Of a stretch of 54,404 nucleotides of DNA, positions 1 to 54,404 are shown in pieces. Every line of letters begins with the position of its first letter. The stretch's first letter is position 1. The DNA comes from a virus, in IMG/VR virus record IMGVR_UViG_3300043446_000267, positions 1 to 54,404 of that record. One strand, 5' to 3'. The translations under genes were made by a program, and so were the position numbers. The notes beneath the pieces were generated by a model that ran no database searches, was not told the origin of the DNA, and was given only the letters and a program-made list of their open reading frames with translations.

Positions 1-598
1 CGAAGGGATTTGAATTATTCCAACCCTGACAATTACGAACCATAATACACACTTGCCCTGTCTTAGCGATAGCTCGTTCAAATAACGCACGATGTCCTTT
101 ATGCCATGGTTGCCAGCGACCCAACATCTGTACAGTTTCTTTCTTACCATCAAATTGAGGGCGTCTACGATTATCTGCTATATGGTCACTAATAAACTCT
201 GCCCATTTATCTGCATTTTGTTCTGTTATTCTAAAATCATATAATTCAGGAGTTACGAACATCTTATTCGTATCTTCGTATCTTCCTTCATCTATTGTGT
301 CTACCCAGATAGTCCAATCTGCTCTAAAGTTATTACGCATTTCAACTAGAGGAGCAACAAAGTCTACGATACAATAATCAGTATTTGATGTATCTGCTAA
401 TTCACGCATACGATGGCTTTGACGAATACGACCCTCACGGCTAAAATCCCAATCATCATAGTGTCTACGGACTTCGTCAGCATTGAGCCAGCCTACAGTC
501 TTTCCGTGGTCTTGTAAATTTTTCTTTAGTCGTTCGGCTAAGTATGTTTTGCCTGCTCCGGGCAAGCCCATGATTAAAATACGCTGCGGTTGTTTCAT
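1..598 (-). CDS. APS-kinase-like P-loop kinase fused to a nucleotidyltransferase (partial, runs off the window)
   Basis: I translated about 199 codons from an ATG at 598; the 3' part lies outside the window. The N-terminus has a Walker A motif (GLPGAGKT, residues ~11-18), followed by ADEVRRHYDDWDFSREGR, which matches the layout of adenylylsulfate kinases (LDGDNVR...FSREDR) except that ADE replaces DGD. From about residue 158 a second domain starts with GRWQPWHKGHRALFERA. Its HxGH motif is typical of cytidylyl/NMN-adenylyl-type nucleotidyltransferases. The likely role is making an activated (phosphorylated or nucleotidyl-linked) small molecule, and the true substrate may be neither APS nor NMN. 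The start overlaps the stop of the upstream radical SAM gene by 4 bp (ATGA), so this is the most distal visible gene of the accessory operon. The domain assignment is good; the reaction is inferred. Confidence 0.8.
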   Translation of the reverse strand, partial: MKQPQRILIMGLPGAGKTYLAERLKKNLQDHGKTVGWLNADEVRRHYDDWDFSREGRIRQSHRMRELADTSNTDYCIVDFVAPLVEMRNNFRADWTIWVDTIDEGRYEDTNKMFVTPELYDFRITEQNADKWAEFISDHIADNRRRPQFDGKKETVQMLGRWQPWHKGHRALFERAIAKTGQVCIMVRNCQGWNNSNPF

Positions 599-1695
599 AC
601 CTTTTTATCCTCTAAGAACGTAATTAAACTGTCTCTTAAATCTTTTGATTGCTTATACATCTTGGTAGTAGGGTTTAATAAAGGAATATTATCGTCATAT
701 AGTCTAATAACCTTCTCAATCTCACTCTTTTCCATGTTGTGACAACTCATTGTTTCTGGGTAGTATAGATAGTTAAAGTTGACAGGTTCACTATGATTGA
801 ACTTAACATTCTCCATGATTATTTTATATAGCTCAAAAACATCCATGACATTAAATTTACTCACGGTCATTACTACTGAACAATTACTGTTATCATCAAA
901 CTCTCTGTTAACAATTTCTTCCTGACAGTACTTTAAGTTGGCTAATACTTCATCCCATTTAGCTCCCACTCTGAGTTCTTCAAACTTCTTCCCGTAACTA
1001 TCGATAGAGAAAGCTAACCAAACACCCCTGAACTTCTTCCATATATTGATTTCATCTCGTGTGGGTCTGAATGTTCCGTTAGTATTATACAATAACTGAG
1101 TTTGTTTAGTGTTTGTTAATTGGTCTAACCATTTAAAATGTGTTTTATTCATCAATGGTTCGCCACCAGCAATGTCTATTCTAAAATAATTATCGGGTGG
1201 AGTCATCTTTTCGTACTCTTTGATATCATAACTCCAAGCAATATCTTGCTGATAGATATCATACATCTTTCTAGATAGTTTGCCACTCTTTAGTTGCTCG
1301 GTAGCAATACTAGTAGAACAAGCTGGGGTACAGATTGTACATTGCAAATTACATAACCTGCCTGTCTTTAATTGTAGATATTCTAGTTGAACATTTCTAG
1401 GGTCTGACTTCATTAATCCTGATGTAAGCATCCACATATCTTGCTCTCGTTTACTAGCACGACCCTCTTCTTCTGCAAACTTACACTGATGGCAACCCCT
1501 TGGCCATTCACCTTTATCCATCTGCTCTCTATACTCATTAAACTCCCCATGAAGTACTTCACTGATATTCTGTACTTGTGTAATCTTGGTCTTTTTGTCT
1601 TCCATTTTAACGAAAAGACAGCAGGGAGTCAAGTATCCATCAGTGTCGATATGAACTGACTTCCACATTGATGGGCAATATATTTTATTTGTCAT
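595..1695 (-). CDS. Radical SAM protein, N-twitch type (paralogue 1 of 5)
   Basis: This protein has a CxxxCxxC cluster (CNLQCTIC, near residue 115-122 from the chosen start) for the SAM-binding [4Fe-4S] centre, followed by the radical SAM motif AGGEP. Before the barrel are extra cysteines: YCPS near the N-terminus, a CC pair and CHQC. This is the pattern of radical SAM proteins with an N-terminal twitch/SPASM-like auxiliary cluster. Family knowledge: such enzymes cleave SAM reductively to a 5'-deoxyadenosyl radical, often to modify peptides. The ATG at 1695 is preferred because it overlaps the previous stop as ATGA and places the first CP motif at the N-terminus as in the sister genes; an in-frame ATG at 1710 is the alternative. 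The substrate is unknown. Confidence 0.85.
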   Translation of the reverse strand: MTNKIYCPSMWKSVHIDTDGYLTPCCLFVKMEDKKTKITQVQNISEVLHGEFNEYREQMDKGEWPRGCHQCKFAEEEGRASKREQDMWMLTSGLMKSDPRNVQLEYLQLKTGRLCNLQCTICTPACSTSIATEQLKSGKLSRKMYDIYQQDIAWSYDIKEYEKMTPPDNYFRIDIAGGEPLMNKTHFKWLDQLTNTKQTQLLYNTNGTFRPTRDEINIWKKFRGVWLAFSIDSYGKKFEELRVGAKWDEVLANLKYCQEEIVNREFDDNSNCSVVMTVSKFNVMDVFELYKIIMENVKFNHSEPVNFNYLYYPETMSCHNMEKSEIEKVIRLYDDNIPLLNPTTKMYKQSKDLRDSLITFLEDKKV

Positions 1696-2960
1696 AGATT
1701 TATATACCAATTATAGGCTTCAATATCAATTATTTTCAATAATTCTTTAAATTGTCTGTTAGTCTTTAAGAATTTGTCACGGTACTCAGTCTTTTTCTTT
1801 ATCTCTTTGAGCATGTGTTGATTCTCAAACAAAACTTTCATATTCTCTCGTTCAACTATATATGACTGTAGGACGCTGACTGTTCTTTCCTTGCCCCTTA
1901 GGTTACTTCCTTCAAAACGCTTGATTGCATGATTGACAACTCTTTCGCATATCTCTTTAGGGAATAATCTAATATCTAAGAAACTTTGGGCACCCTGTGG
2001 GTATGAGCGTTCATCACATAGATACTTGTGATTGTATATTATAGGATTGTAGGGTTCAAAGAACTCAAACCATCTATCAATATCAAATATAACAGGGGCG
2101 GATAATACAGTAGCAACACCCGATTGTTTGTTCTTATTCAACACAGTAAAGAAGTCATGCCAATTCTTACTAACTTCGTCCCATTTGCCACCGTCTCTGG
2201 TATACTCAAATGTCTCGTGTGTACCGTCAATACTAGCTTGAATACTGGGCTGATGGAACTCTAATAATTGAGGAATACTCTTGCCCTTCCACAAACTCTT
2301 GGTCATGTTTGTATTATAGTGAACTCTGATATTCTTTACATAATCAGTATATTCAGGATTATCTAATAATTCACACATTTTGTCCACAACTTTCCAGTGA
2401 ACGTGACTAGACATTGGCTCACCGCCAGCCCAATAGATATAATTACATTCTTTCTTTAAGATAGATTGAATAATATCCTCAGCTTCTTGGTCTTCATATT
2501 CATAATCGATTTGAAACCCATCTTCAACGTTCCACATTTCTTTTCTAAGTTTAATATGCGTACTTGAGTAATGATATCCGCAACTAATACACTGTAAATT
2601 ACAATGTATTGTTCTATGGTCGAAATAGTTCGGTCCCACTGTCATTGTACCGTCTGGTTGCATGTTACGGGTAATGATATCTAAATCATTCTCGTTACAA
2701 CTTGTTTCTCGCAACGATTCAATGTTTAGTTTCTCAAACTCATAGCAACGACGGCAATCACTTACGGGTTCACCCTTAAGCATTTTAAGTCTGGTTTCTT
2801 TTAGTTTGTCACTGTTCCAGTATTCGTCTAGTGTAGTCTTTTCTAGTTCAGGAATATCTTGTGCGACACAGCATAATTTACGCTCATATCGTGAGCCAAT
2901 ATAACTGTGCGTGAAAGGATAGGGGCAAATTGATTTGTTGTTTTTAGAATCTATACTCAT
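1692..2960 (-). CDS. Radical SAM protein, N-twitch type (paralogue 2 of 5)
   Basis: The core motif HCNLQCISC (CxxxCxxC) is followed by WAGGEP. The N-terminal auxiliary cysteines are ICPYPF, LCC and CRRC. The reading frame stays open up to a GTG at 3002, but that would overlap the upstream gene by 59 bp. The ATG at 2960 has an upstream GGAGAG and puts the CPYPF motif about 12 residues from the N-terminus, as in its neighbours, so I chose it. It overlaps the upstream radical SAM gene by 17 bp and the downstream one by 4 bp, so translation is probably coupled. It is related to, but clearly diverged from, the other four paralogues. The biochemical class is clear from the motifs; the substrate is unknown. 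Confidence 0.85.
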   Translation of the reverse strand: MSIDSKNNKSICPYPFTHSYIGSRYERKLCCVAQDIPELEKTTLDEYWNSDKLKETRLKMLKGEPVSDCRRCYEFEKLNIESLRETSCNENDLDIITRNMQPDGTMTVGPNYFDHRTIHCNLQCISCGYHYSSTHIKLRKEMWNVEDGFQIDYEYEDQEAEDIIQSILKKECNYIYWAGGEPMSSHVHWKVVDKMCELLDNPEYTDYVKNIRVHYNTNMTKSLWKGKSIPQLLEFHQPSIQASIDGTHETFEYTRDGGKWDEVSKNWHDFFTVLNKNKQSGVATVLSAPVIFDIDRWFEFFEPYNPIIYNHKYLCDERSYPQGAQSFLDIRLFPKEICERVVNHAIKRFEGSNLRGKERTVSVLQSYIVERENMKVLFENQHMLKEIKKKTEYRDKFLKTNRQFKELLKIIDIEAYNWYINL

Positions 2961-4128
2961 AATTGAAAATGTCTCTCCAGTTTCCCATCTTTCTTGTTTC
3001 ACTTACAGCGTCTAAGAACTGTAAGCCTTGATTCCATAGTGTATCGTCCGTAGTCTTTGTATCTAAGTAAGACTGCATTGTTGCGGTTAGTATTTGATCC
3101 TTGAATTTACTATCAAAATACAAGTCATATAACTGTTCTTTGAACTCGTTACTAGCACAGTTTAAAGATAGATAATGGGGAAACACAACAAAGTTTTGAT
3201 TAATCGTAGTATGTGGTTTAATCTTAGTAATTGGGGTAGCCCACTCATAAAATTCATCTAAAAATGGGGCGTTTAACCATTGAATACTATTAGTAATATT
3301 CATTGAGGTTACGTTAGGATCATGTGCTAGTTTTAATATATGGTCGTTAGTCTTTTCCCAGTTAGCAGGGTATCTGATAAACTTGTTTCTGTCACCCACG
3401 CTATCTACTGAGCATCCTACATTTACGTCTTTAAAGTGTTTCCAATACTCACTATATGATTCATCGTATGTTGTACAGTTTGTGTTATAGCTTATACTGA
3501 TATTCTTAGCAACACCCCAGTCAATTAGTTTCTCAAGCATCTTCCACTGTATGGGCATGATAAATGGCTCGCCACCATTGATATACAAATACTTTAATGT
3601 GTCTTTATGCTTTTCTAATTGGTCAACAATACCCTCGTCAAACCATTGAAATAATTCATAGCTACTGTCATTATTAGAGACAAAGGGTAATTTTTCTGCC
3701 CATTTCTTATAATCAGCCGCTAACAAGGAACTACTGTCGGGGTAGCACATCATACACTTTAAATTACAAAGGTTACTCAAGCGCAAGTCAATGAATTCTA
3801 ATTTAGGCTCTGTAAAGTGACCCCAGCGATTAACTTCCATGTTTCTACGGCTAGAACCCCCGTGTTGTTCTATCTTATAACAGCCCTCACACGCTTTGGG
3901 TTCTTTGTTCTCTAATAACTCGTTGCGTATTTTAATATAAGTCTTGGAATTGTAAATCTCGTCTATAGTATTACGTCTTAGATTCATCATCATTCCGTTA
4001 TTATCCCGTGCGAAGCCACTATCTGGTCCGTCCATTTTACTTACACAACAAATACCCACATTGCCGTTAGGGTGAATATTCATGTGATTAAAGGGTAGTG
4101 GGCAATATTTATCCATAATAACTGTCAT
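2944..4128 (-). CDS. Radical SAM protein, N-twitch type (paralogue 3 of 5)
   Basis: CNLKCMMC lies at residues 121-128 and is followed by a GGEP motif (NGGEPFIMP). The N-terminus carries YCPLPFNH, then ICC and CEGC: four cysteines laid out as in an auxiliary iron-sulfur (twitch) module placed ahead of the barrel. The protein is 394 aa. The ATG at 4128 overlaps the upstream gene by 20 bp; a second in-frame ATG at 4116 gives MDKYCP and an 8-bp overlap and is equally plausible. It is most similar in motif layout to paralogues 1 and 2. It lies in the middle of the overlapping minus-strand operon. Function beyond radical SAM chemistry is not visible. Confidence 0.85.
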   Translation of the reverse strand: MTVIMDKYCPLPFNHMNIHPNGNVGICCVSKMDGPDSGFARDNNGMMMNLRRNTIDEIYNSKTYIKIRNELLENKEPKACEGCYKIEQHGGSSRRNMEVNRWGHFTEPKLEFIDLRLSNLCNLKCMMCYPDSSSLLAADYKKWAEKLPFVSNNDSSYELFQWFDEGIVDQLEKHKDTLKYLYINGGEPFIMPIQWKMLEKLIDWGVAKNISISYNTNCTTYDESYSEYWKHFKDVNVGCSVDSVGDRNKFIRYPANWEKTNDHILKLAHDPNVTSMNITNSIQWLNAPFLDEFYEWATPITKIKPHTTINQNFVVFPHYLSLNCASNEFKEQLYDLYFDSKFKDQILTATMQSYLDTKTTDDTLWNQGLQFLDAVSETRKMGNWRDIFNYEYRF

Positions 4129-5530
4129 CCATTAAGTATGTTAATTCAGGGAATGTATCTATAAAGTCTGTTTTGCGTCTAGTATCTAGTGCTTTAATAT
4201 AACTTCTAAAATCGTCATAAACCCGTTCATCCTCTTTCTTACTATTCATATAGTCAATCAACCGTTTCATCTGGTCAACTTCTTCTAAGTAAAATGTCTC
4301 TGACGGGTCTTTCTTGCTAGTTAGCATATTCTCATCCATGAACTGTTGCCATTCTCTACTGTACTTTTGTTTGTCTTCCTCACTCAATAGTGTAAGCTGG
4401 AAACACTCAGGCCAGCGCAAGTATGACAAATGTGTTCTAACTCTGAACTCGTGCTTACTGAACTTATATTTAAGTCTCAGGTCCTTGATTAATTGCAAAA
4501 AGTTAATTAATGTCGGGGCACTTGTTACATTAATAGTTGTCATAAAGTGCAAGTGCGTATTTTCCGGGGTATTATCTAATACCTTAAATACATTATTCAA
4601 GAATTCTTCATAATTCATTCCATATCTCGAATATTCACCCTGCTCACCCGTGTTTTCTAGTGATGTGTATACATCAACCATCTTTACATTATTAGAAATT
4701 AGATTGATTTCTTCAATCATCTTATCTACAAGTTTGTCCGGGGCGTTTAAGTTAGTGTTGATGGCGAACACTAGGTTATCGTTACTATGTTCTTTAATAT
4801 AATCAAACACTTTCCAGGTATGCTTGCTCAAAAGCGGTTCCCCGCCCGTGATTCTGAATGTGTGAAGTTTAGGATATAAGTCCGGCCACCACTTCCAAAA
4901 TGCTTCAATATAAGGATTATATTCTCTATTAGGAATAGGTAGTTGTCCGGTATCTTTTAGCCACTTAATATCATATAAGTTATAGTTACTCTGTGGGATA
5001 GGACCATGTTGTTCTACTTCTTCTTGCCATTTGCTAGAACTTGAAGGACTACAATAGATACACTTAAAGTTGCATGTTGAATCAAAAGCAACTTCCATGT
5101 ATGTAGGGTCAATATCTTTACCCTGACCCGATTTAACTACATCATTTAGATAGGGCAAAGACCATGAATATGTTGATTTATAGATACGGTCGCTGATATA
5201 ACTCTTATCTAAGTTCTCAATACGCCAGCAATAGTCACATTCTTTGGTTTGAATACCGTTTAATAACTCTTCCCTAGCGTGTATCTTAATTACTGTATTA
5301 TGGATACCCTTTGGGTTATCTTTGATATCGTCCAGTGTAATCTTGTGTCGTGAGGGATGGTGACATGAATGTGTTTCCCCGTTGTATAACAAGATAGTAG
5401 ACTGTAACCACTTAGCGAGGCACATTGTAGGGCTTACACTATTAATTTCTCGTGCTTTTTCATGCAGGAAATTAAAGTACGAATCTACTTTATGCACATC
5501 TAAGTTATTGTCTTTATGTTGTTCACTCAT
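4109..5530 (-). CDS. Radical SAM protein, N-twitch type (paralogue 4 of 5)
   Basis: CNFKCIYC is at residues 153-160 and is followed by ITGGEP. The N-terminal auxiliary region reads SPTMCLAKW, then SCHHPSRH, then CDYCWR. This histidine-rich CHHP variant replaces the CC pair of paralogues 1-3. The closest relative in the window is the next gene upstream (paralogue 5), which shares SPTxCxAKW, NGxTxSCHHP and CxYCWR, so these two form a subgroup and probably arose by duplication. The start overlaps the paralogue 5 stop by 8 bp (ATGAGTGA). The C-terminal ~100 residues are rich in K, E and D with no recognised domain. Confidence 0.85.
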   Translation of the reverse strand: MSEQHKDNNLDVHKVDSYFNFLHEKAREINSVSPTMCLAKWLQSTILLYNGETHSCHHPSRHKITLDDIKDNPKGIHNTVIKIHAREELLNGIQTKECDYCWRIENLDKSYISDRIYKSTYSWSLPYLNDVVKSGQGKDIDPTYMEVAFDSTCNFKCIYCSPSSSSKWQEEVEQHGPIPQSNYNLYDIKWLKDTGQLPIPNREYNPYIEAFWKWWPDLYPKLHTFRITGGEPLLSKHTWKVFDYIKEHSNDNLVFAINTNLNAPDKLVDKMIEEINLISNNVKMVDVYTSLENTGEQGEYSRYGMNYEEFLNNVFKVLDNTPENTHLHFMTTINVTSAPTLINFLQLIKDLRLKYKFSKHEFRVRTHLSYLRWPECFQLTLLSEEDKQKYSREWQQFMDENMLTSKKDPSETFYLEEVDQMKRLIDYMNSKKEDERVYDDFRSYIKALDTRRKTDFIDTFPELTYLMDDSYYG

Positions 5531-6872
5531 TTAATTCTCTTAATTTTAATAAATTGAACCATTCAATAAACAGTTCGGGGAAATAATCTTCCAATACCAT
5601 ATCTCTACGGTCTGAATATTCGTTTAAGAATATAATTAAATCGTTGGCTTTACTGTGATAATCATCATTGTCCTCGTATGCTTTGTCTACTTTCTGTAGG
5701 TATGCTACTAAGCGCAACACTTGATTATATTCAGATTCGGTTAGTTCTGTTTTCTTATCTTCTGCAAACTCATTTAATTCTGTAGCCAGTTTGTTTTTAA
5801 TATCACTATCAATCATATTAACTGACTGGAAGCTTGGGAAGCGCAAGATATTCAAACTCATGCTGAATATGTCTCGTCTGTTATATTGTTTTCTAAGATT
5901 CAATATATCCAGCATAAAGTCTTTAACTGTCCAGACGCTTAGTGCCGAAATAGTCATCATCACATGAATATTACGGTATTTTGCTTCTGATGCGAATCTT
6001 GTTAGATTATGTTTCCATTTATCATAGTTTAATCCATGACGGACAAACTCTGCGTGTTTACCATAACTCTCACAGCTAGTATATAAGTCAAAGTTCCTAA
6101 ACTGACCTGCGACTTCGATTAGTTTATCTAGTCTGTCATCGGTCATGATTAAGTTACTGTTAGTAGCAAAGTCAAAGTTACTACCCTTACACTCGTCTAA
6201 TAATCTCCAGAAGTGCGGGCTACGTGAGGGTTCTCCCCCAGTAACTCGCAACTCTTGTAGATTATGTTTCAATGAACCGTTTAACCACTCAAAGAAAGCA
6301 GTAATATATGGATTCTCTACTTGTTTATCTGTATTCAGTGTAAACTCTGCTGAATGCTTATAAGTATGCCCGCCGGGTGTTTTCATTCCCGGGTAAATAC
6401 CGTTACTCTTAATATCAGTTGACCAAGTTGAACTAAACTCTGAATTACAGTATGTACAACTTAAATTACATAAGTTATCAAACGCAATTTCTAGTGTCTT
6501 TGGGTCTAAATCTTCTTTATAGTTTGACTTCATTAGACTAACAATATCCATAGTCCTATAGATGTGGCTTTTGTATATTCTGTCACTGAATATTGTATCG
6601 TCTTTATTATCTTCTACACGCCAGCAGTAACTACACTCTTCGGGTCTTTGACCCTCAAGCATTAGTTTTCTCTGTTCTTTCTTGTAGTCGGTGTTATGAA
6701 GCGCCGAACTATTAACTTTAATCGACTCCACAGGAATGTGATGGGCGACTGGGTGATGACAACTTGCTGTTCTACCATTACTTAACCATATTGTTGCGTT
6801 GTACCATTTAGCGGCACAGAATGTTGGACTTACCGTGTCGATAAGTTTCTTTGTTTCGTTCAATGAGCGCAT
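5523..6872 (-). CDS. Radical SAM protein, N-twitch type (paralogue 5 of 5)
   Basis: CNLSCTYC is at residues 135-142 and is followed by VTGGEP. The auxiliary cysteines lie in SPTFCAAKW, SCHHPVAHH and CSYCWR, closely matching paralogue 4. It is the first radical SAM gene transcribed in the operon. Its start overlaps the stop of the upstream glycosyltransferase-like gene (TAATG). The protein is 449 aa, and its C-terminal part is predicted from composition to be largely helical. Radical SAM membership is firm; the substrate is not known. The tight fusion of this operon to glycosyltransferase genes is the best clue to its role. Confidence 0.86.
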   Translation of the reverse strand: MRSLNETKKLIDTVSPTFCAAKWYNATIWLSNGRTASCHHPVAHHIPVESIKVNSSALHNTDYKKEQRKLMLEGQRPEECSYCWRVEDNKDDTIFSDRIYKSHIYRTMDIVSLMKSNYKEDLDPKTLEIAFDNLCNLSCTYCNSEFSSTWSTDIKSNGIYPGMKTPGGHTYKHSAEFTLNTDKQVENPYITAFFEWLNGSLKHNLQELRVTGGEPSRSPHFWRLLDECKGSNFDFATNSNLIMTDDRLDKLIEVAGQFRNFDLYTSCESYGKHAEFVRHGLNYDKWKHNLTRFASEAKYRNIHVMMTISALSVWTVKDFMLDILNLRKQYNRRDIFSMSLNILRFPSFQSVNMIDSDIKNKLATELNEFAEDKKTELTESEYNQVLRLVAYLQKVDKAYEDNDDYHSKANDLIIFLNEYSDRRDMVLEDYFPELFIEWFNLLKLRELNE

Positions 6873-7819
6873 TACCAGCCCTCGATTTTACGAATCACAT
6901 CCATTTCCTTTACTAGAGGACCTAGATTATGTTTGTCACTGTTATAATGACGCTTAAAGAACATTGATTGCTCGGGACTCAATGTACAGATAGGTAAGCC
7001 TAATTTATATTTTAAATGGTCACCAATTTCGTCAGCACCATCTTTGGGACTAACATTCTGCTCATGGAGCCAGAGTTTCTCGAAATTATCAAACCATTGA
7101 ACTTCTTTGGGATCCCACTCAGTAAGCATAGTCATATATGTACCTAGTCTAGCTCCATAGATAGCCCACATTCCGTTCTCAACATCTGTCCCTACGTTGT
7201 GCCAGATAGTTAAGTTGTTCATGTTTCTACCGGGTACATCTCCTTTGAAATCTTCTACTGAAGGTTTCTTTCCACCGTTCAAGCACATCTTAACACCTTC
7301 ACGGAATCCAGCACGCCATGCTTGGAAGGGAGTATAGTTGGGATAAGTTGTACTATAACAATCCCACATAGCCCAGTAAGTATTGTTCTGACTATCTAAG
7401 CAAAAGTCTACTGTAGTTGTATCATTGCCATCACTATGCTCATGGGTTTTCATGTTCATAACATAAGTCTTTGTCCATGAACTCATACCACCGTTGCCAT
7501 AACGCAAGCCATTGATACTATTGATAGCTTTCCATCTAAACTGTGCTTGTTGATAGATAGGGTCTTTGTCTCTAAAGTCAAACTGAAGATTAAAGAAATC
7601 TTCGTTCGGCATATTGTCTCCGTCGATTAGAATAAATCGTTCAGTAGAAGAGGCTTCCGCGGCTGCTTTATGAGCCGCATCACTGCCCTTAACACCGTCG
7701 ACACGGATCGCCCAGGGTACCATGTTCTTAATCTTGACCCAAAATTCTTCTTTCTGTGGTTCGTCATAACTCAAATAGATACAGTCTAAATCTGCTACAT
7801 CTACAATATCATAATTCAT
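6872..7819 (-). CDS. Glycosyltransferase-like protein with a DxD motif
   Basis: This is a 315-aa protein. It contains RFILIDGDNMPNEDFF (residues ~81-96): a hydrophobic strand ending in DGD, the usual nucleotide-sugar/metal-binding signature of GT-A fold glycosyltransferases. It is preceded by an alanine-rich segment (AAHKAAAEASS) as in GT-A proteins. The N-terminal CIYLSYDEPQKEEFW region resembles phage proteins annotated as glycosyltransferase-like. There is no signal peptide or transmembrane segment. It overlaps both neighbours (TAATG with the radical SAM gene). The family call rests on the DxD and its surroundings only; donor and acceptor are unknown. Confidence 0.55.
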   Translation of the reverse strand: MNYDIVDVADLDCIYLSYDEPQKEEFWVKIKNMVPWAIRVDGVKGSDAAHKAAAEASSTERFILIDGDNMPNEDFFNLQFDFRDKDPIYQQAQFRWKAINSINGLRYGNGGMSSWTKTYVMNMKTHEHSDGNDTTTVDFCLDSQNNTYWAMWDCYSTTYPNYTPFQAWRAGFREGVKMCLNGGKKPSVEDFKGDVPGRNMNNLTIWHNVGTDVENGMWAIYGARLGTYMTMLTEWDPKEVQWFDNFEKLWLHEQNVSPKDGADEIGDHLKYKLGLPICTLSPEQSMFFKRHYNSDKHNLGPLVKEMDVIRKIEGW

Positions 7820-8141
7820 AGTGTTTTAGTTCCCAATGTTTAGATGGTCCAGTGTAATCTTCATTTACAATAATAAACACATCTTCACTTGAAGTTCTAG
7901 TTCCTGTTGTTGATTCTTCTAACACAGATAAGACCAACCCTGTAATCTTTTCTTGTATCTTGCCGTTGATGACTTTCACATCCGGGCGACCCTGTGCAAA
8001 CACTTCGGGTGACACAACAATGAATTGCCCCTCAAGTTTGTCACAAGTATAACATATTACTGAGCCGTTGTCATCATAATATAGTCTAAATTCGGGTGGA
8101 ACAAACACTGGAATTTCAAAATCAAGTTCTATTTCATCCAT
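7809..8141 (-). CDS. Conserved-looking small protein of unknown function
   Basis: This is a 110-aa acidic protein with no family I recognise. It contains a central CYTC (CxxC) in a predicted beta-rich context and a proline-rich N-terminus (EIPVFVPPEF). It lies between two glycosyltransferase-like genes and overlaps both by 8-11 bp, so it is certainly translated as part of the operon. Because the operon has five radical SAM enzymes and no obvious peptide substrate, this protein and the 101-aa protein are the only small candidates for a carrier or substrate. That is speculation. Confidence 0.6.
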   Translation of the reverse strand: MDEIELDFEIPVFVPPEFRLYYDDNGSVICYTCDKLEGQFIVVSPEVFAQGRPDVKVINGKIQEKITGLVLSVLEESTTGTRTSSEDVFIIVNEDYTGPSKHWELKHYEL

Positions 8142-8898
8142 AATGTTTCTCCAAAGTGTTACTAAACTGTTTCACATGGTAATGTAATGGGTACTTTTGC
8201 GGGAACCCGTTGATGCGTATTGTTTCGGGTAATATCTCAGTGATTAACTCTCTAGTCCAATCATCTTGTATCAACCCATTAATATGACGCTTCATATGTG
8301 TCATAGTCATTTCAGTAAATGTAGGTAGTGTAGTATTTTCTACACCCAGCAAGTGACACGCAATAGAATATACCCAGTCAGTAGTTGCTATCTCGTCAGG
8401 ATCACACTTTAAGATTTTCTTGTACTGTTCCCAGTTTTGAAAGATATTCCTAACTGTGTTAAAGAAATCTTCAGCAACTGGTGATTTTTTAAAATAAGTC
8501 ATAGCGTTATATACATTAGGTAATTTGTTATCGACTATGAACTTTCTGTAGAACATATTATTTGATACTTCACCCTTAAAGTTTCTAACATTTGAACTTA
8601 CAACAACATCACGTTCTTGCAAGATATCCCACCAGTATGAGATATCGCTAGTGATAACCATATCTGCTTCTAGTTTGATTGTATACTCGTAAGGGCTTGC
8701 TTCGTAAACTTGATAATCGTTAATCAACTTCCACTTACTGTCGGGGGCTAAATCGCCCTCAGGTAACATATCACTGGTTATGATAGTGACACTCTCATTG
8801 GGCATTAGTCTTTTAATACTTTGTTCAAGCTGTTTAGCACAGGATACGTAATCTGTATCTTCTGTGTTCTGAGCCATGATTACAAATCCTCTGTTCAT
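8134..8898 (-). CDS. Glycosyltransferase-like protein (GT8-like, EADM motif)
   Basis: This is a 254-aa protein. The N-terminus FVIMAQN followed by VTIITSD fits the first beta-alpha-beta unit of a GT-A nucleotide-sugar-binding domain. YTIKLEADMVITSDISYWW (residues ~72-90) provides the metal-binding DxD-type motif as EAD. It resembles the gene immediately upstream in architecture, so the two are probably paralogues. The late part has YPLHYHVKQFS with histidines that may close the active site, as in GT8 enzymes (inference). It overlaps the upstream gene by 4 bp (ATGA) and the downstream gene by 8 bp. Confidence 0.65.
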   Translation of the reverse strand: MNRGFVIMAQNTEDTDYVSCAKQLEQSIKRLMPNESVTIITSDMLPEGDLAPDSKWKLINDYQVYEASPYEYTIKLEADMVITSDISYWWDILQERDVVVSSNVRNFKGEVSNNMFYRKFIVDNKLPNVYNAMTYFKKSPVAEDFFNTVRNIFQNWEQYKKILKCDPDEIATTDWVYSIACHLLGVENTTLPTFTEMTMTHMKRHINGLIQDDWTRELITEILPETIRINGFPQKYPLHYHVKQFSNTLEKHYG

Positions 8899-9683
8899 AT
8901 TAACTCCAAGAAGTTCTTTTTGTTTAACATATGGAAATCCATATCTTTCACAACTAGGTACTCTTTTCTCAATTTATTTCGTTGCCAGTTATCATACATA
9001 ACTGTATATTCTGTGTCTGATTCACGGTAAACTGTTGTATTGTTTCCAACATGAACTAGATTCCATGGCAGATAGTTTCTGTTATCTTCGGTGTGCCCGT
9101 TAACTATCCTAGTTGCTATCGTCAGTGAAAAGTCGTTTCTGTACATTAGACTATTCAACCTATAGCTATTCATGTAATGGTTATAGTTGTCTTGAACCAT
9201 TTTCATACATTCAAACACTTGCTTACTGTAAGTTGATTTTCTAAATCTAATCACAGTAGCCCATAGTGTTCTGATGCTGTAGTTGCTCATTAGTTCCTGT
9301 GATGCGTCCGGTACCATTAGTACACTTGTAGAACTATGACATACTAAGTCTGAATCAAAATCAAAAGTCTTTAACAGTGTTTGACTGTTAACCATATAAT
9401 CGGTATCAAGTACGATTGTTTCATCGTATGGACTAAACTCATACGCATTATATCTACCCTTATTGATCCACAATTCTTTATCTTTAAGATTACTAGTGTC
9501 TGCTTGATTCACTATTACTTTGTCAAATGTATAATCGTAACTATCAATGTCGGTAGACTCATCAGTGACAACGGTTACGGGCAAGTCTAGAAAACGATTG
9601 ATTCGTTTAGCAGTAGCAACTGCCATTTTAAAATAATCGAACTTTCTATTGTTGTACGCAAATAAGATTACGCCCTTGCTCAT
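8895..9683 (-). CDS. Glycosyltransferase-like protein (GT8-like, DTDY motif)
   Basis: This is a 262-aa protein. It starts GVILFAYNNRKFDYFKMA and continues with LDLPVTVVTDES, a common opening of phage and bacterial GT8-like proteins (LAYN...A...LP..LVTD). ETIVLDTDYMVNSQTLL near residue 90 gives the DxD motif. The substrate pocket cannot be read from sequence. It is translationally coupled to both neighbours through ATGA overlaps. With the 254-aa and 315-aa proteins it makes three glycosyltransferase-like enzymes in a row, enough to build or elaborate a short glycan. Confidence 0.65.
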   Translation of the reverse strand: MSKGVILFAYNNRKFDYFKMAVATAKRINRFLDLPVTVVTDESTDIDSYDYTFDKVIVNQADTSNLKDKELWINKGRYNAYEFSPYDETIVLDTDYMVNSQTLLKTFDFDSDLVCHSSTSVLMVPDASQELMSNYSIRTLWATVIRFRKSTYSKQVFECMKMVQDNYNHYMNSYRLNSLMYRNDFSLTIATRIVNGHTEDNRNYLPWNLVHVGNNTTVYRESDTEYTVMYDNWQRNKLRKEYLVVKDMDFHMLNKKNFLELI

Positions 9684-9985
9684 CTCTTGTTCTCAAGTTC
9701 TTTGTACTCGTTGTACCATTGTTCCATTACGTTGTTGTATGTGTCTCTTACTTTAACCAACAACTGTTGTCTGTTTACTTTGACTGGGTTTCCAAATGAG
9801 TCAACTAAAATCATTTCTTCTAACACTGTGCTGTCTAGAAAAACAATAAGTTCGGGTGTGACTTTCCACAAGCCACCTTGCTCTGCTACAGAGAGCTTTG
9901 ATTGATATTTGTCTGAGAGATATGCTTTGGCTGAATTATGACTGAATCTAGCTTTGGCTTCTTTAATAAGGTTTTCGGTATCCAT
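9680..9985 (-). CDS. Small conserved T4-like phage protein of unknown function, first gene of the accessory operon
   Basis: This is a 101-aa protein starting MDTENLIKEAKARFSHN, with QGGLWKVTPELI in the middle. I recognise the pattern (KEAKARF...QGGLW..TPELI.FL) as recurrent in T4-like phages of aquatic bacteria, always as a hypothetical protein. The ATG at 9985 is chosen because AGGAG lies 5 bases before it; an upstream in-frame GTG at 9991 would leave no room for that site. A late-promoter-like ATTAAATA lies just upstream. Its end overlaps the next gene by 4 bp. Confidence 0.7.
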   Translation of the reverse strand: MDTENLIKEAKARFSHNSAKAYLSDKYQSKLSVAEQGGLWKVTPELIVFLDSTVLEEMILVDSFGNPVKVNRQQLLVKVRDTYNNVMEQWYNEYKELENKR

Positions 9986-10002
9986 AAACACTCCTGAGAG
10001 TA

Positions 10003-10010
10003 TTTAATGA
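10003..10010 (-). promoter_or_regulatory. Candidate late promoter (ATTAAATA) for the accessory operon
   Basis: ATTAAATA on the minus strand matches the T4 late consensus TATAAATA at 6 of 8 positions. It lies about 18 bases before the ATG at 9985, followed by an AGGAG ribosome site. It is the only promoter-like signal I see for the radical SAM/glycosyltransferase operon, which may also be read through from the fibre genes. Confidence 0.4.
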
Positions 10011-10033
10011 GATACCGAATTGCCCAATTAAAA

Positions 10034-11014
10034 TTAAACGATACTAGATACTGATCCTGTTACTGTTGGGGTTCCCCAAGTATTAGATAGATATGTAGTT
10101 GATGGTGGACATACAGTTAATGTAACTTGTGTTCCAGCAGCCACAGTATCCACTGTAGTATGTAGACCTGTGTTTTGAGTACTAACTTCATCCAGGGTAA
10201 CAGTGAATGTTAGTATGTTTCCATTATCACCTTTAGATAATTGTGTACCGTTTGTACTTGCATCGATTTGGAAGAATGTGCCTAAATATTTAGTTACTGA
10301 TGATGCGGGGTCAGCTAGTTGCTTGAATATTGTTTGTGCAGTAGTAGTTAAACCATAGTAACCTAAGTTGGTACCAGTAGTTGCAGGTGTACCTGAACCT
10401 CCTACTTTAGTTACTCCATTATAACTTGTACCTGCAATAGTTACAGCGCCTGAGCTTGGTGCACTGATTGCAACTGTACCAATCGCTGTACATAATGCGT
10501 TCAATAATTGGTTAACACCTGCAGTAGTTGTAGCGTGACTAGCAGTAAATTTAATCTGTCCGCCTGCATTAAAAAAATAACGAGCTTGTTCAGCAGTACC
10601 AAAAGTAACAGTAAAGGTATAAGTAATCTTATCTAACCAAGTACCAGAAGTTGAAACAGATGTAGATGAAGTAGTACCTTGTGCTGCTGCATTATTTCTA
10701 GCATTGTAGATAGTGGTTAAGTTTGTAGGCAATGCTGAAAGATAGGCAATCTTTTGTCCTGTCTGAGGAGCATTCAATGCAGTTACGGCTACGCCTTGAT
10801 GACTTGCAATGTTAGTAACACCGTTAATTAATGAAGCCCAGTTTGATGCTGTAACTTTAGTCTGTGATGCAACGTTTGCAAGTGCGGTTTGACCATAACC
10901 AGCAGTGCTAGTTCCACTAGCCCATACTGTATTATATGTGTTTGCGTCTGTGCCTGTACCCAATAAACTGTTATAGTCACCGCTTACAATTTTTTGTCTT
11001 GATGCGTAAGTCAT
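10034..11014 (-). CDS. Virion structural protein, probable fibre or fibre-associated
   Basis: This is a 326-aa protein rich in T, S, A, G and N with almost no charged residues, typical of trimeric phage fibres and appendages. Repeated beta-strand-like segments (TYTFTVTFGTAEQARYFF, then FNAGG) match a motif seen in structural proteins of marine T4-like phages. The N-terminus has YASRQKIVSGDYNSLL. It follows another fibre-type gene with a 9-bp gap and its own ribosome site (AAGGAT). Receptor binding is possible but not shown. It is the last gene of the fibre module and directly precedes the modification operon. Confidence 0.6.
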   Translation of the reverse strand: MTYASRQKIVSGDYNSLLGTGTDANTYNTVWASGTSTAGYGQTALANVASQTKVTASNWASLINGVTNIASHQGVAVTALNAPQTGQKIAYLSALPTNLTTIYNARNNAAAQGTTSSTSVSTSGTWLDKITYTFTVTFGTAEQARYFFNAGGQIKFTASHATTTAGVNQLLNALCTAIGTVAISAPSSGAVTIAGTSYNGVTKVGGSGTPATTGTNLGYYGLTTTAQTIFKQLADPASSVTKYLGTFFQIDASTNGTQLSKGDNGNILTFTVTLDEVSTQNTGLHTTVDTVAAGTQVTLTVCPPSTTYLSNTWGTPTVTGSVSSIV

Positions 11015-11023
11015 TTTATATCC

Positions 11024-12250
11024 TTACTTCGTAATTGCAACGATTGCTAAAACTGTTCCCAATTCTTCAGTTGTTTTATGTTCTAATGCACGACCGATAA
11101 CGTTAAACGCCGTAGCCTCGCCCTTCTTAGCTGCACGGGCTTTGCCCTTACCAGCAGAAACTAGACGCTGTCCTTTACGAACTGCACCTACGACTTTAAC
11201 TTGAACTCTACCTGAAACAGCGATTGCTGGATGAGTTTTATCTGAACCTGCTTTACCGTTCATAGTGAAAGCTGCCGTATTAGAAACGACACCAAAAACT
11301 TCTTCAGATAATTCGTCTACTACCGCAGTAACTTCTTTTTCGCCACCGATTTCTAGTACAGTACCTGCATCATAGTGGTCGTCTGCTTCAAAACGTTCTG
11401 CTAAGTCAGCATAAGTTGCTTCAATTCTAGCACCTGTGCCCAATGTCCAGATACCTGTAATTTCGCCACCGCCCGCGATAAAGTTAGTAGTTAACTTGTT
11501 AACTTGAAGATTAGCAGTTGATCCTCTTAAAGAGTAGTATGCTGATGGTAAGAAATCTGCTACGTTTGCGTTTGTGTATGTACCTGATGGATTGAACGCG
11601 GCACCGTTTGCGTACATATAGTTATCGCACTTGATACCGTTAACGCTTGATCCAGCAAATGCAATGTTACCACTAACAACAGAGAAAGCATTGCCACCGG
11701 TAGCGTTGTTACCAACTACACTCCAAGTACCAGTGATTGTACCTGCAGTAGTTGCAGAACCAGTAGTAATAGTTGTAGTTGTAATAGAAGGGATATCAGC
11801 TTGTGTGATGTTACCTGTAACTGCTGTAAGTGTTTCTGATACAGTAGCTAGACGCACAGTGATAGAATCACCTATGATTGCACCATCTACTGTTAAATCA
11901 CCACCGATGCCAACATCGCCTGTTGTAGTGATATTACCCAGTGTAGTGTCACCCGAAGCGTTGGTTGCCGCTAGTGTCACCCAAGTAGCTGGGTTAGTTA
12001 CACCGTCTGTAGGGCAAACGTTTAACGTGCCTGTACCAGTGTTATACCATAACTGACCTCGCAATGCGTTGATTGGTGGTGTTCCACTTGCATAATTCTC
12101 AAGTTGACGGACAAAGTTTGTGTTTAAAGTCTGACCGTAACCTGCATAGTTTCTACCGGGTAAGCCCAAGGAAGTGCTGGTTGTATTAATTGTACCATCT
12201 TGGATGGTTGTTAATGTAGTCCCATCGCTTCTTATAATTGTATATGCCAT
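11024..12250 (-). CDS. Tail-fibre-type structural protein with C-terminal YADLAERF domain
   Basis: This is a 408-aa protein. The N-terminal part has the motif YGQTLNTNFVRQLENYA followed by LRGQLWYNT, the usual N-terminal module of fibre/appendage proteins in aquatic T4-like phages (YG...N...LLENFA...GQLWYD). The middle is T/G/N-rich beta repeat. The C-terminus, from about residue 270, contains ATYADLAERFEAD, VFGVVSNTAAFTMN and HPAIAVSGRVQVKVVG. This domain is common at fibre C-termini and resembles the intramolecular chaperone/self-cleaving (peptidase G2-like) ends of tail spikes; cleavage here is inference. A GATAAATA late promoter lies upstream, and GGAG precedes the ATG. Confidence 0.75.
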   Translation of the reverse strand: MAYTIIRSDGTTLTTIQDGTINTTSTSLGLPGRNYAGYGQTLNTNFVRQLENYASGTPPINALRGQLWYNTGTGTLNVCPTDGVTNPATWVTLAATNASGDTTLGNITTTGDVGIGGDLTVDGAIIGDSITVRLATVSETLTAVTGNITQADIPSITTTTITTGSATTAGTITGTWSVVGNNATGGNAFSVVSGNIAFAGSSVNGIKCDNYMYANGAAFNPSGTYTNANVADFLPSAYYSLRGSTANLQVNKLTTNFIAGGGEITGIWTLGTGARIEATYADLAERFEADDHYDAGTVLEIGGEKEVTAVVDELSEEVFGVVSNTAAFTMNGKAGSDKTHPAIAVSGRVQVKVVGAVRKGQRLVSAGKGKARAAKKGEATAFNVIGRALEHKTTEELGTVLAIVAITK

Positions 12251-12279
12251 TTAGATGCTCCGCAAATTTGTATTTCTAG

Positions 12280-12287
12280 TATTTATC
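12280..12287 (-). promoter_or_regulatory. Late promoter motif GATAAATA upstream of the fibre gene
   Basis: GATAAATA on the minus strand matches the T4 late consensus TATAAATA at 7 of 8 positions. It abuts the stop codon of the 208-aa gene and leaves a leader of about 25 bases before the fibre ATG at 12250, with a GCGGAG ribosome site in between. Confidence 0.6.
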
Positions 12288-12914
12288 TTAAACCGTTACC
12301 AAGTTAGTTAGCGACTGGATTCGGATTGTGTAATCAATCTGAATCTGACGGTTCAAACTCTTTTGTACAGGGTGAAAAATAACGTGAGTAAGTAGTTTTG
12401 ACTGCTCAAAACCACGTGAATCTACCCCATAGTCTGCAAGTAATCCAATTTCGTCAAACATAAACTGAGAATCAGCCTGTGTACCGTTATCGAATGCAGA
12501 TTGACCGTCTGGTTCGCCGTAATCTAGTAAGCACTGAACAATGATGTCAGTATAGACTTTACCGGCTGTGTGACTAGGGACCATCTTATTACGTGATGGG
12601 TCGCCGTTTAAAACGTTTGTGTCGTCAACGATTTTTTGATATGTCTGATTATATAAACCAGCGTTTTGACCAGTAGTGTTAGGTGGCAAGTATGTGATAA
12701 TACCAGTATCGTCAATACTTGAGCCACCGTTTCCAAAAGCCATTTTAAAGATTGAGCCGAAGCCACGTGAACTTAATGTGTCTGCAATGGCTACTGAAAT
12801 GTTCTCATAGTGAATTGCGTTATGACCATCATAAAAAACCTCATAAGTTTCTGGATTTGGATCGTAGACCTTTAAAAAGCCCTCGATGGTAATTGGAATT
12901 GATGCATGTGCCAT
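12288..12914 (-). CDS. Virion structural protein of unknown role
   Basis: This is a 208-aa protein opening MAHASIPITIEGFLKVYDPN, with a predicted beta-rich N-terminus, a glycine-rich central stretch (FKMAFGNGGSS) and a C-terminus ending in QIDYTIRIQSLTNL. The type is recurrent in aquatic T4-like phages between the large baseplate proteins and fibres, but I cannot equate it with a T4 protein (the position corresponds to the gp8-gp10 area). Its start overlaps the stop of the 48-aa gene by one base (TAATG). The motif FLKxxDPN is shared with that small upstream protein. Confidence 0.6.
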   Translation of the reverse strand: MAHASIPITIEGFLKVYDPNPETYEVFYDGHNAIHYENISVAIADTLSSRGFGSIFKMAFGNGGSSIDDTGIITYLPPNTTGQNAGLYNQTYQKIVDDTNVLNGDPSRNKMVPSHTAGKVYTDIIVQCLLDYGEPDGQSAFDNGTQADSQFMFDEIGLLADYGVDSRGFEQSKLLTHVIFHPVQKSLNRQIQIDYTIRIQSLTNLVTV

Positions 12915-13060
12915 TAATTGTCGCCTCGTGTTTGTACTAAAATTTCTTTGGAGTTAGGATCGTGGATTTTAAGAAAGGAACTAAAGTAGAATCCCGACTG
13001 TTCATCGGGAATCGTATCCTCGGTTTCTTCTTTTTGCAAATCTTCGGATTTATCATTCAT
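12914..13060 (-). CDS. 48-aa small protein with FLKxxDPN motif
   Basis: Translated directly: MNDKSEDLQKEE, then SGFYFSSFLKIHDPNSKEIL and ending GDN. The N-terminal half is very acidic and the C-terminal half repeats the FLK(I/V)xDPN motif found at residues 13-20 of the next protein. Support for a real gene: a perfect GATAAATA late-promoter motif ends 4 bases before its ATG, it fits exactly between two genes, and its stop overlaps the next start (TAATG). No Shine-Dalgarno sequence is visible. Its function is unknown; it may be an assembly partner or a translational coupler for the 208-aa protein. Confidence 0.7.
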   Translation of the reverse strand: MNDKSEDLQKEETEDTIPDEQSGFYFSSFLKIHDPNSKEILVQTRGDN

Positions 13061-13064
13061 ATGT

Positions 13065-13072
13065 TATTTATC
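13065..13072 (-). promoter_or_regulatory. Late promoter motif GATAAATA, nearly leaderless
   Basis: GATAAATA (7 of 8 to the T4 late consensus) ends 4 bases before the ATG at 13060. With T4 spacing, transcription would start at the first or second base of the start codon. Confidence 0.6.
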
Positions 13073-13074
13073 TC

Positions 13075-16000
13075 TTAATAAGACCCGGTTCTTAGGAATT
13101 TCGCCGCCGGGGTCGAGCTAATCTGCATAGGATCTCCCATTGGAGTAATATCTGTACTACTCATAATGTTGTTATAGAAGATAGCATCTAGTTTAGTTAC
13201 ATCATTGAAACCATGTACATAGGATTCTGTGTTATGAATCTTTCTGATACCGGTGCCCTTGATGCCCCTAGTTAGACCAGAAACTGTGTTTGAGACATAA
13301 TCGACTGTTCTAAAGTGAATCTGCTCACCATTGATTTCAACGATATGACCAATTTGAAGTGTGATGACCAAGTTATCGCCCTCAGAAACTCCTGAGTTAA
13401 AGATTACTGTAGGTCTACTATTGACGTTTTTAACAACATACTGGTCTTTGCCCAAAGTTGTCAATGTGTTGATGTTCTGGACAATCAAACCTGACAAATC
13501 TTCAATTCTGTAAGATAGCTGTGCAACAACACCTGAATCAGTAGTTACTGCCGACACATTTTCAACAACGTTATTAACTAGTTTTCTAGCATTATTAACG
13601 TGGATTGAATCTTCATATACATATAACGGTTGAGTCAACCAAACATTATCTTGTACTCTGTGAATTTCTCCGTTACCCTTCTTGTCAACACTGATGTGAT
13701 AAATCAGTTGACCTGGAGTAGCATCTGATACCATAGAAGTAATCATAACTTTGTCACCTACTGATATAGGAGCCATGATACTTAACTTATTATCTTCGTT
13801 GTAACGTAGATTTTCTGGATTTACACGTTCACCGTTTACAGTAACCCAAGTTCTTGATCCAGTTGTATAAGTGAAGTCGCTAGTAATTTGAACAGTATCT
13901 TCATCTTTCCATGCATATCCGCTTGGAATAAACTTACCTAAGCCACTGCCACTCGTTGGTGGGAAGAATACTAGGTCTTGACCTTGTAATGTCACTTGTT
14001 CGTATAATTCAAAAGATTTAGCAGTCTTAACTTTTACATAATGTGTAGTATTGTTTAACTCCAACATTCCTTTTAATCCGTCAATACGGATCAAGTCACC
14101 ATCAACGAACGAGTGGTTATCTTTCGTTGTAATTGTGATAGTTGGGTATCTTTCACCTGATACAACAATCGAGGAAGTATTGTCAACAAACGCAAAAGAA
14201 CTAGTTTCAAATGTGTCAAGTTCAGTAGTTACTAGTTGTTGACGCTTAGTGTCATGGTACGTTGTTACGCTAACAATATCACCCTCAGCTAAAGTATCAA
14301 TGATAGTAATTGTACTCAAGTTTGTGTCGAATGAATATTGTGTTGAGCTTAGACGATTTCCGTTTAATTCTACAATAGCATCATCGACAGTTGAGCCACC
14401 GATATAATTTACTAAAGTAAATGTGTTAGAATCTGCATAAACAAACACTTCTGTTTCAGGTAAACTGTAACCAAACTTAATATTGTTGTATTCCGGAACA
14501 AGTGTAGAACTTAAAATCACAAATGTGATATAATCTACTGCAGGATCATATAAGTTGTCGAACGTAACTCTAGTTCCCTCAGGGATGAAGGCTACTTCAA
14601 AATCGTTGCTTGACAACTTAACTCCGTTGCAGAAAACAACTGGGTCAAAGTTTACATCACTTGTGCTAAACAAACTAAAGTTTTGAACATACTTATAATT
14701 TGACAATGTAAATTGGCTTGTACCAGTATCTGCATTTACCCCTAAAGGTGTGCTGATAGAGTTGGTTCTAATTACTTCTCTACCGTTACCGAAATCATAA
14801 ACTTCAACAAACACTGATTCAGTTGTAGCTACTGCCATGTTCATGGTAATAGTCTTACTGACCCAGTTAACAGAATATGTATATGGATTCTGTGATGTTG
14901 GTGTGATATCTTGGTAGATTCTAGTAGACAATCCTGTAATCTTATCTTCAACGAAAACTGCAATTTGAACAGGGTTATCTAATATACCATCAAAACTAAA
15001 CTTGTTATTAAAGTCTGGAGTTACTCTCTTTGATTCCATTCCAAAACCAGTGTATCCATATACAATGTCGTTTTGAGTGTCAATCAATGTGTTAGTATCC
15101 CAGAAAGCACCAGGCTTAGTAATGACTTTCATGCTTAACGTATCATTAACAATACCGGCTACTAATTCTTCAGGACCATAACCCGAAACGAAGTCGTCAC
15201 CTTTAATTGTATAATTAGGTAGTTTGCTTGTAATGAAAGAAACATCTTGCCATGTCACGCCATCATCATTACTACGGATAATTACACCATAGTCGCCTGC
15301 GGCGATAAAGTATTCTCCGTCGAATGTAATTGACTTCAAGTTCTTGTTAGTTCCTGAAGTTTGTGTGTAGAATTCAATACCATCATCAGATGTTAGGACT
15401 GCTCCAGTATCGCCTACTAGAACGAACACACCATTTGCGTAGATGCTACCTCTAATAGTTGACGATGTAACTCCGTTAACGTTAGATTCAGTCCAACTTA
15501 CGCCGTTATTAGAACGATAAATTGTTGCGTTTGAACCGGCAGCAATAATTACTGCTTCAGATGATGTTACTGTGTGTAGTTGTTCATTAGTGAAGATAGG
15601 ATCGACTAAATTCCACTCACTGCCATCAACTGATAACAATACTCTACCAACTTGTTCGATTACAGGGGCAGCAGAATCAGCACCACTGATAACTTTCATG
15701 CCATAACCAACAGCAACTAAACCGGCATAGTTGAAACACTCTACGACAGTAATTGACTTCAATACGTTTGGTAATTTACTACCAATCATATAAACATCAT
15801 TCCAAATCAAACCGTTTGAACTCTTGATGACATAACCCTTGTCGCCCACTGCGTAGTAATCACCGTACAATGTAGCAATCGCACTCATTGGATATCTAGG
15901 TGCTTGAACTCCGGTACTATCAAAGCCCGATTCGCCGAATATGATAACATCATACGGTGTGTACGCTCCTAGTGTTTCCCAATTTTGAATATCAAAACTG

Positions 16001-19000
16001 ATTAACACAGGTGCCGATGAAATGTTAGCTGTGACAATGTAGCTAGGTGTATTTGTTGTGATTACACCTGTTAAACCTAATACTTTGTTAGATACTTTAT
16101 AAGTGTTCCATGTTTTTCCATCGGGACTTACTAAAACAACAGAATGGTCTGCGGCATCAGCAGTAGCGATATAATTAATACCGTCATATACAATTGATGT
16201 AATGTTAATATCTCTTGGGTAGAACGGCATGTCTTGTAATACCATATCTAACGGCAACATCTCGTCATTAGCAAACACGTTACCCTTATATACATTATAT
16301 GGATATGTTATTCCTTGTACAACTTGAAGGATATTTCCTGGCATGTCGCTTGTTGGATTATAATAACCCAACACTCTATCAATAGCGTTTAATGAGCGGT
16401 CGCTAGGATCAACTTCAGCCCACTTGGCATAATCAAAAATCAAATCGCTGTTACTTCTGATACAACGATAAACTTTACCTTGATAGGATACTGTAGCTTG
16501 AACTACATATTTGTATCCAGCGCTTGTTGAGAATGGCTCAGGTAAGAAGATATAGTCGCCTGCACCATATTCAAAACCTTCGTATAATACAGGGACTCTG
16601 AATGATGGATCATTGTAAACTTTAATCTGGTCAGAAGCGACTGGGTTAGCGTAGTACATTTTAAATTCACCAACAGCAATACCTTCGATATCATAGATAC
16701 TAATACCATTTTGAATAGTTACGAAACGTACTTTCAACACAAAGTCGTTGAGACCATCTTTACCACCTAACAATCCACCTCTAACTCTAATTTCTGAATT
16801 GTCAGAATAGATAGTACCTGAGTTTTCCATAACAATGTAGTAAGCATTAGTGATACCAGTTGGGTCAAAACGAGGTCTATAAATCTTAAACTTAGCACCG
16901 TTATTTGCAGTGTCATCGTACTGATAAGCAGGGAATGTCTTATAGAAATACATTCTCAAGCCTTTAATTTGACCCGGTTCTAGACCATTACTATGACTAT
17001 AATCGACTGTTGCAACGACTGTACCTTGGTCATTGTTAACGTTAACAATGTCTAACATCGCGCCTTGCCAACTAGCTGATGTAACGCTTGCTTGGTCATC
17101 ATACATTCTTGTAGTAGAACTAGCATCATTACCTAATGAGTTAAAGGGGCTAGGCCAGAACATTCCCGGTTCCCACTTTTCGATGTTTGAGCCGTAACTA
17201 GTTCTATCATATCTTAATATTGATTTGATTTGTCTAGCACGAGTGTTCTTAGTCACTGGACTTGCTTTAGCTGCAATTTCAAGTGCGTAAGTCATTACAT
17301 CTGCAAGAGGTACATTTCGTGTTACTACTAACTCTTGTTTAGTATACAATTCGATAGGATGGTCACCCTGAATAGTGTGAGCATATGAACTGTGTAAAGA
17401 AATCAATCTAGTATTTTCATCTATCTCTGCAAGTACTTTTACATAATAAAATGTGTTATCCACTAAACCAGTGACTTGTTCTTCAACTTCAGATGAATGG
17501 GCTAAGTGGACAAAACGAACCAAATCACCAGTTACAAATTTATTAGTGTTAATAACAATTGTATTCTGATTAAAGTCGATATTATAGTCATTAAACCCCA
17601 CTGACAATGAGGGACTGATATGAATTTCAGGGATCGTGACATAACCTTCACCTGGGTCATTTACAGTCACACCGATTAGTTTGTCACCAGACATAACCGG
17701 AGTCAACACTGCTTCTCTTGTCGGTGCAGGGAATCTAGTAGTGTCAACAACTGCTTTAACTGAGGGAGGATCAATATACCCTCTACCGGTATCTACCACG
17801 ACTACGCCAGGTAGATCCATGTAAATCTTCACTGAAGGGTAATGTTCTACAATATCAGTTCCCTCAGCTCCTCTACTCAATCCTTGTAATATACCCTTGA
17901 CACGGTCAACATGAGAATATCCAATTAATTCATCATCAATTCTAATTACGCCTGTCACCGGTAAACCATATGCGTTGTCAACATAAATTTCTGTATCGAT
18001 ATCAGTTATAAATTTTGCCACCAATGCAACTTCTGCATTGGGTGTACCCTTCATTTGTAGACCAATATTATTATACCAGTTTACATATTCTTGCGTAGAC
18101 CAGATTGGATCACCCACTGCAAACTCAGTTGCATTTGGTGGATTAAACACTAATTGCGGGGAAACGAACTTATATAGACTTGTATTATACAATGCTGGTA
18201 AATCAAAGTCAGTTACACCGCTGCTATATGTTTCTAAGCCGCTATATCTCATAAAGAAATCTTTGATTACTACGTGGTATGGTTTAGATTCTTGTAAATA
18301 ACCATACAACATTTCATCATCATCCTTTTGGAATTTAGGATATGTTTCTAAATTACGAACAGTGTTGCCTACATCAATGAACGATGTCTTGTTTAACCAT
18401 GTAAGATAATTATGTGCCGCTATGTTTTCACTTTGAATGAATTCAAACAATAGGATCAAGCCTTCATTTCGGTACTTGAACAATTCACCTACAAACAATT
18501 GTTCATTGATTGCACGAATGATATATCTAGTTTCCATTGAAGGATAATTGTCATATGCGTCAGTATCAAAGAAACTAGTTCCTAACCCAAACCCACTTGT
18601 ACTATAATTCCACAATGATGAACTGAACGCTATTGTACCGTTTTCTAATCCAACTCTTACCCATGCACCATTGTTGTAGACATATGTTTCTCTTCTACCG
18701 CTAGAGTTAGTATTAACACCAACTAGCATTCCTTCGAACGCTTCTATGGTTTGAAGTTCATAATATCTATCAACGTCTAGTAACGTTTTTGTACTATCAC
18801 TATATCCAGTAGCCCACCAATTGACATAATTCCAATACTGAGTAGTATCGTAAGTTGCACCAGATGTGTGTAACCAAGACGCTTCCTTAAACTCATATAC
18901 TGGGTACTGTACTAATATACTGTTTACGTATACGAGATAATTCTTCAATGCTGACAATCTATCAACAAACATACTTTGATTTGGTTTATTGCTTACCCCG

Positions 19001-22000
19001 ATACGCATTAATAACGGTATATTTGGATTAGGTACCATTGAACCCATAGTATCTAAGCCAGCAAAACTGTCAATTAACTTTAAGTACAAACCAGTAGGAT
19101 CACTGTAATTGTTCAACGCTGTAGGGAACCCTGGTAAGAAATCATCAGGTGAACCGTCACGAATCATTTGATAAGCAGCATGAGATGGGTTATCAACACC
19201 TGTATTGCTATAACCAACATACAAGTTTGTATTCTCAGTAATCATGTCATTTGCGTTATACAAACCAAAACTACTTGCTGAGTAGAATGCGATATATGGT
19301 ATTCCAGTAGATTGAGGATCTTTAATGTAAGTTTCAATGATTGCATCAGATAAAGTCTTACCACTATTAGTGAACACTTTATTTGTTCCTCGAACCCAGT
19401 AATAATATTTTGTGACGATTGAGCCGGTCGAATCAATCTCAGAAGATGTTGTGTAATGCTCGATATCGTATGGTGTACCAGTGCCTGCGTAGAACGCAGG
19501 AGTTACGTCACTTTCCACCCAAGTATAAACCGTCACTGTGCTACCAGGGAACACTTTACCCCAATACTTGCTGTTGTAAGAAATACTACTCTGGTGATAG
19601 TTAACAAAGCGTGTATCCGTAGGGTCAAACCATAAATGACCCACTTGACTCTTGCCCCATGCAATATTACCGTATCCGTTAGTATTATATCCTGCAGGGT
19701 CTGTGTATGAAACATAATCAATGTTATGTCTTACCACTCCTAACAGTTTACCTTGTATCGGATCAATATAGTCTAACGGAGCCACCATTGTATTAGATAC
19801 GTTGTCGAATACTTGTGCTTTTTGTATTTTAGAAATATCGATTACATCGTTACTTGTTCTACTAATATTCCAGTTTTGCAAGTTTAAAGCATTATTAAAC
19901 ACAACTACTCGTCCACCAACTTCTGCTGGTTTAAAATCAGGTGTTCCCACAATAACTTTATTGTGTCTATAGAACAAAGACTTACCATACATTGGTTTTT
20001 GTCCCAAGTCAGATACAGTGTCATCTAACGCTTGTGCATATACATAGTTACCTGAGTTGAACAACGATTCATTGTAACCAGGTAGATAATCATACATGTA
20101 AACAGCTCCAGCTCTGTCAGTAAAATCTACAAACTGCGTAAAGTTGTTATCAAACGCTGTATCATTATGATTGTTAGCATCGTCTGTAAAATCAAATTGT
20201 GTTCCCAAGAATCTTGTTCCTGTAGGAGCACTTACAACAAATGAGTTGTATTCATTGAATTTTACTGAATACCCAAACTGAGAGCCTTTCTCAACGTGTG
20301 GACTTGATATAACCTGAGTCTTTGTATATTCACTGATACCCAAATAATACAATACATTTCCGTCAAAAACAGTTAGAGTAAGTTTGTTGTTGATAGGACC
20401 TAAGTCTGGATTTCTTAATCTAACAATTAGTTTACCGTCGTCAGTATCATCAGTAGCTTCGGCAACTATGTTGTCTAACGCTACTAAGTTAATTGCATCC
20501 GCAACAGCCTTAGCATTCCCAGCAGGAACTGAAACTCTAAAGTGATTAATTAAAATATCTGCAGGTTCTGCTAGTGTTACTGGAAGAATACCAGTGATGA
20601 CACCATACTTCTTACCCTCGTTGATAAATCGATAGACGTGACCTTCAACACCGTTCTCGTCAATAAAATAAGGAGCTCCCACAACTAAATCTGCACCGCT
20701 AATGTTACAATCTAAACCCTGCGAGAACATAGCGTTGTTACTAACTTGACTAGAGTTATCATATGCGCTGATTACTTGTTTTTCAACCATGTTTACTGAA
20801 TCGACGGTGATTCTGTCGCCAGCAAACACATCAGGTCCGATTAAAATTACAGTTGCACCTGCAATAAACACATCAGGATATACCCAAACTGGGGCAGGTC
20901 TAGTACCAGCTAGGACAGTGTCGTATCTTACACCGTTGATAGAAACAACCGTTCCGCTAGAAGTTAACCAAGGGACAACGACAATTGTATTTGTCATTGC
21001 AGGGCTATCTGCTTGTACTTCAAATGTTTCAGACAATCTTTCAAATACATAACCCATACCAGTATCACGTTGAAGTTGACTGAAATCATATCCAGGTGCA
21101 CCAACAAATACCATGTCACCGTTATATGTAGTAGACATTGACAATGAGAAACCATCAGTTGGATCATTGCCAGCAGTAAACACACCTACAAAAGAATAGT
21201 TAATCGAAGATGTTAAAATCTGTGCTCCTGCTGGGATTTCCACAGTTAACGGATCATACAAATAGAATGTAGTAGTATTAGTACCACTAGAATATTTGGC
21301 AGTTACTATCATACTAGTAATCGATGAATCAATCGTAGAGAATGTTATTTCTTCTCCTGAAGGTAAATCAACTACTTTGTTACCAGTAACCACTAACGTA
21401 GTCGAGCCGAGTGGTGCAGTTTCTTTCAACAAGATACCAGTAGTATCGATGAAAGGTAAAACGTTCTTTTGGAATACAGTCGCTCCGCTGTATGAATCTG
21501 CACTAGCATATAGATAGTTAGTATCACCGGACATCGTCATGTGTTGTCCGATTCCGCCGCCTGATACCCAAATATACTGTTGATAAACAGCACGTTTTAC
21601 TTTTTGTGTGTTTACTAATTTGTAAATCCAAATAAAGCTGTTAGTTCCAAAATTATCTGGTTGAGAAATTACTAACATATCACCTTGTACTACTACACAC
21701 GCGCCATATGTTGCAGGTGTTGTTCTTCCGAATAAAGGCTGTAATATTTCCTGTGTTGAATAGATATCTAGCATCTCCTCGTATGCCATTCTATGTACTT
21801 TCTTCTCGCCCTTATCGGCAAAGAAGTAGCCTAAAATAGGGCTGTACGCAACGCTGTTACCAAAAGTACTAGTTGTGCCATATGTATCTACGATACTAGG
21901 GGCGTAGTTATTGGTCTTTTCGTATACAGACCAATTTCCATCAACACCATAATCAACCCATGCTTTGTTTCTGACAAATTCGTTATCAAGTAATGGTAGA

Positions 22001-25000
22001 TAACTGATGTCGCTAGGGGTTAGTAGGCGATGAGATTGCAATCTGATAGCCAATGCAAATCCTGAAATAGTTGTAACTGAACTATCCAATGACAAAGTAA
22101 CTACTACAGATGTTAAACTAGTGACAGAAACAATATCATAGAATCCATCAATTGTGTCATTAAAGTGAACAATAGCAATCAATGAATCTTCTGTGAGATT
22201 GTGATGATTGTCAAAAATAAAGGTTGCAGTACCGTTTAGATTATTGTTGACACTAGTTAGATGGACTGGATTGTTGTTGTTAGTAATTGATGTAGGAGAG
22301 AAAACGTCCCAATCATTGTTGTGATTTGCGATCCAAACATAATCATTTTTATATAGGTCATTGACACTCGTGCTGTTAAGCCCTGCAAAGTTAAATGCAG
22401 AGTATGTAATATCATCAAAGTTTACATAACCAGCAGAACGGAATATCTCTGTTTCTTTACTAAAGTCAGATAACTTAGAGAATACACTAGGAGTTAATAA
22501 ACTCTTATTGTAGTTTGTCAATGTGTTTAATGCTACATACTGGTGAACACCTTCAGTTTCTTCACCAGTAGTGATACCAATAATATGTGGATTACTACTC
22601 AAAGTGTTTTTATTGATAGTAAGTTCAATGAAGTTTTGATTTGAGATGCCGCCGTACTCACTACTCTTAATTGCCCAATTATCATAAACACTGTAGTTAA
22701 CTTTACCTTGAGGAAGTTCAGCATTATTCAACACGTTGATACTATTTTTAGTTCCCTTAGACTTAATAATATCTTTATATACATTAAACTGAGAAATATC
22801 AGATAAGTTAGCTTGTGCCAAATAATCTCTTGGGCGATAGCCAACTAGCGAGAAACCCAACATGTCTGCATCACTACCTAAGTTACTTCTTGCACCATCA
22901 TAGTACAATGTACTTTCGAAAGCACGTGTACTTGCATTAGGTAACATACCCTTTGATATTAATTCGTATTCAGTTTTTACCCAATCTTGTTTAGAGAAAT
23001 CAATATCAGGTTGGATCATTGAGTTAGCTACCCAATAGTTGTTCTTGTAATGAACAATCATTCCCTTTGGATACTTTTGATTCTCTTTCCACTCATTGAT
23101 ATTCTCTTGGTTTAAGATAAAACCTTGTGTGTCAAATGAACCATTCCAATCAGAAGTTTTCATACCTCTTACATAGAAACGTTGTTGGCGTAAACCGGTA
23201 GTAACATTAAAGATAGTATCATTGAAGATTGTAGTATTATCAAAAATAGCGATATGTTCTATATTACTCAAGTTTGCAGTAAAATATGCGATAGTTTGTT
23301 TTTCGTTAACCGCAGTAATTCTAAATTCTGTACCATTGCGATAGATTGCTAAGTCTTTAGTTTGGATAGGATTTAAGTCTTGATCCAATACATAGTTTTG
23401 TCCTTGCAAGGTTAATGACTGAACGATACTAAATGGTCTATTGACTGCCAAGTGTTTAGCCGCAGGGTTGATACTAATAATACTATTATTTTCCCAACCA
23501 GTGGTCATCCAATACATCAATTCATTTACCATTTGTCTCCAAGTTACTTGAACACTGTTTTCGACAGTATCAAAAATCATACCACATGATTCCAAGTATC
23601 TACCATAGTCAACTAAGAACTGGCAGATGCCTTGATAAGATTGGAATTCAGTTCCATAAGGAACCAATTGAACATTGTCAGTTGAATCTTTGTATAGTTT
23701 AATAGTTGCGTTATTAACTGTCACTGATTCAGTATTACCATTGACCTTTGGGGCAAATGTCTGGAAGTACGCTCTATCTTGACTGTTTCCAGTAATAGTA
23801 AATCCAGATTCAGTCTTTTGTACAATGACACTAGAATAGTAAATTCTGTCGAACGGTTGGTTTTCATGTAATCGTATAGTATAGCTCTCATCGGGTATTA
23901 ACAAGCTACTATTTTTACTATTAGGACTACCTTTTTCTACATAAAAGTTCATCATGTCCTTGTCAGTAAAACCACCGATACGGTATGTTAAGTTTACATC
24001 TAAGTTTTGAATAGTATCTACAATAGCTTGACTACCTGAATAACCAAACTGTTGTAAGTAATCAACCACCCACACGTTGATTGAGTGGTTAGCATAATTT
24101 TCTATTTCGGCTCTTGTTTTTCCTAAGCCACCACCATACACAACCATATCTGTTGGGGCACTACGGAATCTATCGTATACCAAGAATTGATTGAATTCTT
24201 CATTGTAACGATAATAATCTAAATCGGTACCTTGTGTAAAGAACACAGATGGCTTTGTTAGTGCAAATATTCGCATCAAATCAAAAGGCCATGAAGAACT
24301 CTTTAAGTAACTAAATTCTGCTGGTCCAACATCTCCAACTTTCCATGAACGGTTGTATGATGTTGCCTCAGTGAAGCCAATAGTAGTTTCGATAGGTGAC
24401 AACAACTTACCTAATGAGTTAACCGGTAATATCTCACTCAACCCTGGGCGGGCGAACTTTGAATTAATGTATGGATTACCGTCGTTATAGTCATAACCCT
24501 TTTCTAAATCGTCCCACAAGAATGTATTATCACTTGTGTATGGAGCTGCCCCATAGCGGTTAATCCACCATGTTGGCATTTCAGTATAACCCAGCATTTC
24601 CCATGGAGTCGTATCAGGGCTATGAGTATCGTATAACCAAATATACAAACCTCTCCAGCCACCTTGTTTTATTTCACTATTATCAATCTTATTACGTGAT
24701 TGATTATAGTTCCAAGTAAATTGATTATATGTGTCAAAAAATTGAGACTTGTAATCAATACGATTCTTTCCAACCCAGTTTAAGAACTGTGTTGAATATA
24801 TTTTTTGAACCTCATCATATGAGAATTCAGTTTTTCTAAAGAAGCCCGGGAAAATATCTTCTCTTTTTAAAGGTATTTTCGCTGTGGCTTTTAAGTTATT
24901 AAACACACGAAGTTCGTATTCAAATAAAACTTTATCTCTCAAGTCAGTTAATTTACCGTTTACAAATTCACCATATATCTTTGTATATGAACTGTCATGT

Positions 25001-28000
25001 CCAACAATGAATGTTGTAGGTGTAAGGTAAGCTGGTGAAGGATAAGTTTCAACTTCAGGTTCTGTCTTTGGATACAATCCCAACTTAGTCGGAGTACTAG
25101 GAACAAAGTTACCGAACGTTTGGTCATATTCCTTAACGTTGATAACGTCTCCTGGAATCAATTTATATTTGATAGTAACTTGTGGTTCAGATTCACTTAC
25201 AATATAATCTTCATCTCTTACTAATTGAATTTTAGTTTTTTCACCATCCACTGTTCTAGTCAAATATACCAAAACTGAATAGTAGTTAGCGACAGCAAAC
25301 GTATAAGTTCTACTCAACGGATAGTTAACTTCATTGATAGAGTTATTGATAGGGTATGTTCTATTAGAAGAAGGGCTCTTAGACGGCAACATGTCACTCC
25401 AATAGAATGGATTGCTTGTAGTTCTAATAGCCGCAATCTTACTCATAACGTCATCTAAAATTTCATCCACTTGCTGTGTTGAATTGTAGTCCCCAGTTTC
25501 TACTGTGTTGATTAACAATGCTTTAAACTTGATGTACTCAGTTGAGTTGTAGCTTAGTGCGTTAAACAAGTTAAACTCAGGTAAGCGTAGGTACATAGCA
25601 GGCATACCCATTGAACCTGAATTTTGAATAATTCTTGTACCATATGGTACTAAATTTCCTAAGTCACGATAGTTGTTAGCACCAAACGGGTCACCTTCAA
25701 TACTCAAACAGTTGTTACAAATGCTTTTAAAATGTCCTCTGATATCACCCATGTGAATAGTAGTGATTTGACCATTGAATGGATTACTATCGAAGTTTGA
25801 AGGTATTTGATAGTAACCAGTTTTACTTACTTGGTCACTATAAATCATAATTTGCAACGATGTGCTTGTTGCGTTTCTTAGTACTTGGAACGTTGAACTG
25901 TCGGTTGATGATGTAACTGTGTAATCAGTAGATTTTAATCTAGCATTATCTAAATAAACAACTACTGTAGGCCAAGGAGTAGTAGTCTGATCCTTTGGTA
26001 CAACATCACATACAAAAGTAAAGCCTGGTTCTTTAGTTAAGTCAAAATTAAAAATCTGATACTGGAAGCTAGGTCCTATAGCAGTTTGCCAACCAATTTG
26101 TCTAGCATAATCTGTTCGTGTATCATATTTGTAAACATATCCGTGCCCCACGGTGCCAGTTGTAGAGATACCATTAGTCAAATAACTAAATGTATCAGTG
26201 TTCAAAGTTGTAGTGAAAGCAATATCGCCGATATTATCGACTGAACTATATGCTAATGGAATGCCCAAAACAGGATCATCAGCGCCAGTGCCGGTAGCAT
26301 ATTCAAATAATGTGCAACCCTCAAAGTCAGATCCTGGGTATGACGATTGGTCACCGAAACTTACTCCACTTTGGTCGAACACATCGAACTTGGGTGGTTG
26401 ATTTATTAATCTTTTCTGTTGACTTTCATTCCACTGAACTCCGGTATAGTAGTAAGATTTTCCTGCATTGTTGCCGTTTACTATAATAATTTGCTGGTCT
26501 ACACCAATGTCACTATCACTAGCTAATGACAATGTAATAGTAGAGTCTAGCTTGGCTGTTGCAGGATCGTCTTTTACAATACTATTAGATATAATATAAA
26601 TTTTAGAACGAACTTCAGGATTGTTATCTGCGGCAAAAATAATACGTGAACCATCAGATATGTCAACTAGTTGACCGTCTAACATAAACTGATTCTTACC
26701 TGGCAATTCATTCAATGCATCAGTGGTTGTAAAGTCAATGTAATCAACCGGAGCTTTATATTCTGTTCCATGATTGAACAAACGAATACTTGGGTAAAAC
26801 TCGATAATAGGTCTGTTAGCTCTAGCAGTAGTTCCGTTTAACGCTGCTTGGGCAATAGGGCTATTTGGTGTGTGTTGAATTGTAGTTGTCAGTACGTCAT
26901 GGTGGAACCATCGATTACTACGACTCCATGCATTTCTATCTCTACTATTTCTATTAATAGTAATGAAATCTTTGGTTGATGGAACTGACAATGCAGTAGA
27001 GAATGCTTCAGCATCAAACGCTTTAACTTCAAACGGACTACTGAAAGATTCTGTAAACGGTTCTGGTACAACTAATTCATCTACCGGAATTAAGTTGATG
27101 CTCTCACCTACACCCTCAACATAATAAGTACCTTGCTTGTATGTTTCGGGGAAAATAAACCCCGTGAAGGTTACTTTTAATCCATTAGTAAACTTAATGT
27201 CATTAGGACTAGTATATGACTTTTTACCTATAATATCAGTTTCTACATAAATTGCGTTATCACTTGTTTGCTCTAATATTTTAATCTTACCAAACACACC
27301 ACTGTTGCTACCGTCTTGGTAGTAAAGAGTGTCTAGTTTTGCACTTAGATATGGAATCATAAACATTTGTCCATAGCTAGGTTTCACAAAATTACGAGTT
27401 GCAAATTCAGAACCATATAACACTGTTAACTTTTGGTTATTAGGAATAGCCTCATATTCTTCCAATTGAATGACTACATCATTGCCTGTACCTTGATATG
27501 AGATTCTGTATATAAAGTCAGCTACGTTAGTGTAAAGACCATCTTCAAATACGTCAGTTTGTGCAGTATTTGGATTATCAACACCAAACGGAGTACTTGC
27601 AAATAAGTCACCCAAGTATCCGCGTTCATCAGGTTTTGCACCATAGAATATTAGTGTTCTGCCTTCTAATGAATTTATACCGTCAATATCCTGTAATTCA
27701 CGAAGAGGGCGACCATGAATTTTATCAAATGACAATCTAGTTGCCAAATCAATCTCCGTATTACCCGGATAGTTAAAATTATCTTGCTCAGTTGATAGTG
27801 GAACTTTGAACGTGATAGTTCCAGTCGAAGCTCCGTTGTTTGTTACCCCTAAAATTTCACGTGTGTTGATGTTAGTTCTAACTGGATCCATGCCAGTGAC
27901 ACCAGGTACCCCTTGGATGAAAAAGGGATTATCTTGGTTAACTACAAATGTATACTCTCCACCTCTCATCAATGAAATAGTAGGGTTAGATGTTGTTAAC

Positions 28001-28521
28001 GGAACAGTATCCGCTAGAAAGTCATAGGCATTTGTACTCTTAGTAATAGTATAGACTGTGTTGAAATAAACGTTTGAGTTAGTAACTACGACTGTTTCAG
28101 GACCATTTGGCAACCAGTAGTATTGACCATAGTTTATTAACTTATCTAAGTCAGTGAAACTGTCCCATGAATAAAATTGTGACGAGAACAAACGATTGTT
28201 ATCTTCTACCAGTGCACCTTCAGTACTTAACGCATTTAGAATACCTCTGTATGTAATCAAATCCACTACTTCTGCTGTGTTTTTCTTTCTAAACACAACC
28301 GCAGGATCTAACTGATAATCGTTACGATATTTTTCTTTTTCTATGATGTATTTGTCATCAGCTTTTACGCCGTAACCAAACTTACTCCCGATGTACCCCT
28401 GAATCTTCTCAGTATTCGGTTGCTTAACAATTTGGTCAAGTGTTGCACTTAAAAATTGTTCGTTGGTTTTAGTTTTGAAAATTTCTGGAAGAAAATCAAT
28501 CGTTCTGATACGTGTTACCAT
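13075..28521 (-). CDS. Giant virion structural protein (5148 aa), gp7-position baseplate protein
   Basis: This is one uninterrupted reading frame of 15.4 kb. It begins MVTRIRTIDFLPEIF, an N-terminus known from giant structural proteins of environmental myoviruses. Domains, with rough residue positions: an N-terminal baseplate-type region; ~2270-2880 repeated blades of the type (V/I)VGAP...G.(V/I)Y.F (VFVGAPGY, LVVGAPYF, FVVSAPTG, VIVGTPDF), like FG-GAP/integrin beta-propeller repeats; ~3500-3540 the phage module IRIDDELIGY...LSRGAEGT; ~4100-4430 BNR/Asp-box-like blades (SPDGKTWN, SDDGIEFY, SNDDGVTWQ); and near the C-terminus a second copy of the module (INGEQIHF...LTRGIKGT). It lies directly after gp6, where T4 has gp7 (about 1000 aa, also with a propeller region), so it may combine several wedge functions. 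That is inference. Confidence 0.8.
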   Translation of the reverse strand: MVTRIRTIDFLPEIFKTKTNEQFLSATLDQIVKQPNTEKIQGYIGSKFGYGVKADDKYIIEKEKYRNDYQLDPAVVFRKKNTAEVVDLITYRGILNALSTEGALVEDNNRLFSSQFYSWDSFTDLDKLINYGQYYWLPNGPETVVVTNSNVYFNTVYTITKSTNAYDFLADTVPLTTSNPTISLMRGGEYTFVVNQDNPFFIQGVPGVTGMDPVRTNINTREILGVTNNGASTGTITFKVPLSTEQDNFNYPGNTEIDLATRLSFDKIHGRPLRELQDIDGINSLEGRTLIFYGAKPDERGYLGDLFASTPFGVDNPNTAQTDVFEDGLYTNVADFIYRISYQGTGNDVVIQLEEYEAIPNNQKLTVLYGSEFATRNFVKPSYGQMFMIPYLSAKLDTLYYQDGSNSGVFGKIKILEQTSDNAIYVETDIIGKKSYTSPNDIKFTNGLKVTFTGFIFPETYKQGTYYVEGVGESINLIPVDELVVPEPFTESFSSPFEVKAFDAEAFSTALSVPSTKDFITINRNSRDRNAWSRSNRWFHHDVLTTTIQHTPNSPIAQAALNGTTARANRPIIEFYPSIRLFNHGTEYKAPVDYIDFTTTDALNELPGKNQFMLDGQLVDISDGSRIIFAADNNPEVRSKIYIISNSIVKDDPATAKLDSTITLSLASDSDIGVDQQIIIVNGNNAGKSYYYTGVQWNESQQKRLINQPPKFDVFDQSGVSFGDQSSYPGSDFEGCTLFEYATGTGADDPVLGIPLAYSSVDNIGDIAFTTTLNTDTFSYLTNGISTTGTVGHGYVYKYDTRTDYARQIGWQTAIGPSFQYQIFNFDLTKEPGFTFVCDVVPKDQTTTPWPTVVVYLDNARLKSTDYTVTSSTDSSTFQVLRNATSTSLQIMIYSDQVSKTGYYQIPSNFDSNPFNGQITTIHMGDIRGHFKSICNNCLSIEGDPFGANNYRDLGNLVPYGTRIIQNSGSMGMPAMYLRLPEFNLFNALSYNSTEYIKFKALLINTVETGDYNSTQQVDEILDDVMSKIAAIRTTSNPFYWSDMLPSKSPSSNRTYPINNSINEVNYPLSRTYTFAVANYYSVLVYLTRTVDGEKTKIQLVRDEDYIVSESEPQVTIKYKLIPGDVINVKEYDQTFGNFVPSTPTKLGLYPKTEPEVETYPSPAYLTPTTFIVGHDSSYTKIYGEFVNGKLTDLRDKVLFEYELRVFNNLKATAKIPLKREDIFPGFFRKTEFSYDEVQKIYSTQFLNWVGKNRIDYKSQFFDTYNQFTWNYNQSRNKIDNSEIKQGGWRGLYIWLYDTHSPDTTPWEMLGYTEMPTWWINRYGAAPYTSDNTFLWDDLEKGYDYNDGNPYINSKFARPGLSEILPVNSLGKLLSPIETTIGFTEATSYNRSWKVGDVGPAEFSYLKSSSWPFDLMRIFALTKPSVFFTQGTDLDYYRYNEEFNQFLVYDRFRSAPTDMVVYGGGLGKTRAEIENYANHSINVWVVDYLQQFGYSGSQAIVDTIQNLDVNLTYRIGGFTDKDMMNFYVEKGSPNSKNSSLLIPDESYTIRLHENQPFDRIYYSSVIVQKTESGFTITGNSQDRAYFQTFAPKVNGNTESVTVNNATIKLYKDSTDNVQLVPYGTEFQSYQGICQFLVDYGRYLESCGMIFDTVENSVQVTWRQMVNELMYWMTTGWENNSIISINPAAKHLAVNRPFSIVQSLTLQGQNYVLDQDLNPIQTKDLAIYRNGTEFRITAVNEKQTIAYFTANLSNIEHIAIFDNTTIFNDTIFNVTTGLRQQRFYVRGMKTSDWNGSFDTQGFILNQENINEWKENQKYPKGMIVHYKNNYWVANSMIQPDIDFSKQDWVKTEYELISKGMLPNASTRAFESTLYYDGARSNLGSDADMLGFSLVGYRPRDYLAQANLSDISQFNVYKDIIKSKGTKNSINVLNNAELPQGKVNYSVYDNWAIKSSEYGGISNQNFIELTINKNTLSSNPHIIGITTGEETEGVHQYVALNTLTNYNKSLLTPSVFSKLSDFSKETEIFRSAGYVNFDDITYSAFNFAGLNSTSVNDLYKNDYVWIANHNNDWDVFSPTSITNNNNPVHLTSVNNNLNGTATFIFDNHHNLTEDSLIAIVHFNDTIDGFYDIVSVTSLTSVVVTLSLDSSVTTISGFALAIRLQSHRLLTPSDISYLPLLDNEFVRNKAWVDYGVDGNWSVYEKTNNYAPSIVDTYGTTSTFGNSVAYSPILGYFFADKGEKKVHRMAYEEMLDIYSTQEILQPLFGRTTPATYGACVVVQGDMLVISQPDNFGTNSFIWIYKLVNTQKVKRAVYQQYIWVSGGGIGQHMTMSGDTNYLYASADSYSGATVFQKNVLPFIDTTGILLKETAPLGSTTLVVTGNKVVDLPSGEEITFSTIDSSITSMIVTAKYSSGTNTTTFYLYDPLTVEIPAGAQILTSSINYSFVGVFTAGNDPTDGFSLSMSTTYNGDMVFVGAPGYDFSQLQRDTGMGYVFERLSETFEVQADSPAMTNTIVVVPWLTSSGTVVSINGVRYDTVLAGTRPAPVWVYPDVFIAGATVILIGPDVFAGDRITVDSVNMVEKQVISAYDNSSQVSNNAMFSQGLDCNISGADLVVGAPYFIDENGVEGHVYRFINEGKKYGVITGILPVTLAEPADILINHFRVSVPAGNAKAVADAINLVALDNIVAEATDDTDDGKLIVRLRNPDLGPINNKLTLTVFDGNVLYYLGISEYTKTQVISSPHVEKGSQFGYSVKFNEYNSFVVSAPTGTRFLGTQFDFTDDANNHNDTAFDNNFTQFVDFTDRAGAVYMYDYLPGYNESLFNSGNYVYAQALDDTVSDLGQKPMYGKSLFYRHNKVIVGTPDFKPAEVGGRVVVFNNALNLQNWNISRTSNDVIDISKIQKAQVFDNVSNTMVAPLDYIDPIQGKLLGVVRHNIDYVSYTDPAGYNTNGYGNIAWGKSQVGHLWFDPTDTRFVNYHQSSISYNSKYWGKVFPGSTVTVYTWVESDVTPAFYAGTGTPYDIEHYTTSSEIDSTGSIVTKYYYWVRGTNKVFTNSGKTLSDAIIETYIKDPQSTGIPYIAFYSASSFGLYNANDMITENTNLYVGYSNTGVDNPSHAAYQMIRDGSPDDFLPGFPTALNNYSDPTGLYLKLIDSFAGLDTMGSMVPNPNIPLLMRIGVSNKPNQSMFVDRLSALKNYLVYVNSILVQYPVYEFKEASWLHTSGATYDTTQYWNYVNWWATGYSDSTKTLLDVDRYYELQTIEAFEGMLVGVNTNSSGRRETYVYNNGAWVRVGLENGTIAFSSSLWNYSTSGFGLGTSFFDTDAYDNYPSMETRYIIRAINEQLFVGELFKYRNEGLILLFEFIQSENIAAHNYLTWLNKTSFIDVGNTVRNLETYPKFQKDDDEMLYGYLQESKPYHVVIKDFFMRYSGLETYSSGVTDFDLPALYNTSLYKFVSPQLVFNPPNATEFAVGDPIWSTQEYVNWYNNIGLQMKGTPNAEVALVAKFITDIDTEIYVDNAYGLPVTGVIRIDDELIGYSHVDRVKGILQGLSRGAEGTDIVEHYPSVKIYMDLPGVVVVDTGRGYIDPPSVKAVVDTTRFPAPTREAVLTPVMSGDKLIGVTVNDPGEGYVTIPEIHISPSLSVGFNDYNIDFNQNTIVINTNKFVTGDLVRFVHLAHSSEVEEQVTGLVDNTFYYVKVLAEIDENTRLISLHSSYAHTIQGDHPIELYTKQELVVTRNVPLADVMTYALEIAAKASPVTKNTRARQIKSILRYDRTSYGSNIEKWEPGMFWPSPFNSLGNDASSTTRMYDDQASVTSASWQGAMLDIVNVNNDQGTVVATVDYSHSNGLEPGQIKGLRMYFYKTFPAYQYDDTANNGAKFKIYRPRFDPTGITNAYYIVMENSGTIYSDNSEIRVRGGLLGGKDGLNDFVLKVRFVTIQNGISIYDIEGIAVGEFKMYYANPVASDQIKVYNDPSFRVPVLYEGFEYGAGDYIFLPEPFSTSAGYKYVVQATVSYQGKVYRCIRSNSDLIFDYAKWAEVDPSDRSLNAIDRVLGYYNPTSDMPGNILQVVQGITYPYNVYKGNVFANDEMLPLDMVLQDMPFYPRDINITSIVYDGINYIATADAADHSVVLVSPDGKTWNTYKVSNKVLGLTGVITTNTPSYIVTANISSAPVLISFDIQNWETLGAYTPYDVIIFGESGFDSTGVQAPRYPMSAIATLYGDYYAVGDKGYVIKSSNGLIWNDVYMIGSKLPNVLKSITVVECFNYAGLVAVGYGMKVISGADSAAPVIEQVGRVLLSVDGSEWNLVDPIFTNEQLHTVTSSEAVIIAAGSNATIYRSNNGVSWTESNVNGVTSSTIRGSIYANGVFVLVGDTGAVLTSDDGIEFYTQTSGTNKNLKSITFDGEYFIAAGDYGVIIRSNDDGVTWQDVSFITSKLPNYTIKGDDFVSGYGPEELVAGIVNDTLSMKVITKPGAFWDTNTLIDTQNDIVYGYTGFGMESKRVTPDFNNKFSFDGILDNPVQIAVFVEDKITGLSTRIYQDITPTSQNPYTYSVNWVSKTITMNMAVATTESVFVEVYDFGNGREVIRTNSISTPLGVNADTGTSQFTLSNYKYVQNFSLFSTSDVNFDPVVFCNGVKLSSNDFEVAFIPEGTRVTFDNLYDPAVDYITFVILSSTLVPEYNNIKFGYSLPETEVFVYADSNTFTLVNYIGGSTVDDAIVELNGNRLSSTQYSFDTNLSTITIIDTLAEGDIVSVTTYHDTKRQQLVTTELDTFETSSFAFVDNTSSIVVSGERYPTITITTKDNHSFVDGDLIRIDGLKGMLELNNTTHYVKVKTAKSFELYEQVTLQGQDLVFFPPTSGSGLGKFIPSGYAWKDEDTVQITSDFTYTTGSRTWVTVNGERVNPENLRYNEDNKLSIMAPISVGDKVMITSMVSDATPGQLIYHISVDKKGNGEIHRVQDNVWLTQPLYVYEDSIHVNNARKLVNNVVENVSAVTTDSGVVAQLSYRIEDLSGLIVQNINTLTTLGKDQYVVKNVNSRPTVIFNSGVSEGDNLVITLQIGHIVEINGEQIHFRTVDYVSNTVSGLTRGIKGTGIRKIHNTESYVHGFNDVTKLDAIFYNNIMSSTDITPMGDPMQISSTPAAKFLRTGSY

Positions 28522-28541
28522 TTATAATTACCTATCGTATA

Positions 28542-31500
28542 TTACTTACTTATCTGTAGTTCAGATGGGGTCAATGCAGAAATAACTGTAATGTCTGTTG
28601 CTTTGGCGGCATTAACAAAAATTTCATAAGGTGCTGAACGAATCTCGTACAACTCACCAAATTTTAAATTAGGGTCATTAGGAACTAATACGACAGAGTT
28701 CACTAAATCACCAATTGCACTATGAAGATACGCACTCAATTCTGAGAAATAGAAGGTATCTCCAAAGTTCCATTTGTCGATACTAAAATATTTGTTCATC
28801 TCGTTCAATACTGCCGAACGAATTTCACTATCACTTGCAGTAGTTGAAGATGACTTAATAACTTTAATTGTAGCTCTCAATGCAGGATCTGCCTTTGATC
28901 CAAACAAAGGTTTAAATCTTACACTGTTAATAATCACGCTATCAGTCAACATCTTGTAGTCATCTACTTTACCATATGACTGGCGAAGTTCGTTGATATC
29001 TGGAACTGAGGGTTCCATCACAACTCCAGTAGAATCTTGAATCCAATTCTGATACTGAGTGTAATAGCTTTGAGTTACAACATACAAATCAATGATATTA
29101 CTTGTAGCTGGATCGATACGTGTAGTATTGGGGCTAGTATGTTTGTATTGGAAATGAAGACCTTGACGTCCGTAACCTGCTCTATAGTTAGCAATTTCAT
29201 CTACTGTAACAATATTCTCAACTGTTGCACTTTCATTGATAATATAAAACTTATTGTCAGGGTATGTATAGAACACTTGACCAACACTAAACTCATACTT
29301 TACGTTTTCGATTGCTGACTTTGTTGTGTAGTTATAAACTACCTCATCTGACGGTACCATTAAGTAGCGAGTCAACATATTTGCATCTAATGCTTGTTTG
29401 AAGAAAACAAAAGTAGATGTGTTTGCACCACCGAAACTAAATCCAGTTATTCTGCTGAAGAAGTCAGGGTCAGTTAGTACAAACTTATTGTTGATGTCTC
29501 TAGAGGAAATTTCTACAGCGTAATCATCTACATAACCATCAGACTCAACATACATTCCGACAACGTTCAATGTTGTATCTCCAATCAATGAATTATTGCT
29601 GTTAGGTTGGCTGTTAGATTTAAGAATGTTAACATGGTCTTGTAACAGTTTACCAGACAATGGGTCGTAAACAATCTTATCTGAATCATATGTAAATCTA
29701 ATTTCTCTTACACTACCAAAATAGTATGCGATAGACTTGTATGTGACCAAATATCTGTCAGTACCAACACATTGGAAGTTGACGAAATATCCTGAATTAG
29801 GATATCCAGTAACACTCCAGCGAGTTTGTGTTGCTAACAAAGAATTTTCAAATGAAAGACTAAAACTTTGATTTGATACTGCTCTAGTTATACACTCTTG
29901 TATAACAGAGTTTGGAATAGTATTACTGAATGATGGTATTACAGAACTTGCAATAGCACCTTCAGGTACAGAAACATTCAATGATACTGGACCTTTGCCA
30001 TTAGACAAATTACCCAAACCGTTGTTATAACCGTCAGTAACTACACCCATCACAGTTGCCCATATATGAGTTTTTGTATTTGGAGTTACCAAACCACTAA
30101 CTAAACGATTCCTATCATCAAAGTATTTACCTGCAGGTGCAGTGAATTTAATCAATGCCCCAGGTGATATGTAACGTGATGTGCTAGAACTATATGATCC
30201 TAATGGAATAGGACCGTTAGTAGTTCTAAAATAGCCAGTCGCTTCTAATGCGGATAAACTAGTTTGATGCCATAATACTGGAGTATATGAACCCACGCCT
30301 AATGTCTCTTGTAAGTCATAGCGTGTATAGTTCTGAACATAGTACTGCAATACTCTATGTCCCTGCAAAACTTTTGCTAAATTTTGAGTAAAGAACGAGG
30401 CGATATCGTTCGTACTTGTAAATGTGAAGTTTAGATAACCATCATTTTCATCAACATATAAACCACCGTCATCCGCAAAATTATTAGTACTTGAATACTT
30501 TGCAGTTGGATCTAGTAAATCTAAGTTGCGAGACACACCTACACTCGAACGGTTCAACGCTTTTGATTTGATGATTGAACTATACAATGTGTATGGAAAG
30601 TTGTTATAATCTTCTCCGTTTACCATACGGTTTTGCGTATAATAACGAGTAGGTGCACGTTCTTTAATGCTTGCCAAACTTTCACGAGTTTGTGCATTGG
30701 TTACAGGTAACTGTAAATCTAATGTTAGTGTTAACGTTTCTGTACGGTTTGTTCTGCTAACATACGGAATGTCGATAGTAACGTTTTGTAATTCAGTTGG
30801 GTCAATAGAATATTCCATCGCATTACCATAACGAACAAAAGCTCTGAAACTACCAACAGGAATTTTACTGAAAACACCGTCGCCAAAACTATAGCTTACT
30901 TGGTCGTTGAATCCAGAGACAACTGAGAATAGTGTTCTAGTTCCACTGTTAGTTTGCAAGTAGTTATTTGCGTAAACGCTATCAACTTGGTCCCATTTAG
31001 TTAGAGAACCAGTTAAAGTGTCTACTTCATATAACCAAGTATCAGTATCATTAATATACTGAATAGGGATATCTACTACTTGATTACTAATACGTTGATT
31101 GACTGTGAAATCATATGTCTGTAATGTACCTTGTTTAAAGTAAACAAAGAAGCCTGTGTTTGGACTTCCATATCCTAAATTGTCATTGCGATATAGCATA
31201 TTGAAAATGCCATTAGGTGCAGGTGGTACTTCATATACATATTCTTCATTCAAACTGGTGGTACTTACTACCTCAAAATCAGTGTTTGTACCATTTATTT
31301 GTGCAGTGAACTTGAATGCCGGTAATGTATTAGTTGTCAAGTTAACTGTATATTCATCTGTCTTAATACCTAAAATAGTATTTGAATGCCCAGGGCGACC
31401 AACACGTTGAGTATTAATCATAGTAGAATTCAATACGGAGTTAAACTGTTCTTGCCAATTTGGGTTACTAGGATCATTCCAAAGAATAGTCAAATTATTA

Positions 31501-31910
31501 AGGAATAACCCGTTAATATCTTTAACTTGCTCAGTGGTTTTAACACTTGTTACTTTCAAGAAACCTTGACCAGCAATGTTTCGTTTTGGATTGTACCCGA
31601 CTAAATTTGCAAGTTTAATAACAGAATCTCTACGCTCTGCTGTATCGATAAAGTTCTCACGGGCATTTAAGTCATTGCGGAAAGCAAGTGCTTGACCCAT
31701 GAAAGCGATAACGTCAAGCAACGCTACAAACTCAGAACTCTCTGTGTAATCGTTGAAAGTTTCGGGGTAGTTAAGTCGCAAGTAATCAATGAAACTCTTA
31801 CGCAGGGTTTCATAATCATAGCTTTGTAGGTCGGCTTGACTGAACGTTTGGTAGATTGCCTTCCAATCGTTGACGCCGAATATTGATGTTTGTCGTGAAG
31901 ATGTAGCCAT
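28542..31910 (-). CDS. 6: Baseplate wedge protein gp6
   Basis: This is a 1122-aa protein. The N-terminus is diagnostic of T4 gp6: FSQADLQSYDYETLRKSFID, then LNYPETFNDYTESSEFVALL and NDLNARENFIDTAERRDSV. Gp6 forms the inner ring of the baseplate that holds the wedges together. It is larger than T4 gp6 (about 660 aa), with an expanded beta-rich middle and a C-terminal half. It sits between gp25 and the giant protein as in the T4 order (25-6-7). A GATAAATA late promoter and a GAGA ribosome site lie in the short leader. Confidence 0.9.
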   Translation of the reverse strand: MATSSRQTSIFGVNDWKAIYQTFSQADLQSYDYETLRKSFIDYLRLNYPETFNDYTESSEFVALLDVIAFMGQALAFRNDLNARENFIDTAERRDSVIKLANLVGYNPKRNIAGQGFLKVTSVKTTEQVKDINGLFLNNLTILWNDPSNPNWQEQFNSVLNSTMINTQRVGRPGHSNTILGIKTDEYTVNLTTNTLPAFKFTAQINGTNTDFEVVSTTSLNEEYVYEVPPAPNGIFNMLYRNDNLGYGSPNTGFFVYFKQGTLQTYDFTVNQRISNQVVDIPIQYINDTDTWLYEVDTLTGSLTKWDQVDSVYANNYLQTNSGTRTLFSVVSGFNDQVSYSFGDGVFSKIPVGSFRAFVRYGNAMEYSIDPTELQNVTIDIPYVSRTNRTETLTLTLDLQLPVTNAQTRESLASIKERAPTRYYTQNRMVNGEDYNNFPYTLYSSIIKSKALNRSSVGVSRNLDLLDPTAKYSSTNNFADDGGLYVDENDGYLNFTFTSTNDIASFFTQNLAKVLQGHRVLQYYVQNYTRYDLQETLGVGSYTPVLWHQTSLSALEATGYFRTTNGPIPLGSYSSSTSRYISPGALIKFTAPAGKYFDDRNRLVSGLVTPNTKTHIWATVMGVVTDGYNNGLGNLSNGKGPVSLNVSVPEGAIASSVIPSFSNTIPNSVIQECITRAVSNQSFSLSFENSLLATQTRWSVTGYPNSGYFVNFQCVGTDRYLVTYKSIAYYFGSVREIRFTYDSDKIVYDPLSGKLLQDHVNILKSNSQPNSNNSLIGDTTLNVVGMYVESDGYVDDYAVEISSRDINNKFVLTDPDFFSRITGFSFGGANTSTFVFFKQALDANMLTRYLMVPSDEVVYNYTTKSAIENVKYEFSVGQVFYTYPDNKFYIINESATVENIVTVDEIANYRAGYGRQGLHFQYKHTSPNTTRIDPATSNIIDLYVVTQSYYTQYQNWIQDSTGVVMEPSVPDINELRQSYGKVDDYKMLTDSVIINSVRFKPLFGSKADPALRATIKVIKSSSTTASDSEIRSAVLNEMNKYFSIDKWNFGDTFYFSELSAYLHSAIGDLVNSVVLVPNDPNLKFGELYEIRSAPYEIFVNAAKATDITVISALTPSELQISK

Positions 31911-31927
31911 ATCTATTCTCTTTTATG

Positions 31928-31935
31928 TATTTATC
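31928..31935 (-). promoter_or_regulatory. Late promoter motif GATAAATA upstream of gp6
   Basis: The motif matches TATAAATA at 7 of 8 positions. The predicted start lies about 12 bases before the gp6 ATG, with AAGAGAAT between, so this is a short-leader late transcript. Confidence 0.6.
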
Positions 31936-31954
31936 ATACAAAAATATGGCGTTT

Positions 31955-32401
31955 TTAGACTCCGAATGCTTTGCTTGCTTGTTGGTCGAAATAAATTGAT
32001 AGAGATTTTGCTTCGTTAAATGGGGCGATTGCCATCTCTACTTCAAGTAAAATCCCATTATCTTGGGGGTATGCACTGACGTTCCCTAGTATGATCCTAG
32101 GGTCTAATTTAGCCATTCTACGAATTTCATTCTGAATCTGAATTTGGACGTCTTCTACGTTTGGTTCAAATATGAATCCCCAGAGTGTTGTACCGTAACT
32201 GGGTTGTCCGGGCTTTTGTCCCAGTGGAATGTTTAACGAGTTCAAGAAATCCTGAATAACTAATTGCTCATCAGTAAGACGAAACTTCTTACTGAAGCCT
32301 ATTAAATTAGTTTGTCCCATACCACCATCAATACCCGGTTGTATTGTGGGTTGCTGTATTTGACCTACGTGCTGAGTTGAGAATCCTGAAAAAGTTGGCA
32401 T
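31955..32401 (-). CDS. 25: Baseplate wedge subunit gp25
   Basis: This is a 148-aa protein of the gp25-like (GPW_gp25) family: QDFLNSLNIPLGQKPGQPSY, TTLWGFIFEPN, then IQNEIRRMAKLDPRI. Gp25 is a conserved wedge component that contacts gp6 and nucleates sheath assembly. The length is close to T4 gp25 (132 aa). The gene order 5-25-6 is as in T4. Confidence 0.9.
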   Translation of the reverse strand: MPTFSGFSTQHVGQIQQPTIQPGIDGGMGQTNLIGFSKKFRLTDEQLVIQDFLNSLNIPLGQKPGQPSYGTTLWGFIFEPNVEDVQIQIQNEIRRMAKLDPRIILGNVSAYPQDNGILLEVEMAIAPFNEAKSLSIYFDQQASKAFGV

Positions 32402-32417
32402 ATTAATTCCTATACAA

Positions 32418-32425
32418 TATTTATG
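32418..32425 (-). promoter_or_regulatory. Late promoter motif CATAAATA upstream of gp25
   Basis: CATAAATA matches the T4 late consensus at 7 of 8 positions and lies in the 29-bp gap between gp5 and gp25. The predicted leader is about 11 bases, with only a weak GGAAT ribosome site. Confidence 0.55.
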
Positions 32426-32430
32426 TACCG

Positions 32431-35400
32431 TTAAACGTTTCGCATTTCGCTTCTAATAGTTTCCCACTTCTGTGCTGATTCTTTGAAAGATGCTTCTGCT
32501 GTTTTTGTTTCAGGTGCGTCTGGTCCAAACTTAGATTTGGCATCCCAGTATGCTTTTCTAGTCGCAAAGTAGTTATCTTCTTCTTTGTCCAAATCTGCTT
32601 TCAATTTATCGTATTTCTCGGCTTCTGCTTTAGTTGGTACTTTGATTTTAAATGAACCAAAACTCAATGCAGGAATCTTAGGGTCTCCTAGCAATGCTTT
32701 AGATTTTTCTTTGACTGAATCAAAACTACTTGTTGCTTCTGCTACTGTAGGTAGTTTAATATCTAAAGGTCCACCTGAAGTAATGGAACCAATAGAAGCA
32801 TTTAATTTAGACATGGCGCCTGCACCCATGCCAGCTTGAGCAAGGCTCATCAACCCTGATTTTGTCGATGACAATGTTGAGCCCACAGAATCTAGTGACG
32901 GTGCTGAATTTCCTGAAGTTAAACTTCCAAGTTTGTCACCGGTTGCTTTTGCCATATTATATAATGAGCCGGCAGCACCTACAGCAGTTGATACGCCTCC
33001 GTTTACTGCTGCCATTGTACTAGATGATGCTCCTGCAATCGCATTTGATGCAAATGTTTTAACACCATCTAACGTTTTTGGCAGACTATCAATCATACTC
33101 TTAGGGTTTAATCCCGATACAATGTTCTTTGTTGCATTTAGTCCACCTGGCAAGTTAGATAATCCTGAACTATCACTTGCTCCCGTCTTGGCTGCTTCTT
33201 TAATCTCATCCGCTGAAGCCCCTGCTTTAGCTGCGGCTTCTTCGGCTGCTTCAGCGTTTACTTTGTTTAAGTTAACAGGTACTTTAGATTTCAATGTTTT
33301 AAACATTCCAGTAACTTTTGCGAATGCGCCAGCGGCTGCACCCTTTAAGCTATCTAATGTATTGCTCCCCTCAGTTGCTAGTGATCCAAGTCCACTTGTG
33401 ACCTTATCCGCCAAACCAGCAGCAAATTTGCCAGCTGCCATTAGCTCCGACGGTGCCCCAGAATTTAAGTTGTTTAAACTAGGTAGACCTTCTGGCATTT
33501 TTAATCCCAAGCCACCTGCACCTGATGTTAGGCTCTTTGCATAATCTAAAGCAGGACCAGTGCCAACTGATGCCGCTGTCATAATCAAACCGGCAGTTTG
33601 TGTAGGACTTTCATTTCCAGTAATTGCACCTGCATCTTTCAACTCTTTTTCTGCATTACTCATTAAACCGCATTGAGCACTAATCTGTGCATCTAAGTTT
33701 TTAGTAAAATCTTTATAGTTGTTGATGCCATCTTTACCAGTAAACAAGTTAGTTGGCATAGCTTCTTCTAATGATTTGCCTGAAGCTAATGCCTTGTTAA
33801 CAATAGCATCTGCTCCTGGCTTTAAAGTACCGACACTCGCTAATTGAGTAGCATTTAAACCAAACTTACCTACAACTGCTTCAGGTGTACTAGACCCTGA
33901 ACCAAACAGATTAGATACTGAACCTAATGACAGTGACATTAAACCGTTTTGTCCATTTCCTGAACTAGTTTGTGCTTGACCTTTTACTCCTGAGCCTGAC
34001 TTAACTTGTTCTGCCGCAGGGCCTGTTGCAGCATTAACTGCTGCCTGTGATACCATTACACTAGTCGTATTCTTATCTAGTGTAGAACTTGCCGCCTGTG
34101 GACTACGCACAGTAGATGCAAGAGATGGATTAGTTGGATTTGCAGGTGCTGCCGGAACAGCATTGTTTGCTGCCTGAACAGATGCTGAGGGTGCTGCCGG
34201 AAAAGCTGCATCAGCACTTAGATTAACTTTAACATCAACACCCAAACCTAAATCTGCCCATGGCATATGAGCAGGTGCTCTGCTTACGATACTTTCTAAT
34301 TTACCTGGTGCGGCAGCATAACCTTTCTTACCATCGTATAATGTATCAGTATGCTTAATGACGGGTAACGTTTTAACTGCTCCAGGTGTTAGTGGAGATG
34401 AACCTGTATTGAGATTGACCTTTGATCCGTTAACATATGTTGTACCGCCGGCGGCAAAACCAGCTGATGCGCCGGCAGAAAATGCCATACCCCCGTCTAC
34501 TTTAACAGTATGGTCTCCTGTAGTGTGTTGGTTAAATTTAGCACCAACTTTCAACGTTGAATCTTTTTCACTTTCAGTATAGATGTTTTCTGCTTTGACT
34601 GTTAGATTCTTTGTGGCATGTATATTAATGTTATTATCTGCGTGTAAGTTCAAATCACCTTGTGTTCTTACGTTGAAACTGTTAGTTGAGTAGATATCAA
34701 CAGTACCTTCTTTGCCCAATTCAACCCAGCTTTGACCATTAGAGTGAATGATGAACAATGCTTCTGCTGTATCATTCATCATAATCTGATGTCCACTAGC
34801 AGTTCTTAATCTAAGTAACTGGTCTGCACCTGATTGGTCTCCGTCATCTAAAACAATAGAATGTCCACCTCTGCGACCGGCAATTTTTAATTTTTCTGCA
34901 CTTGCTGATTTAGCGGCGTCTTTAATAGACGAATCATCATATCCACCTTCATATATAGGTCTACCAGGACTACTCAAACCGATAACTCTACTTGGACTTT
35001 CACGCATTGCATTGCTACCGATAGTTCCCCTGTCGGCATCACGCAACAAACCTTGTTTGTTTAAAATGGCGGCTTGATAACTATGAATAGGTCTTGCTTC
35101 GCTAGTTGTTTCAGTGCTACCTGCAAGTTTACTATTACCTTTATTAACTTCCGAAACTGGTAGTCTCTTTGCACCACCGTATGAATCTGCTTCACTTTCA
35201 TTAGCTGTAATATTAGTTGAAGAACCAATAGCAGGCACCATGTGATTGTACCCTGATTCAGGAATACAACCAATGTAATATCCAAAGTTAGCGTCACCGT
35301 TTACAAAGATACAAACTACTTTTGTGCCAACGTCAGGTGGAGTAGCCCAGAATCCGTATGCGTGTGGGTTGTTAACATATGATCCGTGACCAGAACTATC

Positions 35401-35643
35401 GCCTGCTGCCGGTGATGTTGCACCGAAGAAAGGGCTCATATAACTAACAGTGACCCAGCTATTTCCATCATCTGAATCAGATTTTCCTGCGTCTTCTATA
35501 AAGACTTGAATTCTCCCGGCTTTTTGCGGGTCTATGTTATTTTTCACTATCCCAATAAGTGGATAGTTACGTGTGACTGCGCCGCCTTTGTCGTTCTTAA
35601 ACGCCTGCGTAGTACCTCTAACTTTTGTAATATTTTCACTCAT
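32431..35643 (-). CDS. 5: Baseplate hub/spike protein gp5 without a recognisable lysozyme domain
   Basis: This is a 1070-aa protein. The N-terminal OB-fold (VgrG/gp5 type) is visible in NYPLIGIVKNNIDPQKAGRI, then GFWATPPDVGTKVVCIFV and GYYIGCIPESGYNH. At ~270-360 comes the hub-spike transition and beta-helix: GGHSIVLDDGD, SGHQIMMNDTAEALFIIHS, FNVRTQGDLNLHADNNINIH. The T4 lysozyme domain that lies between these parts in T4 gp5 is absent. The C-terminal ~600 residues are an A/S/G-rich extension with heptad-like segments and no recognised domain. Peptidoglycan cleavage is probably supplied by the tape measure protein's transglycosylase domain instead. Confidence 0.85.
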   Translation of the reverse strand: MSENITKVRGTTQAFKNDKGGAVTRNYPLIGIVKNNIDPQKAGRIQVFIEDAGKSDSDDGNSWVTVSYMSPFFGATSPAAGDSSGHGSYVNNPHAYGFWATPPDVGTKVVCIFVNGDANFGYYIGCIPESGYNHMVPAIGSSTNITANESEADSYGGAKRLPVSEVNKGNSKLAGSTETTSEARPIHSYQAAILNKQGLLRDADRGTIGSNAMRESPSRVIGLSSPGRPIYEGGYDDSSIKDAAKSASAEKLKIAGRRGGHSIVLDDGDQSGADQLLRLRTASGHQIMMNDTAEALFIIHSNGQSWVELGKEGTVDIYSTNSFNVRTQGDLNLHADNNINIHATKNLTVKAENIYTESEKDSTLKVGAKFNQHTTGDHTVKVDGGMAFSAGASAGFAAGGTTYVNGSKVNLNTGSSPLTPGAVKTLPVIKHTDTLYDGKKGYAAAPGKLESIVSRAPAHMPWADLGLGVDVKVNLSADAAFPAAPSASVQAANNAVPAAPANPTNPSLASTVRSPQAASSTLDKNTTSVMVSQAAVNAATGPAAEQVKSGSGVKGQAQTSSGNGQNGLMSLSLGSVSNLFGSGSSTPEAVVGKFGLNATQLASVGTLKPGADAIVNKALASGKSLEEAMPTNLFTGKDGINNYKDFTKNLDAQISAQCGLMSNAEKELKDAGAITGNESPTQTAGLIMTAASVGTGPALDYAKSLTSGAGGLGLKMPEGLPSLNNLNSGAPSELMAAGKFAAGLADKVTSGLGSLATEGSNTLDSLKGAAAGAFAKVTGMFKTLKSKVPVNLNKVNAEAAEEAAAKAGASADEIKEAAKTGASDSSGLSNLPGGLNATKNIVSGLNPKSMIDSLPKTLDGVKTFASNAIAGASSSTMAAVNGGVSTAVGAAGSLYNMAKATGDKLGSLTSGNSAPSLDSVGSTLSSTKSGLMSLAQAGMGAGAMSKLNASIGSITSGGPLDIKLPTVAEATSSFDSVKEKSKALLGDPKIPALSFGSFKIKVPTKAEAEKYDKLKADLDKEEDNYFATRKAYWDAKSKFGPDAPETKTAEASFKESAQKWETIRSEMRNV

Positions 35644-35654
35644 TGTTTCACCTT

Positions 35655-38306
35655 TTATCTGTTGTAGCTTCTAGTCTTGTTAGTTGTGTCATATTCTCTT
35701 GACGCACCACGACCTTGTGAAACTACTTTCTTTTTACCAGAACTGCTGTTGTCATCATCTGGTCTTTGTTTAGAAGCTGAACTCGATGATGAATTACTAG
35801 ATCCGTTATCATAATCTCCAGTATAGTTACCCATTGCGTCAAATCCACCAATATCAGATGTATACACATTATTTCTTTCTTTGCGTGATTTTGCTTCATT
35901 TATAGCGTTATCCACTCTACGAACATCTGCTTGTGTTGCTTTAGGCGGTTTCTTCTTAGGAGCTTTCTTAGTCTGTTCTCTGCCGCTATCTTTAGTTGTT
36001 TCATTTTTCTTTGCAAATGATGCTAAGTCAGTGGCATACATTTCTATTTCTTGAGTAAATTTACCTTTACTAAATGTGCTATTAACCCATTTTAATTCAA
36101 ATGTTATACCTTTAATAGAATCTTTCACACTAGCATCGTAGTTATAATAACGAATGTTGTCATTGATTGACAATGTTCCTGCTGGAACTTCAGGATCTGT
36201 TCCAGAATTATAATCTTCCGCCGTTTTGAAATCTAGTTCTACAAAAACTTGACCGCCGTTTGCGTTAACTGTGTATCCATCAGGCCCGTAAAATTTTTCA
36301 AACACTGAATTCATTGAAGAACCTAATGTTTGTGAAAGATAATCAGGGTCTCCCATGATAGTCATTTTTCCCATTACTGTACTACCAGGGTCATACAAGT
36401 CAACAGCCAATGCATTGACTGATTCGGCAGCTTTGTTTTGTGCTCCTGTTTGATTACCTGGTTGCGGTTTATCAACTTTAGGTATAGGTGGACTACTCTC
36501 GTTAGGAGAGTTAGATACACCAGTTAAAAAGTAAAGGTTGTTGTATGTTTGCTCGTAAGAAAGAACTTCAGTGTTTTTACCAGTGTACCAGTATTCGTAC
36601 TTTTTATGTGGTCCAGGATAAGTAGAAGTTTTACTAACCATTGCAGTTCTCACAAAAGGTACAATATATCGTTGAACATAGTATGTTATTTTATAGGCGT
36701 AATCGTTGAGTACACTATCATATCCCAATACCTCAATACCAGGAGTAACAGTAAACCATGCAACTTCTGCAGGGCTTCCATTAACAGCTGGGTTATCTTC
36801 TGACAATGCTGAATCAACTTTAGTCATCATATCCTTAATGTATGAACTTTGTTTGATTACCTGTTCAACTGCCGCAACCATGTGAGAACCGGACGTTATT
36901 GTAAGGTTTCTTATTCCTTTATTAGTTGACGCCTTTCCTTCATTTGCGGGATTAGAATCTTTCGTAGATGTAGCTGAATTCATAGCTACTACTGTTTTAT
37001 ATTTTGCAAAGTCTTTAGGATCAACCATCACTGCATCTTCAATACCAGAGTTAGGTTCAAATTCTATATGATATGAATTGGCTACAATCGTAGCTTTATT
37101 TTTGTTCTTTGCCTCTTTGCGTCTTTTTTCTGCTGATGCGGCTTCCTCTTTATTCATCTTAGTAAGTAATCCGTTCTTACCAGTCAACATTTCTTTTACA
37201 GTCGATCCACTAAGTGTTGCGTTAGATCCAATTTGACCACGCTTTGCACCAAAACTTTCAGTCATACTTAAAGCAGTAGCCTGAATGTTATAGACCGTCA
37301 TTTTGCCATCAAGTTTAAATTTAAAACTTGATATTTTTAATGAGTAAAATCTTTCGAACAATGCTTGGTTGTCTGTTTTAGTACTAGCATTGTCTGAGCC
37401 GTTATATTGGTCGGCAGTAACAATTTCACCGTTCTTATCATATCCGTAAAAACGAATACCTAGTACATAAAATTGACCTAACGCATTTGCTTCTCCGTCA
37501 AACCCCGGCAATGTAGAAGATTCTTGCATTGCTTTGGCAGCAGTTGTTAATCGTGAAGTAAACGATAAACCAAAAGGTTCGTAGATGTTGAATTCAAAAG
37601 AGGCAGATTGAGCAGAGGCTGACCCTTGATCCTTTAATGACGTTATTGTTTTAAATTTTAAATCATCAATATAAAAATCTAATTCGAAACCAGGGGCTCT
37701 CTTGTTGCCGCCGGGTTCGTTTGCTAAACTATTATTGATACCACCTGATTGCGCTAGTAGATAAAATCCGTTACTATCAGAAGTACCATTACCAACCTGA
37801 GTCATACCAGAAGAAATAAATTTGTTTGATGCTTCTGGCGTTACCATATACAAACTAAGCTGGTAGTTATAACTTGAGAAATCGCTTAATGGATTATATT
37901 GTCTACGATTTGGTAATCCAACACCTTGACCAGCAGTTACGGCTTCTTTCTTTGACGGTGTTTTTTCACCTTTGTCTCCATCAGCAGTCGATGATGTATT
38001 TTGTTGAGTAGGTTGTTGTTCAGTTCCATTATCTGCTTTTGGATTTGATGACGGCGTGACTGCTTCGGGACTACTGGTGCTTTTAGCCGCAGGTGTGCTT
38101 GTTGATGCGGTGGAGGTTTCTGTTCGGACATTACTATCGTTATTAGTAGCAGTACCGTTTTCTATATTTGCATATCCTTCGTTCAGGCGTGCGGCTTTTG
38201 CTTCTAATTCTTGCTTGGTAAATTGACCAGCGAATAGTTGTTCGCCTGTCTTAGTATCTAATAGATAGTAATAATCGGCTGCACCAACGACTTCAAAACG
38301 TGCCAT
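35655..38306 (-). CDS. Large virion structural protein, probable baseplate/hub component
   Basis: This is an 883-aa protein. It opens with a short module (ARFEVVGAADYYYLLDTKTG). A low-complexity S/T/P/K linker follows at ~50-130, then NPLSDFSSYNYQLSLYMVTP, a motif I know from structural proteins of environmental T4-like phages, and a long beta-rich body. The C-terminal ~90 residues are low-complexity K/S/N-rich. It lies between gp53 and gp5, so a hub or wedge role (possibly replacing gp27, which is not otherwise seen here) is suggested by position only. The ATG at 38306 follows a GGAAT sequence. Confidence 0.6.
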   Translation of the reverse strand: MARFEVVGAADYYYLLDTKTGEQLFAGQFTKQELEAKAARLNEGYANIENGTATNNDSNVRTETSTASTSTPAAKSTSSPEAVTPSSNPKADNGTEQQPTQQNTSSTADGDKGEKTPSKKEAVTAGQGVGLPNRRQYNPLSDFSSYNYQLSLYMVTPEASNKFISSGMTQVGNGTSDSNGFYLLAQSGGINNSLANEPGGNKRAPGFELDFYIDDLKFKTITSLKDQGSASAQSASFEFNIYEPFGLSFTSRLTTAAKAMQESSTLPGFDGEANALGQFYVLGIRFYGYDKNGEIVTADQYNGSDNASTKTDNQALFERFYSLKISSFKFKLDGKMTVYNIQATALSMTESFGAKRGQIGSNATLSGSTVKEMLTGKNGLLTKMNKEEAASAEKRRKEAKNKNKATIVANSYHIEFEPNSGIEDAVMVDPKDFAKYKTVVAMNSATSTKDSNPANEGKASTNKGIRNLTITSGSHMVAAVEQVIKQSSYIKDMMTKVDSALSEDNPAVNGSPAEVAWFTVTPGIEVLGYDSVLNDYAYKITYYVQRYIVPFVRTAMVSKTSTYPGPHKKYEYWYTGKNTEVLSYEQTYNNLYFLTGVSNSPNESSPPIPKVDKPQPGNQTGAQNKAAESVNALAVDLYDPGSTVMGKMTIMGDPDYLSQTLGSSMNSVFEKFYGPDGYTVNANGGQVFVELDFKTAEDYNSGTDPEVPAGTLSINDNIRYYNYDASVKDSIKGITFELKWVNSTFSKGKFTQEIEMYATDLASFAKKNETTKDSGREQTKKAPKKKPPKATQADVRRVDNAINEAKSRKERNNVYTSDIGGFDAMGNYTGDYDNGSSNSSSSSASKQRPDDDNSSSGKKKVVSQGRGASREYDTTNKTRSYNR

Positions 38307-38309
38307 GTA

Positions 38310-38609
38310 TTATATTCCTAATGCTGTTTTTAAATTCGATAACTGAGGGATATAGATTCCAGTACCGGCAGTAAAATCAAAGAGAGGATCTTTAAGTCTG
38401 TTTGGGTTACGCTGAGAAAATACCCACCATAATCTGCTATCAGAATATAAGTCAAAGGCTAATAAATCAGGTCTCATGTGATATGTTTGTGTGATGATCC
38501 AATACGAATCTGTTTCATCTTTTGGAATTGGTCTATCAATCATTACATCTAAAAATTGACCGTTTACAAATGAACTTAAAAAATATGGACTTGCTTGTGG
38601 ATACGCCAT
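38310..38609 (-). CDS. 53: Baseplate wedge subunit gp53 (N-terminal domain only)
   Basis: This is a 99-aa protein: FVNGQFLDVMIDRPIP, DSYWIITQTYHMRPDLLAFD, LYSDSRLWWVFSQRNPN, then FTAGTGIYIP. This is the gp53-type wedge domain. T4 gp53 (196 aa) continues into a LysM domain; here the LysM is in the preceding gene. The ATG at 38609 is preferred over a TTG two codons upstream because GGAGG precedes it and it overlaps the previous stop as TAATG. Confidence 0.8.
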   Translation of the reverse strand: MAYPQASPYFLSSFVNGQFLDVMIDRPIPKDETDSYWIITQTYHMRPDLLAFDLYSDSRLWWVFSQRNPNRLKDPLFDFTAGTGIYIPQLSNLKTALGI

Positions 38610-40813
38610 TACCAAATACCTCCGCCGCCTTGTTGACGTTTTGAACCTCTCAGTAATTCACCTGAAGCATATTTCTCTAAACTAAAGTTATTACTAATGT
38701 CATTTCTAGTTACAATAGGTACTCCGCCTATTGTAAACTGAACTTTAGTAGGTACGTATGTGGCTTCTGAATTACCTAAACTAGTGAAAGTTGGTTCATC
38801 TTTAACACCACCCTTCTTTAATTTTGAACTAGTTAATCTTGCCTTGACTGAATCCCAAAATCCAGTAGCAGTTGTTTTTTCTTGTTGTGCACCTGGTGTT
38901 GAACTATAAGTGCTGTATGTGCCTGCACGTATATAATCAACATCATCGGGCAATGACATATTGAATGAGGTTATTGCCAATGGATGATTATCAAATTGAT
39001 GAGCACCGTAACCACTTAGATATACTAAAGGAGGTGGAGTACCTGCTTTTGGATTATCATCTTGACCATAAAACATTTTAGTCACTGACCTAAAGAAGTG
39101 TATGACAGCTAACAAATAATTTGCTTCGTTCACATCTTGTGCTGTAAAAACAGCAGTGATTTGTATGGCACCGACTTCACTGTTTTTATATTGGTACATT
39201 TTGTAATTACTATGCGTCAAGTCAGTACCGTCATAGTTAGCAGTATAGTTAACTTGAATCTGCGGTGTGTACGGAAAGATGACACCGTCAGTTAATGACA
39301 ATGGATATAAGAGATGTGTGGGGCTATTTGCTGCTTTATACAAATATGTTGCGTGTGGAGCTAAACTTAAACGAACTCTCCAATCAGGTTTTTGTTTAAA
39401 ATCGTTCTTTACTAATTTCTGTTTCTTTGGTACTGATATACCAGTATCTTTTGGTTTATCATCTGGTACTTGTTTAGAAACCATAAGGCTATACTTGCCT
39501 TTGCCACGCCCTTGTGCAATCCAAGTAAGAGTATCACCTTTAGCAACAGTATATGTTCCACCATTAGGCATTTTAAATACTTGTCCTGGATAAATCAAGT
39601 CAGGGTTCTTAATGATATCTTTATTCAACGCATAAATTGCTTGGTATCCACCATCAGTCACCCAAGGAGTATTATCCTCAGATGTTACAGTTTTTGTGCC
39701 GTCACCGCCACCCGGCTGCGGTTCGTTAGCTGCAATTACATCGGCTTCAGTTGGTCCGGGTGCGTCATAAGCCGCGGCTGAATCTTGTCTAGCTTTTTCA
39801 AACGGATCTTCTTCAGGTGAGATGGTTGATTGACCATTACTTACATATGGATCAGCACCATTATCAGCCTGAGATACAGTCGATTGACCATTACTTACAT
39901 ATGGATCAGACCCATTATCTACCGTAGTTTTTGAGTTCATGTTTCCAGTATTCTCAACTACAATTTTAGCATCGGCACCTGCAGGAGAACCAACAGGTAC
40001 GTAAGTTGTAGAAGTTCCATCACTAGATTTTTCTACGTCATACGTTTGCCCATCAATTTGTTCGGTAGTTCCTTTACCAGAAGAACTGTTAGACAACGTA
40101 GTTGAACTGCTATCTACAGTGTTTTCATATTTCACACTAATGGTGCTAGAATTTGCACTAGGTGTTATTTCAACTGAAGATGAACCCGGTGCCTTGGCTT
40201 GTGCTGCATCTGAGAATGAGTTTTCTGATTGAGAGAACAACGTAGTTGCTTTTTCTTTATTGGCAGCACGTTCTTCAGGTGTAGCATTTTTTAATTTATC
40301 ATATTCTTCCTGAGTAATTACGCCTTCTTGCAAGCTACGATTCAGTGTTGCTTGTCCTGTTTTACTGTTCGGATTAGCTGCATATGCTTGACCCAATTTA
40401 TATTGGTTCGTACCTGCGTTGTCTAATGCAGTACTTTCAGGTGTGTCTTTAGCTGGGGTGGAATATCTTGTTAGTGTTCCACCACCTGTAACAGTTTCAA
40501 TGGACGATGATGATTGTGTCGTAGTAGTTTTAGGTACGGCTCTAGATGAGGCGACAACACTCTCATAATAATTGCTATCTTTTTCTACTTCAGCATCAAG
40601 TTGTTGGGCTGCCGCTAAATCAGCTTTAGACGAATTACCAGTGTAGCCAGAGCCAACAACCATAGGTCTGGTTTTCCCGTCCATATCAACGTTAAAATCA
40701 GTGTCTTTGTATCCAGACTTAGCAATGTGTGACATTATCTGGGATTCCGTAGCTCCTTGTGATTCTAGACGGTTTATCTCGTCTGCTACTTGCTGGCGTG
40801 TTTGTGTTGGCAT
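38609..40813 (-). CDS. LysM-containing baseplate or tail-tube-associated structural protein
   Basis: This protein is 734 aa from the ATG at 40813, which has TGAGGAAC before it; the frame is open to 40843. Residues ~1-380 are low-complexity, S/T/G/N-rich, and carry two near-identical copies of DNGxDPYVSNGQSTxS. LysM-type sequence follows (IYALNKDIIKNPDLIYPGQ, then GGTYTVAKGDTLTWIAQG). The C-terminal ~230 residues form the conserved part: RVRLSLAPHATYLY, TDGVIFPYTPQIQVNYTA, YLLAVIHFFRSVTKMFYGQD, PPPLVYLSGYGAHQF. I recognise this domain from aquatic T4-like phages. It may stand for T4 gp48/gp54 (tube-baseplate junction), but I am not sure. Confidence 0.65.
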   Translation of the reverse strand: MPTQTRQQVADEINRLESQGATESQIMSHIAKSGYKDTDFNVDMDGKTRPMVVGSGYTGNSSKADLAAAQQLDAEVEKDSNYYESVVASSRAVPKTTTTQSSSSIETVTGGGTLTRYSTPAKDTPESTALDNAGTNQYKLGQAYAANPNSKTGQATLNRSLQEGVITQEEYDKLKNATPEERAANKEKATTLFSQSENSFSDAAQAKAPGSSSVEITPSANSSTISVKYENTVDSSSTTLSNSSSGKGTTEQIDGQTYDVEKSSDGTSTTYVPVGSPAGADAKIVVENTGNMNSKTTVDNGSDPYVSNGQSTVSQADNGADPYVSNGQSTISPEEDPFEKARQDSAAAYDAPGPTEADVIAANEPQPGGGDGTKTVTSEDNTPWVTDGGYQAIYALNKDIIKNPDLIYPGQVFKMPNGGTYTVAKGDTLTWIAQGRGKGKYSLMVSKQVPDDKPKDTGISVPKKQKLVKNDFKQKPDWRVRLSLAPHATYLYKAANSPTHLLYPLSLTDGVIFPYTPQIQVNYTANYDGTDLTHSNYKMYQYKNSEVGAIQITAVFTAQDVNEANYLLAVIHFFRSVTKMFYGQDDNPKAGTPPPLVYLSGYGAHQFDNHPLAITSFNMSLPDDVDYIRAGTYSTYSSTPGAQQEKTTATGFWDSVKARLTSSKLKKGGVKDEPTFTSLGNSEATYVPTKVQFTIGGVPIVTRNDISNNFSLEKYASGELLRGSKRQQGGGGIW
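39821..39919 (-). repeat. Two tandem copies of a ~50-bp coding repeat
   Basis: Two copies (about 39821-39865 and 39875-39919) share the run coding for DPYVSNGQST with only a few substitutions. They lie in the low-complexity linker of the LysM protein, so a recent in-frame duplication is likely. Confidence 0.8.
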
Positions 40814-40833
40814 GTTCCTCAGTTCCTTACTTA

Positions 40834-40841
40834 TATTTAGC
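40834..40841 (-). promoter_or_regulatory. Candidate late promoter (GCTAAATA) of the baseplate operon
   Basis: On the minus strand GCTAAATA matches TATAAATA at 6 of 8 positions. It lies 20 bases before the ATG at 40813, with a TGAGGAAC ribosome site between. As the first signal before the long minus-strand module it is the probable operon promoter. Confidence 0.4.
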
Positions 40842-40863
40842 ACTAAATAAAAGTGCTATTTTT
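40838..40863 (+). terminator. Terminator-like hairpin in the divergent gap before gp55
   Basis: TAGCACT-AAATAAA-AGTGCTA forms a 7-bp perfect stem followed by TTTTT on the plus strand. It stands upstream of gp55 and would block plus-strand transcripts coming from behind the baseplate genes. The same stem (TAGCAC/GTGCTA plus a T run) recurs at 52064-52095. Confidence 0.5.
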
Positions 40864-40873
40864 ACCGTTTCTC

Positions 40874-40902
40874 TTGCATTTTTGAAACGAAAGTATTACA
40901 AT
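40874..40902 (+). promoter_or_regulatory. Candidate sigma70-type promoter of gp55
   Basis: TTGCAT, a 17-base spacer and TACAAT lie about 25 bases upstream of the gp55 ATG, which is preceded by ACGGAGAA. A host-type promoter is expected because the late sigma must be made before late transcription. The -35 match is weak. Confidence 0.35.
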
Positions 40903-40927
40903 ATTCTCATTATAACAACGGAGAAAT

Positions 40928-41821
40928 ATGAGCCTCATACCTATAAAAAAACCAGTAAACTATCTTAACAACAAAGATATTTTAAAAGAGATTCACACAA
41001 GCAAAAACGCATATTGTTCATTTAAGGATCCTGAAACGGATCACCGTTATGACTTTATCGTTGATATGCCAACAGAATCTATCAAAAATAGTCTAGAATT
41101 TGCATACAAACCTGAAGTGATACAGCAAGCAAAAGAAACTAGAGCCACAAGATTATCACAAGAAACAGGCACAAAAGTTGACCCAGAAACAATCAAAGAC
41201 ACGGATTTAGTTTTTAGAGTTATGACTTGGGAACACATTCCAGTCGCCCCGAAAGCACCCAGAAAAGTAGATAAGAAGAAAACTGCAAAAGATATTTTTG
41301 AGTTTGAGGACGATTCCGAAGAGTTTGCAGATTTGGAAGATAATACTACCAAAGGCGAAATTGATGACATGGTGCATGTCAAAGTTAATTTCCCACCATT
41401 CCAACATTTTAAGTTAACAAAAACAGGTACATTCAAGTGTGTGGGTAAGAGTCATTGGATCGGTGATTTAAAAACTGGCGAATTCAGCAAGGATCACGGA
41501 AACATCACTAACAAATTAGCACGTATGTACATTATGATGTGTGAGAAATATGCTATGAAATTTAACTGGCGTGGATACACATACAATGATGAGATGCGTA
41601 ACAGTGCCATTCTACAGTTAACTTATGTTGGTTTGCGTTTCAATGAAGCCAAAAGTGCTAACCCATTCGCTTACTACACCGCAGCTATTACTAATAGTTT
41701 CTGCCGTGTATTGAACTCAGAAAAGCGTAACCAAAACATTCGTGATGATATCTTAGAAATGAATGGTCTCAACCCATCATGGACTCGACAGGGCACATCG
41801 AGCACTACATACGAAGAATGA
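40928..41821 (+). CDS. 55: Late-transcription sigma factor gp55
   Basis: This is a 297-aa protein. The N-terminal VNYLNNKDILKEI corresponds to YVNNKELLQAI of T4 gp55. The C-terminal part has the sigma core: FNWRGYTYNDEMRNSAIL, YVGLRFNEAKSANPFAYYTA, then FCRVLNSEKRN, matching T4 gp55 (FNFSGYTQSWKQEM...KNPHAYITQA). It directs RNA polymerase to TATAAATA late promoters. T4 gp55 is 185 aa; here about 110 extra residues, strongly acidic in part (FEFEDDSEEFADLED), separate the N-terminal motif from the sigma core. GGAG precedes the ATG. Confidence 0.88.
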   Translation: MSLIPIKKPVNYLNNKDILKEIHTSKNAYCSFKDPETDHRYDFIVDMPTESIKNSLEFAYKPEVIQQAKETRATRLSQETGTKVDPETIKDTDLVFRVMTWEHIPVAPKAPRKVDKKKTAKDIFEFEDDSEEFADLEDNTTKGEIDDMVHVKVNFPPFQHFKLTKTGTFKCVGKSHWIGDLKTGEFSKDHGNITNKLARMYIMMCEKYAMKFNWRGYTYNDEMRNSAILQLTYVGLRFNEAKSANPFAYYTAAITNSFCRVLNSEKRNQNIRDDILEMNGLNPSWTRQGTSSTTYEE

Positions 41822-41835
41822 TTCACCAAATCATT
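41817..41835 (+). terminator. Weak terminator hairpin after gp55
   Basis: AATGATT-CACCA-AATCATT forms a perfect 7-bp AT-rich stem overlapping the gp55 stop codon and is followed by TGTATTTT. It would at best attenuate read-through into gp47. Confidence 0.4.
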
Positions 41836-41863
41836 TGTATTTTAGCGTAAAGTTTTATATACT
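41835..41863 (+). promoter_or_regulatory. Candidate sigma70-type promoter of gp47, predicted leaderless
   Basis: TTGTAT, a 17-base spacer and TATACT end 6 bases before the gp47 ATG at 41870. The usual start 7 bases after the -10 element would be the A of ATG. No Shine-Dalgarno sequence is present. Confidence 0.4.
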
Positions 41864-41869
41864 AACTAC

Positions 41870-42883
41870 ATGAGTAACCTTTTTAAGAAGGCTGCTGTCT
41901 TTACCGATATTCATTTCGGTATGAAGTCAAACAGCCTACAACACAACCAAGACTGTGCCAATTTTGTAGATTGGTTTATACAAGAAGCAAAGAAAGAAAA
42001 CTGTGAAACCTGTTTCTTTTTAGGTGATTGGAATCATCATCGTGCAACTATAAATATTCATACACTGCAATTTGGTTTGCAGGCATTGGAGAAACTTAGT
42101 GCCGCGTTTGATGTTGTATATTTTATTCCCGGTAATCACGACCTGTATTATCGTGACCGCCGTGACATACATTCTGTTGAATGGGCCAAGCATCTACCGA
42201 ACGTTAAAATTGTTAACGACTTCTTCAAACAAGGTGATGTAGTAATTGCCCCTTGGTTGGTGCAAGAAGATTACAAAAAAATCAAAACAATGTCCAGCAA
42301 ATATCTGTTTGGGCATTTTGAACTACCACACTTTCATATGAATGCAATGGTTGAGATGCCGGATCACGGTGAACTCAATTCAGAGCACGTTACTGGATTC
42401 GATAAAGTATTCAGTGGTCATTTTCACAAACGCCAAGCAAAGAAAAACATTTGGTACATTGGCAATGCGTTCCCCCACAACTTTGCCGATGCAGGCGATG
42501 ATGCTCGTGGTATGATGATACTAGAGTGGGGCGAAGAACCAGTCTTTAGAAGTTGGGACGCTCAACCGAAATTTAGAATTCATAAACTTAGTGATGTGTT
42601 AGAGAATCCATCCGGTTTGCTTGTGAAAGATAGTCACGTTCGTGTACACTTAGATATTGATATTAGTTATGAGGAAGCAACTTTCTTAAAAGAAACTTGG
42701 ATTCCAGAACATAAATTACGTGAAATGTCGTTGATACCCATGAAAGTAGAACAAGTTCAAACTCAAGGTCCTGATGGTTTGAAGTTTGAGTCAGTAGACC
42801 AAATCGTCATCGACCAAATTAACTCAATTGAATCTAATTCATTTGACAAAAAAATTCTATTAGAAATCTATAACAATCTATGA
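41870..42883 (+). CDS. 47: Recombination endonuclease subunit gp47 (SbcD/Mre11-like)
   Basis: This is a 337-aa calcineurin-type phosphoesterase with the full motif set: TDIHFG (residues 12-17), FLGDWNHH, PGNHDLYY, FGHFELPH and SGHFHKRQ, which provide the metal ligands. With gp46 it forms the nuclease that resects DNA ends for recombination-dependent replication. The length matches T4 gp47 (339 aa). Its stop overlaps the gp46 start (ATGA), so the two subunits are coupled. Confidence 0.93.
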   Translation: MSNLFKKAAVFTDIHFGMKSNSLQHNQDCANFVDWFIQEAKKENCETCFFLGDWNHHRATINIHTLQFGLQALEKLSAAFDVVYFIPGNHDLYYRDRRDIHSVEWAKHLPNVKIVNDFFKQGDVVIAPWLVQEDYKKIKTMSSKYLFGHFELPHFHMNAMVEMPDHGELNSEHVTGFDKVFSGHFHKRQAKKNIWYIGNAFPHNFADAGDDARGMMILEWGEEPVFRSWDAQPKFRIHKLSDVLENPSGLLVKDSHVRVHLDIDISYEEATFLKETWIPEHKLREMSLIPMKVEQVQTQGPDGLKFESVDQIVIDQINSIESNSFDKKILLEIYNNL

Positions 42884-44952
42884 TCCAATTAAAGAACATT
42901 ACCCTTCGCAACTTTCTATCTATTGGTGCAGTAACACAAGCAGTATCATTTGACAAACAAGACTTAACACTAATTCTAGGTGAAAACTTAGATTTGGGTG
43001 GTGATGGTGCTCGTAACGGTACTGGCAAAACTACATTGATTCAAGGGTTATGTTATGCTTTGTTCGGTAATCCTATCAATGACATTCGTAAAGATAACTT
43101 AGTTAACCGCACGAATGCAAAAGGGATGCTAGTTACATTAGAGTTTAGTGTAAATGGTAAAGAATACAAGATTGAGCGTGGTCGTAAGCCTAACATTTTA
43201 AAGTTTTATGTAGATAATGAACTACAGAAACAAGAAGATACTGCACAAGGTGAGAACAAGGAAACACAAGCAGAAATTGAAAAAGTTATTCACATGTCAC
43301 GTGACATGTTTACTCATATTGTGGGTTTGAATACATACACTCAGCCTTTCCTTGCGTTGAAAAACAATGAACAACGTGAGATTATCGAACAACTATTGGG
43401 TATTACTTTGCTTTCAGAAAAAGCAGAAGGTATCAAAGACTTGATGAAGTCAGTAAAAGATGATATCTCACAAGAAGAATTCAAAGTCAAAGCCATCGAA
43501 GAAGCTAATAAACGGGTCAAAGAACAGATTGATAGCTTAAAGCGCCGTAGCGGACTATGGCAAAGTAAACATGACAGTGATTTAGCGTATCTTGCAGGTT
43601 TGTATGAAGACTTGGCTAAGATTGATATCGGTGGTGAATTAATTGCACACAAAGAACTTTCAATTTGGAATGAGCATAAGAAACAAAAAGATACCTATGA
43701 TGCATTAGTTGCTCGTCAGATTGCTTGGCAACAAAAGCAAGACTCTGATATCAAAAAATTAGAGAATGATGCAATTAAGTTGAGTAAGATTGATATTGTG
43801 GCTGAGATTCAAGCACATCACCAACTTGCAGAACACATCACCAGAAAAGCAAACTTAGAACAACGTGATAAGGAATTGGATCGTCTTACTAAAGACATTG
43901 ACAAAGAAGATAAACTAATCAAAAAACTAGAACTTGAAGTTGAGAAGTTGAAAGCTCACACTTGTTATGCTTGCGGTCAAGATTTCCATGATGATGCACA
44001 TAAGGAAGTGTTAGACAGCAAGCAAGATATGTTACTTGAAGCACGGGCTCATGCTACATCACTATTGAATCAGTGGAATGAGTTACGCAGTGTTGAAATC
44101 TTTGTTCCAGAAAAGCCAAAAACACATTACAAAACAGAAGCAGAAGCAATTCGACATGGTGGCGACTTAGAAAACATTCGCACAAAGATTTTAGAAAAAG
44201 AAAAAGAAGTCGATCCATACTGTGAACAACTTAAAGAAATGAAGGAAATTTCATTGGGTCCTCAACCTAAAACGCACTACGATACCGAAGCACAAGCAGT
44301 TGAACATCGTAGTAAAGTTGCTAATTTAGAAACACAGATGGAAGCAAAGCTCAATGAAACTAACCCTTACACTGAACAAATCAGTGAAATGGAAAGTCAG
44401 GCTTTGCAAGAGATTAACTTTGACAGGATTAACGTATTGACAAAGAAGATGGAACATCAAAAGTTCTTACTTGATTTGTTAACTAGTAAAGACAGTTTTG
44501 TTCGTAAGAAGATTATCGACCAAAACTTGAGTTATCTGAACGCACGACTAACTCATTACCTTGATAAAATAGGATTGCCGCACAATGTCATCTTTAAGAA
44601 CGACTTGAGTGTAGAGATTACAGAATTGGGTCGTGAACTCGACTTTGATAATCTGTCACGCGGTGAACGAAACAGATTGATTCTTGGTTTGAGTTTTGCT
44701 TTCCGTGATGTTTGGGAGAACTTGTATGTTCCTATCAATACGTTATTCATTGATGAATTGATTGATTCAGGATTAGACACAATCGGTGTTGAAAACTCTA
44801 TTGCCATCCTGAAAGACATGTCACGTACTAGAAACAAGAGCATTTGGCTTGTTTCACACAGAGAAGAACTAGCTGGTAGAGTTCCTAGCGTACTAAAAGT
44901 AGTCAAAGAGAATGGTTTTACTAACTATGCGACTTCAACGGATATAGAATAA
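42880..44952 (+). CDS. 46: Recombination endonuclease subunit gp46 (SbcC/Rad50-like ATPase)
   Basis: This is a 690-aa SMC-type ATPase. The Walker A motif is ARNGTGKTTL (~44-53). Two long coiled-coil arms flank a zinc hook, CYACG (~361-365). The ABC signature is LSRGERNRLILGL (~592), and Walker B is TLFIDELIDSGLD (~621), followed by a SHREE histidine switch. A small repeat in the second coil (KPKTHYKTEAEA and QPKTHYDTEAQA) marks an internal duplication. It is longer than T4 gp46 (560 aa), mainly in the coils. Confidence 0.93.
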   Translation: MIQLKNITLRNFLSIGAVTQAVSFDKQDLTLILGENLDLGGDGARNGTGKTTLIQGLCYALFGNPINDIRKDNLVNRTNAKGMLVTLEFSVNGKEYKIERGRKPNILKFYVDNELQKQEDTAQGENKETQAEIEKVIHMSRDMFTHIVGLNTYTQPFLALKNNEQREIIEQLLGITLLSEKAEGIKDLMKSVKDDISQEEFKVKAIEEANKRVKEQIDSLKRRSGLWQSKHDSDLAYLAGLYEDLAKIDIGGELIAHKELSIWNEHKKQKDTYDALVARQIAWQQKQDSDIKKLENDAIKLSKIDIVAEIQAHHQLAEHITRKANLEQRDKELDRLTKDIDKEDKLIKKLELEVEKLKAHTCYACGQDFHDDAHKEVLDSKQDMLLEARAHATSLLNQWNELRSVEIFVPEKPKTHYKTEAEAIRHGGDLENIRTKILEKEKEVDPYCEQLKEMKEISLGPQPKTHYDTEAQAVEHRSKVANLETQMEAKLNETNPYTEQISEMESQALQEINFDRINVLTKKMEHQKFLLDLLTSKDSFVRKKIIDQNLSYLNARLTHYLDKIGLPHNVIFKNDLSVEITELGRELDFDNLSRGERNRLILGLSFAFRDVWENLYVPINTLFIDELIDSGLDTIGVENSIAILKDMSRTRNKSIWLVSHREELAGRVPSVLKVVKENGFTNYATSTDIE

Positions 44953-44973
44953 TATTCAGGTACAGTTTTTAAG

Positions 44974-44981
44974 CATAAGTA
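44974..44981 (+). promoter_or_regulatory. Late-promoter-like CATAAGTA before the resolvase gene
   Basis: CATAAGTA matches TATAAATA at 6 of 8 positions and is placed exactly 5 bases before the ATG at 44987, the same spacing seen before gp20 and the 73-aa gene. No Shine-Dalgarno sequence is visible. Confidence 0.35.
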
Positions 44982-44986
44982 TTATC

Positions 44987-45523
44987 ATGCCAAGTCCACA
45001 AAAAGCAAAAGGTTCAGGCTACGAACGTGACGTAGCTAAGTTTCTATCAGAATTATACGGAGAATCGTTCATTCGTGCTCCTGGTTCTGGTGCTTATGTG
45101 GGTGGCAAGAATCAAGCCAGAACTCAATTCTTGCACGAAGGACAGATTCGCTCTTTCAAGGGTGACATTGTTCCAGGAGAGAGTTTCAGCAAAATGAACG
45201 CAGAATGTAAATTCTACAAAGATTTCCCGTTTCACTTACTGCTTACAGGAAAATGCGCTCAACTTGATTCGTGGCTCGACCAACTCTTAGACGTTGAAGA
45301 TGACGGCGACTTAAACATTCTTTTTATGAAGTTTAATCGTATTGGTCAGTTTATCGCTGTACAGCCTAAACTAACATGGGTGATGGATAACTATACATTC
45401 TATGCTAGTAAAGATTACGGCGATTGGCTCATCACAGAGAAGGATGGCTTTTTCAAAAACAACAAAGAATTAGTAAAACAATATTCTAGCAAATTAGACA
45501 CCACGTCAATAAACCAAACTTAA
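44987..45523 (+). CDS. Holliday-junction-resolvase-like PD-(D/E)XK nuclease
   Basis: This is a 178-aa protein. The N-terminus KGSGYERDVAKFLSELYG supplies the helix with the catalytic Glu. RAPGSGAYVGG, then KGDIVPG (Asp) and AECKFYK (the ExK pair, ~residues 71-73) complete a PD-(D/E)XK nuclease site in the order seen in archaeal Hjc and phage resolvases. It is likely to cleave recombination or packaging junctions, a role filled in T4 by the unrelated gp49. It follows gp46/gp47, so a recombination role fits. The assignment rests on motif order. Confidence 0.65.
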   Translation: MPSPQKAKGSGYERDVAKFLSELYGESFIRAPGSGAYVGGKNQARTQFLHEGQIRSFKGDIVPGESFSKMNAECKFYKDFPFHLLLTGKCAQLDSWLDQLLDVEDDGDLNILFMKFNRIGQFIAVQPKLTWVMDNYTFYASKDYGDWLITEKDGFFKNNKELVKQYSSKLDTTSINQT

Positions 45524-45547
45524 TACAGAACCCTAACACATATTGTA

Positions 45548-45945
45548 GTCAGAGTTTGTCTGACCTCCTTGAGATTGTACAGATTGTGCTGTGCCGTCAG
45601 ATTCTGGAGTATCACACGCTGCGAAGCGTGGGAAAACCGAGTGGGCAATCTTTCTAGGGAACCCACAATGAGTCTATGCCGTACTCTATCTTGAAGGCAT
45701 AGAACATGCGTTGCCGAGCGAAGCATATCCGAGCGAGATATGATAAGTTCAACTACAGACCATAAACTTTAAAGGGCAACCGGTAGCGTTTAGTAGCATC
45801 AGGAGCTGATTAAACGGGTACAGATAGCAAAGGATGACGGGCATGGCAAATGACCTTAACCATTGGTAGTGCTGAATAGCACTACCATGGCTTCAAAGCG
45901 GCAATGATATTCTTTCTCCTAACATAACAATAAAATATAGTCCGA
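45548..45945 (+). ncRNA. Probable structured non-coding RNA (type unresolved, some group I intron-like elements)
   Basis: Perfect or near-perfect hairpins follow one another: GTCAGA/TCTGAC (45548-45564), CACGCT-GCGA-AGCGTG with a GNRA loop (45615-45630), GTGGG/CCCAC (45641-45666), CTATGCC/GGCATAG (45674-45702), CATATC/GATATG (45724-45742), a two-part stem CGTTTA/TAAACG with inner ATCAG/CTGAT (45787-45816) and a 13-bp stem CCAT-GGTAGTGCT/AGCACTACC-ATGG (45860-45890). AAAATATAGTCC at 45932-45943 matches the group I intron S element (AAGATATAGTCC) at 11 of 12, and GTTCAACTACAGACC resembles an R element. I could not assemble a full P3-P7 core or define exons, so the class is open. The strand is assumed. 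Confidence 0.45.
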
Positions 45946-45972
45946 TACAAAAAAGTTTAACACAGTAACCGA

Positions 45973-46004
45973 ACTTAACTTCTGAGCGAAGCGAAGAATT
46001 AAGT
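45973..46004. terminator. Long hairpin without T tract
   Basis: ACTTAA-CTTC pairs with GAAG-(AA)-TTAAGT around a GAGCGA loop. The stem is 10 bp with a 2-base bulge. No T run follows on either strand, so it may be RNA structure rather than a terminator. Confidence 0.4.
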
Positions 46005-46011
46005 GAAGGTT

Positions 46012-46030
46012 AGATGAACGAAGTTCATCT
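46012..46030 (+). terminator. Hairpin, probable terminator of the resolvase/RNA transcript
   Basis: AGATGAAC-GAA-GTTCATCT forms a perfect 8-bp stem with a 3-base loop, followed by TTAAT. It lies in the convergent gap where plus-strand transcription should end. The T tract is short. Confidence 0.5.
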
Positions 46031-46087
46031 TTAATACTAGAATGTGTTTTAGAATAATGGATAGTAACGGATGTATGACCAAACAAT

Positions 46088-46115
46088 AAAAAGAAAATAC
46101 CATTAAAAGAATGGT
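46088..46115 (-). terminator. Rho-independent terminator after the tail-assembly chaperone genes
   Basis: On the minus strand ACCATT-CTTTT-AATGGT is followed by ATTTTCTTTTT. It overlaps the last codons and stop of the frameshift ORF and ends the minus-strand gp26-family transcript. Confidence 0.65.
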
Positions 46116-46333
46116 AGATTCGATTTCTTTGTGGTCTCTATATTTTCATCGGCTAATTCATTTATGAGGTTTCTTTCTGATGCCGACATATTCATAACAT
46201 CAACGTATGTGGCTCCGCCCCTCATATGCCAACTGAGTCTTAGTGCGGATCGTTTGATATCATTGGCTTCTTTTTCCAATTGTTCCAATAGCTTAGGGAT
46301 CCCGCTATTGTCTAATTGTAGAAGCCTTATTCG
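46103..46333 (-). CDS. -1 frameshift extension of the tail-assembly chaperone (T-type ORF)
   Basis: The frame is open from the slippery heptamer at 46333-46339 to a stop at 46103, giving 76 residues. Its only internal start is a TTG at 46288. It contains LSWHMRGGATYVDVMNMSAS and ends KKSNLPFF, the small-ORF signature of phage tail-assembly chaperone extensions (W...GG..Y.DV..M...E). It is in the -1 frame relative to the upstream gene and has no ribosome site of its own. The predicted fusion is about 350 aa (274 + 76). Known G/GT pairs in lambda and many tailed phages sit beside the tape measure gene, as here. The frameshift itself is inference from sequence. Confidence 0.75.
   Translation of the reverse strand, partial: RIRLLQLDNSGIPKLLEQLEKEANDIKRSALRLSWHMRGGATYVDVMNMSASERNLINELADENIETTKKSNLPFF
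46286..46310 (-). promoter_or_regulatory. Stem-loop downstream of the slippery site
   Basis: CAATAGC and GCTATTG form a perfect 7-bp stem around an 11-base loop containing GGGATCCC. It begins 22 bases after the heptamer, longer than the usual 5-9 bases, so it may act only weakly as a stimulator or be part of a larger fold. Confidence 0.4.
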
Positions 46334-47154
46334 AAAAAATCAGATACATTCAATGTGAATGGCTGTTCATATTCATGTTGGCAGTGAACGCATGTAATTT
46401 TCAATGGTTTGATTTCACTAGTTTCACGCAAAGAAATAACATGGTTACGTAGTGTATCAAACACTTTCTTGTCACAATTCTTCAAGTAATCTAAAATGTG
46501 ATTGGAATCATCTACTGTAATTTCTGGTGTTTTAACTTCTCTGATTCCTTTAGCTACTACCCTAAAGCTCAATTCATTCACTTTTCCTAATACTCTGCTA
46601 GTAGCTTCATTTTGTTCATCTACATCTTCAATAGAACGAGCATTAATCATTTCTCTTTGGACTTCAAATTGAGCCATGTTACCTTCGTTAATCTCACTCA
46701 ATGATAGTGGGCGGAATGTAAAAGATAAGTCTCCGACAAACAACTCTTTATCGTAATCTCCGGGTTTGATGGATGCTAACAAACCCATTAAGTTCAACCC
46801 AAACTTGTTTGTTTCTTTACAGCTAACACAGTCTGATTCGATATCCATTTCACTACCAACACTTGCGGCTCTAATAGCAATCAACACTGCGTCTAAATCA
46901 ATACTGTTTAGTTTGTCGGGATTAATGATGTTTGGAACACAGCTACGAATGATTTCAACTACGGCTGATCCGTTGAACAATGCATCAGGTGTTTTTGCAG
47001 TTACTTCATCAATAGCTGTCATAGGATAGATGGGTAATTCACCATTATCTGGAATTCTTACGGTCATTTCATCATAGAACTGTCCTCCGCTTGGTAGCTT
47101 TAAGTACATTGCAGGTCTACGGAAATATTGCTTTAGTGGGTTTATATCGTTCAT
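46327..47154 (-). CDS. T4 gp26/gp51-family baseplate hub assembly protein, likely tail-assembly chaperone (G-type)
   Basis: This is a 275-aa protein. PAMYLKLPSGGQFYD, VRIPDNGELPIYPMTAIDE and TPDALFNGSAVVEII are typical of the T4_baseplate (gp26/gp51) family. Two CxxC pairs (C109/C112 and C255/C258) may bind one zinc. It ends VSDFFE, where gat-ttt-ttc-gaa-taa carries a T-TTT-TTC slippery heptamer. With the -1 extension and the adjacent divergent tape measure gene, this looks like the chaperone pair that coats the tape measure during tail assembly. The start has GGAGA upstream and a divergent late promoter. Confidence 0.8.
   Translation of the reverse strand: MNDINPLKQYFRRPAMYLKLPSGGQFYDEMTVRIPDNGELPIYPMTAIDEVTAKTPDALFNGSAVVEIIRSCVPNIINPDKLNSIDLDAVLIAIRAASVGSEMDIESDCVSCKETNKFGLNLMGLLASIKPGDYDKELFVGDLSFTFRPLSLSEINEGNMAQFEVQREMINARSIEDVDEQNEATSRVLGKVNELSFRVVAKGIREVKTPEITVDDSNHILDYLKNCDKKVFDTLRNHVISLRETSEIKPLKITCVHCQHEYEQPFTLNVSDFFE
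46333..46339 (-). promoter_or_regulatory. Slippery heptamer T-TTT-TTC (candidate -1 frameshift site)
   Basis: In the zero frame the codons read GAT TTT TTC GAA TAA, so the heptamer fits X-XXY-YYZ exactly and sits one codon before the stop. Slippage to -1 continues ...TTT TTT CGA ATA AGG into an open frame. Confidence 0.75.
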
Positions 47155-47182
47155 TTGTTCTCCAAAACGTATTTTTTTAGGT

Positions 47183-47190
47183 CATAAATA
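47183..47190 (+). promoter_or_regulatory. Late promoter CATAAATA of the tape measure gene
   Basis: It matches TATAAATA at 7 of 8 positions. The predicted leader of about 17 bases contains TTGGTGAA before the ATG at 47213. It lies 5 bases from an opposite-strand late promoter. Confidence 0.6.
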
Positions 47191-47195
47191 CTACA

Positions 47196-47203
47196 TATTT
47201 ATT
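47196..47203 (-). promoter_or_regulatory. Late promoter AATAAATA of the gp26-family gene, divergent
   Basis: On the minus strand the motif matches TATAAATA at 7 of 8 positions. The predicted start at about 47190 lies inside the opposite promoter's motif. The leader to 47154 contains GGAGA. Confidence 0.55.
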
Positions 47204-47212
47204 TGGTGAAAT

Positions 47213-50026
47213 ATGGCTGATAATAATCTTAACTCTGAACAAATGGCTGAACTCTTTGAGAAGCTGAACCGCCTATTGGGCGATAGTACTGCACTCATGT
47301 CTGACGAGCAAAAAGCTAAAAAACAGTCAATAGAACAAGAGTACGACCGAATCAAGCAACTAGAAAAATCCGGTAAAGCCGAAGACATGAAGATGGCTGC
47401 GGAACTAAAGCACAAGATTCAAGTTGACTTGAATACAAAAGCCAAAGACGAAAACACCAAAAAAGTACGTCAAGCAACTATTCAAATAGATGAACAGTTA
47501 GCACTATTAAAAGCACGTAACAGTGAAGACCGTAGAGAACTTGCTGAGAAACAAAGTCAGTTAGATAAAGCCAGAGCAATCGAGGACTTCAAAAACAAGA
47601 TTGCTAAAATGGGCGCTGACAAGACAGGTACCATTTTAAACGGTATCACTGCAATGGGAAGTTTTGCTAACAAAACTTTCTTGGATAGTACAAAGGGTCA
47701 AAGTAAGTATGGTGAAGCATTAGATTCTGGTGCTAACAAATTAATGGGATTGAGTATCCTGTTTGGACCTTTCGGCAAAGCAGTTACTTTTGCCGGTGCT
47801 GGCTTGTTGAAGTTGGCAGCGATGGGTCTCAAGCACAACGAGGAGATGAACAAAGCCTATGAGAATCTAAGCGAGTTCGGACAAGTTGATTCTAGCGGAA
47901 TACCTCAGTTATTTAAAAACCTACAAAATGCCGGTTTCGTAATGAAAGACATGGACAAGTTCCAGGGAATTATGAAAGAGTCCAGCAAGGATCTTGCTTA
48001 TTTGGGTAACACTGCGGCTGAAGGTCAAAAAGCAATTACTGACTTGTATGGCAAGACATTAAATGATACTACACAAAGAACGTTAAAAAACTTAGGCTAC
48101 ACTAATGAGCAAGCACTAAAAACATACATCAACTACTCAACCAACTTGTCTAGATTGGGGTTGATGCAAGGGCGTACACAAGAACAAGTTCAAAAAGAAT
48201 CATTAAGATATGCCGGCACACTAGATGAGTTATCAAAACTTACAGGTGCACAGCGTGATGAATTACAAGAACGTCAACGCAGAGCAGAGCAAGATATCAA
48301 GTATAGAATTGCAATGGCACGAGCTACACCCGAAATGCAAGAACAAATTAGAATGATGTCTCAAAGCGTTGCAGGTGGTGGTGAAGAATTTGCCGCAGGC
48401 GTTCGTGAAATGATTGCTAACGGTGGTAATGCTGTTACTGAAACTGGTATCAAGTTACAACTAAACACAGCTGGAGCTGCATCTAGAATTATCAGACAAT
48501 TCAATAGAGGTGAGATTGATTATTTTACCGCAAGCAAACAACTAGCTGAAGCAATGGATAAACGTGACAAATCAATGCGTAATGCTACTGTAGTTAGTGG
48601 AGAAGTCGCGGCTCAGTATGGTCAAACTGCTGAGACTATGGATTGGACTAACTTGATGCTTAATAAGAGTGCTGATGCTAGAGCTAGAATTGAACAAGAT
48701 GCGGCACTACAAGCGTCAGGTCAAATGGACGCACAACGCTCGGCAGAAACTACTCGTCAAATCAATGAACGCAAAGCCGAACAAGCAAAAGATAAATTGG
48801 CTCAAATTGTTGGTAAAGGTATTTCTCCTGCAATGGAGAAATTAGAAATTGTAACTCACGAGTTGGCTAAGACATTTGCTAAAATTTTAAAGATGCTCCC
48901 ATTTGGTCCTGACTTAACTGAAGCGTTTCAATCACGTGAAGAAAAGCTATCAGAAAAAGAACAGAAGATGAAGGAAGTTCAAGAGAAGTTAGCAAGAGCC
49001 AAAGCATCTCATCATAACAAACAGACTGTTATGTATGAAGCACAATTAGAAAAACTAACAAAAGAAATTGAAGACCTTAAAGGTAATGGTCAGATGGGTG
49101 CACCTGCAGAACTAGGACCTACGTCTTCAATGGGTAACTATTTGCGTAAAGTGGCTCAAGTTGAGTCAGGTGGCAAAGCAGGCTCAAAAGCAGGAACATC
49201 ATCGGCTGCTGGGTTGTTTCAATTTACCGAAAGTACATGGAATCAAACAGTTAAAGAAATGGGTAAGAACTATTCATCATCTGATAGATTCGATCCAAAG
49301 AAAGCCGCAGAAGTTGCACAGTACTTTACACAAAAACAATCAGGACAACTAGAAAAGACTTTAGGTAGAAAACCATCAGATGGTGAGTTATATATGGCTC
49401 ACTTCTTAGGCGCGGGTGGTGCTATAAAGTTCTTGTCAGCAATGCAAAAGAATCCAAATGGTCCTTCTTCTGAGGGTGCAACAGCTGACCAAATGAATGC
49501 TAACAAGTCAATCTTCTATGAAGATGGTGGCAAGGGAAAAATGCGAACATTAAGCGAAGTATATGGCTTGATGAGCAAAAAGTTAGATAAAGCTGGTGAT
49601 ATTATCACTGCTGGTAAAGGTGGAAAAGACTTAGCTAGTATTCAGGCAATGAGAACAGGTGGATTAATTTCAGGTCCAACTAGTGGATATCCGGTAATGC
49701 TTCATGGTAATGAAGTTGTTATACCAATGGATGATTCGTCTAGCTTGCGAAATGTTCAGAAAACGTCACTAGATAAGCTAACATCGTCAGATAGTGGAAC
49801 AGCTTCTTCCCCGGATGCATCTAATGCAATGATTGCATTGACTTCAAAATTGGACTCTATGCTTGAGTATATGCGTAAATCTAGTCCTACAGTAACAGCT
49901 TCACAGCCAACCGGTGATATAAAAGTAATCGCTGACACATTGGCAAGTAAAATGGATTCAGTTATCGAATACCTACATAAATCGAGCAGTACACAAGAAC
50001 AACTATTACAACATGCTCGTAATTAA
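47213..50026 (+). CDS. Tail tape measure protein with lytic transglycosylase (SLT) domain
   Basis: This is a 937-aa protein. Residues 1-130 are highly charged helix/coiled coil. A hydrophobic glycine-rich segment is at ~165-200 (LMGLSILFGPFGKAV). Long helical parts follow to ~630. At ~635-760 is an SLT-type domain: YLRKVAQVESGGKAG (candidate catalytic Glu), SSAAGLFQFTESTWNQ, then GELYMAHFLGAGGAIKFL. The end has RTGGLISGPTSGYPVMLHGN, the usual C-terminal motif of tape measures. It sets tail length and, after ejection, probably opens peptidoglycan. T4 gp29 (590 aa) lacks such an enzyme domain. It is paired divergently with the predicted chaperone genes. Confidence 0.85.
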   Translation: MADNNLNSEQMAELFEKLNRLLGDSTALMSDEQKAKKQSIEQEYDRIKQLEKSGKAEDMKMAAELKHKIQVDLNTKAKDENTKKVRQATIQIDEQLALLKARNSEDRRELAEKQSQLDKARAIEDFKNKIAKMGADKTGTILNGITAMGSFANKTFLDSTKGQSKYGEALDSGANKLMGLSILFGPFGKAVTFAGAGLLKLAAMGLKHNEEMNKAYENLSEFGQVDSSGIPQLFKNLQNAGFVMKDMDKFQGIMKESSKDLAYLGNTAAEGQKAITDLYGKTLNDTTQRTLKNLGYTNEQALKTYINYSTNLSRLGLMQGRTQEQVQKESLRYAGTLDELSKLTGAQRDELQERQRRAEQDIKYRIAMARATPEMQEQIRMMSQSVAGGGEEFAAGVREMIANGGNAVTETGIKLQLNTAGAASRIIRQFNRGEIDYFTASKQLAEAMDKRDKSMRNATVVSGEVAAQYGQTAETMDWTNLMLNKSADARARIEQDAALQASGQMDAQRSAETTRQINERKAEQAKDKLAQIVGKGISPAMEKLEIVTHELAKTFAKILKMLPFGPDLTEAFQSREEKLSEKEQKMKEVQEKLARAKASHHNKQTVMYEAQLEKLTKEIEDLKGNGQMGAPAELGPTSSMGNYLRKVAQVESGGKAGSKAGTSSAAGLFQFTESTWNQTVKEMGKNYSSSDRFDPKKAAEVAQYFTQKQSGQLEKTLGRKPSDGELYMAHFLGAGGAIKFLSAMQKNPNGPSSEGATADQMNANKSIFYEDGGKGKMRTLSEVYGLMSKKLDKAGDIITAGKGGKDLASIQAMRTGGLISGPTSGYPVMLHGNEVVIPMDDSSSLRNVQKTSLDKLTSSDSGTASSPDASNAMIALTSKLDSMLEYMRKSSPTVTASQPTGDIKVIADTLASKMDSVIEYLHKSSSTQEQLLQHARN

Positions 50027-50027
50027 C

Positions 50028-50035
50028 GATAAATA
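50028..50035 (+). promoter_or_regulatory. Late promoter GATAAATA of gp20, predicted leaderless
   Basis: It matches TATAAATA at 7 of 8 positions and is followed by exactly 5 bases and then ATG. In T4 the start lies 6 bases after the final A, which here is the A of the start codon. No Shine-Dalgarno sequence is present. Confidence 0.55.
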
Positions 50036-50040
50036 TCACT

Positions 50041-51804
50041 ATGTCTTATAAGAAACGTTTTTCCGCCCCAAATACTACGGGTGCTTTAAGCCCAATCTCA
50101 GGTGCTAACAGTAACCAAGGAGCTTGGAATAGTTCTCCTGCCACTGCTTCTTGGAGTAATGACAATTTTGGATACAAGAACTATCAAAGCCGCTTACCTG
50201 AGATTTATACAGGACACCCAAATCGTATTGAACGTTATAATCAATATGAAATGATGGATGTTGATGCGGAAATCAACGCATGTTTAGATATCATTGCAGA
50301 GTTCTCAACACAGAAAAACGAACAAAATAATACTCCGTTTGAAATTACTTTTCACGAAGATCCAACTCCGCATGAAGTTGAACTTATTAAAAAGCAACTT
50401 CAACAGTGGTGTAAACTAAACGAATTTGACACAAGAGTTTTTAAAATTTTTAGAAACGCACTAAAGTACGGCGACCAAGTGTTTGTTAGAGACCCAGAAA
50501 ACTTCAAGTTGTATTGGGTTGACATGACTAAGGTTACAAAAGTAATTGTTAACGAAAGTGAAGGTAAGAAGCCAGAACAGTATGTTATCAAAGACATTAA
50601 TCCAAACTTACAGAATTTAAGTGTAGCAGAAAAAGTTAGTACTGACTTCAATACTCCATCAGGTCCCGGTGGATTTACTGCACCATCCAATTATACAATG
50701 CCAAACACCCCCGGAACATCAGGTTCTAGATTTCAATTGGGCATCAACGAAGCAGCTATCGATGCTAAACATGTTGTTCATTTGAGTCTAACAGAGGGTT
50801 TAGATAGATACTGGCCGTTCGGTCAATCTGTTTTAGAGAACATCTTTAAAGTCTATAAACAAAAAGAACTATTAGAAGATGCGATTCTTATCTATCGTAT
50901 AAGTCGTGCTCCTGAGCGTAGAGTTTTCAAGATTGACGTTGGTAATATGCCAAGTCACATGGCTATGGCTTTCGTTGACCGTATTAAGAATGAGATTCAT
51001 CAACGTAGAATCCCATCAGTTCAAGGTGGGCAATCATCTTTTGATGCAACATATAATCCATTGAGCATCAACGAAGATTACTTTTTCCCTGTGACTGCTG
51101 ATGGTCGCGGTTCAGATGTAACTACACTTGCAGGTGGTAGTAATTTAGGTGAGATTGACGACTTGCGTTATTTCAACAACAGACTAGCAAGAGGCTTACG
51201 TGTGCCAGCTAGTTACTTGCCGCAAGGTCCTGAAGATAACCCGATTGCAATGAATGACGGTAGAGTTGGAACAGCAATGATTCAAGAGTTCCGTTTTAAT
51301 CAATACTGTGAACGTCTACAAAAGTACATTTGCCAACGTTTAAATGACGAATTTAAGTTGTTTATGCGTTACAGGGGCTTCAATATCGATTCAGGTTTGT
51401 TCGATATTAAGTTCAATGCACCTCAAAACTTTGCAAGCTATCGCCAATCAGAGTTAGACACCGCAAGAGTTACGGTGTTCCAGACTATGGAAGCGTTCCC
51501 ATACATGAGTAAACGTTTTGCTATGCAACGATTCTTAGGCTTAACTGAAGAAGAAATCGAAGAAAACAGCAAAATGTGGCTCGAAGAAAGAGAAAAACCA
51601 GAAGAATCTGAAACATCTGGTAGCGATTTGCGTAGTATTGGTATTAGTCCAGGCGACATTGATACTGATTTGGAAGACGCTGAAAACATGGGAAATGAAG
51701 AAGGTATGGATATGAACATGCCACCTGAAGGAGCCCCTGCTGTAGGCGGACCTGAAATGATGCCAGGTGGACCAGCCGGCGGTGGTATGCCACCAGCAAT
51801 GTAA
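50041..51804 (+). CDS. 20: Portal vertex protein gp20
   Basis: This is a 587-aa protein with the gp20 hallmarks: YNQYEMMDVDAEINACLDII, FRNALKYGDQVFVRD, LTEGLDRYWPFGQSVLENI, ILIYRISRAPERRVFKIDVG, then LARGLRVPASYLPQG. It forms the dodecameric portal where packaging starts and the tail attaches. T4 gp20 is 524 aa; the extra length is partly a C-terminal low-complexity tail rich in E, M, P and G. It is the first gene of the head module. Confidence 0.95.
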   Translation: MSYKKRFSAPNTTGALSPISGANSNQGAWNSSPATASWSNDNFGYKNYQSRLPEIYTGHPNRIERYNQYEMMDVDAEINACLDIIAEFSTQKNEQNNTPFEITFHEDPTPHEVELIKKQLQQWCKLNEFDTRVFKIFRNALKYGDQVFVRDPENFKLYWVDMTKVTKVIVNESEGKKPEQYVIKDINPNLQNLSVAEKVSTDFNTPSGPGGFTAPSNYTMPNTPGTSGSRFQLGINEAAIDAKHVVHLSLTEGLDRYWPFGQSVLENIFKVYKQKELLEDAILIYRISRAPERRVFKIDVGNMPSHMAMAFVDRIKNEIHQRRIPSVQGGQSSFDATYNPLSINEDYFFPVTADGRGSDVTTLAGGSNLGEIDDLRYFNNRLARGLRVPASYLPQGPEDNPIAMNDGRVGTAMIQEFRFNQYCERLQKYICQRLNDEFKLFMRYRGFNIDSGLFDIKFNAPQNFASYRQSELDTARVTVFQTMEAFPYMSKRFAMQRFLGLTEEEIEENSKMWLEEREKPEESETSGSDLRSIGISPGDIDTDLEDAENMGNEEGMDMNMPPEGAPAVGGPEMMPGGPAGGGMPPAM

Positions 51805-51812
51805 GATAAATA
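51805..51812 (+). promoter_or_regulatory. Late promoter GATAAATA of the 73-aa gene, predicted leaderless
   Basis: It starts just past the gp20 stop codon and is followed by 5 bases and then ATG at 51818. Spacing and motif are identical to those before gp20, and again no ribosome site is seen. Confidence 0.55.
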
Positions 51813-51817
51813 ATATT

Positions 51818-52039
51818 ATGAAATTATTCGAAATGTTTGACCCAGCAGTTCCCGGTTATCAAGATACCGAGAATGATAACTCACGTGTAAAGTGGAAAGA
51901 AACACGTAAGACCAAGTTAACATTGCGTCAAATCCGTAAATTACGTAAAATGAATGACGTTCGTAACTATGAAAAAGCACAGACATTGAAGAAAATTCGT
52001 AAGCAATATGAAGTGGTTGCCGAGCAACCTCCTATGTAA
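51818..52039 (+). CDS. Small basic head-module protein of unknown function
   Basis: This is a 73-aa protein starting MKLFEMFDPAVPGYQDTE and continuing with a strongly basic helix (ETRKTKLTLRQIRKLRKMND, then KAQTLKKIRKQYE). The ATG at 51818 is chosen over an upstream in-frame ATG at 51767, inside gp20, because a late promoter lies between them. It sits between gp20 and the gp67-like gene, so a prohead-core or packaging role is likely from position. A basic partner for the very acidic next protein is an attractive idea but unproven. Confidence 0.7.
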   Translation: MKLFEMFDPAVPGYQDTENDNSRVKWKETRKTKLTLRQIRKLRKMNDVRNYEKAQTLKKIRKQYEVVAEQPPM

Positions 52040-52063
52040 AACACATATTCTATACGAAAACGT

Positions 52064-52095
52064 AAAAAAATAGCACTTATTGTGCTATTTTTTTT
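52064..52095 (+). terminator. Strong (bidirectional) rho-independent terminator
   Basis: AAAAAAATAGCAC-TTATT-GTGCTATTTTTTTT: a 6-bp core stem extended by A-T pairs, with eight T residues. It ends the gp20/73-aa transcript and is followed by a new late promoter. The core stem repeats that at 40838-40858. Confidence 0.85.
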
Positions 52096-52102
52096 GATAC
52101 CC

Positions 52103-52110
52103 ACTAAATA
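52103..52110 (+). promoter_or_regulatory. Late promoter-like ACTAAATA upstream of gp67-like gene
   Basis: It matches TATAAATA at 6 of 8 positions and lies 8 bases after the terminator T run. The leader to 52148 contains CAGGAGAA, a strong ribosome site. The sequence ACTAAATAAAA also occurs at 40842-40852. Confidence 0.5.
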
Positions 52111-52147
52111 AAATTACACAAGCCATTTCTAATCAGGAGAACAAATA

Positions 52148-52981
52148 ATGGATAACAAAAAATTTGAACAACTTATTGATTTGATTATCAATGAGAATGA
52201 AGAACAAGCTCGTGCATTATTCCATGATATCGTAGTTGAAAAAAGCCGCGAAATCTATGAGTCAATGATGGACGATGAAGAAACTGTTGAAGAATCACAA
52301 GAAGGTGATGAAGAAGCAGTTGAAGAAGGTCTAGAAGGCGCTGACCAAGTTGGCGGTTTGATGGACGAAATCGGTGCTGAAGAAGAAGGTCTAGGCGAAG
52401 ACGAAGATGAATTCGCTGACATCGAAGTTGACGGCGAAGAAGGTCTAGGCGATGAAGAAGGTCTAGGCGGTGAAGAAGAATTAGAAGACCGTGTTGTTGA
52501 TTTGGAAGACAAGCTAGATGAATTGATGGCTGAGTTCGAAGAATTGATGGCAGGTGAAGAAGGCGGCGAAGAAGAATTCGGCGGCGAAGAAGAAATCGGC
52601 GGCGAAGAAGACTTCGGCGGCGAAGAAGAAATGTCAGACGAAATGATGGAAGCTGTACAGTTGCAGAAAGTTTCTGTAACACACGGTGACAACGGACAAA
52701 ACACAAAGTCAATCGTTTCTGGTGGTCCTAAAGTTGGTGGTAACGGTGCTAAAGCTGTTCAAGCTGGTGGCGAATCAACTAAAGGTGGAACACAAGGCGG
52801 TTTGTTGAACCCAACAACTAAAGACTTGCCAGGCGCTGGTTCATTCAAGAATGCTCCAGGTAAAGGTAACTTCTCTGAAAAGGGTGAATCAGTTGCTAAG
52901 CCAAAAGCAGGTGACAACGGTCAAAACACAAAATCAATCACTAGTGAGTCACGCAAGACCACTAAGAAGATTGTTAAGTAA
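52148..52981 (+). CDS. 67: gp67-like prohead core protein, highly acidic
   Basis: This is a 277-aa protein. The N-terminal helix KKFEQLIDLIINENEEQARA resembles the start of T4 gp67 (LIEAIKSNDLVAARKLFAEA) and, as there, is followed by a long acidic tract. The tract carries GGEE(E/D)(F/I) repeats and an acidic coiled segment. The C-terminal ~110 residues are different: lysine/glycine-rich, with GDNGQNTKSI occurring twice. T4 gp67 is 80 aa and is degraded or processed by gp21. The order 20-67-21-22 is as in T4. Homology is judged from composition, N-terminal pattern and position. Confidence 0.65.
   Translation: MDNKKFEQLIDLIINENEEQARALFHDIVVEKSREIYESMMDDEETVEESQEGDEEAVEEGLEGADQVGGLMDEIGAEEEGLGEDEDEFADIEVDGEEGLGDEEGLGGEEELEDRVVDLEDKLDELMAEFEELMAGEEGGEEEFGGEEEIGGEEDFGGEEEMSDEMMEAVQLQKVSVTHGDNGQNTKSIVSGGPKVGGNGAKAVQAGGESTKGGTQGGLLNPTTKDLPGAGSFKNAPGKGNFSEKGESVAKPKAGDNGQNTKSITSESRKTTKKIVK
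52562..52633 (+). repeat. Four tandem 18-bp repeats in the gp67-like gene
   Basis: The unit ggcggcgaagaagaattc and three variants follow without gaps and encode GGEEEF, GGEEEI, GGEEDF and GGEEEM. Copy number is likely to vary between strains. Confidence 0.9.
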
Positions 52982-52995
52982 GGATACCTGAGAAA

Positions 52996-53631
52996 ATGGC
53001 TTTGTATCTCAGAGAGAACCTAACATTCGACAATGCTAATATCATTGTTGAAAGTGAAGGTGACGGTAGTAAGAAGTCCCTTTATATGAAGGGAATCTTC
53101 ATCCAGGGCGGGGTAAAGAACGCTAATGAGCGTGTTTACCCTGTTTCCGAAATCGAATCTGCTGTCGATTCTCTTAATGAACAAATCAAAACAGGCTATT
53201 CAGTCTTAGGTGAAGTTGACCACCCAGATGATTTAAAAATTAACTTAGACCGCGTATCACATATGATTACTCAAATGTGGATGGATGGACCAAATGGTTT
53301 CGGTAAGTTAAAGATTTTGCCAACTCCAATGGGACAGTTAGTGTCTACAATGTTGGAGAGTGGTGTAAAGCTAGGCGTTTCAAGTCGTGGTAGCGGTAAC
53401 GTGAGTGACTTGGACGGTAGAGTTAGTGACTTTGAAATAGTCACGGTTGATATTGTCGCCCAACCTAGTGCTCCTAATGCTTATCCTAAAGCAATCTATG
53501 AAGGAATGATGAATATGCGTCATGGTCATAGAATGTTGGATATTGCAAAAGACGCACAACAAGACAAAAAAGTACAGAGATACCTACAAGAGGAAGTAAC
53601 TCGCCTCATCAAGGATCTCAAAATTAAATAA
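52996..53631 (+). CDS. 21: Prohead maturation protease gp21
   Basis: This is a 211-aa protein. The catalytic His lies in LGEVDHPDD and the Ser in LGVSSRGSG; the herpesvirus-assemblin-type fold is supported by FIQGGVKNANERVYP and IVTVDIVAQPSAPNAYPKAI. It cleaves scaffold and head proteins after prohead assembly. Its length equals T4 gp21 (212 aa). Its start lies 14 bp after the gp67-like stop. Confidence 0.93.
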   Translation: MALYLRENLTFDNANIIVESEGDGSKKSLYMKGIFIQGGVKNANERVYPVSEIESAVDSLNEQIKTGYSVLGEVDHPDDLKINLDRVSHMITQMWMDGPNGFGKLKILPTPMGQLVSTMLESGVKLGVSSRGSGNVSDLDGRVSDFEIVTVDIVAQPSAPNAYPKAIYEGMMNMRHGHRMLDIAKDAQQDKKVQRYLQEEVTRLIKDLKIK

Positions 53632-53643
53632 GGGGATACCAGC

Positions 53644-54404
53644 ATGTTAGATGCTATCAAACCATTGCTTGAATCTGGTCTTATTAGTGAAGAAACTTCT
53701 AGTGCTTTAAATGAGGCATGGGAATCTAAGCTAAACGAAGCTAGAGAACAAGTTCGTGCGGAACTACGTGATGAGTTCGCACAACGTTACGAACATGATA
53801 AAAGTGTAATGGTAGAAGCCCTTGATAAGATGATGACAGACGGTCTTTCAGAAGAAATTTCCGAATTTCAAACTGAAAGAAAAGCAATGAACGAAGACCG
53901 TGTTCAAGCTAAAATGAAACTACGTGAAAGCGTAGCTAAGTTCAATGATTTTATGGTTAGTCACTTAGCCGAAGAAATCAAAGAACTACGCAATGAACGC
54001 AAACTACAACTAGAAAGCCAACAAAAGCTAGAACAATTCGTTGTTTCAGCACTTGCAGGTGAAATTAAAGAATTCGCCCAAGACAAGAAGGCTGTAGTTG
54101 AAGCTAAAGTTAAGTTAGTTGCTGAAGGTCGTAAACAATTGGAAACACTAAAGGCAAAGTTCGTTGCTGAAAGTGCTAAGAGAATTAACGAATCTGTTGC
54201 AAAACATCTTAAGGGTGAAATGGCTCAATTGAAAGAAGATATTAAGATTGCTCGTGAAAACGATTTCGGTCGCAAAATCTTCGAATCTTTCGCAAGCGAA
54301 TTCTCTGTTACTCATTTAAATGAGAAAGCAGAAACACGCAAGCTAATGTCAGCATTAGCGCAAAAAGATATTCAGTTGGCTGAATCTACTAAACAAATCG
54401 CTGA
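53644..54404 (+). CDS. 22: Prohead scaffold core protein gp22 (partial, cut by the window end)
   Basis: I translated this from the ATG at 53644, preceded by AAGGGGAT; it is open to the end of the window (about 253 residues). It starts MLDAIKPLLESGLISEETSS and is almost entirely charged helix: EAREQVRAELRDEFAQRYEH, FNDFMVSHLAEEIKELRNER, FGRKIFESFASEF. These patterns are typical of T4 gp22, the main scaffold, which gp21 degrades. It directly follows gp21, as in T4. Confidence 0.9.
   Translation, partial: MLDAIKPLLESGLISEETSSALNEAWESKLNEAREQVRAELRDEFAQRYEHDKSVMVEALDKMMTDGLSEEISEFQTERKAMNEDRVQAKMKLRESVAKFNDFMVSHLAEEIKELRNERKLQLESQQKLEQFVVSALAGEIKEFAQDKKAVVEAKVKLVAEGRKQLETLKAKFVAESAKRINESVAKHLKGEMAQLKEDIKIARENDFGRKIFESFASEFSVTHLNEKAETRKLMSALAQKDIQLAESTKQIA

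What the first reader, a model, noticed from the sequence alone, without database searches (positions are those of the whole stretch)
595..6872. Five tandem, diverged N-twitch radical SAM genes in one phage operon
All five proteins keep CxxxCxxC, GGEP and N-terminal auxiliary cysteines, so all are probably active iron-sulfur enzymes. They fall into two groups (CP...CC type: genes 1-3; CHHP type: genes 4-5) and overlap end to start. A phage keeping about 6 kb of such enzymes suggests a multi-step radical modification pathway. No such pathway is known to me in phages, and no substrate gene is evident.
Basis: partly seen in the sequence, partly recalled or inferred. Interest (0 to 1): 0.9.

Follow-up and report, generated by a model that had tools for sequence, protein, structure and literature searches.

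The report
Phage radical-enzyme array beside sugar transferases
Many uncultured water-dwelling viruses of bacteria carry a row of different radical-forming iron-sulfur enzymes next to sugar-attaching enzymes and tail-fibre genes, probably to build unusual sugar decorations on the virus or on its host; the product is unknown, but relatives in cultured Vibrio viruses make it testable.

Summary
Five overlapping minus-strand genes (595-6872) all belong to NCBIfam NF033640 (N-terminal twitch radical SAM), with all seven cluster cysteines intact. The array is not a private oddity. IMG/VR holds hundreds of relatives; 53 non-redundant loci carry 1-8 tandem copies. The seven cysteines are kept in 225-226 of 226 proteins, dN/dS is about 0.07, and no gene has its closest relative in its own array. 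The arrays follow a grammar: A, then B (the two CHHP enzymes), then variable 'c' (CC-type) enzymes. In the window they follow tail-fibre-like genes, two GT8-like glycosyltransferases and 'f4', a GT-A-fold protein. f4 was always followed by radical SAM genes where enough DNA was held (51/51 loci). It also co-occurs with them in Bdellovibrionota genomes (9/9 f4-positive genomes), where one f4 is fused to a radical SAM/SPASM enzyme. Downstream genes in relatives include many NDP-sugar enzymes. Best reading (about 45%): successive radical tailoring of a glycan or glycoconjugate made by these transferases, displayed on the virion tail or the host surface. Direct tail-protein modification is the main rival. 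Radical SAM cassettes in phage host-recognition clusters were noted before, unexplained; the f4 link and A-B-c grammar appear undescribed.

The parts
5523..6872 (-). N-twitch radical SAM, class B (CHHP), first of the array in transcription order, 449 aa
   Evidence: NF033640 287 bits; class B clade; best relatives 56-58% identical
4109..5530 (-). N-twitch radical SAM, class A (CHHP), 473 aa; the class that usually stands first in relatives
   Evidence: NF033640 306 bits; AF2 model pLDDT 91.8; clade A
2944..4128 (-). N-twitch radical SAM, class c (CP...CC), 394 aa
   Evidence: NF033640 300 bits; SPASM and Radical_SAM Pfam domains
1692..3002 (-). N-twitch radical SAM, class c, 436 aa as listed (GTG start; likely ATG near 2960)
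   Evidence: NF033640 233 bits; cysteines
595..1710 (-). N-twitch radical SAM, class c, 371 aa as listed (TTG start; likely ATG near 1695)
   Evidence: NF033640 225 bits; cysteines
6872..7819 (-). f4: GT-A-fold protein with invariant DGD motif, partner of the radical SAM genes
   Evidence: AF2 pLDDT 87.5; GT-A chains rank best; 51/51 f4 loci carry radical SAM genes; f4 domain fused to a radical SAM/SPASM enzyme in L208
7809..8141 (-). f44: small conserved protein of unknown function between the GT8-like genes and f4
   Evidence: conserved position in f4 loci
8134..8898 (-). GT8-like (glycogenin-like) glycosyltransferase, f2
   Evidence: profile of 18 members matches glycogenin-1, E 6e-7; phrog_1903
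8895..9683 (-). GT8-like glycosyltransferase, second f2 paralogue
   Evidence: member of alignment A5
9680..9991 (-). f6: small protein downstream of the tail-fibre-like genes; function unknown
   Evidence: conserved position
10034..11014 (-). f5: tail-fibre-like or virion structural protein (inferred from position and composition)
   Evidence: no family match; syntenic in f4 loci
11024..12250 (-). f12: virion structural protein, tail-fibre-like
   Evidence: phrog_14394 virion structural protein, E 1e-11
12288..12914 (-). f17: conserved protein between the giant tail-region gene and the tail-fibre-like genes
   Evidence: phrog_11259, E 3e-65, function unknown
1..598 (-). APS-kinase-like domain plus cytidylyltransferase-like domain, cut by the window edge; last gene of the overlapping run
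   Evidence: PF01583 E 6e-12 and PF01467 E 4e-4; overlaps 595-1710 by 4 nt

Best explanation
The array is a set of diverged, active N-twitch radical SAM enzymes that tailor one glycan or glycoconjugate in several steps. SHOWN: five intact genes, overlapping end to start, directly behind two GT8-like glycosyltransferases and the GT-A-fold protein f4, which themselves follow tail-fibre-like genes; the family is under purifying selection; the arrays recur with an A-B-c grammar; f4 and radical SAM genes go together in phages and in Bdellovibrionota. INFERRED: the GT8-like proteins and f4 build a sugar chain (on a tail-fibre protein, or on a carrier or host surface glycan). Class A then abstracts a hydrogen atom from a sugar of that chain, using the radical SAM cluster, with one auxiliary 4Fe-4S cluster (four N-terminal cysteines) serving as electron acceptor or substrate anchor, as in other twitch enzymes. 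Class B acts next, and the c enzymes add strain-specific changes (dehydrogenation, epimerisation, deoxygenation or C-methylation; the chemistry is not determined). NDP-sugar enzymes and carbamoyltransferases next to the arrays of relatives supply further decoration. The likely purpose is a variable glycan that changes receptor binding, shields the virion, or remodels the host surface against superinfection.
For: Overlapping run 1-9991 with GT8-like and f4 genes; f4 GT-A fold with invariant DGD; 51/51 distinct f4 loci with at least 7.5 kb downstream carry radical SAM genes, 45 beginning with A, B never without A there; f4 in 9 of 144 Bdellovibrionota genomes, all among the 41 with N-twitch radical SAM (P 6e-6 if independent), with adjacent genes and a radical SAM/SPASM-f4 fusion. 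In a second phage context without f4, different transferases (GT7, GT2-like, DUF6734 family) take the place. Downstream families in relatives include a dTDP-sugar epimerase, DegT aminotransferase, carbamoyltransferase and NDP-sugar nucleotidyltransferase. Cultured Vibrio phage K566 interleaves family members with two GT8 genes and a GT4-like gene. Activity. Closest folds are tied but include the sugar-substrate enzymes BlsE and DesII.
Against: No substrate or product has been seen. Closest folds also include peptide enzymes (SkfB, SuiB, anSME) at tied Z. f4's fold match is moderate (Z up to 9.5, residues 1-177) and does not prove a transferase. The fusion partner in L208 is a radical SAM/SPASM enzyme, not an N-twitch one. 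Phage hypervariable regions are rich in glycosyltransferases anyway, so proximity there is weak evidence. Several Bdellovibrionota arrays sit among housekeeping genes with no transferase nearby, and KVP40 members are scattered.
Confidence: 0.45

Rival explanations
1. The enzymes modify amino-acid side chains or the backbone of a tail-fibre or other virion protein (cross-links, epimerisation, C-methylation), and the neighbouring glycosyltransferases are independent residents of the same variable region.
For: SPASM/twitch radical SAM enzymes are most often peptide-modifying (general knowledge); the best sequence-profile PDB match of c enzymes is SkfB, E 1e-6; the array follows tail-fibre-like genes.
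Against: The f4 link holds in bacterial chromosomes without evident tail genes, and an f4 domain is fused to a radical SAM enzyme. Arrays occur in Bdellovibrionota among housekeeping genes.
Confidence: 0.22
2. Modification of a host lipid or lipopolysaccharide component, without a new glycan, that alters the envelope during infection; predatory Bdellovibrionota would share it because they also live inside Gram-negative cells.
For: Enrichment in aquatic phages and Bdellovibrionota (41/144) against 2/229 genomes of the class of G004; PagP gene near the K566 cluster.
Against: No lipid enzyme recurs beside the arrays; this is speculation about niche.
Confidence: 0.1
3. RiPP-type pathway: the enzymes mature a small precursor peptide into a toxin, signal or cofactor.
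For: Weak superfamily-level matches to RiPP maturases.
Against: No precursor gene: genes overlap end to start and leave no room for one; in relatives 94 of 164 consecutive pairs overlap. No peptidase or exporter was found among the recurrent neighbour families annotated.
Confidence: 0.07
4. Auxiliary metabolism for the host, such as PQQ, haem d1, molybdopterin or 7-deazaguanine synthesis.
For: KVP40 members carry old labels such as 'heme biosynthesis' and 'moaA/nifB/pqqE'; a QueC-like gene lies nearby in KVP40 and in one Bdellovibrionota cluster.
Against: Window proteins score far below every such equivalog cut-off (for example 30 bits against 284 for MoaA) and PqqE is not listed. The variable copy number (1-8 per locus, up to 16 per viral record) does not fit a fixed pathway.
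Confidence: 0.05
5. Counter-defence or antiviral chemistry of the viperin type (modified nucleotides).
For: Viperin is a recurrent second-best profile hit and among the close folds.
Against: Scores are 16-33 bits against a 180-bit cut-off; viperins lack the N-terminal four-cysteine domain (general knowledge); the genes sit with virion structural genes.
Confidence: 0.05

Closest known systems
NCBIfam NF033640 N_Twi_rSAM (twitch domain-containing radical SAM protein)
   Same: All five proteins are members over the curated cut-off.
   Different: The family is a sequence class without assigned function; this work adds subclasses A, B and c, the array grammar and the f4 partner.
Host recognition cluster of pelagimyophages with radical SAM cassettes (PMC7029224)
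   Same: Variable region with tail fibres, glycosyltransferases and radical SAM cassettes in T4-like phages.
   Different: That paper only mentions the cassettes; no family, order, partner or mechanism. Whether the window has the VrlC-gp14 location was not shown.
T4-like environmental viral genome with 12 radical SAM genes plus Fe-S carrier genes (PMC5332604)
   Same: High copy number of radical SAM genes in a T4-like marine virus.
   Different: Interpreted there as Fe-S cluster usage; no arrays or glycan link described; not checked here that those genes are N-twitch.
Vibrio phages KVP40, nt-1, K566
   Same: c-type homologues; those of K566 and KVP40 were scored and in K566 interleave with GT8 and GT4-like genes.
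   Different: No A or B enzyme and no f4 found; most members score below the NF033640 cut-off; genes scattered in KVP40.
Sugar-active radical SAM enzymes BtrN (twitch), DesII, BlsE
   Same: Comparable fold; DesII and BlsE are among the closest solved folds.
   Different: Sequence unrelated beyond the superfamily; the twitch domain is C-terminal in BtrN (general knowledge), N-terminal here; substrates here unknown.

Membership tests
NF033640 N_Twi_rSAM | whole-protein score over curated cut-off of 170 bits | tested here: met
   225-306 bits for all five
NF033640 N_Twi_rSAM | CxxxCxxC radical SAM cluster motif | tested here: met
   all five; 226/226 relatives
NF033640 N_Twi_rSAM | N-terminal twitch region with four cysteines for one auxiliary cluster | tested here: met
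   layout C-x(12-35)-C-x(30-70)-CxxC in 223/226
NF033640 N_Twi_rSAM | actual 4Fe-4S clusters and SAM cleavage | not testable with these tools
   needs anaerobic purification, EPR or Moessbauer, 5'-deoxyadenosine assay
RiPP radical SAM maturation system | precursor peptide gene next to the maturase | tested here: not met
   no free space between overlapping genes 1-9991
RiPP radical SAM maturation system | equivalog score to a known maturase | tested here: not met
   all far below cut-offs
PQQ biosynthesis (PqqE) | PqqE equivalog match | tested here: not met
   TIGR02109 not listed for any window protein at E 0.1
Viperin | NF038283 score over 180 bits | tested here: not met
   at most 33 bits
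Pelagimyophage host recognition cluster | tail-fibre genes, glycosyltransferases and radical SAM genes together | tested here: met
   tail-fibre identity of f5 and f12 partly inferred
Pelagimyophage host recognition cluster | located between VrlC and gp14 | not tested
   record is a 54 kb fragment
GT-A glycosyltransferase (f4) | GT-A fold | tested here: met
   Z up to 9.5, rmsd 3.0-3.4, about 140 residues, many GT-A chains; moderate match
GT-A glycosyltransferase (f4) | nucleotide-sugar transfer activity | not testable with these tools
   invariant DGD is only suggestive
Phage thymidine hypermodification with a radical SAM step | dUMP hydroxymethylase, hydroxymethyl-dU kinase and transferase genes | not tested
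   window is a fragment; the array sits with tail genes instead

The most novel reading that the evidence does not exclude
A modular, strain-variable radical SAM assembly line, shared by aquatic phages and predatory Bdellovibrionota, that carries out a series of different radical reactions on a glycan or glycosylated virion protein, with class A as entry enzyme and f4 as transferase partner. This would be a new post-glycosylation diversification system for host recognition.
Probability: 0.3. Interest if true: 0.85.

Novelty: new variant of a known kind. Interest (0 to 1): 0.62.

Why it matters
Radical SAM enzymes do chemistry that few other enzymes can, and phages rarely keep costly, oxygen-sensitive enzymes without use. 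An array of up to eight per locus, found in hundreds of environmental phage contigs, would add a new layer to how phages vary their receptor-binding surface or remodel the host envelope. The homologues in cultured Vibrio phages make the question testable now, and old database labels (haem biosynthesis, moaA/nifB/pqqE) have hidden it.

Tried and rejected
tblastn of window genes and f4 against phage isolates found almost nothing; only intermediate sequences reached the Vibrio phages. An alignment spanning all five window proteins was too diverse to scan genomes, so a c-type alignment was used. The PQQ reading published for radical SAM genes of some lake phages was checked for the window and dropped. 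No PDB sequence match gave a function for f4 or f3. f3 looks by eye like a fucosyltransferase C-terminus, but no search supported it, so it is left unassigned. Recent tandem duplication was rejected: 0 of 225 genes have their closest relative in the same array. Papers on N-twitch radical SAM function in phages or Bdellovibrio: none found in the open-access library.

Full report
OBSERVATION. The window is an IMG/VR virus record of 54,404 bases with T4-like baseplate, portal and head-protease genes. Five minus-strand ORFs at 595-6872 all belong to NF033640, N-terminal twitch radical SAM (225-306 bits, cut-off 170). Each has CxxxCxxC, GGEP and the N-terminal cysteines. Two listed starts (TTG, GTG) are probably too early.

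SURROUNDINGS. Eleven ORFs from 1 to 9991 overlap (gaps of -1 to -59). In order of transcription they are: f6 (9680-9991), two GT8-like genes (f2), f44, f4, then radical SAM B, A, c, c, c, and an APS-kinase/cytidylyltransferase-like gene cut by the window edge. Before them lie tail-fibre-like and structural genes (f17, f12, f5) and a 5148-aa ORF. The GT8 assignment rests on a profile of 18 members that matches glycogenin-1 at E 6e-7. f4 has no Pfam match. Its AF2 model (pLDDT 87.5) matches GT-A transferases over residues 1-177 (Z up to 9.5) and has an invariant DGD.

RECURRENCE. The 80 best loci reduce to 53 non-redundant ones, which carry 1-8 radical SAM genes, mostly 2-7. Thirty records searched whole hold 1-17 copies; the 24 viral ones hold 1-16. 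Of 226 proteins, the three radical SAM cysteines and three of the auxiliary cysteines are present in all, and the first auxiliary cysteine in 225 (one alignment gap). This set was found by homology, which biases somewhat against degenerate copies. Median dN/dS is 0.067-0.085 in all three classes. No gene's closest relative lies in its own array (0 of 225; pairs above 90% identity between loci excluded; median best identity 72.5% between loci, 32% within). So these are old, separately maintained paralogues, not recent duplicates.

GRAMMAR. The CHHP proteins form two clades, A (window 4109-5530) and B (5523-6872); the rest are 'c'. Relatives nearly always read A-B-c(n). The window reads B-A-c-c-c, the only such order seen. 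A second scan used f4, not radical SAM, as the query. It gave 67 distinct loci; in all 51 with at least 7.5 kb downstream there is at least one N-twitch radical SAM gene, 45 start with A, 29 have B and all of these have A, and 6 have c without A. Outside that set B occurs alone in L051. The f4 set is the closest 80 of 127 relatives, so the loci are not independent lineages.

SECOND CONTEXT. In a second group of phages A and B lie behind other enzymes (GT7 with a LamG domain, GT2-like, methyltransferase, DUF6734) and before tail sheath and tube genes (sheath and tube named by inspection of the sequences). Further neighbours in relatives are a NodU-type carbamoyltransferase, dTDP-sugar epimerase, DegT aminotransferase, ThDP E1 component, NDP-sugar nucleotidyltransferase/kinase and, by inspection, SGNH-hydrolase-like, epimerase and sugar dehydrogenase genes.

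CELLULAR RELATIVES. N-twitch genes occur in 41 of 144 Bdellovibrionota genomes, 1-11 copies, often clustered, but in 2 of 229 genomes of the class of G004, a gammaproteobacterial MAG that may itself hold a phage contig. f4 occurs in 9 of the 144, all within the 41 (6e-6 under independence, ignoring phylogeny). In several of them it sits beside a radical SAM gene and an f45 gene with methyltransferase-like sequence. In L208 an f4 domain is fused to the C-terminus of a radical SAM/SPASM protein (residues 400-629, E 4e-54). The fusion partner is not N-twitch. A double N-twitch fusion exists in L187.

CULTURED RELATIVES. Vibrio phage K566 has five family members, two over the NF033640 cut-off, four of them interleaved with two GT8 genes and a weaker GT4-like match and one about 10 kb away. 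Forty Vibrio phage records, including KVP40 and nt-1, have one to five places similar to them.

STRUCTURE. The AF2 model of A (pLDDT 91.8) has its closest matches in BlsE, SkfB, DesII and MoaA, tied at Z 12.6-13.5. This does not choose between sugar, peptide and nucleotide substrates.

INTERPRETATION. The strongest new link is f4 with radical SAM genes, seen in phages, in bacterial chromosomes and as a fusion. With GT8-like genes in the same overlapping run and sugar enzymes in relatives, a glycan or glycoconjugate substrate is the best guess. Direct protein modification remains the main rival. RiPP, PQQ/MoaA-type and viperin readings fail tests.

PRIOR WORK. PMC7029224 reports radical SAM cassettes as the difference between two pelagimyophage host-recognition clusters; PMC5332604 reports a T4-like genome with 12 radical SAM genes. 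Neither proposes a mechanism for them. No paper on function was found in the open-access library; subscription papers and preprints could not be searched.

Noticed in passing
13075-28521: A single 5148-aa ORF, rich in Thr, Val, Ser and Asn and with 0.2% Cys, in the tail region; relatives seen only for a small part of it.
   Followed up: no
1-598: APS-kinase-like plus cytidylyltransferase-like protein, cut by the window edge, overlapping the last radical SAM gene; could activate a phosphate- or alcohol-type substituent.
   Followed up: partly
L208:887-2794: Fusion of a radical SAM/SPASM enzyme with an f4 domain in a Bdellovibrionota genome.
   Followed up: yes
L187:13465-16095: One 876-aa protein with two complete N-twitch radical SAM units.
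   Followed up: partly
L204:1449-4058: Class A enzyme fused to an N-terminal radical-SAM-like region that keeps a GGEP motif but has no CxxxCxxC, perhaps a pseudo-enzyme.
   Followed up: no
L202:5056-7162 and L202:13445-14497 (KVP40): N-twitch homologues in KVP40 and relatives labelled 'heme biosynthesis', 'moaA/nifB/pqqE' or 'QueE' in public records.
   Followed up: partly
L184: Gammaproteobacterial MAG contig with an f4 homologue, several N-twitch genes and phage-like families; possibly a phage contig binned into the MAG.
   Followed up: no
L081:8834-10651, L154:10706-12655, L157:12743-14449: Radical SAM proteins with about 100-150 extra N-terminal or internal residues of unknown nature.
   Followed up: no
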